Below the pieces are notes generated by a model that saw nothing but the letters and a program-made list of their open reading frames with translations, was not told the DNA's origin and ran no database searches. 64,000 nucleotides of DNA, taken from positions 5,023,823 through 5,087,822 of the forward strand of contig CM026433.1 of NCBI GenBank assembly GCA_014871385.1, read 5' to 3'. This document shows, one piece after another, positions 1-64,000 of this stretch. Numbering within the stretch: position 1 is the stretch's first letter; the number at the start of each line of letters is the position of its first letter. The stretch comes from Ceratodon purpureus. Lineage: Eukaryota; Streptophyta; Bryopsida; Pseudoditrichales; Ditrichaceae. A program made the position numbers and the translations under genes.

Positions 1-175
1 TATAGGTTTTTTGGTTTCGGAGTGGGAGGTTGATTCGATTGGGAGTTCGTTTCTTTGCTGTTAGTGAGTTTGAGTTTCGTAGGGTGCGAGTTTCGTTTTC
101 GCCACTGAGCAGAGGAGGCGGTGGTTTTAGAAAGCGTTGTGAGGTTTTGCTCTTTGTAAGAAAAGGTCGCGAGCA

Positions 176-3100
176 ATGGATACCGCTAGGAATGTGGAAT
201 TGGCAACGCATGATAATTTTCGTTCCAGGTCGCCTCGAACAAGAGGCGACCTCGATTCTCTGCCTCTTCTGAATGGGACTACCACTGACAGCGATGTCGT
301 CAGCGACGTTCCTCTTCAAGTGGTGGTGAGAATGAGGAAATTGGAGGTGGACATTAAGGGTATAAAATGCGGAGCGTGCATTGGTCCTATTGAGAAGGCG
401 TTGGGTCGATTGAAAGGGGTAGAATCGGCGACCGTGTCGTTCTTGCAGGAGCGAGGCGTGATTGTTTGCGACTCCAACCTTGTTAGTGAAGATGACATCA
501 TTGAGGCTCTCGATGATTTAGGTTACGAAGCTGAGATTGCGTCAAGCACTCCAGTTTTGTCCTTAGCAGCCAAAGCTGACGCTCCTGTACCCACCATCAT
601 TGGCCAGTTCCGAATCATAGGGATGACTTCCGCTGCTTGTGTGAACTTGTTGGAGAGCGTCCTCACAGGTCTGAAGGGAGTCGTACGTGCCACAGTTGAT
701 CTTATTACTGAAACTGGTGAAGTGGAGTATACTCCGAGTCTCATCAACCGGGAGGACATCGTTCGGGCAATTGACGACGCAGGGTTTGAGGCACAATTGA
801 TGGATAGTACCTTAAGAGACCAGATCAAGTTTGTTGTGGCGGGAATGTTCTCTGTCATGGACAAGAGCAACGTAGACTCTGTTCTGCGCAGCTTGGCAGG
901 AGTGAAAGAGATCACGATTGACCCACGCACAGAGAAAGTTGAAGTTATGATCGATCCCGAGGTTGTCGGATTGCGTGCGTTGGTGGAATCGGTGGAAGCG
1001 AATGGCAATTACAAGGTGATCATCCCGAATCAGTACACGAACAAGTCGCCAGAGAACAGCGACGAGGTTGGGCACATGTATCGGTTATTTCTCTGGAGTT
1101 GTTTGTTCGGCATCCCTGTGGTGTTCATTGGGGTGGTCTGGCCTCGTATCATGGCTATGCAACTTCTGCTTCCTGTCAGATTTGGTCCCTTTCTGCTTTC
1201 AGATTGGTTGAAATGGGCGCTTGTCACACCAGTTCAGTTTTTCCTGGGCCGTCGATTCTACATCGGTGCTTACAAGTCTCTTCGAAGGAAGTCAGCCAAC
1301 ATGGACGTGCTCGTGGCGTTGGGTACAACAGCGGCGTATGTGTATTCCGTCTGTGCCCTCTTCTATGGTGCCGCCACTGACATGCAGCTGCCGACCTATT
1401 TCGAGACAAGCGCAATGCTCATCACTTTTGTTCTATTGGGAAAGTATTTGGAGGTTCTGGCGAAAGGAAAAACTTCGGAGGCAATTGGGAAGCTTTTACA
1501 GCTGGTGCCCACGCATGCAGTTCTTCTGACGCTCGACTCTTCGGGTAAGGTGATGTCGGAGAGGCACATCGATTCTCAGCTGATCCAGAGAGGCGATCTG
1601 CTCAAAGTGCTCCCCGGGGCGAAGGTGCCCGCAGATGGGGTCTGTGCATTGGGCAAGAGCCATGTCAACGAGAGCATGATCACAGGCGAGGCGGCACCAG
1701 TGGCCAAAGGAGTCGGTGACTCTGTCATAGGTGGTACCGTGAATTCTGAACACGGTGTTTTGCATGTTCGTGCAACGCGAGTTGGACGTGACACAGCGCT
1801 TGCACAGATTGTGAATCTCGTGGAGACTGCACAAATGTCCAAAGCTCCGATTCAGAAGTATGCCGATTATATAGCCAGTATTTTCGTACCAATCGTAGTT
1901 TCTCTAGCTGCTCTTACTTTTGTTTGTTGGTACGTGGCTGGGAAAGTGGGAGCGTATCCTGATTCCTGGCTACCTGCAGATGGCAACCACTTTGTTCTGG
2001 CACTCCTGTTTGCCATCTCAGTGACGGTTATAGCCTGCCCCTGCGCTCTGGGGCTTGCGACTCCCACTGCTGTCATGGTTGCAACTGGAATTGGGGCCAC
2101 CAACGGGATTTTAATCAAAGGAGGTGACGCTTTGGAGCGTGCTAATCGTGTCCAATGTGTGGTTTTTGACAAGACCGGCACATTGACAAAGGGCAAGCCT
2201 TCCGTCACACATCAAACAGTAAAGATCTTTAATAAGACCCCCTTGGCTGAATTCCTCACAATCGTTGCGTCTGCGGAGGCCGGGAGTGAGCATCCTCTAG
2301 CAAAGGCATTGGCGGACTATGCTCATAACCACTTGGTGTTCACTGAACCGCTGACTCCGAGATCAGCAGATATGCCTAGAACAAGAGATTTGAGCTGGAT
2401 GAGGGAAGCATTAGAGTTCGAAAACATCCCTGGCGAGGGTGTGCGTTGCACTGTGGGTAGAGTGTCCGTTTTGGTGGGCAATCGGAAGCTGATGCTCACG
2501 TCCGGAGTGAGCATCTCCGATGATGCGGAAGGCTACTTGCAACAAACGGAGGGTCGAGCTGGTACAGGGATTCTGGTTGCGTTCAACGGGGCGATTGCTG
2601 GCGTGGTTGGCATTTCGGATCCGTTGAAGCCAGAGGCAGCTCTGGTGGTGGAGGCTCTCCAGCGGATGGGCATTCGGTGCGTCATGGTGACGGGAGACAA
2701 CTGGGGCACTGCTAAGTCGGTGGCTAATCAGGTAGGAATTGATGAGGTGTTTGCGGAAGTGCTCCCAGCTGGAAAGGCTGACATCATCCACAACCTCCAG
2801 TCGGATGGAACAGTTGTGGCTATGGTGGGCGATGGTGTCAACGATTCTCCAGCTCTGGCGGCATCAGATTTGGGCATTGCGATTGGAGCAGGGACGGATA
2901 TTGCAATTGAGGCTGCAGATTATGTGTTGATGCGGAACAGTTTGGAGGACGTGATCACCGCAATCGACTTGTCGCGGAAGACGTTTGCTCGAATCAGGTT
3001 GAACTACGTGTTTGCAATGGGGTACAACGTCATTGCTATCCCTGTTGCAGCTGGCGTGCTGTTTCCATTGTCCGGCTTGAGGCTGCCACCCTGGGCTGCC

Positions 3101-3211
3101 GGTGCGGCAATGGCATTCTCTTCAGTCTCCGTGGTATGCTCCTCGCTGTGGTTGAGGAGGTATACACGGCCTCGGCTGACTGAGCTGCTGCAGGTGAAGA
3201 TTCAAGCGTAG
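176..3211 (+). CDS. RAN1/HMA7-type copper-transporting P1B-ATPase, single exon
   Basis: Predicted 1011-residue copper pump of the endomembrane system. Plant RAN1/HMA7 loads copper into secretory proteins and ethylene receptors; that role is inferred from family. Three heavy-metal-associated domains lie near residues 55-120, 143-208 and 217-283. Only the first keeps the CxxC pair (KCGAC, Cys65 and Cys68). The second reads TSAAC and has one Cys, and the third has none. Membrane segments begin near residue 303. The ATPase core is complete: TGE in MITGEAAPV, the copper-channel CPC at 621-623, phosphorylation motif DKTGTLTKG at 665, SEHPLAKAL, and MVGDGVNDSPALAASD. The ATG at 176 gives an N-terminal extension like that of RAN1. 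RAN1 of Arabidopsis is spread over several exons, whereas this copy is uninterrupted. HMA5-type is the alternative, but the degenerate third domain and core wording fit RAN1 better. Confidence 0.93.
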   Translation: MDTARNVELATHDNFRSRSPRTRGDLDSLPLLNGTTTDSDVVSDVPLQVVVRMRKLEVDIKGIKCGACIGPIEKALGRLKGVESATVSFLQERGVIVCDSNLVSEDDIIEALDDLGYEAEIASSTPVLSLAAKADAPVPTIIGQFRIIGMTSAACVNLLESVLTGLKGVVRATVDLITETGEVEYTPSLINREDIVRAIDDAGFEAQLMDSTLRDQIKFVVAGMFSVMDKSNVDSVLRSLAGVKEITIDPRTEKVEVMIDPEVVGLRALVESVEANGNYKVIIPNQYTNKSPENSDEVGHMYRLFLWSCLFGIPVVFIGVVWPRIMAMQLLLPVRFGPFLLSDWLKWALVTPVQFFLGRRFYIGAYKSLRRKSANMDVLVALGTTAAYVYSVCALFYGAATDMQLPTYFETSAMLITFVLLGKYLEVLAKGKTSEAIGKLLQLVPTHAVLLTLDSSGKVMSERHIDSQLIQRGDLLKVLPGAKVPADGVCALGKSHVNESMITGEAAPVAKGVGDSVIGGTVNSEHGVLHVRATRVGRDTALAQIVNLVETAQMSKAPIQKYADYIASIFVPIVVSLAALTFVCWYVAGKVGAYPDSWLPADGNHFVLALLFAISVTVIACPCALGLATPTAVMVATGIGATNGILIKGGDALERANRVQCVVFDKTGTLTKGKPSVTHQTVKIFNKTPLAEFLTIVASAEAGSEHPLAKALADYAHNHLVFTEPLTPRSADMPRTRDLSWMREALEFENIPGEGVRCTVGRVSVLVGNRKLMLTSGVSISDDAEGYLQQTEGRAGTGILVAFNGAIAGVVGISDPLKPEAALVVEALQRMGIRCVMVTGDNWGTAKSVANQVGIDEVFAEVLPAGKADIIHNLQSDGTVVAMVGDGVNDSPALAASDLGIAIGAGTDIAIEAADYVLMRNSLEDVITAIDLSRKTFARIRLNYVFAMGYNVIAIPVAAGVLFPLSGLRLPPWAAGAAMAFSSVSVVCSSLWLRRYTRPRLTELLQVKIQA

Positions 3212-3229
3212 GAGTATATATGTCAATCA

Positions 3230-3328
3230 TGTTTACATGCGTACATTATGTTTTGCCAGCTTTGTTTATATGCGTACATTATATTTTGCCAGCGTTGTTT
3301 ATATGCGTACATTATGTTTTGCCAGCTT
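3230..3328. repeat. 33-bp tandem repeat, three copies
   Basis: Three head-to-tail 33-bp units occupy 3230-3262, 3263-3295 and 3296-3328. They share the core gcgtacattat and differ at only a few bases. The array starts about 19 bases after the ATPase stop codon, so it is probably part of that gene's 3' untranslated region. Confidence 0.9.
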
Positions 3329-5009
3329 TGTAAGATAACAATGAATATATGTTTTAAAATATGGAGGTCTGATTCAGATCCTCTTGGGCTATACTTTTGA
3401 GCTTCCAAGTCCCTCACTGATTGGTATTAATTGTCTTTGATTCATGAGTCGCTGATGTGTCATTGATCGGAATCTTATTGCAACGGCCAGCGTTTCCTCT
3501 CTCGGTAGCTGCATGTTCTAGAAGCGTTTCTCTGAAAACACCACCATCCAAGCTGATGATAATAAAATTGCATATCAGTGTGCGTATTTGAAGGTTCGGA
3601 ATTGTAGACCGGAACAATTTGCACATGTGATGTAAGTACCATCGCAGCCTGTGTTGGTATCCGCCCCTTGATTTCTGCTCGGGTATCATATAACTAGTGA
3701 AGAAAATTATTGAGAAACATGTATGTATTACCAAAAAAGTCAGGATGCAGAGGTAAGACTCACTTATGCGGACATATTCATTCACACCTGTTCATTCATT
3801 CTTGTCTGTGTAAATGAAGAATTGCTTCCTTCAAATCGAATTAAGGTTTGTTTCAAATCCTCGTGATCCATCCTGTTTAGCTTCTGACCAATGTCCCTCT
3901 CCGTTATGAGTATTGAGGGCCACTGACAGACCTTAAGTTATTGGAACTGTGGTAAGCAAATGAACTCATAATTTTGTTATCGCAGTAATGGCACTTATTG
4001 TAGATTTACTCCTCGAGGCCCGGGGAACCGTTTCATGCCGAACTTTGTGCAAGTGAATAAGGTGATGCCGAATTTTACCGGAAATGTTTTCTCTTCTTTT
4101 CTTTAATTCACGAATTTAAAGCGAAACGGAGACACCTCGATTCTTTAAGAAGCTGGATACTCTCCAGATGATAATTGCACTCAACTTGGATACCCTGGCC
4201 CCCTACTACTCAGGGCAACCTACGATGTTCTCATGTTGCAATTGCCGAGAGCCGTTACTTCCTTCATTGTGCATCATCCATGATTCCCTTCACTCTAAAG
4301 ATATGGATGATGGAACTACAACGAACATACGAAGTCCCTTTATTTTCCGCAACATACATCACACCAAACCTCAACCAAACCTCAGGTTTGGTTGGGTCCA
4401 TTTTTCTGACCTTGCATGTTTTGAGGTTCTGTAGACTCTTTTTGATTGTTTTTGGAGCTAAGTTTGGGGCTTCCAATCTCAACGTACCTTATGGATCAAC
4501 ATAATAATAGGGGCAGGTTTTAGCATCAGCCCTCCCATCCTGAGGATGTATTGAGCCACAATCGAGGTTTTTAAGAGAAATCCCAAGATACCGCCATACT
4601 CTTAGATGCTGTTAGCAGCAAAGTGCAGATAGCGTAATGGTAGTGGTATAGAAATGCATAAATGGATAAACCTGCCTCACAACTTTTGGGATAACAGACT
4701 ATTTCACTGAAGGATATATAAGATTTTTCAACCTTGGACTAGAAACACCGCAGAGAATTCTCCTGGAAGTTTCTCGAAACTAATTAATGCATTCTATTCG
4801 ACACAAAGTCCTATCCATCATTCTATCCGTCAACTGTACTCATTCTCCAGAAAATGCAAACCCTGTAGAAACACTAACATTCAATCGAAGACATGATGTT
4901 TAACATTCAAATCATAAATCTAAACTTGATTCTGGACTCTTCTCATTAGACTTGCTATTGCATCAATATCCAACAACATACAGTGTTCCGAAGAAGAAAT
5001 TGGGCATGA
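3329..5009. other. Intergenic stretch, no recognisable gene
   Basis: AT-rich spacer. Open frames here are short and show no family resemblance. The only structure seen is a perfect 11-bp inverted repeat with a one-base loop at 4372-4394 (arm caaccaaacct). Confidence 0.6.
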
Positions 5010-5511
5010 ATGTAGCAGAGGTGACCTTCTCTCCTCGACCCGGCGGAGTGGAGGGTCGGGGGCAGGAGGACCCGACATCCAGCAGGGGCAGCTCTCACCG
5101 GGCAGCCCTAACCTTCATATTTTTTATTTTTTATTTTTTATTTTATTTTTAAACTTTTTTTTTTGGAGACAAATTGTCTCAGAAATTTATATGAATAATA
5201 TAAGGTTTTTCAAACCCATCGAGCGGAGCGAGAAGGGTTTGAATAAGGGCGACGGGTCCGGTAGGACCCGTTGCCCGTTAAGTAATTTTAGGGTTCACTC
5301 AAAACAACGATCACGGGGTAGCTAGGGTTGATCTCATTGAATTTTGGTTTTTATTGCCTCTATTTTTTTCCCAAATATTTTTCTTAAATAAAAAAATAAA
5401 AAAATAAAAAAATTCAAATCCTATGGGGCTGCCCGCCCAGTGAGCGCCGGGTCCCCTGCCCCCACCCTTCAATTCCCCGGGGGCCATAGCCGGAGGTCAC
5501 CTCTGCTACAT
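5010..5511. mobile_element. Small non-coding element with terminal inverted repeats
   Basis: The ends are inverted copies. The left end starts atgtagcagaggtgacct at 5010 and the right end is its reverse complement, finishing at 5511. The match is about 18 bp perfect, followed by weaker similarity in a G-rich stretch (GGGGGCAGG and GGACCCG on both arms). The interior is AT-rich and holds two further hairpins: ttcaaaccc/gggtttgaa at 5209-5243 and acgggtcc-ggta-ggacccgt at 5252-5271. There is no coding capacity. No convincing target-site duplication flanks it, so the superfamily is undetermined. It could be a MITE or another foldback element. Confidence 0.6.
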
Positions 5512-6033
5512 GTGTCCCAGAAATTGCAAAACAAAAAAAATTAAAATTAAAATAACTGAATGTCGAGGTATCGATGTAATGCGGGTTAAAGCCAGATCTT
5601 GTTCCTAAAGATCTCCACCAACTTTGAAAGAGGAAAACTTTTGAGCGTGACGATCATTACTGTGCCTAACACAAATCAATGATTCAAATACCGACTAGAG
5701 AAGGGACCACAACAATAAAAACCTGCGCTGCTGAGTACCATCGATTCAAACCTCAAAATTTGAACAATTCGCTTAAGGCAACAGCAGCCAAGGATGATTG
5801 AACTTGGAGTAAGGCTCCTTTGTGAACACGGCAATCATTACAACTATGGATGACACAAATTTTTTTCCAATGGTTTAAATACCGACCTAGAGATAATACG
5901 ACAAATGTAAAAACCTGCTCCCCTCCATTCCATCGTCGCACACCTCAAAATTTCAGGAAGTCTCCTGACCCTGTACCATCCTCCGATAATTAGTCTTGGA
6001 GAGAGGTTCCGACAATTCTCCATTCAATTCAGC
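5512..6033. other. Spacer before the TNL unit
   Basis: No gene, RNA or repeat was recognised. Recognisable similarity to the second TNL unit begins at about 6034. Confidence 0.5.
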
Positions 6034-6181
6034 AAATACATCTCATGCGGCAGATCACTCAGCCGTTCCACAGGAAAATCAAATAATGGTACGATAACTG
6101 AGATGGAACTGGGATGTTAACAACCTGAGTATTCTAAAAATTCACTCAACATTGCACTACTGCAATCATCCACAGATGCAA

Positions 6182-9100
6182 CTATGTAAGAGCATCTGCT
6201 ATTGCTTCGACCTGCTCGATATTCTCATCGTCATCTCCACTTGCGGATCCTTCATCCCCACTTCCATCACCTTCATCATCATCCGAGGACGAAGCGTCCT
6301 CTACCCTGAATTCTCTCAGATTTTGAAACCTACTGAAATCCAGCACTTCCTCATCAAGATCACAACCAATAAGTTCGATCTTCCTCACAGCTGTCAATCG
6401 ATCGCTGCAACTCAACTTTGTCAGCGCTCTACATTCCTCAAGCCGAAGTTTTTCCAATTGCGGAAATGCACTCAAATCTGGGATTTCTACCAGACTCTCA
6501 CAATCAATCACTTTCAACTTGGTCAATTCCGTCAAGGGATTGCCGCAAGTCACCCTTTCTAAAGCACTACAGCCTTCAAGCTCTAGCTTCTCGAGATAAG
6601 AGAAATTAGTAAGATCCAATGCTTCCATCTTCGAAAATCGGTTGATCGAGAGAACCTCCAGTTGCAAACATAGAGATGTCAGGCTGAGCACATTCTCACA
6701 TTCGCTCCCATTAAGATACAGTTCACGCAACCTTGTCAATGTTTCAAGATCTCGCACAAAGCTCGTCACTGAGGATCCATTCACTGCTAGAGTTTTTAAC
6801 GAGCACAATGTACTTTCACTCCGCCAGTCTCTTAGATTCGGGCAACCCACGATAGTAAGCGAGGTCAATTTTGTAAGCCTCCCAAATTCAGGTAATCTCT
6901 CCAACTTCTCACAACGATCCAAAGAAAGAGTCTCCAAAGCTGTTGAATTGCTCAATCCCGACAAGTCCTTGTACTCGCAACCCACTAAGGCCACCTCCCT
7001 CAATCTCTCCAAATTTTGCAGATCGGGCATGACATCGTCACCTTTGCACACAAAAAGCTGAAGAACCTCCAACATCAGCAGGCTTCGTATACTCGCCCAT
7101 ATTGGTCCATTCCATCCGTCAATGACCACAATTTTCAGCGCAGATAGCTTCGAAAGAACAGGCTGCTCTCCTGACAGCTTACCAAAAGAGGCATAAAGTT
7201 CTGTCATGGAAAGTAGACCATCCAACCTCGGCACTTTCTGAACAGGGCACTTCGCTACGTCCAATTCACGCAGCTTTGTGAGCTTCGCCAGATCAGGCAA
7301 TATGACAAGTTTCGAACACCCTTCAGCATAAAACCCCTCCAAAGAAACCAGGTCGCTTAACCCAGGCACTTCCCTTATGGACTTGCAATCATTAATGCAC
7401 AACTCCCTCAATTTCTTCAGCCGCCCTAGTCTCGGCAGCTTTTCCAGCTTACCACATCCCGACAACACAAGCTGCTCCAAAGCATATAATTCACCCACGC
7501 CAGGGCACTCTCGCAACGACTTGCAGTGAGGTATCCTCAGGATCCGTAAAGCGGCCATCCTTGAACTTAAGCCTTTCAACGAAATCAAGTCCGGGAATCG
7601 GTTAATCACAACAATCCGCAGGAATCTCAGCTCCGTCAAATCAAGCACTCGCGTACCCTTGCAATCCGCAAGTTCAAGATTCTGGAGCTTTGTGAGGCGT
7701 CCAATCCCATCCAAACACGGTGCAAATCGGGGCGTGATCCAGGACAGAGAAACAAGGCTCGATAATGAGCTCAATCCTTCAGCTCTCACTGTCAGCCCAG
7801 GAGTGTCCAACTCCAAGCTCTTAAGGTGCTTTAATCCACTCAAATCCAAGTCCAGGTCACAATCCAGCGTCAAGATCAAAACTTCCAACCTGAACGCCTC
7901 CACGTTCACAAAGTCACTCAGGTCGAGTCCCTCCAAACCCCTCCACCCCTCCTCCAAGAAGCACATTCTCTCCACACTCTCCCTCCACCGACCACTTCGT
8001 CCAAGTGCCTTCTTTCCGTCCACATGGTACACCCAACGTTGCTCTCTGGAATCGTGGGCCTTGGTTTCCGCAACGGCAAACTCAATCCATAAGTCGTGCA
8101 TGCCAATTTTCGTGAAGTCTTCACTCAAGTCCTCCAGAAGAGATTTCCTCTTCAGCACCTCAAGCTGCACACGGAAACAACCCCCCCGCCGCATTCTCAT
8201 ATTCAGATTTTAAGCCACAATTTGAACAGTCTTTACAATACAACTTTAAACATAACACTATTTGCTGAACTAGACATCTAAAATATCACCGACCTCAAAT
8301 CACATGCAATAGAGCCCCATGGGTTGTTCTCATCATCCTCAAAAGTCAGTAGATTCAATAGCTATAAATGTTCAAAATACCAATCACAATCCTCACCATG
8401 TCCTTCACATCTTCAACTGCTGCTTCATGGACATAACACAACAAATCCCGCCTTGTCACACCTACTTCATGATTATCGCACTCAGGCGTCACCAGCAACG
8501 CAAGGTCCATGAACATCATCTGATGTTTGCGATCCAATGAGTCATAGCTATTCCTCAAGATGGAATACACTGGATTTGTTTTATCTTTCAGCTGATTGAA
8601 TGTGTCGATGTTGCGTAATTGTGCTGCCCACTTTGTGGTGTTGCACCCGAGCTGTTGACCCAAGACCTTCAGTGCAAGTGGATGGTAGTGTCTGCTTCTG
8701 CCATCGCCTTTCAAGAAATGGCACCGCTCAATGCAGTCCTTCAAAAGCCCCTCATCAACTTCATGTCGTGATGGCAAATCCGCATAACTCAGAAACAAGG
8801 TCTCTGCCTCATTTTCTTCCAACTCCGGCATTTCCAAACAGTTGGTGGCATCCAGATTCAACTTCTTCAGGACACTTATAGAACGTGCAGTGACCAACAC
8901 TACACTACCGCTTCCATAACTTGCTTTCAAATATGTCTGAGCAACCTCCAATGTCTTGAAGTCATCGTGGACGTTATCCAAAGTAAGGAATATTGGTTGA
9001 GTGCACAACTGCTTCTTCAAGTATGCATAACCCTACAAACAAGTCATTCGAACAGGATGCTTATATATGTTATTACCAAATTTGAATACCACAAATCACC

Positions 9101-10799
9101 AAAATTAAATGCTCTAGTCTCAATGTATTAAGCTTGCACTCACCAATTCTATGTCGTCCAATTTGTCCAAAACATCGTGCCTTATCTTTGATAACTTCTT
9201 CAATGCTTTTCGCAACAATTCCAATTCACTTCCACGTCCCAACTCAATATGGCATACATTGTCACAAAACTTGAGAGCAAGCTCGTTGCACAAAGCTTTA
9301 GAAATGGTAGTTTTACCAATACCACCCATTCCATATAGGCCAACAATACAAACCCTTGAATTTGAATTTGTTAGCACTTGATCCATCTTATCTTCGATGA
9401 CCTATGTACCATAATCAAAAGTCAAAATTGTTAAAAGTAACCATCCTCTTGTAAGTGCATTAAACTTTTGTAAAAAAATATATAATTATGGCCTACGCAA
9501 GAATGAAAAGGTCCACAATCTATTTATAGAAATAACACACTTCAATGTTTGTCAATAATTGAAGTACCATTGTGCAATTCTACATAACGTCCAAGAAAGC
9601 CATTAGACAATTTTTACTCACCTTACAACTTCGTGATCGTCCTTGGACATGGGAATCATCCCATCTTGTTTCCGAAGACACTAATCCACACACCTCCATC
9701 ACAATCTCTTCTCGAAATTGCACATCACAACAACCTCCTTTCATAAGCAAACCATTGATTGAAGCTAAGACCTTAAGAGCATCTTTCCATTCTTCCACCT
9801 TTATGCGAATGTCTTTTTTAGACCACTTTTGCCAATGTGATATCCATTGCTTTTGAATCTTGATATCTTTGAAGTCTTCTATTGATATGAGGTAATAAAT
9901 GGGAATGATCTTAATCCTTGAACTAGGCTTCTTAGACTCTTTCACCATAGCATTTAACTCCAACATTGGCCACTTGCTCTTTGTAAAAAACTCCTTGGAT
10001 AGAACCACCACCCCAACGTGACATTGCTCAATAGCATCAAAAATCAATTTTGGAAACTTTTCTCCAATTGGAAGGCTACTCCGACGCTTGTCAAAGAACG
10101 GGTATCTATCGCATCTCTCCAAATCCACACATAGTTGCTCCACAAAGTCTTTCTGAGCACCACTATGACTGAGGAAAATCTTGTGTTTTGCCTCCAAGAT
10201 GTGATCACTGAACACAATTCAAATGTCCATAGAGATGTGAATATCACGTGCATTAATAAAAGAACAATTGAAATCAGCCCAAATTCTACTTGGGATCAAG
10301 AATCCATTCTTGTTCATCACACATATTTGCCAATGAGTAGACATTAGAGACAGGAATCTATATTCCGTGAGGCCCACACAATGCAAACCACCATTCATGT
10401 CATGGAAAAGAAAGTGCACCAATTAAACACGAGCACCCACCTCTCATCATAAACTTCATTGTCTGCATTGTCCCCACTGAGCTCGCAGTTCACCACATTA
10501 CTGATCATATCACCTTCATCATCCCGTGCCTCGACTTGAATTGAAGGTAGGCAAGTGCCCAAAAATCCGAGCACAACACAAGTGTACCGCAAGTACCCAA
10601 GCAGCCAAGTCGCTACAGAGTGGAACTTGCTGGTTGGCTCCAATACAATGGGTGTAGAGGGAGCCTGCGGGATGCCAAAAATGCGCTCACTAAATGGGCT
10701 CCCGGGCTGATTACTCAGAGTGCTCACCTGAATACTCTGGCCAGCTACATCATCAATGTGCTCACACTGAGCACGGCCAGATGAACTCGTCGATGCCAT
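6182..10799 (-). CDS. TNL-A: membrane-anchored TIR-NBS-LRR immune receptor
   Basis: Five exons, read from high to low coordinates: 10799-10441, 10207-9622, 9401-9144, 9032-8397, 8164-6182, giving 1273 residues. Exon 1 starts MASTSSSG and carries one hydrophobic segment near residues 61-87 (ATWLLGYLRY then VVLGFL). Exon 2 is the TIR domain (KIFLSHSG) with the putative NADase glutamate in KWPMLELN near residue 203. Exon 3 has the P-loop GMGGIGKTT near 339-347. Exon 4 has the kinase-2-like LTLDNVHD and GLPL-like HPLALKVLG. Exon 5 opens with GMHDLW (MHD) followed by about twenty LRRs with a Cys-containing consensus and an acidic Ser/Asp/Glu tail. By family it should be an intracellular pathogen sensor whose TIR consumes NAD+. 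The membrane anchor is the odd part. All exons are open, so the gene is probably functional. Confidence 0.88.
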
Positions 10800-10852
10800 T
10801 TCCCGAAACCAACAGTCACTCAATTAAAATCCTAAGTAGTCTCCATGAATGG

Positions 10853-12960
10853 CCTGCAACAAGCCCCAAGACTTGCAGGGGTTAGCACCATGCAAAAGTA
10901 ATCAACAGTGAAGATCTTCAAATCAAATCTCTATGCATGTCATGAAACTGACAAACTCCACCACACTTTCAAGGATTACTTCCTCCTCTACTAATCGAGA
11001 CTAGAAGCTCATCGTCAGTGAATCCAAACAGACTTAAATCCAGCGGGCCGCAGCCTCCAGCACCAAACAAATCCATCACAAATATAGCCTGAGATTCATA
11101 ACCACCGAACATACCGCCAGATATTCAATCACACTAGCAGAAAACTCCATATGAATCGAACACTCAAGCTATGCAACCTTGTGCAAAGAAGAGATCTCAC
11201 AGTTTGTTTCCGTCTTCCAGAAACAGGGCCTCCCCACTACTATCCACTCCTCCGACAACCGACTTCCAAACTGAATCAAGTCCCCAACACAGCAACCACT
11301 CCCATAAACGCTAATCCAACGGCACCTAGAACGAAACCTTGGTTTACAGACAGGCGTACAAATGCAGATTCATCTTCTCACAGAAGCAAAAAGCTTAGAT
11401 CATAACAAGGAAAAAAGGAGGAACACTTCAAAATGCACAAGAATGGAATTCTAGCTCTAGGCAGCGGTGCCTACCTCTCGCTGATCATCGCAAAGACGAT
11501 ACTAAAGATCACCGTCGAACAATATAGATCGAAAACCGCGCGCTGAGAGCAACCCTAGGAATCTTCAAAGGCCACAGCAGCAACCGCGCGCTGCCGGCCT
11601 TGTAGTGGTGAACAGTGGAACCCCAGCTCGTGCACCGCTATGGCTCCGGCAACCCTCCGGCCTGGTTCGCCATCCCTTCCATTACATCTGTACAACCAAG
11701 TCTGCTGATGGAAACAATCTGAAATTGACTACAGCCTCCCACTTCCCTGTTTCATCATCTGAAAGTCAGCCCTATGTGAGAATAGGAACGTTATTTCACA
11801 CCAGCCACACCAGCGCAAGGGAAACGATATTCACCTTAGGATAACAGAAGGAGAACTGTGGCAACATATCTAAAGCAATTGTTTGAAATGGAAACCAGGA
11901 TTTCAAATGCTCATCATAATGGAGAATTCAAGCAACTTGGTGAAGCTGATTGCAAATGAAAAAGAGTCTGGTTGCTACCTGTTTCCTCTTGGAGATTGGC
12001 AGCTTGAAGAGCGTCTTCAAGGCGTGGATTCATGAAATGCATAAAGTGCGATAAGCATTCAATGATGGGCGGGCACGCACTCATAGATAAATTTAAAGTA
12101 CGTGTTCTTCGTGGAATATATTCGGATTTGCTGAGATGCAAGCATCAGCGTGGTACCGTCGACATCATCGCTGTGCCGTCACAGGGCCAGTATACACCTG
12201 ACAATTCCTAAGTTTGTTCACATACAGAGATCTACACTTCCCTTGCGTATAAACCATGCAGTTGCTAAGACTTGTGAGCATAACCTCTGTCCTCTAGATC
12301 CTGCACACAGCGTACAAGTGTGCAATCATGTTAATCCTTGATACCACAGAAGACTGGGAAGGGGACGCTAGATTTGGTACCGCTGACTGGAACGGCCACA
12401 GCTGGCTGCGTCTATCCACTCCTCTGATAACCGACTTCCAAACTGAATCAAGTCCCCAACGCAGCAATCACTCCCGTGCACGCTAAGTCAACAGCACCTC
12501 GAACGGAACCTTGCTTTACAGGCAGACATACAAAGCCTAGATCGCAACAAGGACAAAAGAAGGACACTTGAAGACGCTCAGGAACGGAACTGTAACCCAA
12601 CGCACGTACGGTGCCTACCTCTCGCTAACCATCGCAGAGCCGAAACTGAAGATCACCAAACACTGTAGATCGAAACCCTCCAGAGAGCGACCCCAGCAAT
12701 GTTCAAAGGCCACAATTATAACAACCCCCGCGCGTTGCCGGCCAAGTGGTGGTGAACAGTGCAACCCCAGCTCCTGCCTGGTTCGCCATTCCTTCCAGGA
12801 TTCCGCAGCTGAAGGGTGCACAGTGTTGCCATATTATTGCATGGACTCGGTGTTCTGTGAGCAGGATTACTGTGTTACCGACAAGTTGCTTTGCTGCACC
12901 TGGAATGGTCATTTTGCTGCTTCTGAAACCTTTGGGTTTGGGTGTTGCTCATTGTAGCTT
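10853..12960 (-). promoter_or_regulatory. TNL-A 5' leader with two tandem copies of a leader module
   Basis: Upstream of exon 1 an acceptor-like cag at 10854-10856 (ttgttgcag then gcc) is conserved with copy B. Two similar modules follow, 11240-11700 and 12410-12960. Each holds the same donor-like sequence, agcgagag then gtaggcac on the minus strand, with donor borders after 11475 and 12619. I infer alternative non-coding first exons, each with its own promoter, spliced to the acceptor near 10853. Apparent open frames here use non-ATG starts and are not conserved in frame between A and B. There is no transcript evidence. Confidence 0.45.
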
Positions 12961-14060
12961 TTAGTAGAAGTAATGCACTTAATAGTTTCCTCGTAGGATT
13001 TTGGAAGGGGATTTCTATGCGCTTGAGATTGTAGTTTTTGGATACTGTGTGAATGAGTTCTGGAATTTTGAGGTTTTATTTAGAATGCTTTCGTGCTATT
13101 TATTTTATAGTTGAATATGTGATCATAGAGCCATTCTTAAAGTCACCTTGAGTTTTTAAAAGATTATTTGAGTTTTTTTTATTGTGTTGTTTTATATAGA
13201 CAAAATAGTTGGGAGGCAGAAAAAAGTTTAGTGGTTTTATTCTAATTGTTGTGTAAAAAAAAGGTTGTCTTTAAACTCAAGGATGATTGGTTTTGAAGGC
13301 ATTTCATTCTTGAAATTTTAGTTTTCCTCAATTTACGGAAATCACCAAGGTCTTAGCAACCAAATATAGAGTAACGACAAATTCTTATATATCTATAAGT
13401 TATTGAGAATGAGCAAAGTAGATTATGTTTAATTAGAAGTCAACGTAGATAAAATAAAATGATTTTGAAAATAACTTTAATAACAATTCCGATTCTTTTA
13501 GGAATGCAAAATAAACTCAATTGAGTAAGTGCAGATTATATAAGCCATTTAATATTGTACATTTTCAAATATTTACAAATAAGTAAACAAACAAGAATTA
13601 AATGACAGTTTGTAAATAATGTAATCTTATTTTTAAATTATTCTTGCTTCAAAAAAATAATATATATTTACAATTTGTAGAAGTTAACTTATTTCATCTT
13701 ATTTAATGGCAAAACATACTTTCTTTATATAATTCCAAGTAATGTTAAATAATATATGAATGAAACATGTTAAATAAGAAAAGAAGTTATAGTCTCTAAA
13801 GGTGACCAACGTAGATAAGTGTTTATTCATTCCACCGCTAGAGTTGCCTCAATAGAACAAAGAAATAGAAGTAAAGAACTACTATTTTTTTTCAACAGTA
13901 AACACTTTAGTAATTAATCACCAATAGCTAATAACCATAAGTGTTCAAAGTCTTGGTGAAGGTTACAAATGTATTTGTTAAGTTTGGTTGAATCTATTCC
14001 TTGTCGCAATCACTAAGGAAGTTTCAAATTAAATTGTAAACAAAGTAAAGATGAAATGAT

Positions 14061-14180
14061 AGAAGATGATTTGTATGTTATGTTGTAGATAGAAGATGAT
14101 TTGTATGTTATGTTGTAGATAGAAGATGATTTGTATGTTATGTTGTAGATAGAAGATGATTTGTATGTTATGTTGTAGAT
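14061..14180. repeat. 30-bp perfect tandem repeat, four copies
   Basis: Four identical 30-bp units begin at 14061, 14091, 14121 and 14151. Each starts agaagatgat and ends tgttgtagat. No base differs between units, so the array is young. It lies in the segment present only in copy A. Confidence 0.95.
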
Positions 14181-14878
14181 AGAATAACAAGCATGGAAAT
14201 AATCTTGTGACTATAAGGAATTTTTGAAATCATAAAAGATTATGAGATTCATCATTACAAAGAGAAATTAGCCACATCCATACTATGTAGAGCATTTAAT
14301 GAGAAACAAGTATATTAAACGGAAAAGTTGGGGAAATAAACATTAAGAGATGATGCATAAGAGTAACAAGGTGAAAAAGAAACCAAGCACAAGCAAGAAA
14401 TATGGGCTTACTATATGAATGTGAAAATAAATCAAGATAAAAAAATTGAGTGATTGTTAAGGTATCAATACATCAATCATTTATGTTTTCAGATGGTACG
14501 ATTGTGGATGTAAGAACATAGCATTTTTCAGAGCAAAAGTATTTGTTCTATTGACTTTCTAAGCTTGTGTATTGATTTGTAGACTTCATTACTACATATT
14601 GTAGAAATGACTTTAATGATGAAAAAAACATTCATGGAATAAATTATCTTAGGAAAGAATCTAAAAATATCTCAATAAGTATCTAAACTACATATGCAGG
14701 AATAGAAAAGACCCTTCTCATGAATCTTACAAAGCATAACATTCAATTTACCATTAGACTTTGTGGCAACTTAATCATTTTAATTTGTGTAATCTTACAA
14801 AAGCACTATTTTTCACATAGATTAACATGAATTCTATTCAATTAACACACATATTTAATATATCTTAATGGAGACTAT

Positions 14879-14928
14879 AATCCAATGATTTCATGACATT
14901 CAATTCTATAAATAAAGCATTTAAAATT
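14879..14928. repeat. Micro-inverted block, copy A side
   Basis: These 50 bases are the reverse complement of 27271-27320 in copy B, with 48 of 50 positions matching, while the flanks on both sides align in direct orientation. One copy suffered a small inversion after the duplication. Confidence 0.85.
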
Positions 14929-16497
14929 AGTTTGTGGGTCAATTGTAGCGCCTAAAATCAACTTTAGCTCAATCCATAGAAAATGAGTTATATAATATGA
15001 GGTAATACCTATCCAATACTTAGAGGCCATATGTCAGAGGACCAATATAATTATGACATTATAACTATGTTTTACATCCGGATTGCCATTAAAAGACAAG
15101 TTGATTTGGGGTACTCTAATGATTTGCTAATTCCAAACTAAGAGTGGCTTTACACATAGAGGGTGGACCAAACTTTCCTAGGGGCTCATTGCATGCAAAT
15201 TCAGCCTATTTTGGGATAAAGGAAGCCCTCAAGAATCCTTTATAAAAAGATATTATTAGGACCAATTTTCTTATACGAAAAGGCCTCAGGGCCAAGAAGC
15301 TAGGCTAATCCAGCAAATCTATAGTATTTTAAGACCATGGTCTGAATTGTTGCTTTATGTGTCTTGATTTCATTCAATTTAATATCACTGAAATGTAGAC
15401 CATCCGTCTTGTTAATCACATAGAGATGCGCTTCAAGATACACAACAACTCATTTAATGTAGGCCATCCGTTCTCATAATCACTTAAACATGCTCGTCGA
15501 GGTACACAACTAATTTAATGCAAACACACAATTGGTCATTCCATATTGATCTTTTTTTGTCATAGTACTACCATAGGGTATTAGCAATTGATGCAAAAAA
15601 TAACTAAATACAAGTTCGCCTAAATTTTCTCGAAATTCTTGACTTTGCTTGCTCCCAAAAAAACAATTAACTTATTGTGCTACTAGTGGAATGTGATGGT
15701 GTTAAAGAGTACACTGCAAAGTGTAAGTTAAAATTGCCTAATTTTGAAATATTATTTATGCACTTTAATAAATTATTAGGCTAAACAGTCCCCAAACTAA
15801 TAGTAATCTACGGATATAAGTAACTTTTACATTTTGCATGGTTTTAGCTGTTTTACGCAAATGTAAGTTTTAGTAGGATAGTACACAAAGACGTGAAACA
15901 TCTGCCGCACTCTCAGTGCGAAAAGGCTGCATTTCTCAAATTAGGTTAACTACATGTACGGTAGAAGCACCTAAAATCACCAACTTAAGCAATCTGTCCT
16001 ATATTTAGCAATTCAAAAATCCTTTAAAAAAAAATTCTTATCTTCAAAATAGGATTTCATGAGGAATGCAAAAATTTGCATCATAAAATTTGCAATTCTC
16101 AAACTGCAAAGTACTCTGTGATCCATTTATAACTTAGAATTTCCTATGAGCAATAATAGTGGTCCTCAACTTTGCACACCATTGAACCCAAAACCATATT
16201 CTTTGATTGTGAAAGTTCAAGGCAAGGTGACCACTAGCAAGGTGACCAATAAGCAAACTAGTCCTCCAAATGAGGACTGACAATTCGCTTTTAGAGGTTC
16301 TGGAGGGTACTGGGATCATGGTGAATTTGGGGGCTGTGGTGATTTTAGGTGCTCCTACCATATTTACATTCTTCAAAAACGTATGGCATGTTATTCAATC
16401 TCAAATCTCCACTATTTCACAATCATTCAAAACATATAATAATGCAACGACGGAGTCTTAATCAGCACTAAACGCATCAAATAGCATCCGTTCTGTA

Positions 16498-16637
16498 CTA
16501 GGTAGAGTATTGGGCATGGTTCGCTATGGGCTGTAGCGGGATTGTTCATGCTACCTACCAAGTCGCGAAGCGACGAGGTAGGTTGCATGGACAATCTCGC
16601 TACAGCCGGAGCAGACCGTGCCCAATACTCTACCTAG
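16498..16637. repeat. 140-bp foldback hairpin element
   Basis: The left arm starts ctaggtagagtattgggc at 16498 and the right arm ends with its exact reverse complement at 16637. The arms pair almost throughout, with a few mismatches and small bulges (for example cgctatgg against ggagcaga), and meet at a short GC-rich centre, gtcgcgaagcgac near 16562-16574. The centre itself is a small palindrome. There is no coding capacity. It sits immediately outside the copy A boundary. It could be a foldback MITE or a hairpin RNA source. No clear target duplication is seen because the ends are themselves CTAG. Confidence 0.75.
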
Positions 16638-17362
16638 CATAGCCTACGACTCAAGATTTGCAAACATTTGCTTTTCATGCATGGAAATTCTTTGTTAACG
16701 AACTGTCGTAATGGAAAGTTGCGATCATGTGTGGGCTCTTTGGTCATTCACTGCTTGCTAAATTCATAGGTAGTACACTACGGCCAGTAATCTCACTTCT
16801 CTGGGCAAACCAGAATATGCCACGATAGGTCCTGATTTCATGGAGTAGGCTATGTATCAAAGTTTATCACAAACCGAACACTCCGAAAAAACGACGAACT
16901 CTCAGTAACCTGAAATACGAACCCTAACCCTAAAATGAAACACAACATCCGCAAGTGTGCAAATCATGAAGGTGTTAAAAGAATTTAGTGACATTGTTCC
17001 AGATTCTGAAACTCATGCCATCACAGCAAGCAGGTATAGATTCTGGTATCTCTTTGCATCCTGCTAAGAGTACTACCCTCTCCAGGAAAAATCTGTTCCA
17101 AGGAAACTACACATAATCGTCCGCTACACCGCTCGCCTGGGAAACACATCATTGCTTGCCATCCTACCTGCGAAACAGGCATTGGCAACAAATACCCTCT
17201 ACCTAACTTGCCTTCTGCCCTACTTAGTCTAGCTTCAACTCCATAATGAACAACTCGCATCACTGGATCACAACTTGATCCAGAATCGCGTGCAAGCTCC
17301 CTTGAAATTATATGTATATCAGCTACAATCGAAACACTGCTGTTCAGCCTACCTGTCAATCA
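16638..17362. other. Spacer beside the GRIP pseudogene
   Basis: Nothing coding was recognised. Two telomere-like units (accctaaccctaaa) occur at about 16921-16934. The segment next to 17363 probably corresponds to the 3' untranslated region of the pseudogene's source gene. Confidence 0.4.
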
Positions 17363-18510
17363 TCAGCTCAACGTAAATCTCGAAAGCAATGGTCGGGGAG
17401 CAGATGTAGCGGCGTCCATGACCGCGGCCGCCCCATTGAAAGGGACTTCGGCCACAGCTTGCATCCGGTAGGCCTCTTGACATCGCCGCAGCTCATCCGG
17501 ACTAAACTGGAGGAGCATTGCTATCACCGGCAACAAAGCTTCTACCTCCCCAGTCTCCAACAGTTTCAGGACGACATTTTTAACGTAGATCATGTCCACA
17601 CTCGACCGTTTCTGATTTCGTTCCGAGTTCTGATACTCTTCTTTCAGAATTGTGATCTGGTGAACACGAAGCCGGTTCTCTTGTTCCAACTCCTTGATTT
17701 CCTCTTGCAATATGTGGCGCAGGCACCTGGCTACTTCCTCTTTCTGTGCCTGAAGCCGGGCCAGTGTTAGGATCTGTTGCTCGGCAGTAGGAGGGGGTGG
17801 TGAACTGGTTCTTTCGATTGCTGCATAAGAAGAGGATTCGACAGGGAATCTACATGATCAGACACTCTCACCCCTTCCAAACTGATGATCCACTTCCCCG
17901 GAGTCTCAACCCTAGTGTGTGCTATTTTCTGGAGTTGAGATTCAAGTGACCTGTTCTTTTCCATCAACTGCGCCAGAATATGATCAGAGGCCAACTTCGA
18001 ACCCCTAAACTCAGCTTCAAGCTTCACTTTTGCTTCGGCGCTTCGATGAGCGTTTGACTCAAGTGCTTCATGCTCAGCTTCGAAATTCTCTTTCTCTTTC
18101 GCGACATCATGAAGCAAGTGCTTCGCTATCAGCGTCAAGCTTCTTCCTCTCTTCGGCATTTCGACAAGCTTCCAAAGCAAATGCTTTACGTTCCCCCGAG
18201 TAATCCTTCTCAGCCAAGGCATCACCATTGCTTCTGACCCTGCTACCGTTATCGGATACCTCAGAAGTGGCACGTTATCGCGATCCGACTTCAGATAACG
18301 CTCCCTCATTTTCAGAGTGCGAGTCGAAAGCATCCAGACAACCATTAGAAGCAGCCACAATCGCAGCCACACCCGCTTCAGCTCTTCGCTGCGCCAATTT
18401 TACCACAGCACTCTGTTTCTTCACAGCTTGCAGCATCTTCTTCATTGACGCCGTTTCCGATGACACTCGGCCCTCAAGCTTTCCACATCACCTGGTGCCA
18501 TATCCAAAAA
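17363..18510 (-). pseudogene. Decayed GRIP-domain golgin gene fragment
   Basis: On the minus strand the C-terminal part reads as a GRIP golgin, a coiled-coil protein that tethers at the trans-Golgi through Arl1. One open block, from about 17800 down to 17363, contains QQILTLARLQAQKEE, then VDMIYVKNVVLKLLETGEVE, then ALLPVIAMLLQFSPDEL, ending in LLSRFTL as plant GRIP proteins do. Upstream, coiled-coil blocks lie in different frames: about 17870-18110 with KENFEAEHEALESNAHRS, about 18110-18230 with ERKAFALEACRNAEERKK, and 18275-18466. At least three frame changes break it, and the N-terminal part is missing. No obvious introns separate the blocks, which fits either a retrocopy or a fragment of a long exon. 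Confidence 0.75.
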
Positions 18511-18720
18511 TTATGAAGGACAGTATTCTCTAACTTTTCGGTTGAAGCAGGGTAAAAACTAGGACAAATCAATTTTTTTTTTGAGGTTCAGCAGATACAT
18601 CGTAAGCGGCGGATCACCCAGCTATTCCACAACAACCACATGATCGTATAATAACTAACATGAAACAGGAATATTGACAACCTGAGTTTTAAATATTCAC
18701 CCAACGCACCCCGACACCAA

Positions 18721-21700
18721 TCATCCACAGATGCAACGACTATGATGAAGCATGTGCTGCTGCTTCGACCTGAAGAACGTTCTCATCGTCTTAACTACTC
18801 TCATCAGCTTCATCCTCATCCGAGGACCACTTTCATCAGATGCGTCCTTTACCCTGAACTCTGTCAGATTTGGAAACCTACTCAAATCCAGCACTTCCTC
18901 ATTGAGATCACAACCAATAAGTTCGATCTTCCTCACAGCTGTCAATCGTTCGCTGCAACTCAACTTTGTCAGCGCTCTACATTCCTCAAGCCAAAGTTCT
19001 TCCAATTGCGGAAATGTACTCAAATCTGGAATTTCTACCAGACTCTCACAATTAAACACTTTCAACTTGGTCAATTCCGTCAAGGGATTGCCGCAAGTCA
19101 CCCTTTCTAAAGCACTACAGCCTCTAAGCTCTAGCTTCACCAGATGAGAGAAATTAGTAAGATCCAATGCTTCCATCTTCGAAAATCGGTTGATCGAGAG
19201 AACCTCCAGTTGCGAACATAGAGATGTCAGGCTGAGCACATTCTCACATTCGCTCTCCCAAAGATCCAGTTCACGCAACCTTGTCAATGTTTCAAGATCT
19301 CGCACGAAGCTCGTCACTGAGGATCCATCCACTGCTAGAGTTTTTAACGAGCACAATGTACATTCACTCCGCCAGTCACTTAGATTCGGGCAACCCAAGA
19401 TTTCAAGCGTAGTCAATTTTGTAAGCCTCCCAAATTCAGGTAATCTCTCCAACTTCTCACAACGATGCAACAAAAGAGTCTCCAAAGCTGTTGAATTGCT
19501 CAATCCCGACAAGTCCTTGTACTCGCAATCCTCTAAGCTCACCATCCTCAACCTCTCCAAATTCTGCAGGTCGGGCATCACATCGTCACCTTTGCACCAA
19601 GTTAGTCCAAGCTCCTCCAACATCAGCAGGCTTCGTATACTCGCCCATATTGGTCCATTCCATCCGTCAATGGACACAACTTTCAGCGCTGACAGCTTGG
19701 AAAGAACTGGCGCCTCTCCTGACAGCTTACCAAAAGAGGCATGAAGTTCTGTCATGGAAAACAGAGCATCCAAGCCTGGAACTTCCTGTACAGGGCACTT
19801 AGGTATGCCCAATATCCGCAGTTTTGTGAGCTTCGCCAGATCAGGCAACATGACAAGTTTCGAAGAGCCGAAAGCAGAAAACTCCTTCAAAGAAACCAGG
19901 TCGCTTAACCCAGGCACTGCCCTTATGGACTTGCAATCACAAATGATCAACTCCCTCAATTTCGTCAGCCGCCCTAAACACGGCAGCTTTTCCAGCATAC
20001 CACATCCCATTAACACAAGCAGCTCCAAAGCATACAATTCACCCACGCCAGGGCACTCTCGGAACGACTTGCAGTCAACTATCCTCAGGATCCGTAAATC
20101 GGCCATCCTTGAACTTAAGCCTTTCAACGAAACCAAGTCCGGAAATCGGAAAATCCCAACATTCCGCAAGAATCTCAGCTCCGTCAAATCAAGCACTTCC
20201 GTACCCTTGCAACCCTCAAGTTCAAGCACCTGGAGCTTTGTTAGGCGTCCAATCCCATCCAAACATGGTCCAAATCGAGGCGTGATCCAGGACAGAAAAA
20301 CAAGGCTCGATAATGAGCTCAGTCCTTCAGCTCTCACTGTCAGCCCAGGAGTGTCCAACTCCAAGCTCTTGAGGTGCTTCAATCCACTCAAATCCAAATC
20401 CAGGTCACAAACCGGCGTCAAGATATTTACTTTCAACTTGAACGCTTCCACGTTCACAAAGTCAGTCAGATCGACTCCCTCCAAACCCCTCCACCCCTCC
20501 TCCAAGAAGCACATTCTCTCCACAGTCTCTCTCCACCCACCACTTCTTCCAAGTGCCTTCTTTCCGTCCACATGGTACACCCAACGTTGCTCTCTGCCAT
20601 CTTGGGCCTTGGTTTCCGCAACGGCAAACTCAATCCATAAGTCGTGCATGCCAATTCTCGTGAAGTCGTCAGTCAAGTCCTCCAGAAGAGATTTCCTCTT
20701 CAGCACCTCAAGCTACACACAGAAACAACCACCCCGCCTCATTCTCACATTCAAATTTTAAGCCACAAAGAGCTTTGAGAACACAACTATAAACATAACT
20801 CTATTACTCAATTAAACATCTAGTATATCACCGACCTCAAATCACATGCAATAGAGGCCCATGGGTTGTCCTCATGATCTTCATGACACAGTAGATTCAA
20901 AATGTTCAAAGTACAAGTCACAACCCTCACCATGTCCTTCACATCTTCAACTGCTGCTTCATGGAGATAACACAACACATCCCGCCTTGTCACACCTACA
21001 AAAGGATGATCAAAACCAGGCAATATCAGCAAGGCAAGGTCCATGAACACCATCTGATGTTTGCGATCCAATGAGTCATAGCTATTCCTCAAGATGGAAA
21101 ACACTGGATGTGTTCTATATTTTAGCTGATTGAATGCGTCGATGCTGCGTAATTGTGCGGCCCACTTTGTCGTGTTGAACCCAAGCTGTTGACCCAAGAC
21201 CTTCAGTGCAAGAGGATGGTAGTGTCTGCTTCTGCCATCGCCTTTCAAGAAATGGCACCGCTCAATGCAGTCCTTCAAAAGCCCCTCATCAACTTCATGT
21301 CGTGATGGCAAATCCGCATAACTCAGAAACAAGGTCTCTGCCTCATCTTCTTCCAACTCCGGCATTTCCAAACAATTCCTTGCATCCAGATTCAACTTCT
21401 TCAGGACACTTAGAGAACGTGCAGTGACCAACACTACACTACCGCTTCCATAACTTGCTTTCAAATATCTCTGTGCAACCTCCAATGTCTTGAAGTCATC
21501 GTGGACGTTATCCAGAGCAAGGAATATTGGTTGAGTGCACAACTGCTTCTTCAAGTATGCATAACCCTACAAACAAGTCATTCGAACAGGATGCTTATAT
21601 ATGTTATTACCAAATTTGAATACCACAAATCACCAAAATTAAATGCTCTAATCTTAATGTATTAAGCTTGCACTTACCAATTCTATGTCGTCCAATTTGT

Positions 21701-23306
21701 CCAAAACATCGTGCCTTATCTTTGATAACTTCTTCAATGCTTTTCGCAACAATTCCAATTCACTTCCACGTCCCAACTCAATATGGCATACATTGTCACA
21801 AAACTTGAGAGCAAGCTCGTTGCACAAGGCTTTAGAAATGGTAGTTTTACCAATACCACCCATTCCATACAGGCCCACGATACAAACCCTTGAATTTGAA
21901 TTTGTTAGCACTTCATCCATCTTATCTTGGATGACCTGTATACCATAATCAAAAATCAAAATTATTAAATGGAACCATCTTCATTTAAGCATATGGTAGT
22001 TTTGTAAAACAAATTAATCAATTATGGCTTATGCAAGAATAAGAGGTCCATAAGCTTTTCATAGACATTACACGTGCTTCAATGTTTGTCAATAATTGAA
22101 TTAACATTGTGCAATTGTAGAAATAGTCCAAGAAAGCTATTAAGCAATTTTTACTCACCTTACAACTTCGTGACCGTCCTTGGACATAGGAGTCATCCCA
22201 TCTTGTTTCTGGAGTCACTACTCCACACACCTCCATCACAATCTCTTCTCGAAATTGCACATCACTACAACCTCTTTTAATAACCAAACCATTGATTGAA
22301 GCTAAAACCTTGAGAGCATTTTTCCATTCTTCCACATTTATGCGAATGTCTTTTTCGGACCACTTTTCCCATTGCACTGTCCATTGATTTTGAATATCGA
22401 TATCTTTAAATTCATCTATTGATAGGAGATAATAAATGGGAATGATCTTTATCCTTGAACTAGGCCTCTTTAACTCTTTCACCATGGCATTCAACTCCAA
22501 CATTGGCCACTTGCTCCTTGTAAAAAACTCCTTGGATAGAACCACCACCCCAACGTGACATTGCTCAATAGCATCAAATATCAATTTTGGAAACTTCTCT
22601 CCAATTGGTAGGCTACTTCGCCGCTTGTCAAAGAACGGGTATCTATCACATCTCTCCAAATCCACACATAGCTGCTCCACAAAGTCTTTTTGAGCACCAC
22701 TATGGCTCAAAAACACCTTGTGTTTTGCGTCCAAAATGTGATCACTGCACACAATCCAAATGTTATTACAGATGTGAATTTCATGTGCACCAGTAAAAGA
22801 AACAACGCAATTACTACTTGATGCAAAGAATCCTTTCTTATCTTAACTTATATACTCCATCGCAGCAAAACAGTTGAGATTGCAGCTAGGGACGTATATA
22901 CCTTTGGCCCGACATACTGCAAAACAAGATTGATGGACCATTGAAAAGGAAATGCACCGAAACACAAGCACTCACCATTCAGCGTGGACTTCATTGTCCA
23001 TATCGACCCCACTTAGCTCGCAGTTCACAGCAACACTGATCGGCACCTGGAGTCATATTGAACGTAGGAAGTGGTCAGCAAATCAGAAATGTACCGCAAG
23101 TAGCCAAGCACCCAAGTCGCCAGAAAGGGAAATATTACTTAGTTGGCTTCATTTCAGTGAGTGTAGAGTAGCCTGCGGGATGCCCAAAATGCGCTCACTG
23201 AATGGGATCCTAGGCTAATTCCTGGGGCGCTCACCTGGAAAATCTGGCCGGTTACATCATGAACGTGCTCACACTGAGCACGGCCAGATGAACTGGTCGA
23301 TGCCAT
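18721..23306 (-). CDS. TNL-B: TIR-NBS-LRR paralogue with broken first exon
   Basis: Exons 2-5 are open and spliced as in TNL-A: 22744-22159 (TIR, KVFLSHSG and KWPMLELN), 21935-21678 (GMGGIGKTT), 21566-20931 (LALDNVHD, HPLALKVLG) and 20712-18721 (GMHDLW and LRRs). Exon lengths 586, 258 and 636 equal those of A. Exon 1 (22976-23306) still begins MASTSSSGRAQCEH and keeps its donor. It shifts frame about 30 codons in and stops at 23154-23156, so the membrane segment is lost. At the C-terminus a frame change turns the acidic tail of A into a basic one ending RCICG. It may be a pseudogene, or it may be expressed from another first exon as a soluble TNL. Exons 2-4 show no stops, which argues against long neutral decay. 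Confidence 0.8.
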
Positions 23307-23358
23307 TTTCCAAAACCAACAGTCGCTCAATTGAAATCCTTTGTCTCCACGAATGGCC

Positions 23359-26170
23359 TGCAACAAGCCCCAAGACTTGCAGGGGTTAGCACCATTTGGA
23401 AAGTAATCAATCGTGAAGCTCTTGAGATCAAATCACCAACCATGTCACATTCGGGTGCTAGATCTAGAACCGGAAAAAATCGACTCTCCGGATGAAATAC
23501 CAGAGACAACTGGCAGGCAGGAAGATGCGGTTTATGCACAGAGATTCTCACATTCGGGTAGAGCCTATTTCTGAGAGGTTTCAGAACAGGAACCATTCCA
23601 AACTTATTTGAGCTCCCAACAAGAAACTAATCGTACGTTCCGTTAAATCTATCAGGCACTCACTCGATCTACAAGTGCCCTGAGCAGACAAATTGCTCGA
23701 AGAAAAAACACGATCCTGGAACTCAATTCTGAGAGCTAAGCTCATTAAAAGAAGTCAGAACTCCACATCATGACCACATAATCCATGGGCCACCTGTATT
23801 AATCAAGAATAAAATGGCGACGGCACAAAATGGATATATCTTTCCCTCTATGAGCTGCATAATGTAACCTCCATCGACTGACACCACATACAAAAAAAGG
23901 ATAAAACTGAAACGCTCAAACAAACCTTGCCCCGATCTAACCTACACGTCAAAACAAAGCACGAAGAACGACAAAGAGTACAGATTCAGAAACAGGTACC
24001 TAGAGTTGCATTGACTTGATTCCTTCTCACAGACCTCCCCTCTACCGGACCGGGACCGAAACTCCTGTAAGCTGATCATCGCACCAAATCACCTCAACCT
24101 TAAACCCGTTCATCCCAAAGCTTTCCAGACACCTCCTCCACTTCCTCGCCTCACCTCACTGCCGGCAAAAGCCACTGCATCCACTACCTACGCACATCAC
24201 CAGCTCGCTCCATCCTTCAAAAAACCTCAATCTCAACTCAACCGCAGAACGAAGCTCCACAACACCACCGGCGTCTCTTCCATCGCCAACCAGGAGCTCC
24301 AGCTCCACCCTCGCTCCCGCAAATCAACCGTGGCTCACTCCACTCAATTACGCCCCAAACCCTAGCTCCGACTCAACTGAATCGAACATCCAAGTTCTGC
24401 AACCTTGTGCAAGGAAGAGATCGCACTCGTTTCCGTCTTCCCCTCCCCACTACTATCCACTCCTCCGATGACCGACTTCCAAATCGGAATGAAGTCCCCA
24501 ATACAGCAACCACTCCCATAAACGCTATTCCAGCGGCACCTAGAACAAAACCTTGGTTTACAGACAGGCGTAGAAATGCAGATCAATCTCCTCGCAGACG
24601 CAAAAAGCCTAGATCACAAAAAGGGAAAAAGGAGGAACACTTCAAAATACACAAGAATGGAATTGTAACTCTACGCAACAGTGCCTACCTCTCGCTGATC
24701 ATCGCAAAGTCGAAACTAAAGATCACGAAACACTGGAAATCCAAACCCTTCAGAGAGCGATCCCATGAAATCTTCAATGGCCACAGCAGCCCCCGCGCGT
24801 TGCCGGCCTTGTAGTGGTGAACAATGGAACCCCAGCTGGTGCACCGCTATGACTCCGGGAACCCTCCTGCCTGGTCCTAAATCCTTCCCATTACATCTGT
24901 ACAACCAGGTTTGCTGATGGAAACAATCTGAAATCGTCTACAGCCTCCCACTCCCCTGTTTCATCATGTGAAAGTCAGCCCTATGTGAGAATAGGAATAT
25001 CATGACACACCAGCCACACCAGCGCAAGAGAAACGATATTCACCTTAGGTTAAGAGAAGGAGAACTGTGGCAACATTTCTAAAGCAATTCTTTGGAATAG
25101 AAACCACGATCTCAAATGCCCATGATCATAGTGGAGAATTCAAGTAAAAGTGAAGCTGATTGCAAATGAAAAAGAGTCTGGTTGGTACATGTTTCCTCTT
25201 GGAGATTGGCAGTTTGAAGAGTGGATTCATGAAATGCATAAAGAGCGAACCGAACAGAGCTTATATATTCAACGATGGGCGGGCTGCGCACTCGTACATA
25301 AAAGTACGTGTTCTTCGTGGAATATATTCAGATTTGCCGAGATGCAAGCATCAGCGTGTTACCGTCGACATCATCGCTGTGCCGTCACAGGGCCAGTATA
25401 CACCTGACAATTCCTAAGTTTGTTCACATACAGATATCTACACTTCCCTTGCATGTAAACCATGCAGAACTTGCTAAAATTTGTGAGCATAAACTCTGTC
25501 CTCTAGATCCTGCACACAGCGTACAAGTGTGCAATCATGTTGATCCTTGATACCACCGAAGATTGGGAAGGGGACGCTAGATTTGGTACCGCTGACTGGA
25601 ACGGCCACACTGGCCGCGACTATCCACTCCTCCGATGACCAGCTTCCAAACTGAATCAAGTCCCCAACACAGCAATCACTCCCGTGCACGCTAAGTCAAC
25701 AGCACCTCGAACGGAACCTTGCTTTACAGGCAGACGCACAAAGCCTAGATCGCAACAGGGATAAAAGAAGGACACTTGAAGACGCTCAGGAAAGGAACTG
25801 TGACCCATCGCAACGGTGCCTACCTCTCGCTAACCATCGCAGAGCCGAAACTGAAGATCACCAAACACTGTGGATCGAACCCTCCAGAGAGCGACCCCAT
25901 CAATCTTCAAAGGCCACAATTACGTCAACCCCCGCGTGTTGCCGGCCAAGTGGTGGTGAACAGTGCAACCCCAGCTCCTGCCTGGTTCGCCATCCCTTCC
26001 AAGTTCCAGGATTCCGCAGCTGAAGGGTGCACAGTGTTGCCATATTCTTGCATGGACTCGGTGTTCTGTGAGCAGGATTACTGTGTTACCGACAAGTTGC
26101 TTTGCTGCACCTGGAATTGTCATTTTGCTGCTTCTGAAACCTTTGGGTTTGGGTGTTGCTCATGGTAGCT
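23359..26170 (-). promoter_or_regulatory. TNL-B 5' leader, duplicated module as in copy A
   Basis: Same organisation as in copy A. The acceptor-bearing stretch (ggcctgcaacaagcccc) lies at about 23354-23370. Leader modules lie at about 24450-24890 and 25620-26170, each with the donor-like agcgagag/gtaggcac border (after 24689 and 25824). The duplication inside the leader is therefore older than the A/B duplication. The stretch 23640-24360 has little similarity to A. Confidence 0.4.
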
Positions 26171-28381
26171 TTTAGTAGAAGTATTGCACTTCTAGTTTCC
26201 TCGTAGGATTTTGGAAGGGGATTTCTATGCGCTTGAGATTGTAGTTTTGGATACTGTGTGAATGAGTTCTGGATTTTTGAGGTTTTATTTAGAATGCTTT
26301 CGTGTTATTTATTCGTGCTTTAGTTGAATATGTGATCATAGAGCCATTCTTGAAGTCACCTTGAGTTTTCAAAAGATTATTTGAGTTTTTTTATTGTGTT
26401 GTTTTATATAGACAAAATAGTTGGGAGGCAGAAAAAAGCTTAGTGGTTTTATTCTAATTGTTGTGTAAGAAAGGGTTGTCTTTAAACTCAAGGATGATTG
26501 GTTTTGAAGGCATTTCATTCTTGAAAATTTTGTTTTTCTCAACTTGAGAAATCACCAAGGTCTTAGCAACCAAATATAGATTAACGACAAATTCTTATAT
26601 ATCTATAAGTTATTGAGAATGAGCAAAGTAAATTATGTTTAATTATAAGTCAATGTAGACAAAATAAAATGACTTTGAAAATAATTTTAATAACAATTCT
26701 GATTCTTTTAGGAATGCAAAATAAACTCATTTGAATAAGTGCAGATTATATAAGCCATTTAATATTGTACATTTACAAATATTTACAAGTAAGTAGACAA
26801 ACAGAAAATAAATGACAGTTTGTAAATAATGTAAACTTATTTTTAAATTATTCTTGCTTCAAAGAAATAATATATATTTACAATTTGTAGAAGTTAAATT
26901 ATTTCATCTTATTTAATGGCAAATCATACTTTCTTTATATAATTCCAAGTAATGTTAAATAATATATGAATGAAACATGTTAAATAAGAAAAGAAGTTAT
27001 AGTCTTTAAAGGTGACCAACGTAGATAAGTGTTTGTTCCTTCCACCAGTAGAGGTGCTTCAATAGGACAAAGAAATAAAAGCAAAGACTTTGTGGCAACT
27101 TAATCATTTTAATTTGTGTAATCTTATAGATTTATGAGATTTTCTATTACTACATTTTTCCATTAAATTGTAACAAGCTCATTTGTGTGTTGTTTCACAA
27201 CAAAAGCACTATTTTTTATATTGATTAACTTGAATTCCATTCACTAACCTCACATATTTAATATATATTAAATTTTAAATGCTTTGTTTATAGAATTGAG
27301 TGTCATGAAATCATTGGATTACATTTTCTATTTTCAAGCTAGCAAATATAGTTTGTGAGTTAATTGTAGCCTCTAAAATCAACATCAGTTCATCCCATAC
27401 AAAATGACTTAGATGATATGAGGTAATACCTATGCAAAACTCGGAGACTATATTTCAAGGGACCAATATAATTATGACATTATAACTATGTTTCACATCA
27501 TGGTTGCCATTGAAAGACAAGTTGCATTAGGGGAAAAATAGGGTCTGCAACGATCCTTGTAAAACAGCCCAAAGGTAGGTGAACTGCTGCCCGCTGACGC
27601 CTCTATAAGAAATCTCATTGGTGGATATTCTGCCCGCTAACAACAAAATTCGCCCCGCTGACAACAGAATCCGCTACTGTCCAATGGGGAGACAGTAGTG
27701 GGCACACGGTCGTTGACAATGTCATTACTGCTCGTATTGTCCAATGAGGTGACAACAGTGAGCGATTGGCTGGATTTCATTATATTTTATTTCAGTGAAA
27801 TGCAGGCCATCCGTTTTCATAATCACCTAGAGATGCGCTTCAAGATACATACAATTGGTCATTCATATCAACTTTACTATTGATCATTTTTGCCATAGCA
27901 CGACCATGGGTAATTAGGTTCTTAGGCAAAATACAATTAATTATAAGTTTGCCTAAATATTCCCAAAATTCTAGACTTTGCTTGCCTCCACAAATACAAT
28001 TAACTTATGATACTAGTAGTGGAATGTGATGGTGTTGAAGAGTAAATTGCAGAGTGTAAGTCAGAACTACCCAATTTTGAAATATTATTTAAGTCCTTAA
28101 TTAATTATTAGGCTAAATAGTGCCCAAGCTGCTTGTAACCTACGGTAATTAGTAACTTTTACAGTTTGCAAGGTTTAAGTTGTTTCACGTAAACGTAAGT
28201 TCGAGTAGGATAATACACAAAGATGTGAATCATCCGCCGCACTCTACGTGTAGGAAAGGCTGCATTTCTCAAATAAGGTTAACTACATATATTTACATTC
28301 TTCAAAAACGGATGGCATATTACTCAATCTCAAATCTCCACATTTTCACGATCATTTAAAACATATAATAATGCAATGATG
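26171..28381. other. AT-rich upstream DNA of copy B
   Basis: No gene. It is collinear with 12961-16460. The stretch 27537-27775 is absent from A and GC-richer than its surroundings. It holds two imperfect copies of tgtccaatg(g/a)gg and several ccgct(g/a)ac motifs, so it may be a small insertion of unknown type. Confidence 0.5.
27271..27320. repeat. Micro-inverted block, copy B side
   Basis: Reverse complement of 14879-14928 with two mismatches. Sequence before and after it aligns directly with copy A. Confidence 0.85.
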
Positions 28382-28391
28382 GACTTAACCC
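28382..28391. repeat. Left target-site duplication of the MITE
   Basis: gacttaaccc, repeated exactly at 28601-28610 on the other side of the element. Confidence 0.85.
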
Positions 28392-28600
28392 ATGGTTACC
28401 GGAGTACAGAGAATATGCTGTAATTGTTCCAAGAATCTTTCATATACATACAAATTTTTTGTACTTCTAAAGTATTTAGAATATTCCAATGATGGTTATT
28501 AACAAGTACGTAAAATAATCTGTAAGTACGTATAAATCTAGCCACAAGTACGTAGCCAAAATTTGCAAATACAGGAATATTCATGTACTCCGGTAACCTT
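28392..28600. mobile_element. Mutator-like MITE with 10-bp target duplication
   Basis: A 209-bp non-coding element. The terminal inverted repeats share ggttaccggagtaca (left 28394-28408, reverse complement at the right end). It is flanked by a perfect 10-bp direct repeat gacttaaccc at 28382-28391 and 28601-28610. Inverted ends with a 9-10 bp target duplication are the signature of Mutator-like (MULE) elements. The unbroken duplication implies a recent insertion, and it is absent from the matching place in copy A. The interior repeats the motif aagtacgta. Confidence 0.85.
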
Positions 28601-28736
28601 GACTTAACCCCTAATTGCCCAAGCAAGCCATTTTGGCTTGATATACAGATTCCATCCGCATTTTCTCATCCGTCATGGACTTTTTGTGGTGTGATTTTTT
28701 TATTGAATTTTCTATGGGAAGATAGCTTCTCGTATG

Positions 28737-29440
28737 CCTGCCTACTGGTGATGAACAGTGGAACCCCAGCTGGTGCAGCGCGAATCGGGATGGCTCCGGA
28801 GACCCTCCTGCTGCCTGATTTGCAAGTTCCACGATTCCGCAGCCAAAGGGTGCACAGTGTCGCCATATTCTTGCATGGATTCGGTGTTCTGATGGACACT
28901 GGAGCAGCCTGATTATTGTGTTGCCCACAAGTTGCTTTGCTGCACCGGGAATGGTCATTGTTTTGGACGTGAATTGTAGGGGCGTCAGAAACCTTAAGAT
29001 TTGGGTGTGGCATATGGTAGCTTTATTAGAGGTATTACAGTTTCAGTTCTCTTGTAGGACTTTGAAAGGGGATTTTTATGCACTTGGGATTGTGGATTTT
29101 GGAACTTGTATGAATGAGTTCTGAATTTTCCAAGTTTTTGTTTGAAATGTTTTCTAGTTGGTTTTTGAAGTTAAAAAGTGTTATGTGATAATAATGAACA
29201 GAATTCTTACGGAATGTAAAATGGACTAAATTAAGTTAGTGTAAAAGATAAAATCCATTTGATTCTTTACATTTAGAAATATCTTGTAAATAACAACTTG
29301 ATGTAAATTAATTGTACTGTGAAAGTGTTAATTTCAAAACCAATGTTTACTTTTAGGATATTATATACATTTATAGTTTGTAGAAGTAAACCTATTTCAT
29401 CTTTTTAATGGCAGAATATTTTTTTTATATGAATAAAATC
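28737..29440. repeat. Third, partial copy of the TNL leader and upstream DNA
   Basis: This stretch resembles 12746-13720 and 26010-26940 in the same orientation, including gaacagtggaaccccagctgg and acaagttgctttgctgcacc, and continues through AT-rich DNA (tttgtagaagtaaa). It is more diverged than A is from B. No TNL exons accompany it, so it looks like the remnant of a third tandem unit or of the ancestral locus. Confidence 0.7.
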
Positions 29441-30850
29441 AATTTAAACTAATTCGGACATAAAGTATGTTAATATTAAGAGAGGAAATATTAATCATTT
29501 TAGCTTAAATAATTATTTTTATGCATTGAGCATACATGTATATGGTGGGTTTCATTGAATGTAGTCATAATTGCAACCCTTATAGAAGTCCAAAAAAGTA
29601 TTTGTAAACAAAGCTGAGAAAACTCAAAAAAATGATGTTGATAATATGTTGCCAATAGAAATTGATGGTTATATCAAAGAACATAAAGTGTAAAAGAAGT
29701 TTGTCAAGAGAAAATCAAAAGAGAAACATAAAAAGTGATGAACAATTATGACAAAGTCGAAAAGAAATATAAACATGACCAAGAGAAGGGCTCATTGATA
29801 ATGTGAAAAAGTATATTTTAAAATCTAGTACTAAAAATAACCTACCATCTGTTACGGCTAAATCTGTCATTATTATTTTACCTAGATTGTAATTGTGATC
29901 TATGACCGCATTTGCCATTCACTGATTTTAACAACAAGATGGAATTGTTGGATAAATGTAAGTTAACTACTAAAATTCCTTTACTAGATTTCACCAAAAA
30001 AATGCACCAAAACTGCCATTTCTAATGTAAAAAGCATGAATGATTAAAACATCGTTATTTTTTAATTTTTAGCTCTAAAATTTTAAATTTAATATTGTAG
30101 TAGATAGCTCAATAAATTTCATTATAATTTACAATAGAGATTGGAAGATTATAGTGATCAAAATTTATTAACAAATTTTTTTTGACAAGATTTTTGACCA
30201 AGTTCACACATTTTTAAATTCTTTTTTCTTGGGTTTCTTGCATTACAGATTAATGGGGCTATGGTGTATGACAAAGACAACTAAGTTAGCTAATTATATA
30301 AACTAAATTTCAGGCAAAGATAAGTGTAGCATGTTGAAACCAATATATTTATTAAGGTGAATACACAAGAATGCTAATTCGTATTTCTTTCCTAGAAATT
30401 TCAGTATTTTATATTGTCCCAACTCAAGCAGCCAAAGTAAAGAAAAAGAAAAAGCCTAAAAAAACAAATATTCTAACTTTTATGAAGAAAAGAGGAAGTT
30501 TTGTTGAAACACTATCCAAAACGGTGAGAAAACTCTAATATTTTGTGGTGTAAACATTTTGTACTGAAAGAAGTTTTTTTGGGAAAATCTCAATGTTAAC
30601 AATATTAAGTATTTATAGAAATAATCTCATAAGTAACAGACGTATTTAGCATGGCTGCCCAAATTGCTCAACGAAAAAAAAATTTACTTCGAGTACGATA
30701 ACTATTTACTTAAATGTCTAATTAAAAAATAAAACATTATAATCCCTCAAAGCTCTCCTTACGGCCTACATTCACAATAATTTCAAACGAAAACATATAA
30801 AACTGACGTCACAAGTACTACAAACAATAAACAATCACTGAATGATAGAA
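29441..30850. other. AT-rich spacer
   Basis: No gene, RNA or repeat structure was recognised. Confidence 0.5.
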
Positions 30851-30859
30851 TAACTTACA

Positions 30860-30955
30860 CATCTGCTCAACCGTGTCCATCAGGGTTTGAACCCGGACCA
30901 GTTACACGAGACAAGCGCTCACCTCCAACCAACAATAAGCTCGTCGCTTAATGTC
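30860..30955 (-). mobile_element. tRNA-derived SINE head (candidate)
   Basis: On the minus strand there is an A-box-like gagcttattgttggttgga (about 30922-30940), then gcgcttgtctcgtgt, then a canonical B-box gggttcaaaccc (30894-30883). Spacing between the boxes is tRNA-like, but the arms do not fold into a full cloverleaf. It is best read as the tRNA-related head of a SINE or a tRNA pseudogene. The tail and target duplication were not identified. Confidence 0.45.
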
Positions 30956-32034
30956 CAAACTGTCACTATAAAGTATCCTACACGCCTATTTTATTGGATT
31001 CTTGTTACTGCTTACTTGTGACTAAAGTGTCTACTCTCAAAAGGGGTAGTAGAACTTTAATTCCATACCATTGTCCTGTAGGCTTTGGATTGGGGGTAGA
31101 TCAAACAGACACTTAATTCACGTCGGTCTCATTCGCAGACCAAAGTTTCTCTCTCTCATAGAAAAACTAGCATTGAATTATTAAAATTTAATTCGATTTT
31201 AAAATTTTTATGATGATAATTTCACTTCATCCATCAAATAATAATGATTGAGAGTTGAGTATATTGATGATTTAATTGTTATCACATATTTGATGGACAT
31301 TTGATAAATAAAAATCATATACACATGATTTCCTATTAAATTTGAATCAATTCCCTTATGAAAAATGAACAACTATAGAAAAGTCGATATGATGTACAAC
31401 TAAAGCATAGATATGATGCATTAAAATATTGTGTAACACATTCATACTATCAATGCTTGAATGTAGGAGGGAACACTCACCTTTTGATGAAAATAACACC
31501 TTTCCTAAGACCTCCTCTAAGGCCAGGTGGGAACAGACCCTTACAAATTTCCAAGTTGTTTATTGATAATTTCAGACATCATCAGAACAAAGCAGCGAAA
31601 AGAAATCAACATCGAAAAAGACACCGACAATCAAAGGAACCATGTCGATGAGAGAGGACACGTTCCCAATGATGTTCCCGACCACCCTTCCACTCCGAGC
31701 CTGATCACTTTCCAAAGCTGCGCCGGTCCGGAACCGAAGAGGCCTGGCAGCGGGACTTGGGAGGAGACATGGCAGTCGCGGTTGGCGAGCGAGCGTTCTT
31801 GCAAGTGAGCAGGACGTCCGCAGGGCGGGCCAACGCCACGCTTCCCCGCAGATGCCCCGACTGCACTGGAAGCACTCTCGTCGCGCTTGGGGCTCCTCCG
31901 CGCGGGAATAGGGGACTGCCGGATTCGATTGCAATTGTGCAGTTGAGCGTGAATTGCAGCGATTGAGGATGCGTGCTGATTAATTTGGCGGAGCTGCGGG
32001 CGGGGGACGATTTTGGCGGAGGGGAGGGGGAGCG
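30956..32034. other. Spacer and probable promoter/5' UTR of the RS gene
   Basis: AT-rich to about 31500, then increasingly GC-rich towards the ATG at 32035, as expected for a 5' untranslated region. Open frames at 31527-31966 have no family signature. Confidence 0.4.
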
Positions 32035-35000
32035 ATGGCGGGGCGTGGGATGGCGCTCACGCGCCCCGCTTGGATGAAGCACGCGGAGGAGGCCAAGGTG
32101 AAGGACGAGGAGGAGAAGGCCGCCGCGGCGCGGGCGGCGTTCGAGGCCACGTTCCGGGATGTGGAGGGGCAGGGCGGGCTGCCGGGGGCCGTGGCGGAGC
32201 CGGACTCCGACAGCGATGGCGAGGAGGTCGACCGATTGGCGAAGAAGCCCATCGGGCCGGTGGAACCCGCCAAGTGCACGGCTGCGGGGACGGGCGTGGG
32301 CGGGGGCGCTGCGGGCGCCGCAGCGTCGTTCGTGGTGGTGACCAAGGACTCCGACGGCAGGCGCATTTCGCATGGCGGGGCGTACATTAGGGTTAGGGTG
32401 AGTCCGGGCGCGGGCGTGGGCGGGGCGGAGCAGGACGCCGTGGTGAAGGACCATGCGGACGGGACGTACACGGCGACGTACGCGGTGGCGAAGCGCGGGG
32501 ACTACATGGTGAGCGTGGAGTGCAACGGGTACCCGATCTCGGGGAGCCCGTTTCCGGTGTTCTTCAGCGGCGGGAACGTGCCCCTGGGCGTGGGCATGAT
32601 TCCGACGTCGGCTCCCATGCTCGGGGCGTCGCCGTTCATGGGCGTGGGGCAGCAGATGGGGGCGTTCGGTATGCAGGGGATGTTTTCAGGTATGTTGGGG
32701 ATGATTCCTGGGGTTGTGACGGGGGCCTCGGGCGGGGCCGTCCTGCCGGGTCTTGGTGCTGCTTTTGGTGAGGTTTGCAGAGATTATTTGAATGGACGGT
32801 GTGCTAGGACAGATTGCAAGTACAATCACCCTCCTCAGAATCAGTTGATGGCCGCCTTGGCAGCAGGGAGCACCATGGGAGGCTTGAGTCAGATGCCGAT
32901 GGCGCCATCTGCCGCAGCGATGGCCGCCGCGCAGAGCATTGCCGCGGCGAACGCGTTCCAGGCGGCACAGGCGGCTCAGCAGCAGCAACAGCAGCAAGCA
33001 GGTGCGTGAGTTTCACATTGTTGGTGTCCGCAGGCTTCGCAATTGGGACGAGGTTTCATGGGAATTTGGTGTGATCTGAGCTTAGGATTTCTGAGGCGAG
33101 GAGTAACATGGTATGGGAGGCATGGGATTGCCCTTGGGAGAGTTAGTGCAGGGGTAGAGATCAGTGAAGGTGATGGTGGCATGTTGTTTACGGTTTTTTG
33201 TTTTGTCGTTACAATGCATCGCAGTTGGAATCTGGAGGGTGCTTAGGTCGGGCAGTCTGAGTAACTGACAGGGGTAAGTGTTTCCAGGCATGTTTCTGAT
33301 CTGGTCTGAATTCGTGGGCCAATGAACGGTTACCGAGGGCACTCGGTAGCTTTTGCCTACTAGTTTGTTTTGCGTTGCGTTGGGTGGTACTCGGGGTCTT
33401 GAAGCTCAGCATCTCTGGTTGTATCATAGGTGGAAGGCTCTTGGTGCTCAGTGTGATGGTTGTGAGTTCTTGGGACGATCTCGATATGTGATGTCATGGA
33501 GTAGGTCTTGTCATGATCTGACGTGTTCCAGTCTCGAGTTTGATGACGAACGTTTCTGTTCTCGGCGTGACTGAATTGTGTGGGATTGCTGTGACTTGTT
33601 CACCGACACCAGGTGTCTTGACTTACCGTGCAGCCACCTGAGATGGGCGATTATGAGTCGTTGTGGGACAAGTGTATAGGGTGCACGGAGGGCTGTGCCG
33701 CAATGCGGCTGTAAATCTCGTGCAATTGTTCATGCTAGGCACTGATAGTAGACGGTGGCGTGCACTGACTCTGCGTGTGATTATATCCAGGTCACGAGGA
33801 CGGGGATGGGAAAGAAGATGACGAGGAAGACAATCACGAGCCAATCTGCACCCTCCATGTGACCAACATCAACCCCATCCTGACCGCCGACCAGCTGCGG
33901 CAGTTGTTCAATTACTGTGGAACGGTGGTGGATTGCACGATGTCGGAATCGAAGACATCTGCGTATGTGGAGTACTCGAAGCCAGAGGGTGCGAAGGCCG
34001 GGCTGTCTCTGAACGACATGCCGGTGGGAGGTCAGAGCCTGAAGGTGCAGCTGAAAAGGAAACCGCGGTCCGGGAAGCAGGGTTCCGGCAACGGGCCGAG
34101 CATGAACGGGATGGGACCGCCGCAACTGCCGATGATGATGCAACAAGCCGTGGTGATGCAGCAGATGCAGTTTCAGCAGGCCCTGTACATGCAGCAGGCA
34201 ATGGCGACGCAGCAGGCAGCAGCTCGGGCGGCGACGGTGAAGTCTGCGGCGGAGATGGCATCTGCGCGGGCGGCAGAGATTTCGAAACGACTGGCTGGTC
34301 CGAACGATGCGGTGGATGGTGCTGCTGGTGCTACACCAGAAACGGTGAAAGCTAGTCCCAGGTGGGTCTCACTATCCTGGTAGTGTGGTTCAGGTATGGT
34401 TTTTGTCCTGGGAGCCAAAGCGATATGCGCGCTGTCATGATGACAACTTGGGAGTGTTTCACGAGAGTAGATCGATATGAATTTGTCCGACGTTTGGGAT
34501 GATTTGGTATTTTTCTAAATCTCGACATACACTGTCGTGTAAAGAGAATGGCGCTAGCTAGGTTCTGTCTGTGACATGCTTGTAACTGAGTTGTCGGTCA
34601 TTTTCCTGCAGTTTACTATAGGTAGTGATATCCGTACATTTTGAGGGGATTGGAGGCCCGGCTCATGATTCCAGTTCTTTAACCCGGTGTTCGTGGGTGC
34701 AGGGCTCGGTCAAAGTCGAAGTCTCGGTCACCTTCTGCAAGGTTCCGGCGAGATCGTCGTTCTCGGTCAGGCACTCCGGCTCGGCTGCGGCGTCGACGTT
34801 CCCGGTCAAGATCAAGGGAGCGCGGTCACTATCAGGGCAGCAGGGATCGGGGGTCGTATCACAGGGGTGGACGCGATTCGAGCTCGTGGCACTTGTCGAG
34901 ACGGGACCGGGAGCGGGAAAGGGAAAGAGAGCGAGAAAGGGAGCGAGACAGTAGAGATCATTATAGCTCGCGCAGTAGCCGCAGGGTTCGCAGCCGGAGC

Positions 35001-37183
35001 CGAGATCGTGTGAGGAGGAGGTCTCGGACACGGTCAAGTTCACGTTCACGCAGGTGAGACATGGTGTCCGAGTTTGTTGTAGAAGGGGGTGCACCTGAGG
35101 TGTGGAACAATGCATGGCAAGGAACACTCTGATTTGTCTGTTGCATTTAGTGTGGAGGAAGGAGTCATGCACAGCAGCGGTATCTTATTCTGTTGGTTCA
35201 CGTAGGCGAGATGCTTCGGCACTTGATGCGTAGTAGTGCAGTTGTGGGTCGTTGTGTGTTGGTCGATCTGATGTTTTGATTTGGGAGAATTGCAGGGAGA
35301 GAACTCCATCGCCCAGACGGCATCGTGCGTATGAATCAGAGCACAGGGGCAGCACACGGGGGTCAAGACGGACAAGGTCTCGGTCGAAAGAGACGAAGAG
35401 GAGTCGGTCTAGGAGTGGGAGCAGGAGCTCGGTGAAGGTGAAGGATAGTCCAAGAGGTGGAAAGGTTGTGAGGAGTGCAGGTGCCGCTGGGGACGACGCG
35501 ACGAGCCCAAAGAGGAGGGGAGGCACGGAAGAGAGGAAGGAATCGGACAGGGCTGTTCGTGGGAAGAGTGAGGCGGGGAACAACGATTCAGGTGCCCGGA
35601 ATGTGAGTGCGGGGAATGGAGCAGTGGCGAGTAAGAGCATTCCGATCGATGACGTGGTGATGGAGGTGAAGTCGTCCTTGAGTGCGAAACTGGACACTGC
35701 CACCATTCTGAAAGACCTGGAAGAGAAGAGGAGGCAGCAGCCCAGAATCCCGGAGGACTCGATCAACGTGGTTCCTGTGGGGTTGGCTGCATCCGAAACT
35801 GGCGTGGGACTGAAAACGAAGGGGTTCAAGAAGCCGGCGAAGAGGGCCAGCAAGGAGAGGACAGCGACAGGCGATGATGTGAGCGAGGAGGAAGAGACGG
35901 ATGTGATCGACGATTGGCGGGACGACATCAAAGCTCAGGGTCGAGAGAAGGCTAAGAGTAAGGATAGGAAGGAGAGGATGGCAAGCAAGAGGAGCAAAGA
36001 CGAGGAAGAGAGAGCGGGTGTTGGAACGGTTGCTGGGCCGAGAGGGGAGAGAGATGTGCAGAACGGAAGGGAGTCTAGTGTCGCAAAGGAGGCGGTGAGT
36101 GAGAAGATTGTGGTTACGCCGGTGAGGGAGTCGGGGATGAGCGGACGAGGTGAACATGGTGGTGATGATAGCGATGGTGGGCGTTGGGGTACGGCGGACA
36201 TGATGAATGAGTCGGGTGTCGCTGAGAGTAGGCAAGGGGAGGGATCACTGCAGCGGATGCTGCCTGCTGGCGACAGAGCTAGAGGTTCGGCAGGAGCGTT
36301 GACGGAGACAAGGAGAGTGACGGAGAACGTGTATTTAGCTACCACTGAGATCTGGAAGGCGGAGGTGAAGGAGAAAGTGGTTGAAGAGAGTGTGGTGACG
36401 GAGAAAGTTGTGAGCAGCAGCATGAGGGAGGAGGTGGTGATAAGTGAAGTTGGAGGCGAGAAATCATCTGCGGTGAAGAGTTTGAAAGACGCCGAGGTTG
36501 TGGAGGAAGGTCCTACCCACGGCAAGAGCAGAGTTAGAGCGGATGACGAGATGGACGAGGGCAGTGACGACGAGAAGAAGCGTGAAAGGAAAGCAGTCGA
36601 GGTATCAGAAGGGGACGATGAGCGGGAGAGAAGGGCTCGGAAGAAGGGACGAGAGGTCGACGAGGAGGAGGAGCGAGAGAAGAGGCGCAGGAAGAAGTCA
36701 CATGAAACAGGGGGTGAGGATGAGGAGGAAGAACGCCATCGAGAACGACATCGACGGCACCAGCGGAAGCACCGGCATGAAGGTGATGCAGAGAAAGGTG
36801 AAGGGGAGGATGAGGAGAAGGAGGATGCCGAGCAGCGAAGGGAGAGACGGCGGCACAAGAAGAAGCACAGGAAGGATGAGTCGGAGAAGCGGGAGAAGAA
36901 GCGGCGCAAGCACAGACACAGAAGGAAACGAACCCCATCGGAGTCGCCGGAGTTGTCCCCATCTGGGGCGGATAAGACAAAGCGAGGTGAGGAGGATGAT
37001 GGTCGCAGCAAGCATAAGCAGCAGCGGTCGCGACATGTGAGATCGCCTTCGGTGGAGGCAGAGAAGGGTGCAGTGGATTCCGCCGACGAAGGGGCGACAA
37101 GGAAGAGGAGTTCGAGCAGGCACAGGAAGAAACGGAGAGATCCGTCGAAGTCGGCATCGGAGAGCCCCAGCTCGAGCGAGTAG
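32035..37183 (+). CDS. Filamin-repeat / CCCH / RRM / RS-domain RNA-binding protein
   Basis: Four exons: 32035-33001, 33791-34361, 34703-35053, 35296-37183, giving 1258 residues. Exon 1 has a filamin/ABP280-type Ig-like repeat near residues 95-185 (VKDHADGTYTATYAV, then GSPFPVFFSGG). It also has a CCCH zinc finger of form C-x7-C-x4-C-x3-H (Cys248, Cys256, Cys261, His265) and a Gln-rich end. Exon 2 has an RRM near 341-412 (LHVTNINPILTADQLRQLF, AYVEYSKPEGA) followed by a Met/Gln/Ala-rich stretch. Exons 3 and 4 encode a long Arg/Ser and charged Lys/Arg/Glu tail. The RRM resembles SREK1-like splicing regulators. By family it should act in the nucleus in pre-mRNA splicing or polyadenylation. It may match the Arabidopsis immunity regulator IRR (AT3G23900), but that is from memory and uncertain. 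Confidence 0.88.
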
Positions 37184-39229
37184 GGGAGTGTACGGTAGCA
37201 AGCCACCCGTTGTTAGCAGAGTTTAGGACTTGAATGAGTAGTGAGGCTTACGACAGTTTATTGCTGGTGGGTGTGGAAACAGTGGTTCATTTGGTGTGTC
37301 CCTGTGAAAGCTTGATCAGAGAGGCTGGTTGGGTAGATGTGGCACATGCAGGCGATCTCGGAATATGCGATGGAGGTGGAGGTGGTGAAGTTTGGAGTAT
37401 AACACTGGCGTCGGCGGTTGAGGAGCGAACTCGGGGGTGGGGATGGGTGGTGGGGGTGGGGGTGGGGGTGGGCTGGGAGGGGTTGGGGGTGGTTGGAGCT
37501 GGTTGGTTGATCTGTCCCTTGTTGACGTGCTTGCATGCAGCATGGACGGACAATGCAACCAATCAGGCCGGCTGTGGAGTAGTGATTACGGCTCCAAGAC
37601 GGGATGTTCGGGTCAGCGTGCCTGGCTCAAACAAACCTCTGTGGGTAGCTCTGGACTTGCCAATTCACCCTGTGCAGAGGTCTAGGTTGAAATTTGTGAC
37701 ATTATGTACTCTTATCAATTATTTGCAAGAAACATCATCACCTTTAGTACTGTTTGTGGTGACTTTTGTATATCGTGTTCTTGATTTTATGACATTAGCC
37801 CAGGCCTGTTGGGGTAGTTTCTTATTTTTTTCCTTCTTTGTATATATGTAGTTTCATTGGTGAGATGAGGGGTGGTTGTGTTGTGCGTGTGAGGCTGACC
37901 ATTTGTGCACCAATGTTGTGAAGTGTTGTGAGTAGCGAGTGTTTGGATAGCGAAACGCTTGCTATTTTTGGGGCAGTCCTTGACAGGATTCGAATGCTGT
38001 GTGGGCTTTGTTGGGGTTGGGGTGGGAGGTACTTGTGCACGGACCAAGGATTGTGTGTATGTATCGCAGCTGAGCACATCGTATCTTAGGTGAACCCTGT
38101 AAGTGTCCTGTAAGTTTCCTTGGTGAGGGGCCAGCATGGACCTCTTTGTTTACAGTTGTGTGCTCGTGGCGACCTTGTGATATTGTACAGCGTTGGCTGT
38201 GAGATATTGAAGTGGGTGCCTGCTTTGTAGTTGCTGGATAACAGTATATGATGGATGGTTTGAGATTTTTGGGTAAATGGTGGGGGTCGGGTTTGGATGG
38301 TGGGTTGGGAGGAACGACTACGCGTGGTCTCTCAGGACGCTTCGCACCGTGGCAGTGGCAGGTGCCCGTCAATTTCTATTTTAGGTGAGTGTTCGGTAAC
38401 CTGTCCACTCGATTCTTAAATGTTGAAGCCTTGGCTATTTGAAGCCAGCCTTTTAGTCTATGTTTTAAATGGATCTTGGGGATGTGCGAATTCTTCATGC
38501 TGTTTTTTCCTGATTTTGCTGTCTATTACGTGGTTTCATGAATGCAATCCCTGCATCGGTAAGTTGTGGCTCTTTTGTTTGGAAATGGAAGGGTGCGCAT
38601 GCCATTCTTTGCAGGGAATGATTTTCGTGAAGACTGAAGGCTTACATTTTTTTTCAGCTGATGGAGATCTCATTACTTTTTATGTCATCATTTCGTCTGA
38701 CCTACACCAGTTGTCGAAGTTTTTTTCTCATTTTCAGATGGGTTTCAGTTGCCGTTGATATGCTTTCAGGACTTCGAATTTATTTTCTTGTTAGATTCTA
38801 GTGCATGACATAGTAAACAGTTTGTTGTAGTTTACCAAGCTCATTCTTTACCACGAAAGACTCGGAGCCCTGCATACGTAGTGATGATTAATATGTAGTT
38901 TCAGTTGTAATAAGCCGTGGTTGGTGTCTGGCTAGTTATTAGGTTAGAGTTTTGTGCTAGTAAATATTGAGAAGATGTTGGGTCAGGGGTGCAAGAGTTG
39001 TGTACCAGTATCTGCTTGGCGATGAATGACAACTCTATGTGGACAATTGACACATAAATGATGAAACATCAAGTTTTGAGGAGATGAAAGATTATGGTAT
39101 TAATTGGTTCTATGAATGAGCGTCCATCGATGGCAGCAGTTATGGTTCTAGTTGGAGATGTATCGTATTTTTAGCCTTATCACGTTCTGTTTATGGCTCT
39201 TGAATTGATATGTAATTTGTTTGAGTCTC
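37184..39229. other. 3' flank of the RS gene and spacer
   Basis: Contains the probable 3' untranslated region, including a long G-run array at 37433-37496. No further gene was recognised. Confidence 0.5.
37433..37496 (+). repeat. G-run array with quadruplex potential
   Basis: More than eight runs of three to five G separated by one to three bases (gggggtggggatgggtggtg and on). It lies about 250 bases after the RS gene stop codon, on the sense strand, so it may be transcribed in the 3' untranslated region. Confidence 0.85.
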
Positions 39230-39430
39230 GGCGCGAGTACACTTTTATATAGACTGGCTCCATCTCGCGGATGCTCTCGCCACTGACGGCAAACGCTGGT
39301 AGTCATTGAGCCATCGCTCCTTGCATCCTCCTACGGCTCTGTCTAGTTAGTGAACATTTGATTTGAACCCAGCCCTTTGGCGTGAGAAGGTAGGCGATAT
39401 AACTTACAGTCGGTTATAAGCCTACAAATT
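39230..39430 (-). mobile_element. Second tRNA-like SINE candidate
   Basis: On the minus strand from about 39430: taagttatatcgcctacc, then tctcacgccaaagg, then a B-box-like gggttcaaatc (39371-39361), and a GC-richer body with tggctcaatg down to about 39235. The head looks like that of tRNA-related plant SINEs. The A-box is weak and no terminal tract or target duplication was found. Confidence 0.35.
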
Positions 39431-41569
39431 CCTGCAGTTTTTGTCCAGTAACATCTCACCCCAAAAATCTGTGGACGTGTTCCGGACATTATGTTAAACC
39501 TTGAGAAATACATAACTAACATGCTTGTATGAAGCATTAAATTAGTGGAGCATATTTTGGACTGAATTTCAGCTTCTAATGAAAAAGTTTACAATTTTTA
39601 GATGCTCCGCCAAGCTAGTGCGAAGGCATTCCCCAAAAAAAAAAAAACCCATTCTTGAACATTTTTACAATTTTTTATGAATTTTTGAAAGCATAAAGTA
39701 GCCATTAAACCGGGAGTCACCCTTATATGAAGAAGGAATGGACTTTGACCAATTGTAACCCTACTTTTGTACCTTTTTCTCCACTTCTCTCGGAGCTCTA
39801 TTCCAATTAGATTACCAGTCAAGCAACATTTGACTTGTTAATGGAGTAACTTACCTTCTCCATCCCGGACTTCCCAAGCTTTAAATCTCCATAAGATGTT
39901 GGTTCTAAAAATAGTGCGCTTATTGCACGAATTGGAAGCACTCATTAAAGTAAAGGTACTAAAAGATTTCCTTTGTCACCAAAACATGCCAAAGAATATT
40001 TAACCCCTAAATGTCCAAGATGAATTTACATCAAAAACTATCTTTCAACACTCCTTTGTGAAGCAAGACGGTTTTTTCAATTTTATGACATTTTTTTTAC
40101 AATATCAACCGTAGGATCTTACAGTAAACTTATTGGGACATTCTTTTCCAAATGCTTAGAGAGCCAAACAGAACCTATTGCAAGGTCTTAATGTTTAACG
40201 TTAAAAAACATGTTCTTCTAAATTCTTTAAAAAGTAAAATCTCACCTTTGATGAATTTTCAAAATATGCTTTACAAATTCTATTAGGAAAATGACTTGAA
40301 AATGTACACAAAAATTTCAAATGAAAAACCTAGATTTTCATCTCCAAAAGTCATGTATGTGAGAGTAAGATGTAGAATAAGAGGAAAAATTAAATTGCTA
40401 ATTACATCCACATAAAAGTGGATAATGTCAATTCCAACAGTTAAAATGATATAATGCATAACTATAAATTGTTTCAATTTTTATTTTTGAAAAATTGTCA
40501 AATTTGAATTCAAAATGAGATGTTAAAGTTATTTTTCATAATAGTTTCACCAAACAACCTGCATAACATGACTTGTCAAATCTCTTACTTCACTTATTGG
40601 AATGGACTGAATCAAAGCTACTTATGCAAATATGAATCTCTACAAAATAATGGTATTTTTTTTATTTAAAAAAAATAAATTTGAACTTTGTTATAGCTGT
40701 CCGCGTCAAGATATAAAACCTTCAACCATTTATAACTTTTGCATTACATATTGGAATCTTATTAAACAAAGCTTGATATGTACATAATGATTTAGAGAAT
40801 CCACATACAAAATTTCAAAACTTGATAATAATTATTGACATTGTGAGACCCTGCCTAAAGTAACCAGCGACCACATTTTGGTTGCCTGGGAGTTTAGGGG
40901 TTAAGAAATGATACAAATCATTCAAGAAGTACGGGATGAAGTATCAGTAGAGTAGTCGAAATAGCTCATGTCAAGTAAGACCAATTACATAAAAGTTCAA
41001 TGATTTTAGAAAAGGGTGGAAGTACCAGGTAGTAGATAGTGTGTAAGAAAATGATTTTTTTGTATAATTTTGAGTTTTATATGTAAATATCTTTTATGAT
41101 GTTGAAGAATATTTCATTAGCATTCTAATACAATTCAAAATATCAAAATCCATTCATCTTCAAGGAAGTTCTTTCATTCCAAAGTTTGTCATTTTTTCAA
41201 CACATTGCTTTAAATTTTACTAGAATTTGTAAGCAATTTAGATATGACTAGACTTCAATGTAAGGAAGACTCGGCTACCTCCGTATCTACGTGATTTGGT
41301 TGGATATTGGTTTGAATGCCTTACAATCTAGATAGATTTCTAATCATCTTTTCTAAGGAAGGAATACAAGACTTGTATACTTCTTTAATTTACAAATTGA
41401 TAAGATAAAGCCATTGAGGCGTAATAAATAAAAAATAAAAAATAAAAGTTAAAATCATCATTTGTAGATGAGAAAAAAAGCAAAAACATAAAAGCCAAAT
41501 GGTTGATGGTAGATTATCTTTGTTATATAATCTCTTTTAAAGATCTATGATAATTATTTTTCTTATTAT
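39431..41569. other. AT-rich spacer
   Basis: Nothing recognisable. Only short homopolymer and AT-rich tracts are seen, for example an A-run at about 39636-39648. Confidence 0.5.
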
Positions 41570-41720
41570 TTGAGAAAATGCAAGTTATGAATTCTAAATT
41601 GCGCCCTACTGAGGTGGTTGTAAGTTCAAATTCCCTTGCCGGCGTGGGGCTTACCACCATAGTTCACCCAAATATGGTGAAAGGTCTTGTGACCTCGTTG
41701 TATGGTATCAAAAAAGTCCT
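41570..41720 (+). mobile_element. Third tRNA-like SINE candidate
   Basis: Plus strand: aattgcgccctactgaggtg, then a B-box-like aagttcaaattccc at about 41621-41634, then gccggcgtggggc. It lies in otherwise AT-rich DNA. The resemblance to a SINE head is weak, and the overlapping 105-codon open frame has no recognisable product. Confidence 0.25.
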
Positions 41721-42224
41721 TGAAGGGAATGACATGTCAGTTGTTTTTAAAGCGCTTAATATAGAAAAGTGTTTACCTTTGAAAAGGGGAAGTAACTCTA
41801 GATTCAGTGTCTTTTGCCTTGTAGCCATCGAATTAGTGAGCAAACGCTATATTCACGCCAACCCCTTCAGAGTTGGATTTCTTTTTCTTCTCTAAATTAT
41901 GTCCTTGTAGTGAAATTAATAATTGGTGTCATCAAATTTTTGTACAAAATTTTAAACTTTTAAAATTACAAATATGAATGAAGCATTTATTATTTGTGAG
42001 AATAACATTTGTAAAAGATTCAAATGTGACATTCTTAGTAAAAGTTTTGAAAATTTCTTTGATGAGATTTATGAGTTGATTTTCTCAAAATACTTTTAAA
42101 TTAAAATAATTCTAGTGTGTCAAACCAACTAGAAATGAGACATAGAAAGTCCTTAGATCATTCACTTTCTACAAAATTCATTCAAATATAAAGCTAGTTT
42201 TTCAAAGAATATTTTTTGACCTAG

Positions 42225-42349
42225 CACTAGTGGAAACCATGTCATATTTGACCAAAACATTCGGTCAAGTTGGTCACAAATGACCAACTTGTGACCAACT
42301 TGACCAAAAGTTTTGGTCAAAACAGTACATAGTTTACACTAGTATAGTG
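42225..42349. mobile_element. 125-bp CACTA-type foldback MITE
   Basis: It begins CACTA at 42225 and ends TAGTG at 42349, the termini typical of En/Spm (CACTA) elements. The two halves are inverted copies nearly end to end. The inner arms are about 33 bp (left from 42247, tttgaccaaaac then ggtcaagttggtcacaa) and pair around a nine-base loop. The outer arms are looser (actagtggaaaccatg versus actagtgtaaactatg). The expected 3-bp target duplication is not evident. Confidence 0.65.
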
Positions 42350-42939
42350 GGTGAATCCTTGATATTACTACCATAGAACTAGAGCAGGTTCATTTTAATT
42401 TAATACTAAAACTTAAAAAACAAAAAAATTAGAAAACTATGAAGATAAAGAAACAAAAATAGAATAAATTAGTTTTTGCAATATTTTGTTATTTTTAAGC
42501 CATTTAAGATCATTTTTACTTATTTTTTGAGAAAGAACGAAACTTCATAAATTCGATTTTTGAGAAACAAACCTTATTTTTTCAAAAAAGATAAAATAAT
42601 CATTCAGAAAAATATATGGAAGAACTACTTTCCTTCCAAATGTAAGAAAGGATGATATTACTTCAATGTTCGAGCGAGGCAAACAAACGCATTAAGATGA
42701 ACTAGAAATCTTATCTCATACAACTGATTCCGAGGATACAACATTTTCGACATTCATGACGTTGAAGACAATACGAACCAAGAACGTTTCCTTGCTCCAA
42801 CGAACGAATGATTCTCTGAAAATCTAAATAAACAGACTGATTTACAATGCGACCTGGAACTTGGCCTGTAATGCTATGCCGAAGAGCACCCACTCGCCGG
42901 AAAAAACAGAAGCATTTAGTGCTCTGATGTGCTAAAGGG

Positions 42940-45900
42940 TCACTTCTTGCCACCAAATCCACCGAATCCACCAGATCCTTTTGAAGCAGTCTTGACTCCA
43001 GATTCTGCAAGTTGAGAAGCAAAACCACGACTCTTTTTCCTCTTTGCTGTGCCTGGTGCTGCCTGCAAATACATACACCAGGCAATGGAACGACTTATTA
43101 AAACTTTTCATCAGACAAATGCTTGAGAACAAGAGCAGGCATCCGCAGTTTCCATTTTGGTTCACTCCGTATGATCAGAATAGGCTAACAAACTATTTTG
43201 AAAGCAAACTTCTCTGCAATTGCTTTAGACGGAGTTCTTTTATAGTGAGTCAGACGTGTGAGTTGGGTTACCTTTCTTCCTCCTTTCAAACCATCTTCTA
43301 AGCCTTCCATACCGGGTATCGAGCCACCTTGCATCATGGTTGCTAGATTCTTCATACGTGCTCGCATTTGGAAAAGTTGAGCTACCAGAGCACTAACCTG
43401 AAAAGTCGCTAATGCAGTGTGTATTAGAGAAAGTACCCTTCATAAACACATGCTCCTCCGACGTGAACAGCTGCAAAAACGAGCATACGACCTACGGACT
43501 AGAGCACCGTCGTAGCTGCCAAAAGCTAGCTTGGTTTTGCCAGATAAAATTTGAGGGGTGCTTAAATATCCATTTAAGAAATCCAACAGGCAAGTGTTAA
43601 AATCAATTTTTTACCTGCTCTTGTGATCTTCCAGAACCCATAGCAACCCTTCGTCTTCTGGAAGGGGATTTAGCGAGAAGCTCTGGATCTTCTCTCTCCT
43701 CTGCAGAATGCAAGCAAGGACTTAAAAATAGCAACTGTTGAAATATATAAAGTGTAGACTCTCATGTGAACTGTCCCAGCGAACATCACCTGATTCGAGC
43801 CAATCACTCTAGTAAAAAGAACCTCAGATTCGAATGACGTTTTCTATGTTCAGTTTCGAAAAAATTAGTTGCAGAATTGATTCACTTACTAGGAGTCATA
43901 GAGTTTATCATAGATTCCATGATTTTCAGACTCTTCTCAGCTTCACGAATTTGTTGTGGAGTCACCTAATCAAGCATCGACGAACAGAATGTCAGAGAAA
44001 TATCAACTCTAAACAATGCACAATTAGCAAAGTTACATCCAATCTACAAGTTGTACAAAAACAACTAGGGAAAGTGAATTCAACTAATCAGTATTGCAAA
44101 AAAAACAAAGGCCAACTAGAACACCTAAATTCTATTTAATGAAAGGTAACATTTACAACTTGGAAGTAAATTTGACAACAAGGAATCGAACTATCTCATC
44201 TTTTGATTTTGTGAAATTTCACAGCAAGGTTGGCAAGAGCAGAACCTTGTTCATGCCAGGTATGAACTTCATGACACTACTCATGGAGCCCATACGAGCC
44301 ATATTTTGCGTTTGTTTCAGGAAGTCATTGAAGTCAAATTTAGCCTCCAGTATTCTCTTCTGCATAATATCGGCGTCCTCTTTAACCATCTGCCAGATTA
44401 ATGCCAAGAATAATTAGTTTGAGAGAGGAACATCATTATGTGAGGACTGTGCCCATTATGTAGAGTCACAGTGACATGGATTTCTTGCAGTGAATTATGA
44501 CGCTGCCATTGAGATTTAGGATTCTAATGTGGCATCTATAATCCAATACGGACCCTGCAAATATTATTATAAATATAGATATTATGCCTACTCTTCAATT
44601 AATAATTTCAATAAAAATGATTTGTCATGTACAGCATGTCATATTGTGTTATCAATGCAACGATCACAATGGTTGCACCTCAGTTAGCAATAAATGTAAC
44701 AAATACTTTCTCATTTATACCCCCTAATTGACTCATCTATTATTACTATTACTATTATTATTATTATTAATATTATTGGTAGTATTTGATATTCATAAAA
44801 ATAAAAGTTTTTATAACAGTATAACTTATATATTTTGTAACCCAATTGATTTCATAGTTGAATTTGATGTGACGTAGCGGCAATACAAAGTTTGTAATAT
44901 TTTCCAAGGGTGTGAAGACTCTCTGTACACGACTGTACAAGCACAATTAAATATTAATTCAACTGTCGTACTTAAGAAACTACAGAGCGTCACCAATTGA
45001 AGGAACGGACATGTCAGGATAGCTCAATTTGGCAGCTTCACGTACCACTTCTTGTGCCTTCTCCACAAACGTCAACACGTCCCCCATTCCTAATATGCGG
45101 CTAGCCATTCGTTCTGGATAGAAAGGTTCCAACGCTGACATCCCTTCTCCCTCTCCTACAAACTTGATCGGTTTTCCCGACACCTGCATATCCGAGTGGA
45201 GAGTCAAATAACTAGTATAAAAATATTAGATCGAAATTCTGTTTTAAACACTTTTCGAAAATAGAAAATCATGGATAACTAACGTGCACTGGAAGCCTAG
45301 GGAGTGCTGATTGAGAATAGAATTATTATCGACCTCCTTGACACTCAATGCAGCTCCACCTCGAGAGTCACCATCAAGCTTTGTCAAAATGGCACCAGTT
45401 ATGCCTACTTCCATGTTGAATGATGCAACCAAACCTGTCATGGGTGAAAGCCAAAGGCAATACAATATGCATTAAAAATAAAAAAATCGAAAGAACCAAA
45501 ATCATATTAAATCTGGCATCTGAATATGATAGCAAAATTGAAGTCCTACGAGGGACTTTTAAGAAATGTACAGACTATAGAACACATCCTCGATAGAATA
45601 CGAATGGAAAACTAATCGATATACTTAGCGATAATAAGTGTCTGTTTCAAAACAGAATATTCATCTCACAAAACTAAGACTCATGTTATCTATAACGAGG
45701 CTTCATATCCCAATAAATACTTGATAAGTGCACTTTGTACCTGCAGCTTCTTGACCAGTCATTGCATCAACTACTAATAATACTTCAGTAGGATTCACTA
45801 CTTGTTTGATCTGCTTCAGCTCATCCATCATTCCACGATCCACCTGCCCTCCAAAAACAGCTGTTCTATGAGACTCGAACAAGACAAGGCAAGCTGAAAC

Positions 45901-48634
45901 TAGTGCCAACAGAACTACGCACCTCGATTTTGACAAAATTTCAATTCAAAATAAACGTCTAGACACTTCCCAAAAACTAGGTGAGGTGGCTTCTAATTCT
46001 GAGGGTTCAGAGAAGTATAGTACAACTGACAGAAACTCATACCTGAAGGCGTCCGGCTGTATCAACGATTATGACCTCTATTCCTTTTTTCTTGGCCTCG
46101 GCAAGACCCATCTTTGCAATCTCTGCTGGGCGTAACTGATTTCCAGCTTCGAAGACGGGAACCTCCACCTGCAAAGACGTGCATAAAACACGTCTTTGTT
46201 TCAATGCTGAAGACAAAATTCTTAATAACAACGAATTCATTACTAACCGCATGATAAGCTCTTAGAAGTTGAGGATATCGATAAAAGATAAGAAGAACTA
46301 GTAATCCAAGAAATGAAAGCAAGCAGCAGAATCAAGAGAGAGAGAAGACTAAACATATCCCTGTGTGCCAGATACTGGGACATAACGACTTACCTGCTTT
46401 CCTAGAGTGACAAGCTGGTCAATGGCCGCTGGCCTGTACACATCTGTCGCCACCATCATGCAGCTTTTCCCCTACAGGTCCAGTGGACATGATGATAAGA
46501 ATTGTTGTTAACTTAGAAGTTCAAACAGTTTCGATTCAGTCCAAGCAACTCAGCGGTGCTGGTGCATCGAACACACCAGTCAACTAACCTGTTTAAACGA
46601 TCATACCAGCATTTTAACATTTGTAAAACTCAGAAGATGCCTGCACATCTTTTTAGTGCAAATAGTAATAAAGAAAGTATGAATCCACCTCCAATGGTAT
46701 TAGGCAACTATACCTTTTTCTTACAAAAAAGAGCAAGCTTTCCACACGCAGTTGTTTTTCCCACACCCTGTAGCCCAGCCATTAAAATGACGGTAGGACC
46801 GGTTTTGGCAAACTCAATGCCAACCATTTCTCCACCCATGAGAGCTACCAACTCATCGTTTACCACCTGCAGTGCCATCCAACTTTTCAATGCTTTATAC
46901 CCTCACTAGCATATAATTTAAATGCAGCAGAACACAATACTGAAGGGAAGAAAAACACAGAGCAGATAGGTGGCTCATCATACACCAAGTATAGGTCGCT
47001 CACTCTGGCATTTCCATTAGGCATTTCCATAAGGCATTTCCATAAGAATGAAGGATATACCTTCACAAGCTGCTGATCTGGTCTTACACCTCGAACCACC
47101 CCCATGCCTATTGCCTTATCTGATACGGACTTCACAAATCTCCGAACAACTGGTAAACTCACCTGCACAAGAAGAGAGGCACTCAATATGGAACCACTTC
47201 AAACGATTACAAAGTTGCACAAATGACTAAGTACTAAGAGATGTAGGAGGCAGGACGATAGTTTATTCTAATACAGACGTGCATCTCTTCAGAGATTCTT
47301 TGTAGGTTTCGACACGTACATCAGCCTCAAGCAGAGCTCTTCGTATATCTTTGATGGGCTCCTTGATGTTGTCCTTTGTTAAGACATCTGCAGCATTCAT
47401 CGAAAGCCAGATGATTGTCAGACAACCTATTCCAGCTATATTCAAGCTACATAACCTAAGGTCCTCTGAAATCATCTCTAACAGGAAACAGAGAATATCA
47501 CAATAACATATACCTTCTTTACGAAGTTTGGTCCACGCTGCTTCCAAGCTGTCCGTCAGCTGGTCGAACACTGCGGCTCGTACAACCAGACCCCTCCCAT
47601 TCCCTCTCCTCGACTCATACAATGTCCCTATATTGGAGGCGAGGAATAAGTCCTCATGTCTCTGGAGCAACAAACGAAACTGTCAGCACATATGTGCAAT
47701 AGGCCGACGATCCCAGAACAATATACCATTAGATGATTGCATTTTGTGATGCACATTGCTGTATGCATACTGCTCACATGGAAACTCTTTATTGCTACAC
47801 TAATCAGATGATGAGACCCGTGTTCCCGAACTACTATGTTAATCTCAATCACTACAAACATCTCTTCGCAGCAAATTCGGCCGCCTAATTGGCATATTGA
47901 ATCAAAACCTAGTATTCCAAGCACCAAACTACGAAACGAGCTCCTTGTTGCACCTCAAAACAGGAGCAAAGAAGTCACTAGAAACAATTGAATGCCAACA
48001 CTAACTCGGACTCTCATCGTTCACTGCGAACATGCTGGATGCCCATTTCTGTGAAGGTTTAAAAAGCCTGGTGCCTAGTGAAATACTAAGAACTGTGAAA
48101 GTGTCACCCATTGTAATGTGCCATCTCTCCATGCCAAGCAAACTCCTCCCAAACTTAATTATTCAGATCACTTCTCGATGAAACCTTATGAACAACTACT
48201 TCTACCAAAAGATTGCTGCGTGGCCAAGTGGACAACAGCGTTGGAAATGATTACAGAGTTATGGTAGCCTATTTGTACCAGATTCTCTCAACCCCAACGA
48301 CGAATCCGAACGAAACGCACAGCAAAGCACATCACTCCGAACCAAAAACACCAAAACCCTTCAAAATCCAACCCACAACATCGAGAATTCTCACCGCAAA
48401 GAATTCGTTTCTGAAGAACCCAACTGAGGCACCAGAGCTTCCCGACCCCAGCAACGAGCTCCGCAGAGCAGGCCTCCGCACCGCAACGCCTCGGCACCGC
48501 ACGCCCGACGAGAACGAAGACGAAGACGCCACACACGACCTTATCACACCACCATCCCTGCTCTGCCTCCCAGAAGCCACACCAGCAGCGGACAGAGACG
48601 ATGTCGCTCCAAGCGCTGCATTGGTGCCCGCCAT
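42940..48634 (-). CDS. cpSRP54: Chloroplast signal recognition particle 54-kDa subunit (cpSRP54)
   Basis: Fifteen exons, high to low: 48634-48395, 47661-47514, 47387-47320, 47162-47061, 46866-46714, 46471-46394, 46168-46043, 45843-45741, 45434-45334, 45183-45046, 44389-44246, 43965-43890, 43700-43615, 43397-43272, 43062-42940, giving 603 residues (Arabidopsis 564). cpSRP54 is a stromal GTPase that, with cpSRP43 and cpFtsY, delivers light-harvesting proteins to thylakoids and also serves plastid ribosomes. The Ser/Arg-rich start fits a transit peptide. The N domain has [19 protein letters not shown]. The G domain has GLQGVGKTT (near 217), [17 protein letters not shown] (298) and TKLDGD (357). 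The M domain includes [11 protein letters not shown] and KFIPGMNK. The C-terminal tail has TAKRKK where Arabidopsis has the cpSRP43-binding ARRKR, then a Gly-rich end. An upstream in-frame ATG at 48691 is an alternative start. Confidence 0.95.
44739..44779. repeat. TTA-type microsatellite in a cpSRP54 intron
   Basis: About forty bases of imperfect (att)n/(act)n triplets inside the 656-bp intron between the exons ending at 45046 and starting at 44389. Confidence 0.8.
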
Positions 48635-49264
48635 GGCCACGCTCTCGATGCAAAAACTCGCAATTGGAAACCTACAGACGCATTGAAGCAACGAAATGGT
48701 GCAACATGTGAAGAGAGATCAAACGGGGGCAGTCGAAGCTGGGATCTCAACGAGCTTGCAAGCCAGATACTGGAGAGGAAACCCGAAGAGTGTGTGGATT
48801 GGGTGCTCTCCGAAGTGGGCCCTCTCTCACGTAATCCATGCCACAGGGTTTAAGCAAGTTTCTGTATCCGGATGCATATCCGGTGAGGTTTTTTTTCTCA
48901 CGGGTATGATATTCCATGTTGAAGAATGTTGCGGTGATGTTGTCTCCATGATGATCATGGCAGCGAGATGAGCGAGCTTTCATCCACCGTTTGGTCGGGG
49001 TGATCTGGGGTTTAGGGTTTTTGTTCTCATGCACCGAAACGGAGTGGTTTTCTGTTTCATCGCTCGCGTTCCGTCATGTGTTGATGTCATGAGTTGTAGT
49101 TTGTAGGAGATTGATGCCTTGAAAGCTCGTATTTGGGTTTGGGTTTGGGTTTCTGCATTTGGTGGAGGGAAGGGGGGTTTTGGGGAGGTGGGCTTTGGGG
49201 GTTAATTTGATTTGGGTTGGGTTTTGTGTTTGTAAGTGCGGTTGGAGTTCGGTTGGTTTCCGTC
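48635..49264. promoter_or_regulatory. Divergent promoter between cpSRP54 and the mS45-type gene
   Basis: 630 bases separate the two divergent start codons. The segment holds a telo-box (ttagggttt, 49012-49020) on the side of the mitochondrial protein gene, a motif common upstream of plant translation-apparatus genes. Both products go to organelles, so shared control is plausible but inferred. Confidence 0.5.
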
Positions 49265-51311
49265 ATGCTGCTCAGACGTGCCCAGCAATGGGCGCGCATG
49301 GTGCCCGAGGGGAGTCTTCTGGGGCTGCTGCGGGGAGGTAGACAGATTTCTTCGACTGCTGGTTGTTTTGCTCAGAAGAGGGGAGGGCAGGGGGAGCTGA
49401 ATAAGGAGGGAGAGGGTGAAGGTGAAGGGAAGCCGACTCGTGGGAAGCGGGAAATTATCACCGATGAAGAGGTAGAAGCCGGCCCTGCTTAGTTTTTCCG
49501 TGAGGAGTGGTTGTTGGGTATCTTGGTGCCGGTTTCTTACGTGCTTGTTCATTTCCTGGAGTGGTTTTCTTTCAGAGCACTCCGTAACTAGCACACTTCA
49601 TAGCTAGTGTCCTGGCATAACTTTGAGATTTCTGAATTGCGTGTTGCATCTGCTATTTGTATTTGGTTAAGAATGCAGTACTCGGGAAATTTGCCTTAGA
49701 GAATGTATACTCTTCCGAAATCGGCTAACGCGTTTCTTTTAACACAAATCCGTTAGCCGATGGGTGCAGAATGTATTTGGTCATATGGCACGCTTCGGTC
49801 CTACTCATGGGTTGGATGGAGAGTACTCAATTGTAGGCGGATCTGCAAGCGTAGGAGGCACTAGTTTCAGCATTTAGTAGCTCCTGATGGAAAGAGGCTT
49901 CCACATTGTGTATGTAGATGGGTTACAGTCTCGGTTTTAGGGCTCTGGCTTCGAGTAGTACACACTTTGTTTTAGGTTATGTAATCGGAAGAAATTGGTA
50001 CATTTAATTTTTTTGGAAATATTTGAAGTTTCTGGGCAAATTTAAATGATCATTGACACCTTTTCTTCCTTATGCAGATTGCTCAGACTCCGTTTATTTA
50101 CAACTTTTCTGGTGTAGAACCCGACTACAAAGCTTGTCGCTTGTCAGAAGCTGTGAAGGAAAGGATCTGGAGGTCTTACACCGACAATCCGGAGCCTGTG
50201 ACAGTCGACAGACTAGCGAAGGAGTACCGGATACGCAAGCAGCGAGTGCATGCTATTGTATGGCTGAAGGACATTGAAAAGCAAGAGGAGGCAGCACAAG
50301 GGAGTCCTCTGGAGAAAGATATTGAAGAATATTTTGAGAGGATCGATGGGTTGGTTATCTCACCATATTTGAAAGAAATAGTTTGGGATGTTGGAAACTG
50401 TGATGGTGTGAACTTGGGCTGTGAGTAGCTGAGTGTGTGTGTCATGACTGCTATGCGGTATTCTTTGTCAGATATTGTCTACACTTGCGAATTCTGCTGT
50501 TTGGAAATCATTATGCTTGAGAATAGAAGCGGATGTTTGAATTATCATTACGAACATAGGTGAGATTCAAGGCAAGCGTCCTTAATTGTTGATTCGAGTT
50601 GGTACGGGTTGTGGAACAGAACTTACGAGGCTTCTGATGGGGAGCGCCATGTCAAAATCAGACGCACTAGTCCTTTGATAAAGAATTCGGCTGCAGAAGA
50701 TGGTGAGGGGCCAGATTGGGACGAGTTGTCGGCAAAAGAAGATGAGATGATGCTGCATGAATTTGAAAGACGAATGTCTTTCAACAAATTACAGGTTAAA
50801 TGTTAACTTACTGTGCGGCAATATCAACGTTCACATCCTATAGCTCTTATCCAGTGTCTCTGTCTTATGCTTAACATTGATCATTGAACATACTGATGTT
50901 ATGTCCATCTTTTGATGTGAAGAGTATCAGGAACTGTGCAAATATGTGCATGTATGTTTGGTCCTTCTGCTGGACACATGTTCACGTTCACCCGTGTAGC
51001 ATGCCGAATCTTCCTTTTTTCCGGCAAATCTCAGATCCCCTTCTTTGTGGGAAATTCTAACATGTGGCACCTCTCATCTCATGTCTCAGATAGCCGGCAT
51101 GGTAAAGACGAATATTATTAGCAGACGAAGGCCTCCTGGTGGATGGAGCTACCTTGTGGAAGAGTTAGGTGAACAGGGTAAAAGGGGGAAAAGGGGTGGC
51201 AAGCGCTTTGTTGCAGAACCCGATGGAACTCGAAGAGGATTAAATGATCTAGAGAAAGAGTTCCTGAAAAGGGAGAGCCTAATACCCAGAAGAAAGATGA
51301 CTGCAAGATAG
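49265..51311 (+). CDS. Mitochondrial Bot1p/mS45-type protein (mitoribosome-associated)
   Basis: Four exons: 49265-49471, 50078-50349, 50599-50794, 51090-51311, giving 298 residues. The start MLLRRAQQWARM is Arg-rich and lacks acidic residues, as in a mitochondrial presequence. The core has the helix-turn-helix-like RLAKEYRIRKQRVHAIVWLK near residues 120-140, then KEDEMMLHEFERRMSFNK and SRRRPPGGWSYLVEELG. The basic C-terminus ends RRKMTAR. This order matches the plant members of the family that Pfam calls eukaryotic mitochondrial regulator protein (yeast Bot1p, mitoribosomal small-subunit protein mS45). The expected role is mitochondrial translation. The exon 2/3 junction is the least certain, because the donor gg/gttggt is weak. 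It is transcribed divergently from cpSRP54. Confidence 0.75.
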
Positions 51312-53735
51312 TTTGCATCACCGGATAGAGTGCAATATTTACATGTAGCTGTAATATTGTGACATCTTTTGCGAATTATAGGAAAGACTCAATAGTCAAA
51401 TTGGTTTACTGAGCTTTTGACTTCCACATTTTGGATTCAATTGAGGCACTTGTCATGACGGTTCCCCAAGTCAACAGGAACACTGCATTAGTGTTAAACC
51501 TCTGGCTATTCAGTTTTAGAGCTATTGCAGTTGTTACAATCCTGGGTAGACTTTGCACCCAAGGCTAGAGGCATTGTGTTGAAAGATACAGGAGTGGACT
51601 TAGAAAGTATTGCTCAAGGAATTGAGTAAGATAACAAGCATCAACGGGGAATGGGCCAAACCACTTTTTGTTTCGAATTCTTTAATAAACTGATTGATTG
51701 CAAGCACGAGTTCATGTGCAGGTTAGCTCATACCGTGGTCCTCATATTCGTTTCTTGTGTCATTTTGTCGTTGATGGTTTAACCCTGCTGCGCTGTCCTT
51801 TGGGACCCAGGTCGTCATTCATACCATATTCTGATGGACTAACGCACTACGGAGGAACTTGCCATAGTTTTATTTTCAAATCAGGAGGCTGAAGATTTTC
51901 ACAAGTGACACAGAAGAACGAGCATGAGGTAAGCTTTGTTCACAATACTCATGTGTCGCACATTTCGTTGAATGATCTGACTTAGTAATGAACAGTAGTT
52001 GATTCTGGCATCCATGACATTCAGGTTGATGAGCAAGTTGTTGAATAATGTTGGTCAACATTTTCTCCTCGTGTCTACCTTACATATTTGCAAATATCGA
52101 ATTTTGGAGAAAGGCGGACTAGTAGGGTAGGAAGCTGGCCGTGGAGGGACAATGCACCAGTGCGTGCGCTAAGTCGTGGATTCACAGCTCTATGGGCAGT
52201 GTCCTAACCAACAGTGAAGTCCTGACTGGTATTGACATCCGTACGCGCACACAAGTTTGAAAAAATTATCACAGTGGTGTCATCTACGAGCATCTGTTCA
52301 CTGTCATGAAGGTGACCTTGGTTGTGCTATTCGATGGTGGTAGTCCTGCTACAGTGAGAATTAGAGTTGGGTCGTTGATTCCATATTCTGGCACTGTGCT
52401 TCCTTCAGACTAGGAGGCTGGGTTGCGCTAATTACGTTACAGACAAGTGCAAGTGGGAAGTCGAACCCCCTGGATTCTTGTGCAAGGGATGGAGGAGCAA
52501 GCCGGAGGCTCCTCGGAGGCATTCTAGGCGGGGTTCTGGAGTTTTGCGACCCACGCGGCCAGCAACATGCGCAGGGGCTCTGCACTATAAAGCTCTCCCT
52601 CCTCTGGGTTCTGATCCATATCCAGCAACCAGGCTTCTCTTGGGTTCAACTTAGTGATGTTTTAGCGAGTCGTAGGCACCATCGCATAGAGTCACCGTTC
52701 CATTCTTGTGTGTTGCAGACAATTTAACCCGTTTTCTAATCCTACTTTGGGCTAAGTTCGTTCGTCTCGGAAGCGGTACTGTCTTCATACGTTTGCTCTG
52801 CAAAGCAACCTTCAGTTTGACTACGCCTGCGTCTGCATAGAGTGCTTCAATTCTGCTTCCCCTTACACCCGCGACACTTCATCTAGAACTGTGGAACGAC
52901 CTCACGTATCACAGGACTTACTGCAATACGTGTTAGGATCTTGAAAATAGGAAGGCAGTGATGCAAGGAACTGGAAATACGCGACCTCTTTTTTGCAGAT
53001 TAATAAGCTTCGGATTTTTATTCGCCCGTGAAGAGGAGAGTCAATTTGCATAAATATCTTACGACTGCAAAGATATCTTAAATGAAGCCTGTCGAACGAT
53101 TTCTTGACTTGGAGAACTTAACAAGGTCATTCAACAGGGACCGCCCTGGACCTCTCACAGGTCTTGGCTCGCTGTTTGGTACACAAGCAACAACTAGCGA
53201 TTCATAGCAAGCTTTGATATGGTTCTCTGCATAGTCGAGTTTTGATTTCGAGTATGCGCGTACTGTCTGGCTTTACCGTGCAGGATTTATGAAGGAGAAT
53301 GATCTGTGCGGAATTTGATGTACTAGTTTCTGGCCTTCCTATCTGCACGATTAGTACAGTGCTCGTCTGCACGATATCCGTGCCCAGCGTTACCTCCTAA
53401 GCCGGAATTGAAACGCAAGCCAGAGATACGACAGTGGTGAGTCCGAAGCTTGCATGTAGTTCAGCATGCACACATGTTCTTTTCGCCTATCTTGCTTACT
53501 TCGATTCTGTTCCTGATTTGCTTCCTATAATTTCCTGCTATGTCTTCATGTCTTCTCTCTAGTGGTATATGTTTTGGTAGAGGCGAGCAGCAGTCGTATA
53601 TTCTCCAACTCCGATTACTAGAAAGCTGGCCATTTAGAAACGTTCTAACCCCTGCGAATTGTATGTCCAACTGCAGGGTCCCTTCTTCCAGATTCAGGAT
53701 TGTAACTATCCTACTATAAGGGTTGAGTTTGAAAG
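51312..53735. other. Spacer and probable leader of TNL-C
   Basis: No gene recognised. A TATA-like actataaag occurs at about 52584-52592 downstream of a GC-rich patch and could be the TNL-C promoter, which would imply a leader of about 1.1 kb. The A/B leader modules are not visible here. Confidence 0.35.
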
Positions 53736-56700
53736 ATGGCCTCCACCAGTTCATCCTGTCATGCTGAGATTAAGCACGTAGATGTATCTGGCCAAGGCTC
53801 TGAAGAGAACGTGCTTGGAGAGGAGTCTGCGAGCACAATCAGTGAGCACATCCAAGAGATTCCACATGAAGTCTCTGCAGCAACTGCAACGGAGTCGAGA
53901 AACAAGCCACCGTCTCTTGTGGCTAATTGGCTGCTTGGCTTCGTCCATTACGTTGGCGGTATACTTGGCCTCTTGATAAGTTTTCTACCCATTATAAAAC
54001 TGAGGGAGCATGAAAAGGTCAAAGAACCTGATTGTGAAGTGATTCGCAAGCCTCGCACGCTCACCGTGGATAGTGGCAATATTCCTGAGAGGTGAGTGCT
54101 TTGTGCTTTCTTACTGATGTTTCCAATTGCACGAATGCTGCAGTAGAGGATGTGATGTGGCATCACATAAACAAAATGGGATATCAATTGCAATGAATTT
54201 TACTTATCAGTTGTGGAACCCGTCATACCAAAATAGTAGATGATGAATTTTCAATTACAAGTAGTACATGTGGTGCTTTGTTTGGTTGCTGGTTTTTGTC
54301 CGCTTGCTCAAAACTCACATTTTTTTGTGTTTGAAATGGTGTGTAGCCAACATGATTTGGAATCCAAGCACAAGGTGTTCCTTAGTCATAGTGGGGCTCA
54401 AAAGGATTTTGTGGAGCAGTTGTGTGTGGATTTGGAACGATGTGATAGATTCCCTTTCTTCGACAAGCTTCAAAGTAGTATACCAGTTGGCGAGAAATTT
54501 CCAAAACTCATTTTTGATGCCATTGAACAATGTCAAGTTGGAGTGGTTATCTTATCTGAAGACTTTTTTATGAAGAGCAAATGGCCAATGTTAGAATTAA
54601 ATGCTATGATAAAAAAATTGGAAAGGCATAATTCAAGGATAACAATAATTCCACTGTTTTATCAAATTTCAATAGAGGCCTTCAAAAATCCAAAGAACCA
54701 TAGTCGTTGGATATTGCAATGGAAAAAATGGGCGAGTATTGACAAGCGTATCAATGTAGAAGAATGGAAGAAGGTTTTAAGAGTTATGAAGACAATTACC
54801 AGTATTGTGGCAGAAAAAGGCATAAGTGATGTAAGTCTTCGAGAAGGTATTGTTGCAGAGATTTGTAGATTAGTGCCTTCTGAAACAAGATATGATAATT
54901 CTCATATTCAAGGATGTTCACGTATTTGCAAGGTGAGTAAAAGTACTTATCAATTCTTCCACTTCAATTCTATAATTGAATATTTTAGATATAATAACTA
55001 TTTGAATAAAATAACTATCATGTGTTGTAAAATTTATGGCAATTTTATAAATTCAATAGTTTTAAGATTTTTCTCTCTAGCACTATGTATAATTTGAAAC
55101 ATTCTCACATATACATTCATATTGTTGATTTTTTCATATGATTCACAGGTGATACAACACAAGATAGATCAAGTGATGACAACATCAAAAAATCATATAA
55201 TTGGTTTATATGGAATGGGTGGCATAGGGAAGACTACCATTGGGAAAGCTTTGTGTAATGAACTCTCTTCAAAATTTCATGATAAAGTGTGCCACATTGA
55301 ATTTGGAAGTGGAACTGAAATGGAGTTGCTGCGAAAAACATTGAAGACATGTACACAGATAAGGCATGATGTTCTTGATGAATTGGATGATATAAGTCAG
55401 GTATTATCAAATTCATTTTATTTCTATTACTGAAATATTTTTTTCTCAAAATAACTATTTCATTATAAAATATTATTTGAAAATTTTCATCACATTGTTA
55501 TTAATAAATTTGTTGTTTTTTCTTGCACAGGGATTTTCTTATTTGAGGAGAAGAATATCTACTCAAAAAGTATTTTTGGTTCTTGATAATGTACAAGACA
55601 ATTACAAGTCAATACAAGTAGCACAAGCATATCTTAAAGGTGGATATGGACCAGGGAGTTTTATTTTAATAACTACACGTACTATTGACGTCCTAAAAAA
55701 ATTACATTTGGATGGAAGCAACAGTTTTGAAATGCCAGACTTGGAGGAGGATGAAGCAAGATCTTTAATTTTAAACTGTTCTATTTCCTTACCTAGCAAT
55801 GAAATCAATGAAGAATTTGTGAAGAATTCCATAAAGCAGTGTTATTTCTCAAAAGGTGATGGTACAAGCAAACACTACCATCCTTTGGCATTGAAAGTGT
55901 TGAGTCAACAACTAGGTTCTAATTCTACACTACAACCATCACCATTCAGTGAGATCAATACATTCAATGGATATGGACATTTAGAGCATCCTATATTTTC
56001 CATATTACGGAGCACTTTTGACTCATTGAGGCGTGAGCACCAGCTTGTATTTATGGATCTTGCCTTATTAGCTTCCAAATTAAACACTACTGTTTGGCCC
56101 ATTCATTGGAATCAACTTGATTGGCTATGTATGGTACATGATAAAACTACTGAAGAGATAAAAGATATGGTAAGTATTGTCTACATATTCCAAAATACAA
56201 TTTTTCAGAAATTTGACTAGATACTAAAATTATCTATAAACTTTGTCCACTTTGTCACTCACATATGACATATGATCTCACTCTTTTTAGGCTTTCTTGT
56301 TCTTATTTGTGTTAAGAACATATATCTCAACATTACAATTTGTTTTACCCACTTGGTTAAAGTACATGTTTCAATACAAGCATCTTAGATCATCTTGAGA
56401 CAAGATTGATTTCTATGAAGATAACAGCAGATTTCTATGAATGAGCTTAGGGAGGAGGAATTTCAGGCTCTGAATAGATACCTTTTAACAACAATAACAA
56501 ATAAAACAACAATAAATGGGCCTCTGAGTGGGTTGATAACTTGATGGTTCTGTTTGCAGTTAGAGGTCCTGAAGAGGAAATTGCTTGTAGAGGACTTGGG
56601 TGGTGGATTTACCAAAATCGGCATTCATGACCTATGGATTGAGTTTGCTGTTGAGGAAGCCAAGCCCCACAGTTTCAGAGACCAACTTTGGGTGTATCAG

Positions 56701-58419
56701 GAGGATGGAAAGAGAGCTGCTCTCCAAAGAAGGGGTAGATGGAGGGAAAGTGTGGAGAGAATGTGCTTCTTCAATTTGGGTTTCAGGAGTTTGGATGGCC
56801 TGAAATTGGATGACTTTGTGAACCTTACTGTGTTCGCCTTGGTAGTGGACATCCACATGCCGGATTGTGCACTGAATTTGGATTTGAGTGGATTGGTGCA
56901 CCTCAAGAGCTTGCAAATATGCACTCGTGGGATGAGTGTAAGAGCACATGGACTGAACTTCTTAACGAGCCTTGTTGAACTACTCTGGTGCACCCCTGGC
57001 ACACCATGTTTGGACGAGATAGGGCGTCTCAAGAGTCTCCAGTATCTGAAATTACGGAATTGCATGGGAATCAATGTGCTCAACTTCACAGAGCTGAAAT
57101 TTCTGAAAGTGGTGAAGATTACTAAGTTTCCAGACTTGATCACCATAAGAGGCTTCAGTTCAAGGTTAACCAATTTGCGATCTCTGCTCATAAAGAGCTG
57201 CAAGTCATTGCAAAATTGCCCTGGTTTGGATGAGTTGTATTCCTTGGAGGAACTTTCTTTGTTGGAATGTAGTAAGCTTCCAAGGCTGCCGTGTCTGGGG
57301 CAGCTGACCAATTTGAAGGAGTGTGACCTTTCGCAGTGCGAGTCCTTGGAAGCAGTGCCGGGATTAAGTGAGTTGGTCGCTCTAGAAAAGTTTTCCGCCA
57401 ATGGATGTCGGAAACTTGCTCCATTGCCTGATCTGGTGAAGCTCACAAAGCTCCAAGAATTGAGGATAGAGGAGTGCCTTGTGCAGTGTAAGCCAGGCGT
57501 GGCTTCTCTATTTGCTCTGGCATCTCTCCGTCCCTCTTTGAGTAAATTATCAGTCCTAGAGGTAATTACGATTTCTAAATGGAATGGACTAATATGGACG
57601 AGCATACCAAACTTGCCGATGTTAAGGAAGCTTAAATTACGTGACTGCGAAGGGGATGACGAGGTTCCAGATCTCCAGAGTTTGAAGAGATTGAAGTCAG
57701 TGAAGTTGGAATCCTGCGACTACAAAGACTTGTTGGGCCTCAGTACCGTGACGGCATTGGAGACTCTATATATACATGCATGCAACGAATTGAAGAGGTT
57801 ACCTGAATTTGAAAGACTTACAAAATTAAGACAGTTTCATATCTGTGGACGTTACTTGGATGATATCAGAGATTGGCCCAGTGCAAGTGACATGTGCTCG
57901 TTAGAAGTGCTATCAGTGGACGAAATCTCATCAACGAAAATTGTGCCTGACCATGAATCTTTGTCAGGCTTACGGAAACTGAAGCTCTATGGGAGTGGAT
58001 GTGAGAATGTGCTGAGCATGGCATCCTCATCGCAACTGGAGTTTCTTAGTATCTACTACTTCGAAACAACGGAGGAATTGGATTTCAGTGGCTTCCCTAA
58101 CCTGAGGGAGCTAGTTCTTTGGCGTTGTGGAGCTCTAAAAAGGTTGACTTGCAGCAAACCCTTGACTGCCTTGAATAGGTTGCAGGTGGAAAATTGTGTG
58201 AGTCTGGTGGAAATGCCAAATTTGAGTAGCACCTTTCCGCATTTGGAAAATCTTTTCCTGAAGAATTGTAGAGCTTTAAGTTGCATGACTTGTAGCGGAC
58301 CCTTACTTGACTTGAAAAATATCGAATTAATTGGTTGTGATCGGCGAATAGAAATGCCATATTCAGTGAGTACATTTCCCAAACTGAAATGTTATATCGT
58401 AGGAGATTCCTCTTCCTAA
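53736..58419 (+). CDS. TNL-C: membrane-anchored TIR-NBS-LRR, diverged paralogue
   Basis: Five exons: 53736-54091, 54347-54932, 55149-55400, 55531-56169, 56560-58419, giving 1230 residues. Exon order and phases equal those of TNL-A, and the TIR exon is again 586 bases. Exon 1 starts MASTSSSC, keeps the SEHIQEIPH stretch (A: SERIFGIPQ) and has a hydrophobic segment near 62-88 (VANWLLGFVHYVGGILGLL). Exon 2 has KVFLSHSG and the putative catalytic Glu in KWPMLELN. Exon 3 has GMGGIGKTTIGKALC. Exon 4 has LVLDNVQD and HPLALKVLS. Exon 5 opens with GIHDLW, so the MHD motif reads IHD, followed by LRRs. It ends GDSSS without the long acidic tail of A. Coding is intact, so it is probably a functional receptor. 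Confidence 0.9.
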
Positions 58420-61300
58420 AGGATATGAAAGATAATGATGATGATATTGATAGAACAATGGAACTAAGTGCTATATTGAAGACATGACTGATGATCTTCG
58501 ATGGCTCTATAATATGAGTGCAATAATAGTGTAAGTTGGGTTGGGATATCATCCAGAAACTAACAGTTACAATATCAAGGTACCTCCTATCTGAATTGTC
58601 AAACATTGTTACGAATAATATAGCTTGTACATGCCAGCATACAGTTCTAGATTCTTTGCTGGCTGGTCTGTCATATGTTACGTGTTTTCTTGGTGGAATG
58701 GATTATTTGCGGCTGTACTCAAAACGTAAATTTGTATACTGGTGTGGCATGAGGAATTTGTTCTTCCAAATTTCATTTGAGATAGTGTTCTGTTTTCCAT
58801 GAGTTCATGATTAACAACGATTCTGAGGGTTGGTACAACTGAAAATAGAATATAATTGTTCTTGTTTCATGCACTGACTTTCACAACTGAGATTTTTCCT
58901 GTTTGAAATCAAACAAGTAGTCTTCAGCCCAATGACCGGAGCTGGTGGAGGTACTGCATCTAGTAGGTCCAAGTAGTTTGACTTGCATATGATAGGAGAG
59001 AAAAGAAGAAGAGAATAGTAATATGCTCAGAGATTCATAGAATTAGGTTTCAAATGAAGCAAAGCTATCTCTGCTTTATATACCGTGGAACTCGGTTTAA
59101 AAATTCTTAGACTTGGCTTTGCAAGTACTTACATTGGATGTAGCAAGCCTCAACTACTAAAGGGGCTTAGTTGCTGTACCTTGGACTAGAAAGCCTTAAG
59201 TTATTTTGAAAGAGATTAACATTCTTTGCGATAGACAATCTCATCAATTCTTATATGAGCTTCTCTTAATCTTTTTTTCTAACAACATAATACCAACATG
59301 CATTTCTATCACTTGTGAAAGGAAAATATATTTGAGTCTTGAAAAGATGTCCCATAATAATCATGGCAATCCATGAGGTAGAAAACCATGGGAACCAATA
59401 GTCAATATTGAATTAATTTCTTCTATCTAGCATCAAAGCCCACTGCATGTTTTATCATAAATTTAGTTGTAACTTAAACAAGAGGCCAACTCAGGAAGAA
59501 AATTCTAGAAATACTTTAAGTTGATAATAAATCAATAATCTTAAATCCAACTAACACTTAAAAGACAATTTTCTGTTTGGCAAATAATTGGGAATAATTT
59601 TACTCAATTCTTAGGATAACAATTTTCAATGTCAATTTTTGAAAAACTTTGTGAATGTAGGATTTTAGAAAAGCTTTGTGCAAATAATTTCTTTTTTCAT
59701 TAATAGGCATCTAGAAATGAAGTTATGTTCTATAAGTCATCTTTATTCAACAACAAACACTTCCAAAACATTTTCTAGCATTACCCTTCGAAAACATCCT
59801 TCTACTACCTTTGAGATCTTTTTATACAAATAAGTAGCATGATTGCCATTGAGCGTGATTGTCCAAAAAAATAGGTCTATAGTGAAAAGTTCATTCTATA
59901 AAAAGTCAAATTTTTTCACCCTTCTTTTACTTAAGATGCAAATAAACCTTTTCTATATGACATAGAAAGAACAGTTCTACATCTCAAGGGAAGCTCGGTA
60001 AAGTGGACCAAAAAAGTGCTTATCTAAATGTCAATTTCAGCCATTTTGCAAAAATTGCACAAAAGTGATGGAAAGATGTAATTGAGTTCAATTTTTTTTG
60101 GTAATATAGATTCTCAACTTGTTTTTCTATAGCTCAGAAAAGTTTTGTGCATAGTAGACACTTTAAAGTTATTGTAAGAAGGCTTTAAATCCAAGCAAAG
60201 TGAATGCAGTCATTTGAAAAAATGATTACAAAAGAATCAAAACTATCTAAAAAATCACTTTTGATGGCCTGGTGCCCTCCATAAGTTTGAGAGGTATTCT
60301 AAAATGGTCATTTCATATACTTGTTACTTGCTTTAGGATTCCAAAAGCACCACATGGATGTTTTTTAAGAGGGTCACTTCTGCGGTACTTTTTGTGGGTT
60401 TTTTTCACCAAACATTGTTTTTCAAATTGGAAAAAACATCCTCTAAACTTCTAAAGACAATAGAGGGCATCAAATGAAGAAATTAAGACTTTGAAAAAGT
60501 TCAATGATTTAGAACTAGTAATCAAATTAAGTTTCAATTAAAGATGTTCTTTTAATGCAGATGCATGTGAGATAACCTATGCCACATTAAAAAGTGACTA
60601 AAACACTCAGAAACTACACCAAAATGCTCAAAATTAGCTTTGAGCTTTGAAAAACAGCACACTTCATAATCACTTTCTAGTGATCACATGTGTCACTTTG
60701 TAAGTTAGTAGTACACTTTACCGTGCTTCCCCCATCTTTTCTTTTCTTTTCTTTTTTTCTACTTCAAAATTAGACATCAAAACATTTTTTTGAATGCTCA
60801 GATTTTAAAAATTTAGAAAAATGAACTTACTAAACAATAAAATTCAAATTAGCAACAATATGAGTCATGTCCCTATTACGATTTTTTTTCACAATGCTAG
60901 ATTTTTAAGAAACTAACATCATACATACCATACTAATATAGAACATAGTCCAAACATTTTTATTTTTATTTTTTTGACACAGAAAAACTAAATTTGATTG
61001 CTTGTTGCAAAAGTAGTTGACAAATGTCACGCAAGCAAAGTTTGTTGGTCATAGGAAAAAAGACTCAAAAACAGAACCTACAATATAAGCGTTAATAAAA
61101 CTTCCAACCATTGGGGGTTGGAGATTTCACCGAATACTCTAATTGTTGTATGTGCCAATACTTGGCAAAAAGCCCAGCAGGCTTTAAACTTGGCCATGAC
61201 ACAATTCCAAGTTTAGACCAGTGAGTACTGCAGGCCTAGGTAGCTTTCAATAAAGCACACCTACCACAATGAAGCAGGCAAATGTTTTCAAATCTTGTAT
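58420..61300. other. AT-rich spacer downstream of TNL-C
   Basis: No gene, RNA or clear repeat was recognised. The first few hundred bases are probably 3' untranslated region. Confidence 0.5.
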
Positions 61301-61599
61301 TGGGATCAATGTAGGAGCTAAGCGAGGTCTTCGAAGACCTTGTCATTTCTCCCCATAAAATTCCAGAATCTGCCCGTGGCCGGATAGGCATAGAACTGAT
61401 GATACATGGTTTTATCTTCCTGTCCTGGACACAATGGCCACTACAGATTAGTGCTTAGATCTCTCTTGCTTTTCCCATACATTGACCACGACGGCCTAAT
61501 GAAAGATAGACTAGATCGATGAATGCAGCCACCTTCGGCGGGCAACTTTGCCACCACATATTTTGCCAAGATGGTGGCATGAGGCTTTGCTATTTGGTA

Positions 61600-63650
61600 T
61601 CAATGGATGTGATGAGTTTCCATTCTTCAATTCAAAAGTTATGTGCACATTAATTGACACCGCAGTGATAAATCTTCATGTTGCTGCAATTGAAAGCCAA
61701 CCTCTTCAAGAGATAGAACTTGTTGACGAGTGAGATTAGTTCCAATCTTCACTGGCCACACCATAGGAATGGCCGGCCAATCTGATACCCAAGATTTTGG
61801 GCCCCCCTTCACGCAACAACTGATATCATCGAGGCAGAGCCAAAGCTCTAAAGGTCTCATACGTTTGGTGTAAAATTCTATTTTGTTGCTAGAATACGTA
61901 GGCACAGACGACTTGTTATTTCTGCTTTGCAAGAGACCTTATAGAATTTGACCAACTTACGGGCCTTGTAGAAGAAGAACGCCTCATGGGGCACTCTTGC
62001 CCATTCTTGATGGATTTTAGTTTTAGTGTGTTTTGGTAAGATAATGTGCAGTTATCGTAGATATGTTAATCTTGCACTATTTTAGATGAGTCCGTCCGCA
62101 AGCGGCGGCTTTTCAATACCTACATAGGCCACCTTCATAGCTTTTGAAAGTCCTACACTCATACCTAGGCAACATCTAGTTGGAGGCTAATGACTTGTTT
62201 ACTCGTCTCTCTACGATGTTGAAGTTGCCAAAGAATATCCATCTACTAGCTTTAGGAAATTTGCTCGTGAGGGCCTTTCGAAAGGCACAACGCGCTCCAA
62301 TTTCATTGAGAGGGTATACATTGATGAGGCCTATGCCACCACCTTCCAAAATGACATAGTGTGTTGGATTTGAGCACTAAGTCCTATGAAATTATATGAT
62401 TCATCTAGAGTGAGGAGAGAGGCAATGCCGCACTTGCTTGGCGTAGGGTGTGTAGCCTATATAAGCTTCTAGGATCCATATGAGGCTTGGCGCCTAAGTT
62501 AGCGCCTTAGTTGATGAGTTATTGTACATCTGAGTTGTATACTTAAATAAAAATTGCATCCAAGGTAAAGGAGAGGTTATAGATGTATTAGCAAACGCTT
62601 TAGGGTTATTCAAGTCTCTAACGTTTATTAAAAGGAGGTTTAAATTTCATTAACCGGTGGGCGGGGATTGCAAAGCATCTTCCTTGCTAGTGCTGTTTTT
62701 GATGGAATTGCCCCATAAGTTGTAACTCTAGCCTCTAGCACCGTGTGCAATTTGAACTTTGCGCTGCTTTTGCATTGGCCAGACCGGTGAGCCCGCCCTC
62801 ATGGCCATCTATTTGGCTTGTCTCATTAAGGATACCTTGTCAATTTTGGTCTAGGCAATGGCCTTTTTGATTAGGCTCTGGAGTAATTTGTGGTTAAGTG
62901 CACGACGCTCACCGAGGGTAGGGGCACCGATCTTTTCTTCATATCTCGGGGAGGAGGCTCCAGAATGTGGGGATAAGTGATGTGGTTGCACATCACACAA
63001 CACCTCTGATTCTTCTTCAGTCTCGGATTGGAAGAAGAACTGTTAGACAAGTCCAAGATTAGTATGTCTGGGGAGGTCAGGGGTTGCATGATGAAGTATA
63101 CCGCAATTGAGAGCTAATTGTTGGATGTAGCAAACTTATCTACCATTGGTGGTATCATACAAATTTAGTTGAAGAAGATGGTTTGGTGAGGTTGACAGCC
63201 GCAACTAGAGGTAAGTGGGTTTGGATGTTGTCAACGTTGGACCACACCTGCTCCTTTAAATATGATATTGGAGGAGGAAGGGCGGAGGGGACAGAATGCG
63301 GGCAAGTGCGACGGGCAATGAATCTAGATTGCAAGAGAAATTCGAACGGACTTGGCGCAAGGTTGTCCCGGGTTGGTAGAAAAACATTGTACAAGGTTAC
63401 TTAGGGTTGAAAAATGCGGCCCAAGGTTGATAGAATGCTAAGGCTCCTTGAAATTTATGGTAGGCCTCAGAGCATACCCTGTGTGGTCTCGGGGTCTAAG
63501 AATTTGGCAAAAGTAAAACCTCGTCCAACGTTCATGTATAACACCACCTTCCATGGAGAGCGTGCGCCTCTTCGGATCCTCCGTCAATGGCTCTAATCTA
63601 GTTAGGTGAGGTTCTCCTCTATGAACGTTGCCATGACGACTTAGACGTGG
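61600..63650 (-). mobile_element. Degenerate LINE (non-LTR retrotransposon) fragment
   Basis: Minus-strand translation recalls a plant L1-type element in the expected order. At 63600-63420 there is an ORF1-like block (VVLYMNVGRGFTFAKFLDPE). At about 62620 is the start of an apurinic-type endonuclease (INVRDLNNPK, compare WNVRGLNNPK). At 62350-62180 its core follows (GLINVYPLNEIGARCAFRKA, then RWIFFGNFNIVERR, compare DFN...DK). Many in-frame stops and frame changes interrupt it. No reverse transcriptase core was recognised, and 61600-61930 is unclear. It is an old, dead copy. Confidence 0.6.
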
Positions 63651-64000
63651 AGGTAAAATGCATCCTCGTGCAAAGCCTTGCCATTGAGATCTGTGTAGAC
63701 AATTGTGAAGCAAGTCTAAACAAGCATATGATTCTTTAGAATTCTGAGTCGATCCTTTGAGAAAGATCTTTTATCTTCCGCGGATGAGAAAGAGTTCAGC
63801 ATCATGGCCGACTCTTTCCCACTTGCTCCCTCTCCTACGGTTCTGTGTACACCTTGTTGGCTCCTAAAGTGACGGTATAGACCCCATGTCTCCGAAAGAC
63901 TGTGGTTGCTACAAATTAAGTTAACTTTACTACAACTCTTTCAACCCAATGACAAGATATGTATTCAATCTTCAAGAATTTGATATCAAACATCGTAGAA
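63651..64000. other. End of window, nothing recognised
   Basis: No gene or repeat could be supported. It may continue the 5' part of the LINE fragment. Confidence 0.4.

Follow-up and report, generated by a model that had tools for sequence, protein, structure and literature searches.

A probable coding first exon with a predicted hydrophobic helix precedes the TIR domain in two TIR-NB-LRR genes of Ceratodon purpureus and is decayed in a third

Do some TIR-NB-LRR (TNL) receptors of Ceratodon purpureus begin, ahead of the TIR domain, with an exon that attaches them to a membrane? The question is raised by a 64-kb stretch of contig CM026433.1 (hereafter the window, 64,000 nucleotides, from whose first letter all positions are counted), in which three TIR-NB-LRR genes were found: TNL-A (10799-6182, - strand), TNL-B (23306-18721, - strand) and TNL-C (53736-58419, + strand). 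According to the original prediction, the first exon of TNL-A and TNL-C serves membrane attachment and thereby fixes where TIR NADase signalling starts, an interpretation that is partly supported by the results below. The features of the three genes are the following.

53736-54091, + strand: TNL-C exon 1, very probably coding, 118 codons plus 2 nt, hydrophobic segment at about residues 60-89 (AlphaFold2 helix 61-82, block pLDDT 88 and 91)
54347-54932, + strand: TNL-C exon 2, TIR (Pfam TIR_2 7.1e-16, TIR 4e-11)
55149-55400, + strand: TNL-C exon 3, NB P-loop (open frame, homology to TNL-A exon 3)
55531-56169, + strand: TNL-C exon 4, remainder of NB (homology to TNL-A)
56560-58419, + strand: TNL-C exon 5, LRR and stop (homology to TNL-A)
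10441-10799, - strand: TNL-A exon 1, very probably coding, 119 codons plus 2 nt, hydrophobic segment at about residues 61-89 (AlphaFold2 helix 62-83, block pLDDT 80 and 83)
9622-10207, - strand: TNL-A exon 2, TIR (Pfam TIR 3.5e-15; top PDB match flax L6 TIR, 3ozi, E 6.2e-09)
9144-9401, - strand: TNL-A exon 3, NB P-loop (Pfam NB-ARC 2.5e-07)
8397-9032, - strand: TNL-A exon 4, remainder of NB (Pfam NB-ARC 1.3e-06)
6182-8164, - strand: TNL-A exon 5, LRR and stop (several Pfam LRR families)
22976-23306, - strand: TNL-B exon 1, a frameshifted remnant of 331 nt with stops in frame and a disrupted hydrophobic segment (sequence comparison)
22159-22744, - strand: TNL-B exon 2, intact TIR, no indel relative to TNL-A (Pfam TIR 6.8e-15)
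18721-21935, - strand: TNL-B exons 3-5, open (21935-21678, 21566-20931 and 20712-18721), acidic C-terminal tail differing from TNL-A by indels

The exon models of TNL-A and TNL-C read through from ATG to stop without interruption, each of the four coding junctions spans a GT-AG intron, and in both genes the exon 1/TIR junction is phase 2 while the other three are phase 0. Pfam TIR or TIR_2 was found in exon 2 of all three genes, always above the curated cut-offs; NB-ARC and LRR were identified by Pfam in TNL-A (exons 3 and 4, and exon 5, respectively) and by homology to TNL-A only in TNL-B and TNL-C. A WPMLEL stretch is present in the TIR of each gene, and in the alignment of TNL-A with L6 its Glu falls on that of the L6 stretch WCLMEL, which we take to be the catalytic TIR Glu. 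This alignment is consistent with a conserved catalytic Glu; NADase activity of the receptors is presumed. The NB-LRR intron is phase 0 in three of three models, matching the TNL marker given in PMC3352924. The TIR-NB intron is also phase 0 in three of three (exon 2/3 junctions 9622/9401 in TNL-A, 22159/21935 in TNL-B and 54932/55149 in TNL-C), whereas the same paper reports phase 2 in TNLs and phase 0 in the PNL and HNL classes. The mismatch leaves TNL membership by domains standing, since the phase is a class marker within the sample of that study and no domain definition.

Elsewhere in the window, a long open frame at 143-3211 (+) encodes a heavy-metal P-type ATPase, and a short tandem array with a 30-nt unit (tagaagatgatttgtatgttatgttgtaga) was spotted by eye at 14060-14190 (+). 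Two overlapping frames, 17366-17857 and 17770-18399 (both -, as is TNL-B), begin some 320 bases downstream of that gene; the former carries a GRIP (golgin-type) domain (Pfam 2.1e-12), no Pfam family was found at 0.01 for the latter, and the pair is perhaps a processed pseudogene. At 31984-37183 (+), frames with a filamin repeat and a CCCH zinc finger are followed by an RRM and then by a charged RS-like region without Pfam family; these are perhaps one splicing-related gene.

The description of exon 1 on which the membrane hypothesis was built proved accurate. Indeed, the exon measures 359 nt in TNL-A and 356 nt in TNL-C at the coordinates given above and joins the TIR exon in phase 2, both products start with MASTSSS and contain SERIFGIP / SEHIQEIP and WLLGYLRY / WLLGFVHY (TNL-A / TNL-C), and the hydrophobic run ends about 38 residues ahead of the TIR core, for a predicted distance of about 40. 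The exon 1 donors read AGAG/gtgggt in TNL-A and AGAG/gtgagt in TNL-C. The two products are homologous (BLASTP, 37/95 identical, E 4e-17), and tblastn of exon 1 against the entire window at E 0.1 matched only TNL-A, TNL-C (E 1e-13) and TNL-B. Mononucleotide shuffling left the exon 1 frame open in 13 of 5000 shuffles for TNL-A and 17 of 5000 for TNL-C. When TNL-A and TNL-C were compared by blastn at E 1e-3, exon 1 gave one match of 62 nt and none was obtained in the four intron pairs. No Pfam family was assigned to exon 1 of either gene at E 0.1.

Furthermore, counted from the junction codon, exon 2 reaches its first in-frame Met only at residue 82 (TNL-A, TNL-B) or 76 (TNL-C), well inside the TIR; hence a complete TIR requires a start upstream of exon 2, and exon 1 is the simplest one. 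Its ATG lies in an AUGGC context with a purine at -3 in both TNL-A and TNL-C. Each of the three copies has, upstream of this ATG, CTAACCCCTGC and then a CAG, a combination that resembles the branch site plus acceptor of an intron in the 5' leader. A role of exon 1 as a mere 5' leader is disfavoured, given the lack of an early in-frame Met in exon 2 and the constraint on exon 1 between TNL-A and TNL-C, a constraint that argues for its translation. Exon 1 of TNL-A and TNL-C is thus very probably coding, with a helical hydrophobic segment.

This constraint was measured as Nei-Gojobori dN/dS between the two sequences; as dS is close to 1 or higher, the values are rough, and their bootstrap ranges omit replicates with saturated dS (usable replicates 442 to 500 of 500 for the exon 1 parts and 425 for the TIR exon). 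Residues 1-88 gave 0.43 (0.22-0.74), indicating purifying selection, the entire exon 1 0.54 (0.29-0.86), residues 1-62 0.48 (0.19-0.86), residues 89-119 0.97 (0.32-2.43) and the TIR exon 0.12 (0.06-0.22). For the hydrophobic segment itself (residues 63-88) the ratio is 0.35, and its range stays below 1, if narrowly (0.13-0.92; 442 of 500 bootstrap replicates gave a value). The segment had been described as conserved while the remaining exon drifts. This holds against the linker, residues 89-119, where 3/30 positions are identical (Fisher p 0.005), and fails against residues 1-62, with 25/61 identical positions for 12/26 in the segment (p 0.81). On the TNL-A branch, polarised with the distant and therefore noisy outgroup TNL-C, 8/22 changes in exon 1 are synonymous (p 0.10; codon positions 6/8/8) and 12/23 in the TIR exon (p 0.0005). 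Judged from these counts, the recent evolution of TNL-A exon 1 appears not distinguishable from neutral.

As for the segment, its hydropathy is convincing in TNL-C and borderline in TNL-A. The Kyte-Doolittle 19-residue maximum of exon 1 is 2.06 in TNL-C, a value reached by 46 of 5000 exon shuffles, and 1.54 in TNL-A, reached by 603 of 5000, the usual transmembrane threshold being 1.6; in TNL-B the candidate membrane-spanning helix N-terminal of the TIR is disrupted. The TNL-A segment contains an Arg, and a window in the LRR of TNL-A scores above it on the same scale (1.65). On the GES scale and an approximate insertion scale, the exon 1 segment ranks first in the whole protein for both TNL-A and TNL-C. 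Over the 15 residues before/after the segment, the net charge is 0/-4 in TNL-A and 0/-1 in TNL-C and the number of Lys and Arg 1/1 and 2/4, respectively; for a cytosolic C-terminal (TIR) side, these charges are unfavourable in TNL-A and weakly favourable in TNL-C. With a single pass and the TIR in the cytosol, the N-tail of about 60 residues would have to lie outside, and the TNL-A charges do not favour this.

AlphaFold2 was run on exon 1 by itself, from a two-row alignment and without membrane or TIR. It predicts a single 22-residue helix per exon, at residues 61-82 in TNL-C and 62-83 in TNL-A. In ten-residue blocks, the helix reaches 88 and 91 pLDDT in TNL-C and 80 and 83 in TNL-A, while the other blocks range from 44 to 63 and from 40 to 58; the means are only 57.6 and 53.2.

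A third copy of exon 1, overlooked in the original prediction, lies in TNL-B (23306-22976, -); it retains the MASTSSS start and runs into stops past the first frameshift. Its alignment with TNL-A exon 1 contains 10 gaps with one aligner (9/10 disturbing the frame), 9 with another (7/9) and 5 gap events with MAFFT after merging, so the count depends on the aligner. Exons 2, 3 and 4 show zero gaps over 1480 nt, and exon 5 keeps 74-87 identities per ungapped window of 90 over its first 1800 nt, the register being lost only near the acidic tail. On the TNL-B branch alone, exon 2 would be expected to have taken 8.2 indels at the exon 1 rate (P(0) 0.0003) or 6.7 at the intron rate (P(0) 0.001), an expectation that rests on the 9-gap count; a hand calculation with 5 events lowers it to about 4.5, with P(0) about 0.01. 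Substitutions between TNL-A and TNL-B are spread over codon positions 1/2/3 as 19/20/18 in exon 1 and as 15/5/34 in the TIR exon, and the DNA identity of exon 1 (82.0%) compares with 75.1% for intron 1, 82.6% for intron 2, 85.3% for intron 4 and 90.8% for exon 2. TNL-B exon 1 evolves like an intron.

The TIR of TNL-B has been under constraint, as 8/20 changes on its branch in the TIR exon (again polarised with TNL-C) are synonymous against an expected fraction of 0.194 (p 0.027); the dN/dS between TNL-A and TNL-B in this exon is 0.25 (0.14-0.44). Since exon 1 of TNL-B decayed while its TIR part looks intact, the segment appears real yet not indispensable, and the decay argues against a fixed requirement for exon 1. 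The simplest reading is that TNL-B came to dispense with exon 1 at a time when selection still maintained its TIR, or earlier. TNL-B could be a young pseudogene, given that dN/dS is not distinguishable from 1 in exon 4 (0.53, 0.29-1.08) and in the LRR (0.77, 0.55-1.14) and that the polarised synonymous/nonsynonymous counts are alike on the TNL-A and TNL-B branches (6/7 and 3/9 in exon 4, 17/36 and 16/36 in exon 5). Exon 3 and intron 3 of the two genes (9401-9033 and 21935-21567, both -) are 97-98% identical (intron 3, 97.3%), for 75-85% in introns 1, 2 and 4; judging by this identity, they probably represent a gene-conversion tract touching TNL-B.

The behaviour of TNL-B suggests that exon 1 might be optional or skipped altogether, the main product then being an ordinary TNL that begins shortly ahead of the TIR, translated from a leader ATG (MISE; TNL-A, TNL-B) or, in TNL-B, from the ATG at 23001. 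The candidate starts are the following.

22976-23001, - strand: TNL-B in-frame ATG in the exon 1 remnant, candidate start just ahead of the TIR, reading MDNEVHAE and then CDHILDAKHK from the TIR exon (donor 9.9)
11475-11488, - strand: TNL-A leader-exon candidate, ATG ATC AGC GAG AG with a GTAGGC donor in phase 2, giving MISE then SDHILEAK if exon 1 is skipped
24689-24702, - strand: TNL-B leader-exon candidate, same block (MISE)

The leader block, ATG (ATC or GTT) AGC GAG AG/GTAGGC, lies upstream of TNL-A and TNL-B at four places (11488, 12632, 24702 and 25837), three of which are aligned copies, and its product, MISE or MVSE, would continue in frame into the TIR exon through the phase-2 donor GAGAG/GTAGGC if exon 1 were skipped. 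However, pairs of an ATG and a phase-2 donor are common upstream of exon 2, with 70, 91 and 72 candidates in TNL-A, TNL-B and TNL-C, and the donor of the block, at 6.9, lies below the range of the 12 real coding donors (7.0-11.6); the match may therefore be due to chance and is suggestive only. Among the best 9 of these 70, 91 and 72 candidates, the exon 1 donor itself comes top in TNL-A (7.7, shared with an internal Met) and in TNL-C (10.7). In TNL-B the ATG at 23001 is top among the best 9 of 91 (donor 9.9), and there the leader is equalled or surpassed by four candidates of no known role. The next TNL-C candidates (9.9, 7.3 and 7.3, among the best 9 of 72) encode 1, 2 and 23 residues and none is the leader block. 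A dispensable exon 1 would agree with its decay in TNL-B beside gap-free exons 2-4, but the constraint between TNL-A and TNL-C argues for translation, and we consider an optional or skipped exon 1 unlikely.

A variant of this scheme, which we regard as quite speculative, makes anchoring a detachable exon module: one locus could yield an anchored receptor with exon 1 or a soluble one with the MISE leader spliced to the phase-2 TIR acceptor, and TNL-B would have become permanently soluble through exon 1 decay. The choice of first exon would then decide whether TIR signalling begins at a membrane or in the cytosol.

Several other features were seen around these starts. The 5'-leader region is tandemly duplicated upstream of TNL-A (11240-11633 with 12412-12777) and of TNL-B (24482-24842 with 25648-25981) at a spacing of about 1.14-1.17 kb, each duplicate retaining an ATG-NNN-AGCGAGAG/GTAGGC donor. 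In TNL-C, an ORF at 54240-54346 (+) begins at an ATG of intron 1 and enters the TIR in frame, its first residues (MMNFQLQVVHVVLCLVAGF) being hydrophobic and resembling a signal peptide; TNL-A and TNL-B have no equivalent Met. A consensus-like donor, CAG/GTGAGC, occurs inside exon 1 after codon 24 in TNL-A (10722-10730, -) and TNL-B and is absent in TNL-C.

The remaining explanations differ in what they make of the N-terminal peptide. The helix might not be transmembrane at all and instead pack on the TIR or NB, or self-associate, so that exon 1 would regulate the receptor in the cytosol. Such a role would suit TNL-A, borderline for insertion and with unfavourable flank charges, as well as the hydrophobic moment of the TNL-C segment (up to 1.45 on the Kyte-Doolittle scale), and a prediction made without membrane or TIR cannot separate packing from insertion. 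It fits less well with the 2.06 over 19 residues in TNL-C, above the threshold, and with low-confidence flanks that look disordered and tether-like; we hold it somewhat unlikely, though a serious candidate. It is very unlikely that the N-terminus acts as an organelle-targeting or other sorting peptide with no tether: plastid transit peptides are Ser/Thr rich, as is MASTSSS, but they are not net negative, whereas the N-tail carries -2 in TNL-A and -7 in TNL-C and the hydrophobic helix sits about 60 residues in. Hardly credible, finally, is a new intron within TNL-B exon 1 (donor CAG/GTGAGC after codon 24, acceptor CTCCAG/GTG), which would leave an open frame without the hydrophobic segment. Of 13 GT-AG pairs that reopen the reading frame towards the TIR exon in TNL-B this one is the best, but some frame-restoring pair arose in 1701 of 2000 neutral simulations and one at least as good in 89 of 2000. 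Moreover, on matrices derived from the 12 coding introns of the three genes, its acceptor scores -1.3, where theirs score 10.4-16.2, and its donor 7.1, where eleven of theirs score 9.3-13.7 and the twelfth 1.5.

The reading that we prefer, with a probability of roughly one half, is that exon 1 tethers the receptor to a membrane via its helix and is a lineage-labile module. Exon 1 would then be a true first coding exon, belonging to a TIR-NB-LRR family and adding about 120 residues laid out as a disordered, Ser/Thr-rich and weakly acidic N-tail, a 22-residue hydrophobic helix (about 62-83) and a linker, likewise disordered, that leads to the TIR. As with the anchors of flax L6 and M, the helix would act as a signal-anchor-like tether that keeps the not yet activated receptor on the plasma membrane or an endomembrane; activation would bring the TIRs together at the membrane, where NAD would be hydrolysed, and the linker would give the TIR room for assembly. 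Such a tether would be a lineage-labile accessory outside the enzymatic core, strong and probably membrane-attaching in TNL-C, weaker in TNL-A and lost in TNL-B. If the helix does anchor, the locus offers a natural comparison between close relatives with an anchor (TNL-A) and with none (TNL-B), plus the more hydrophobic TNL-C. This comparison would probe whether membrane tethering of a TIR enzyme alters the site and strength of signalling, and also whether flax and Ceratodon purpureus came by such anchors independently.

Pattern searches gave 5 matches for TNL-C exon 1 in viral contigs and 21 for the TNL-A TIR exon in genome contigs, none of them confirmed, the collections being viral, bacterial and archaeal and hence uninformative on plants. 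TIR-NLRs have expanded in mosses, and 11 of 20 TIR domains of non-flowering plants caused moderate to strong cell death in Nicotiana benthamiana, according to PMC11218826. In the main text of this paper and of PMC3352924, which treat bryophyte TIR-NLRs, the word transmembrane occurs 0 times, and no description of a hydrophobic N-terminal segment in bryophyte TNLs was found in a limited, partly accessible open-access literature.

Anchored TNLs are already known, since flax L6 and M are localised, to the Golgi and the tonoplast respectively, through N-terminal signal anchors; deletion of the anchor destabilises L6, and redirected L6 is still functional (PMC3801107; the L6 anchor is also mentioned in PMC7414095). 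The top PDB match of the TNL-A TIR is that of flax L6 (3ozi, E 6.2e-09), with a bacterial TIR a close second (3h16, 1.3e-08). Arabidopsis RPP1 is another TNL with an N-terminal hydrophobic segment, and its TIR (5teb) matches TNL-A more weakly than L6 does (E 6.9e-05). Like L6 and M, TNL-A and TNL-C are TIR-NB-LRR proteins with a hydrophobic N-terminal segment outside the TIR, here predicted from sequence. In L6 and M, however, the anchor forms the extreme N-terminus, whereas the segment described here lies behind a tail of about 60 residues. What differs from L6 and M is thus the internal position of the segment, its placement on a phase-2 exon of its own and its loss in a sister copy.
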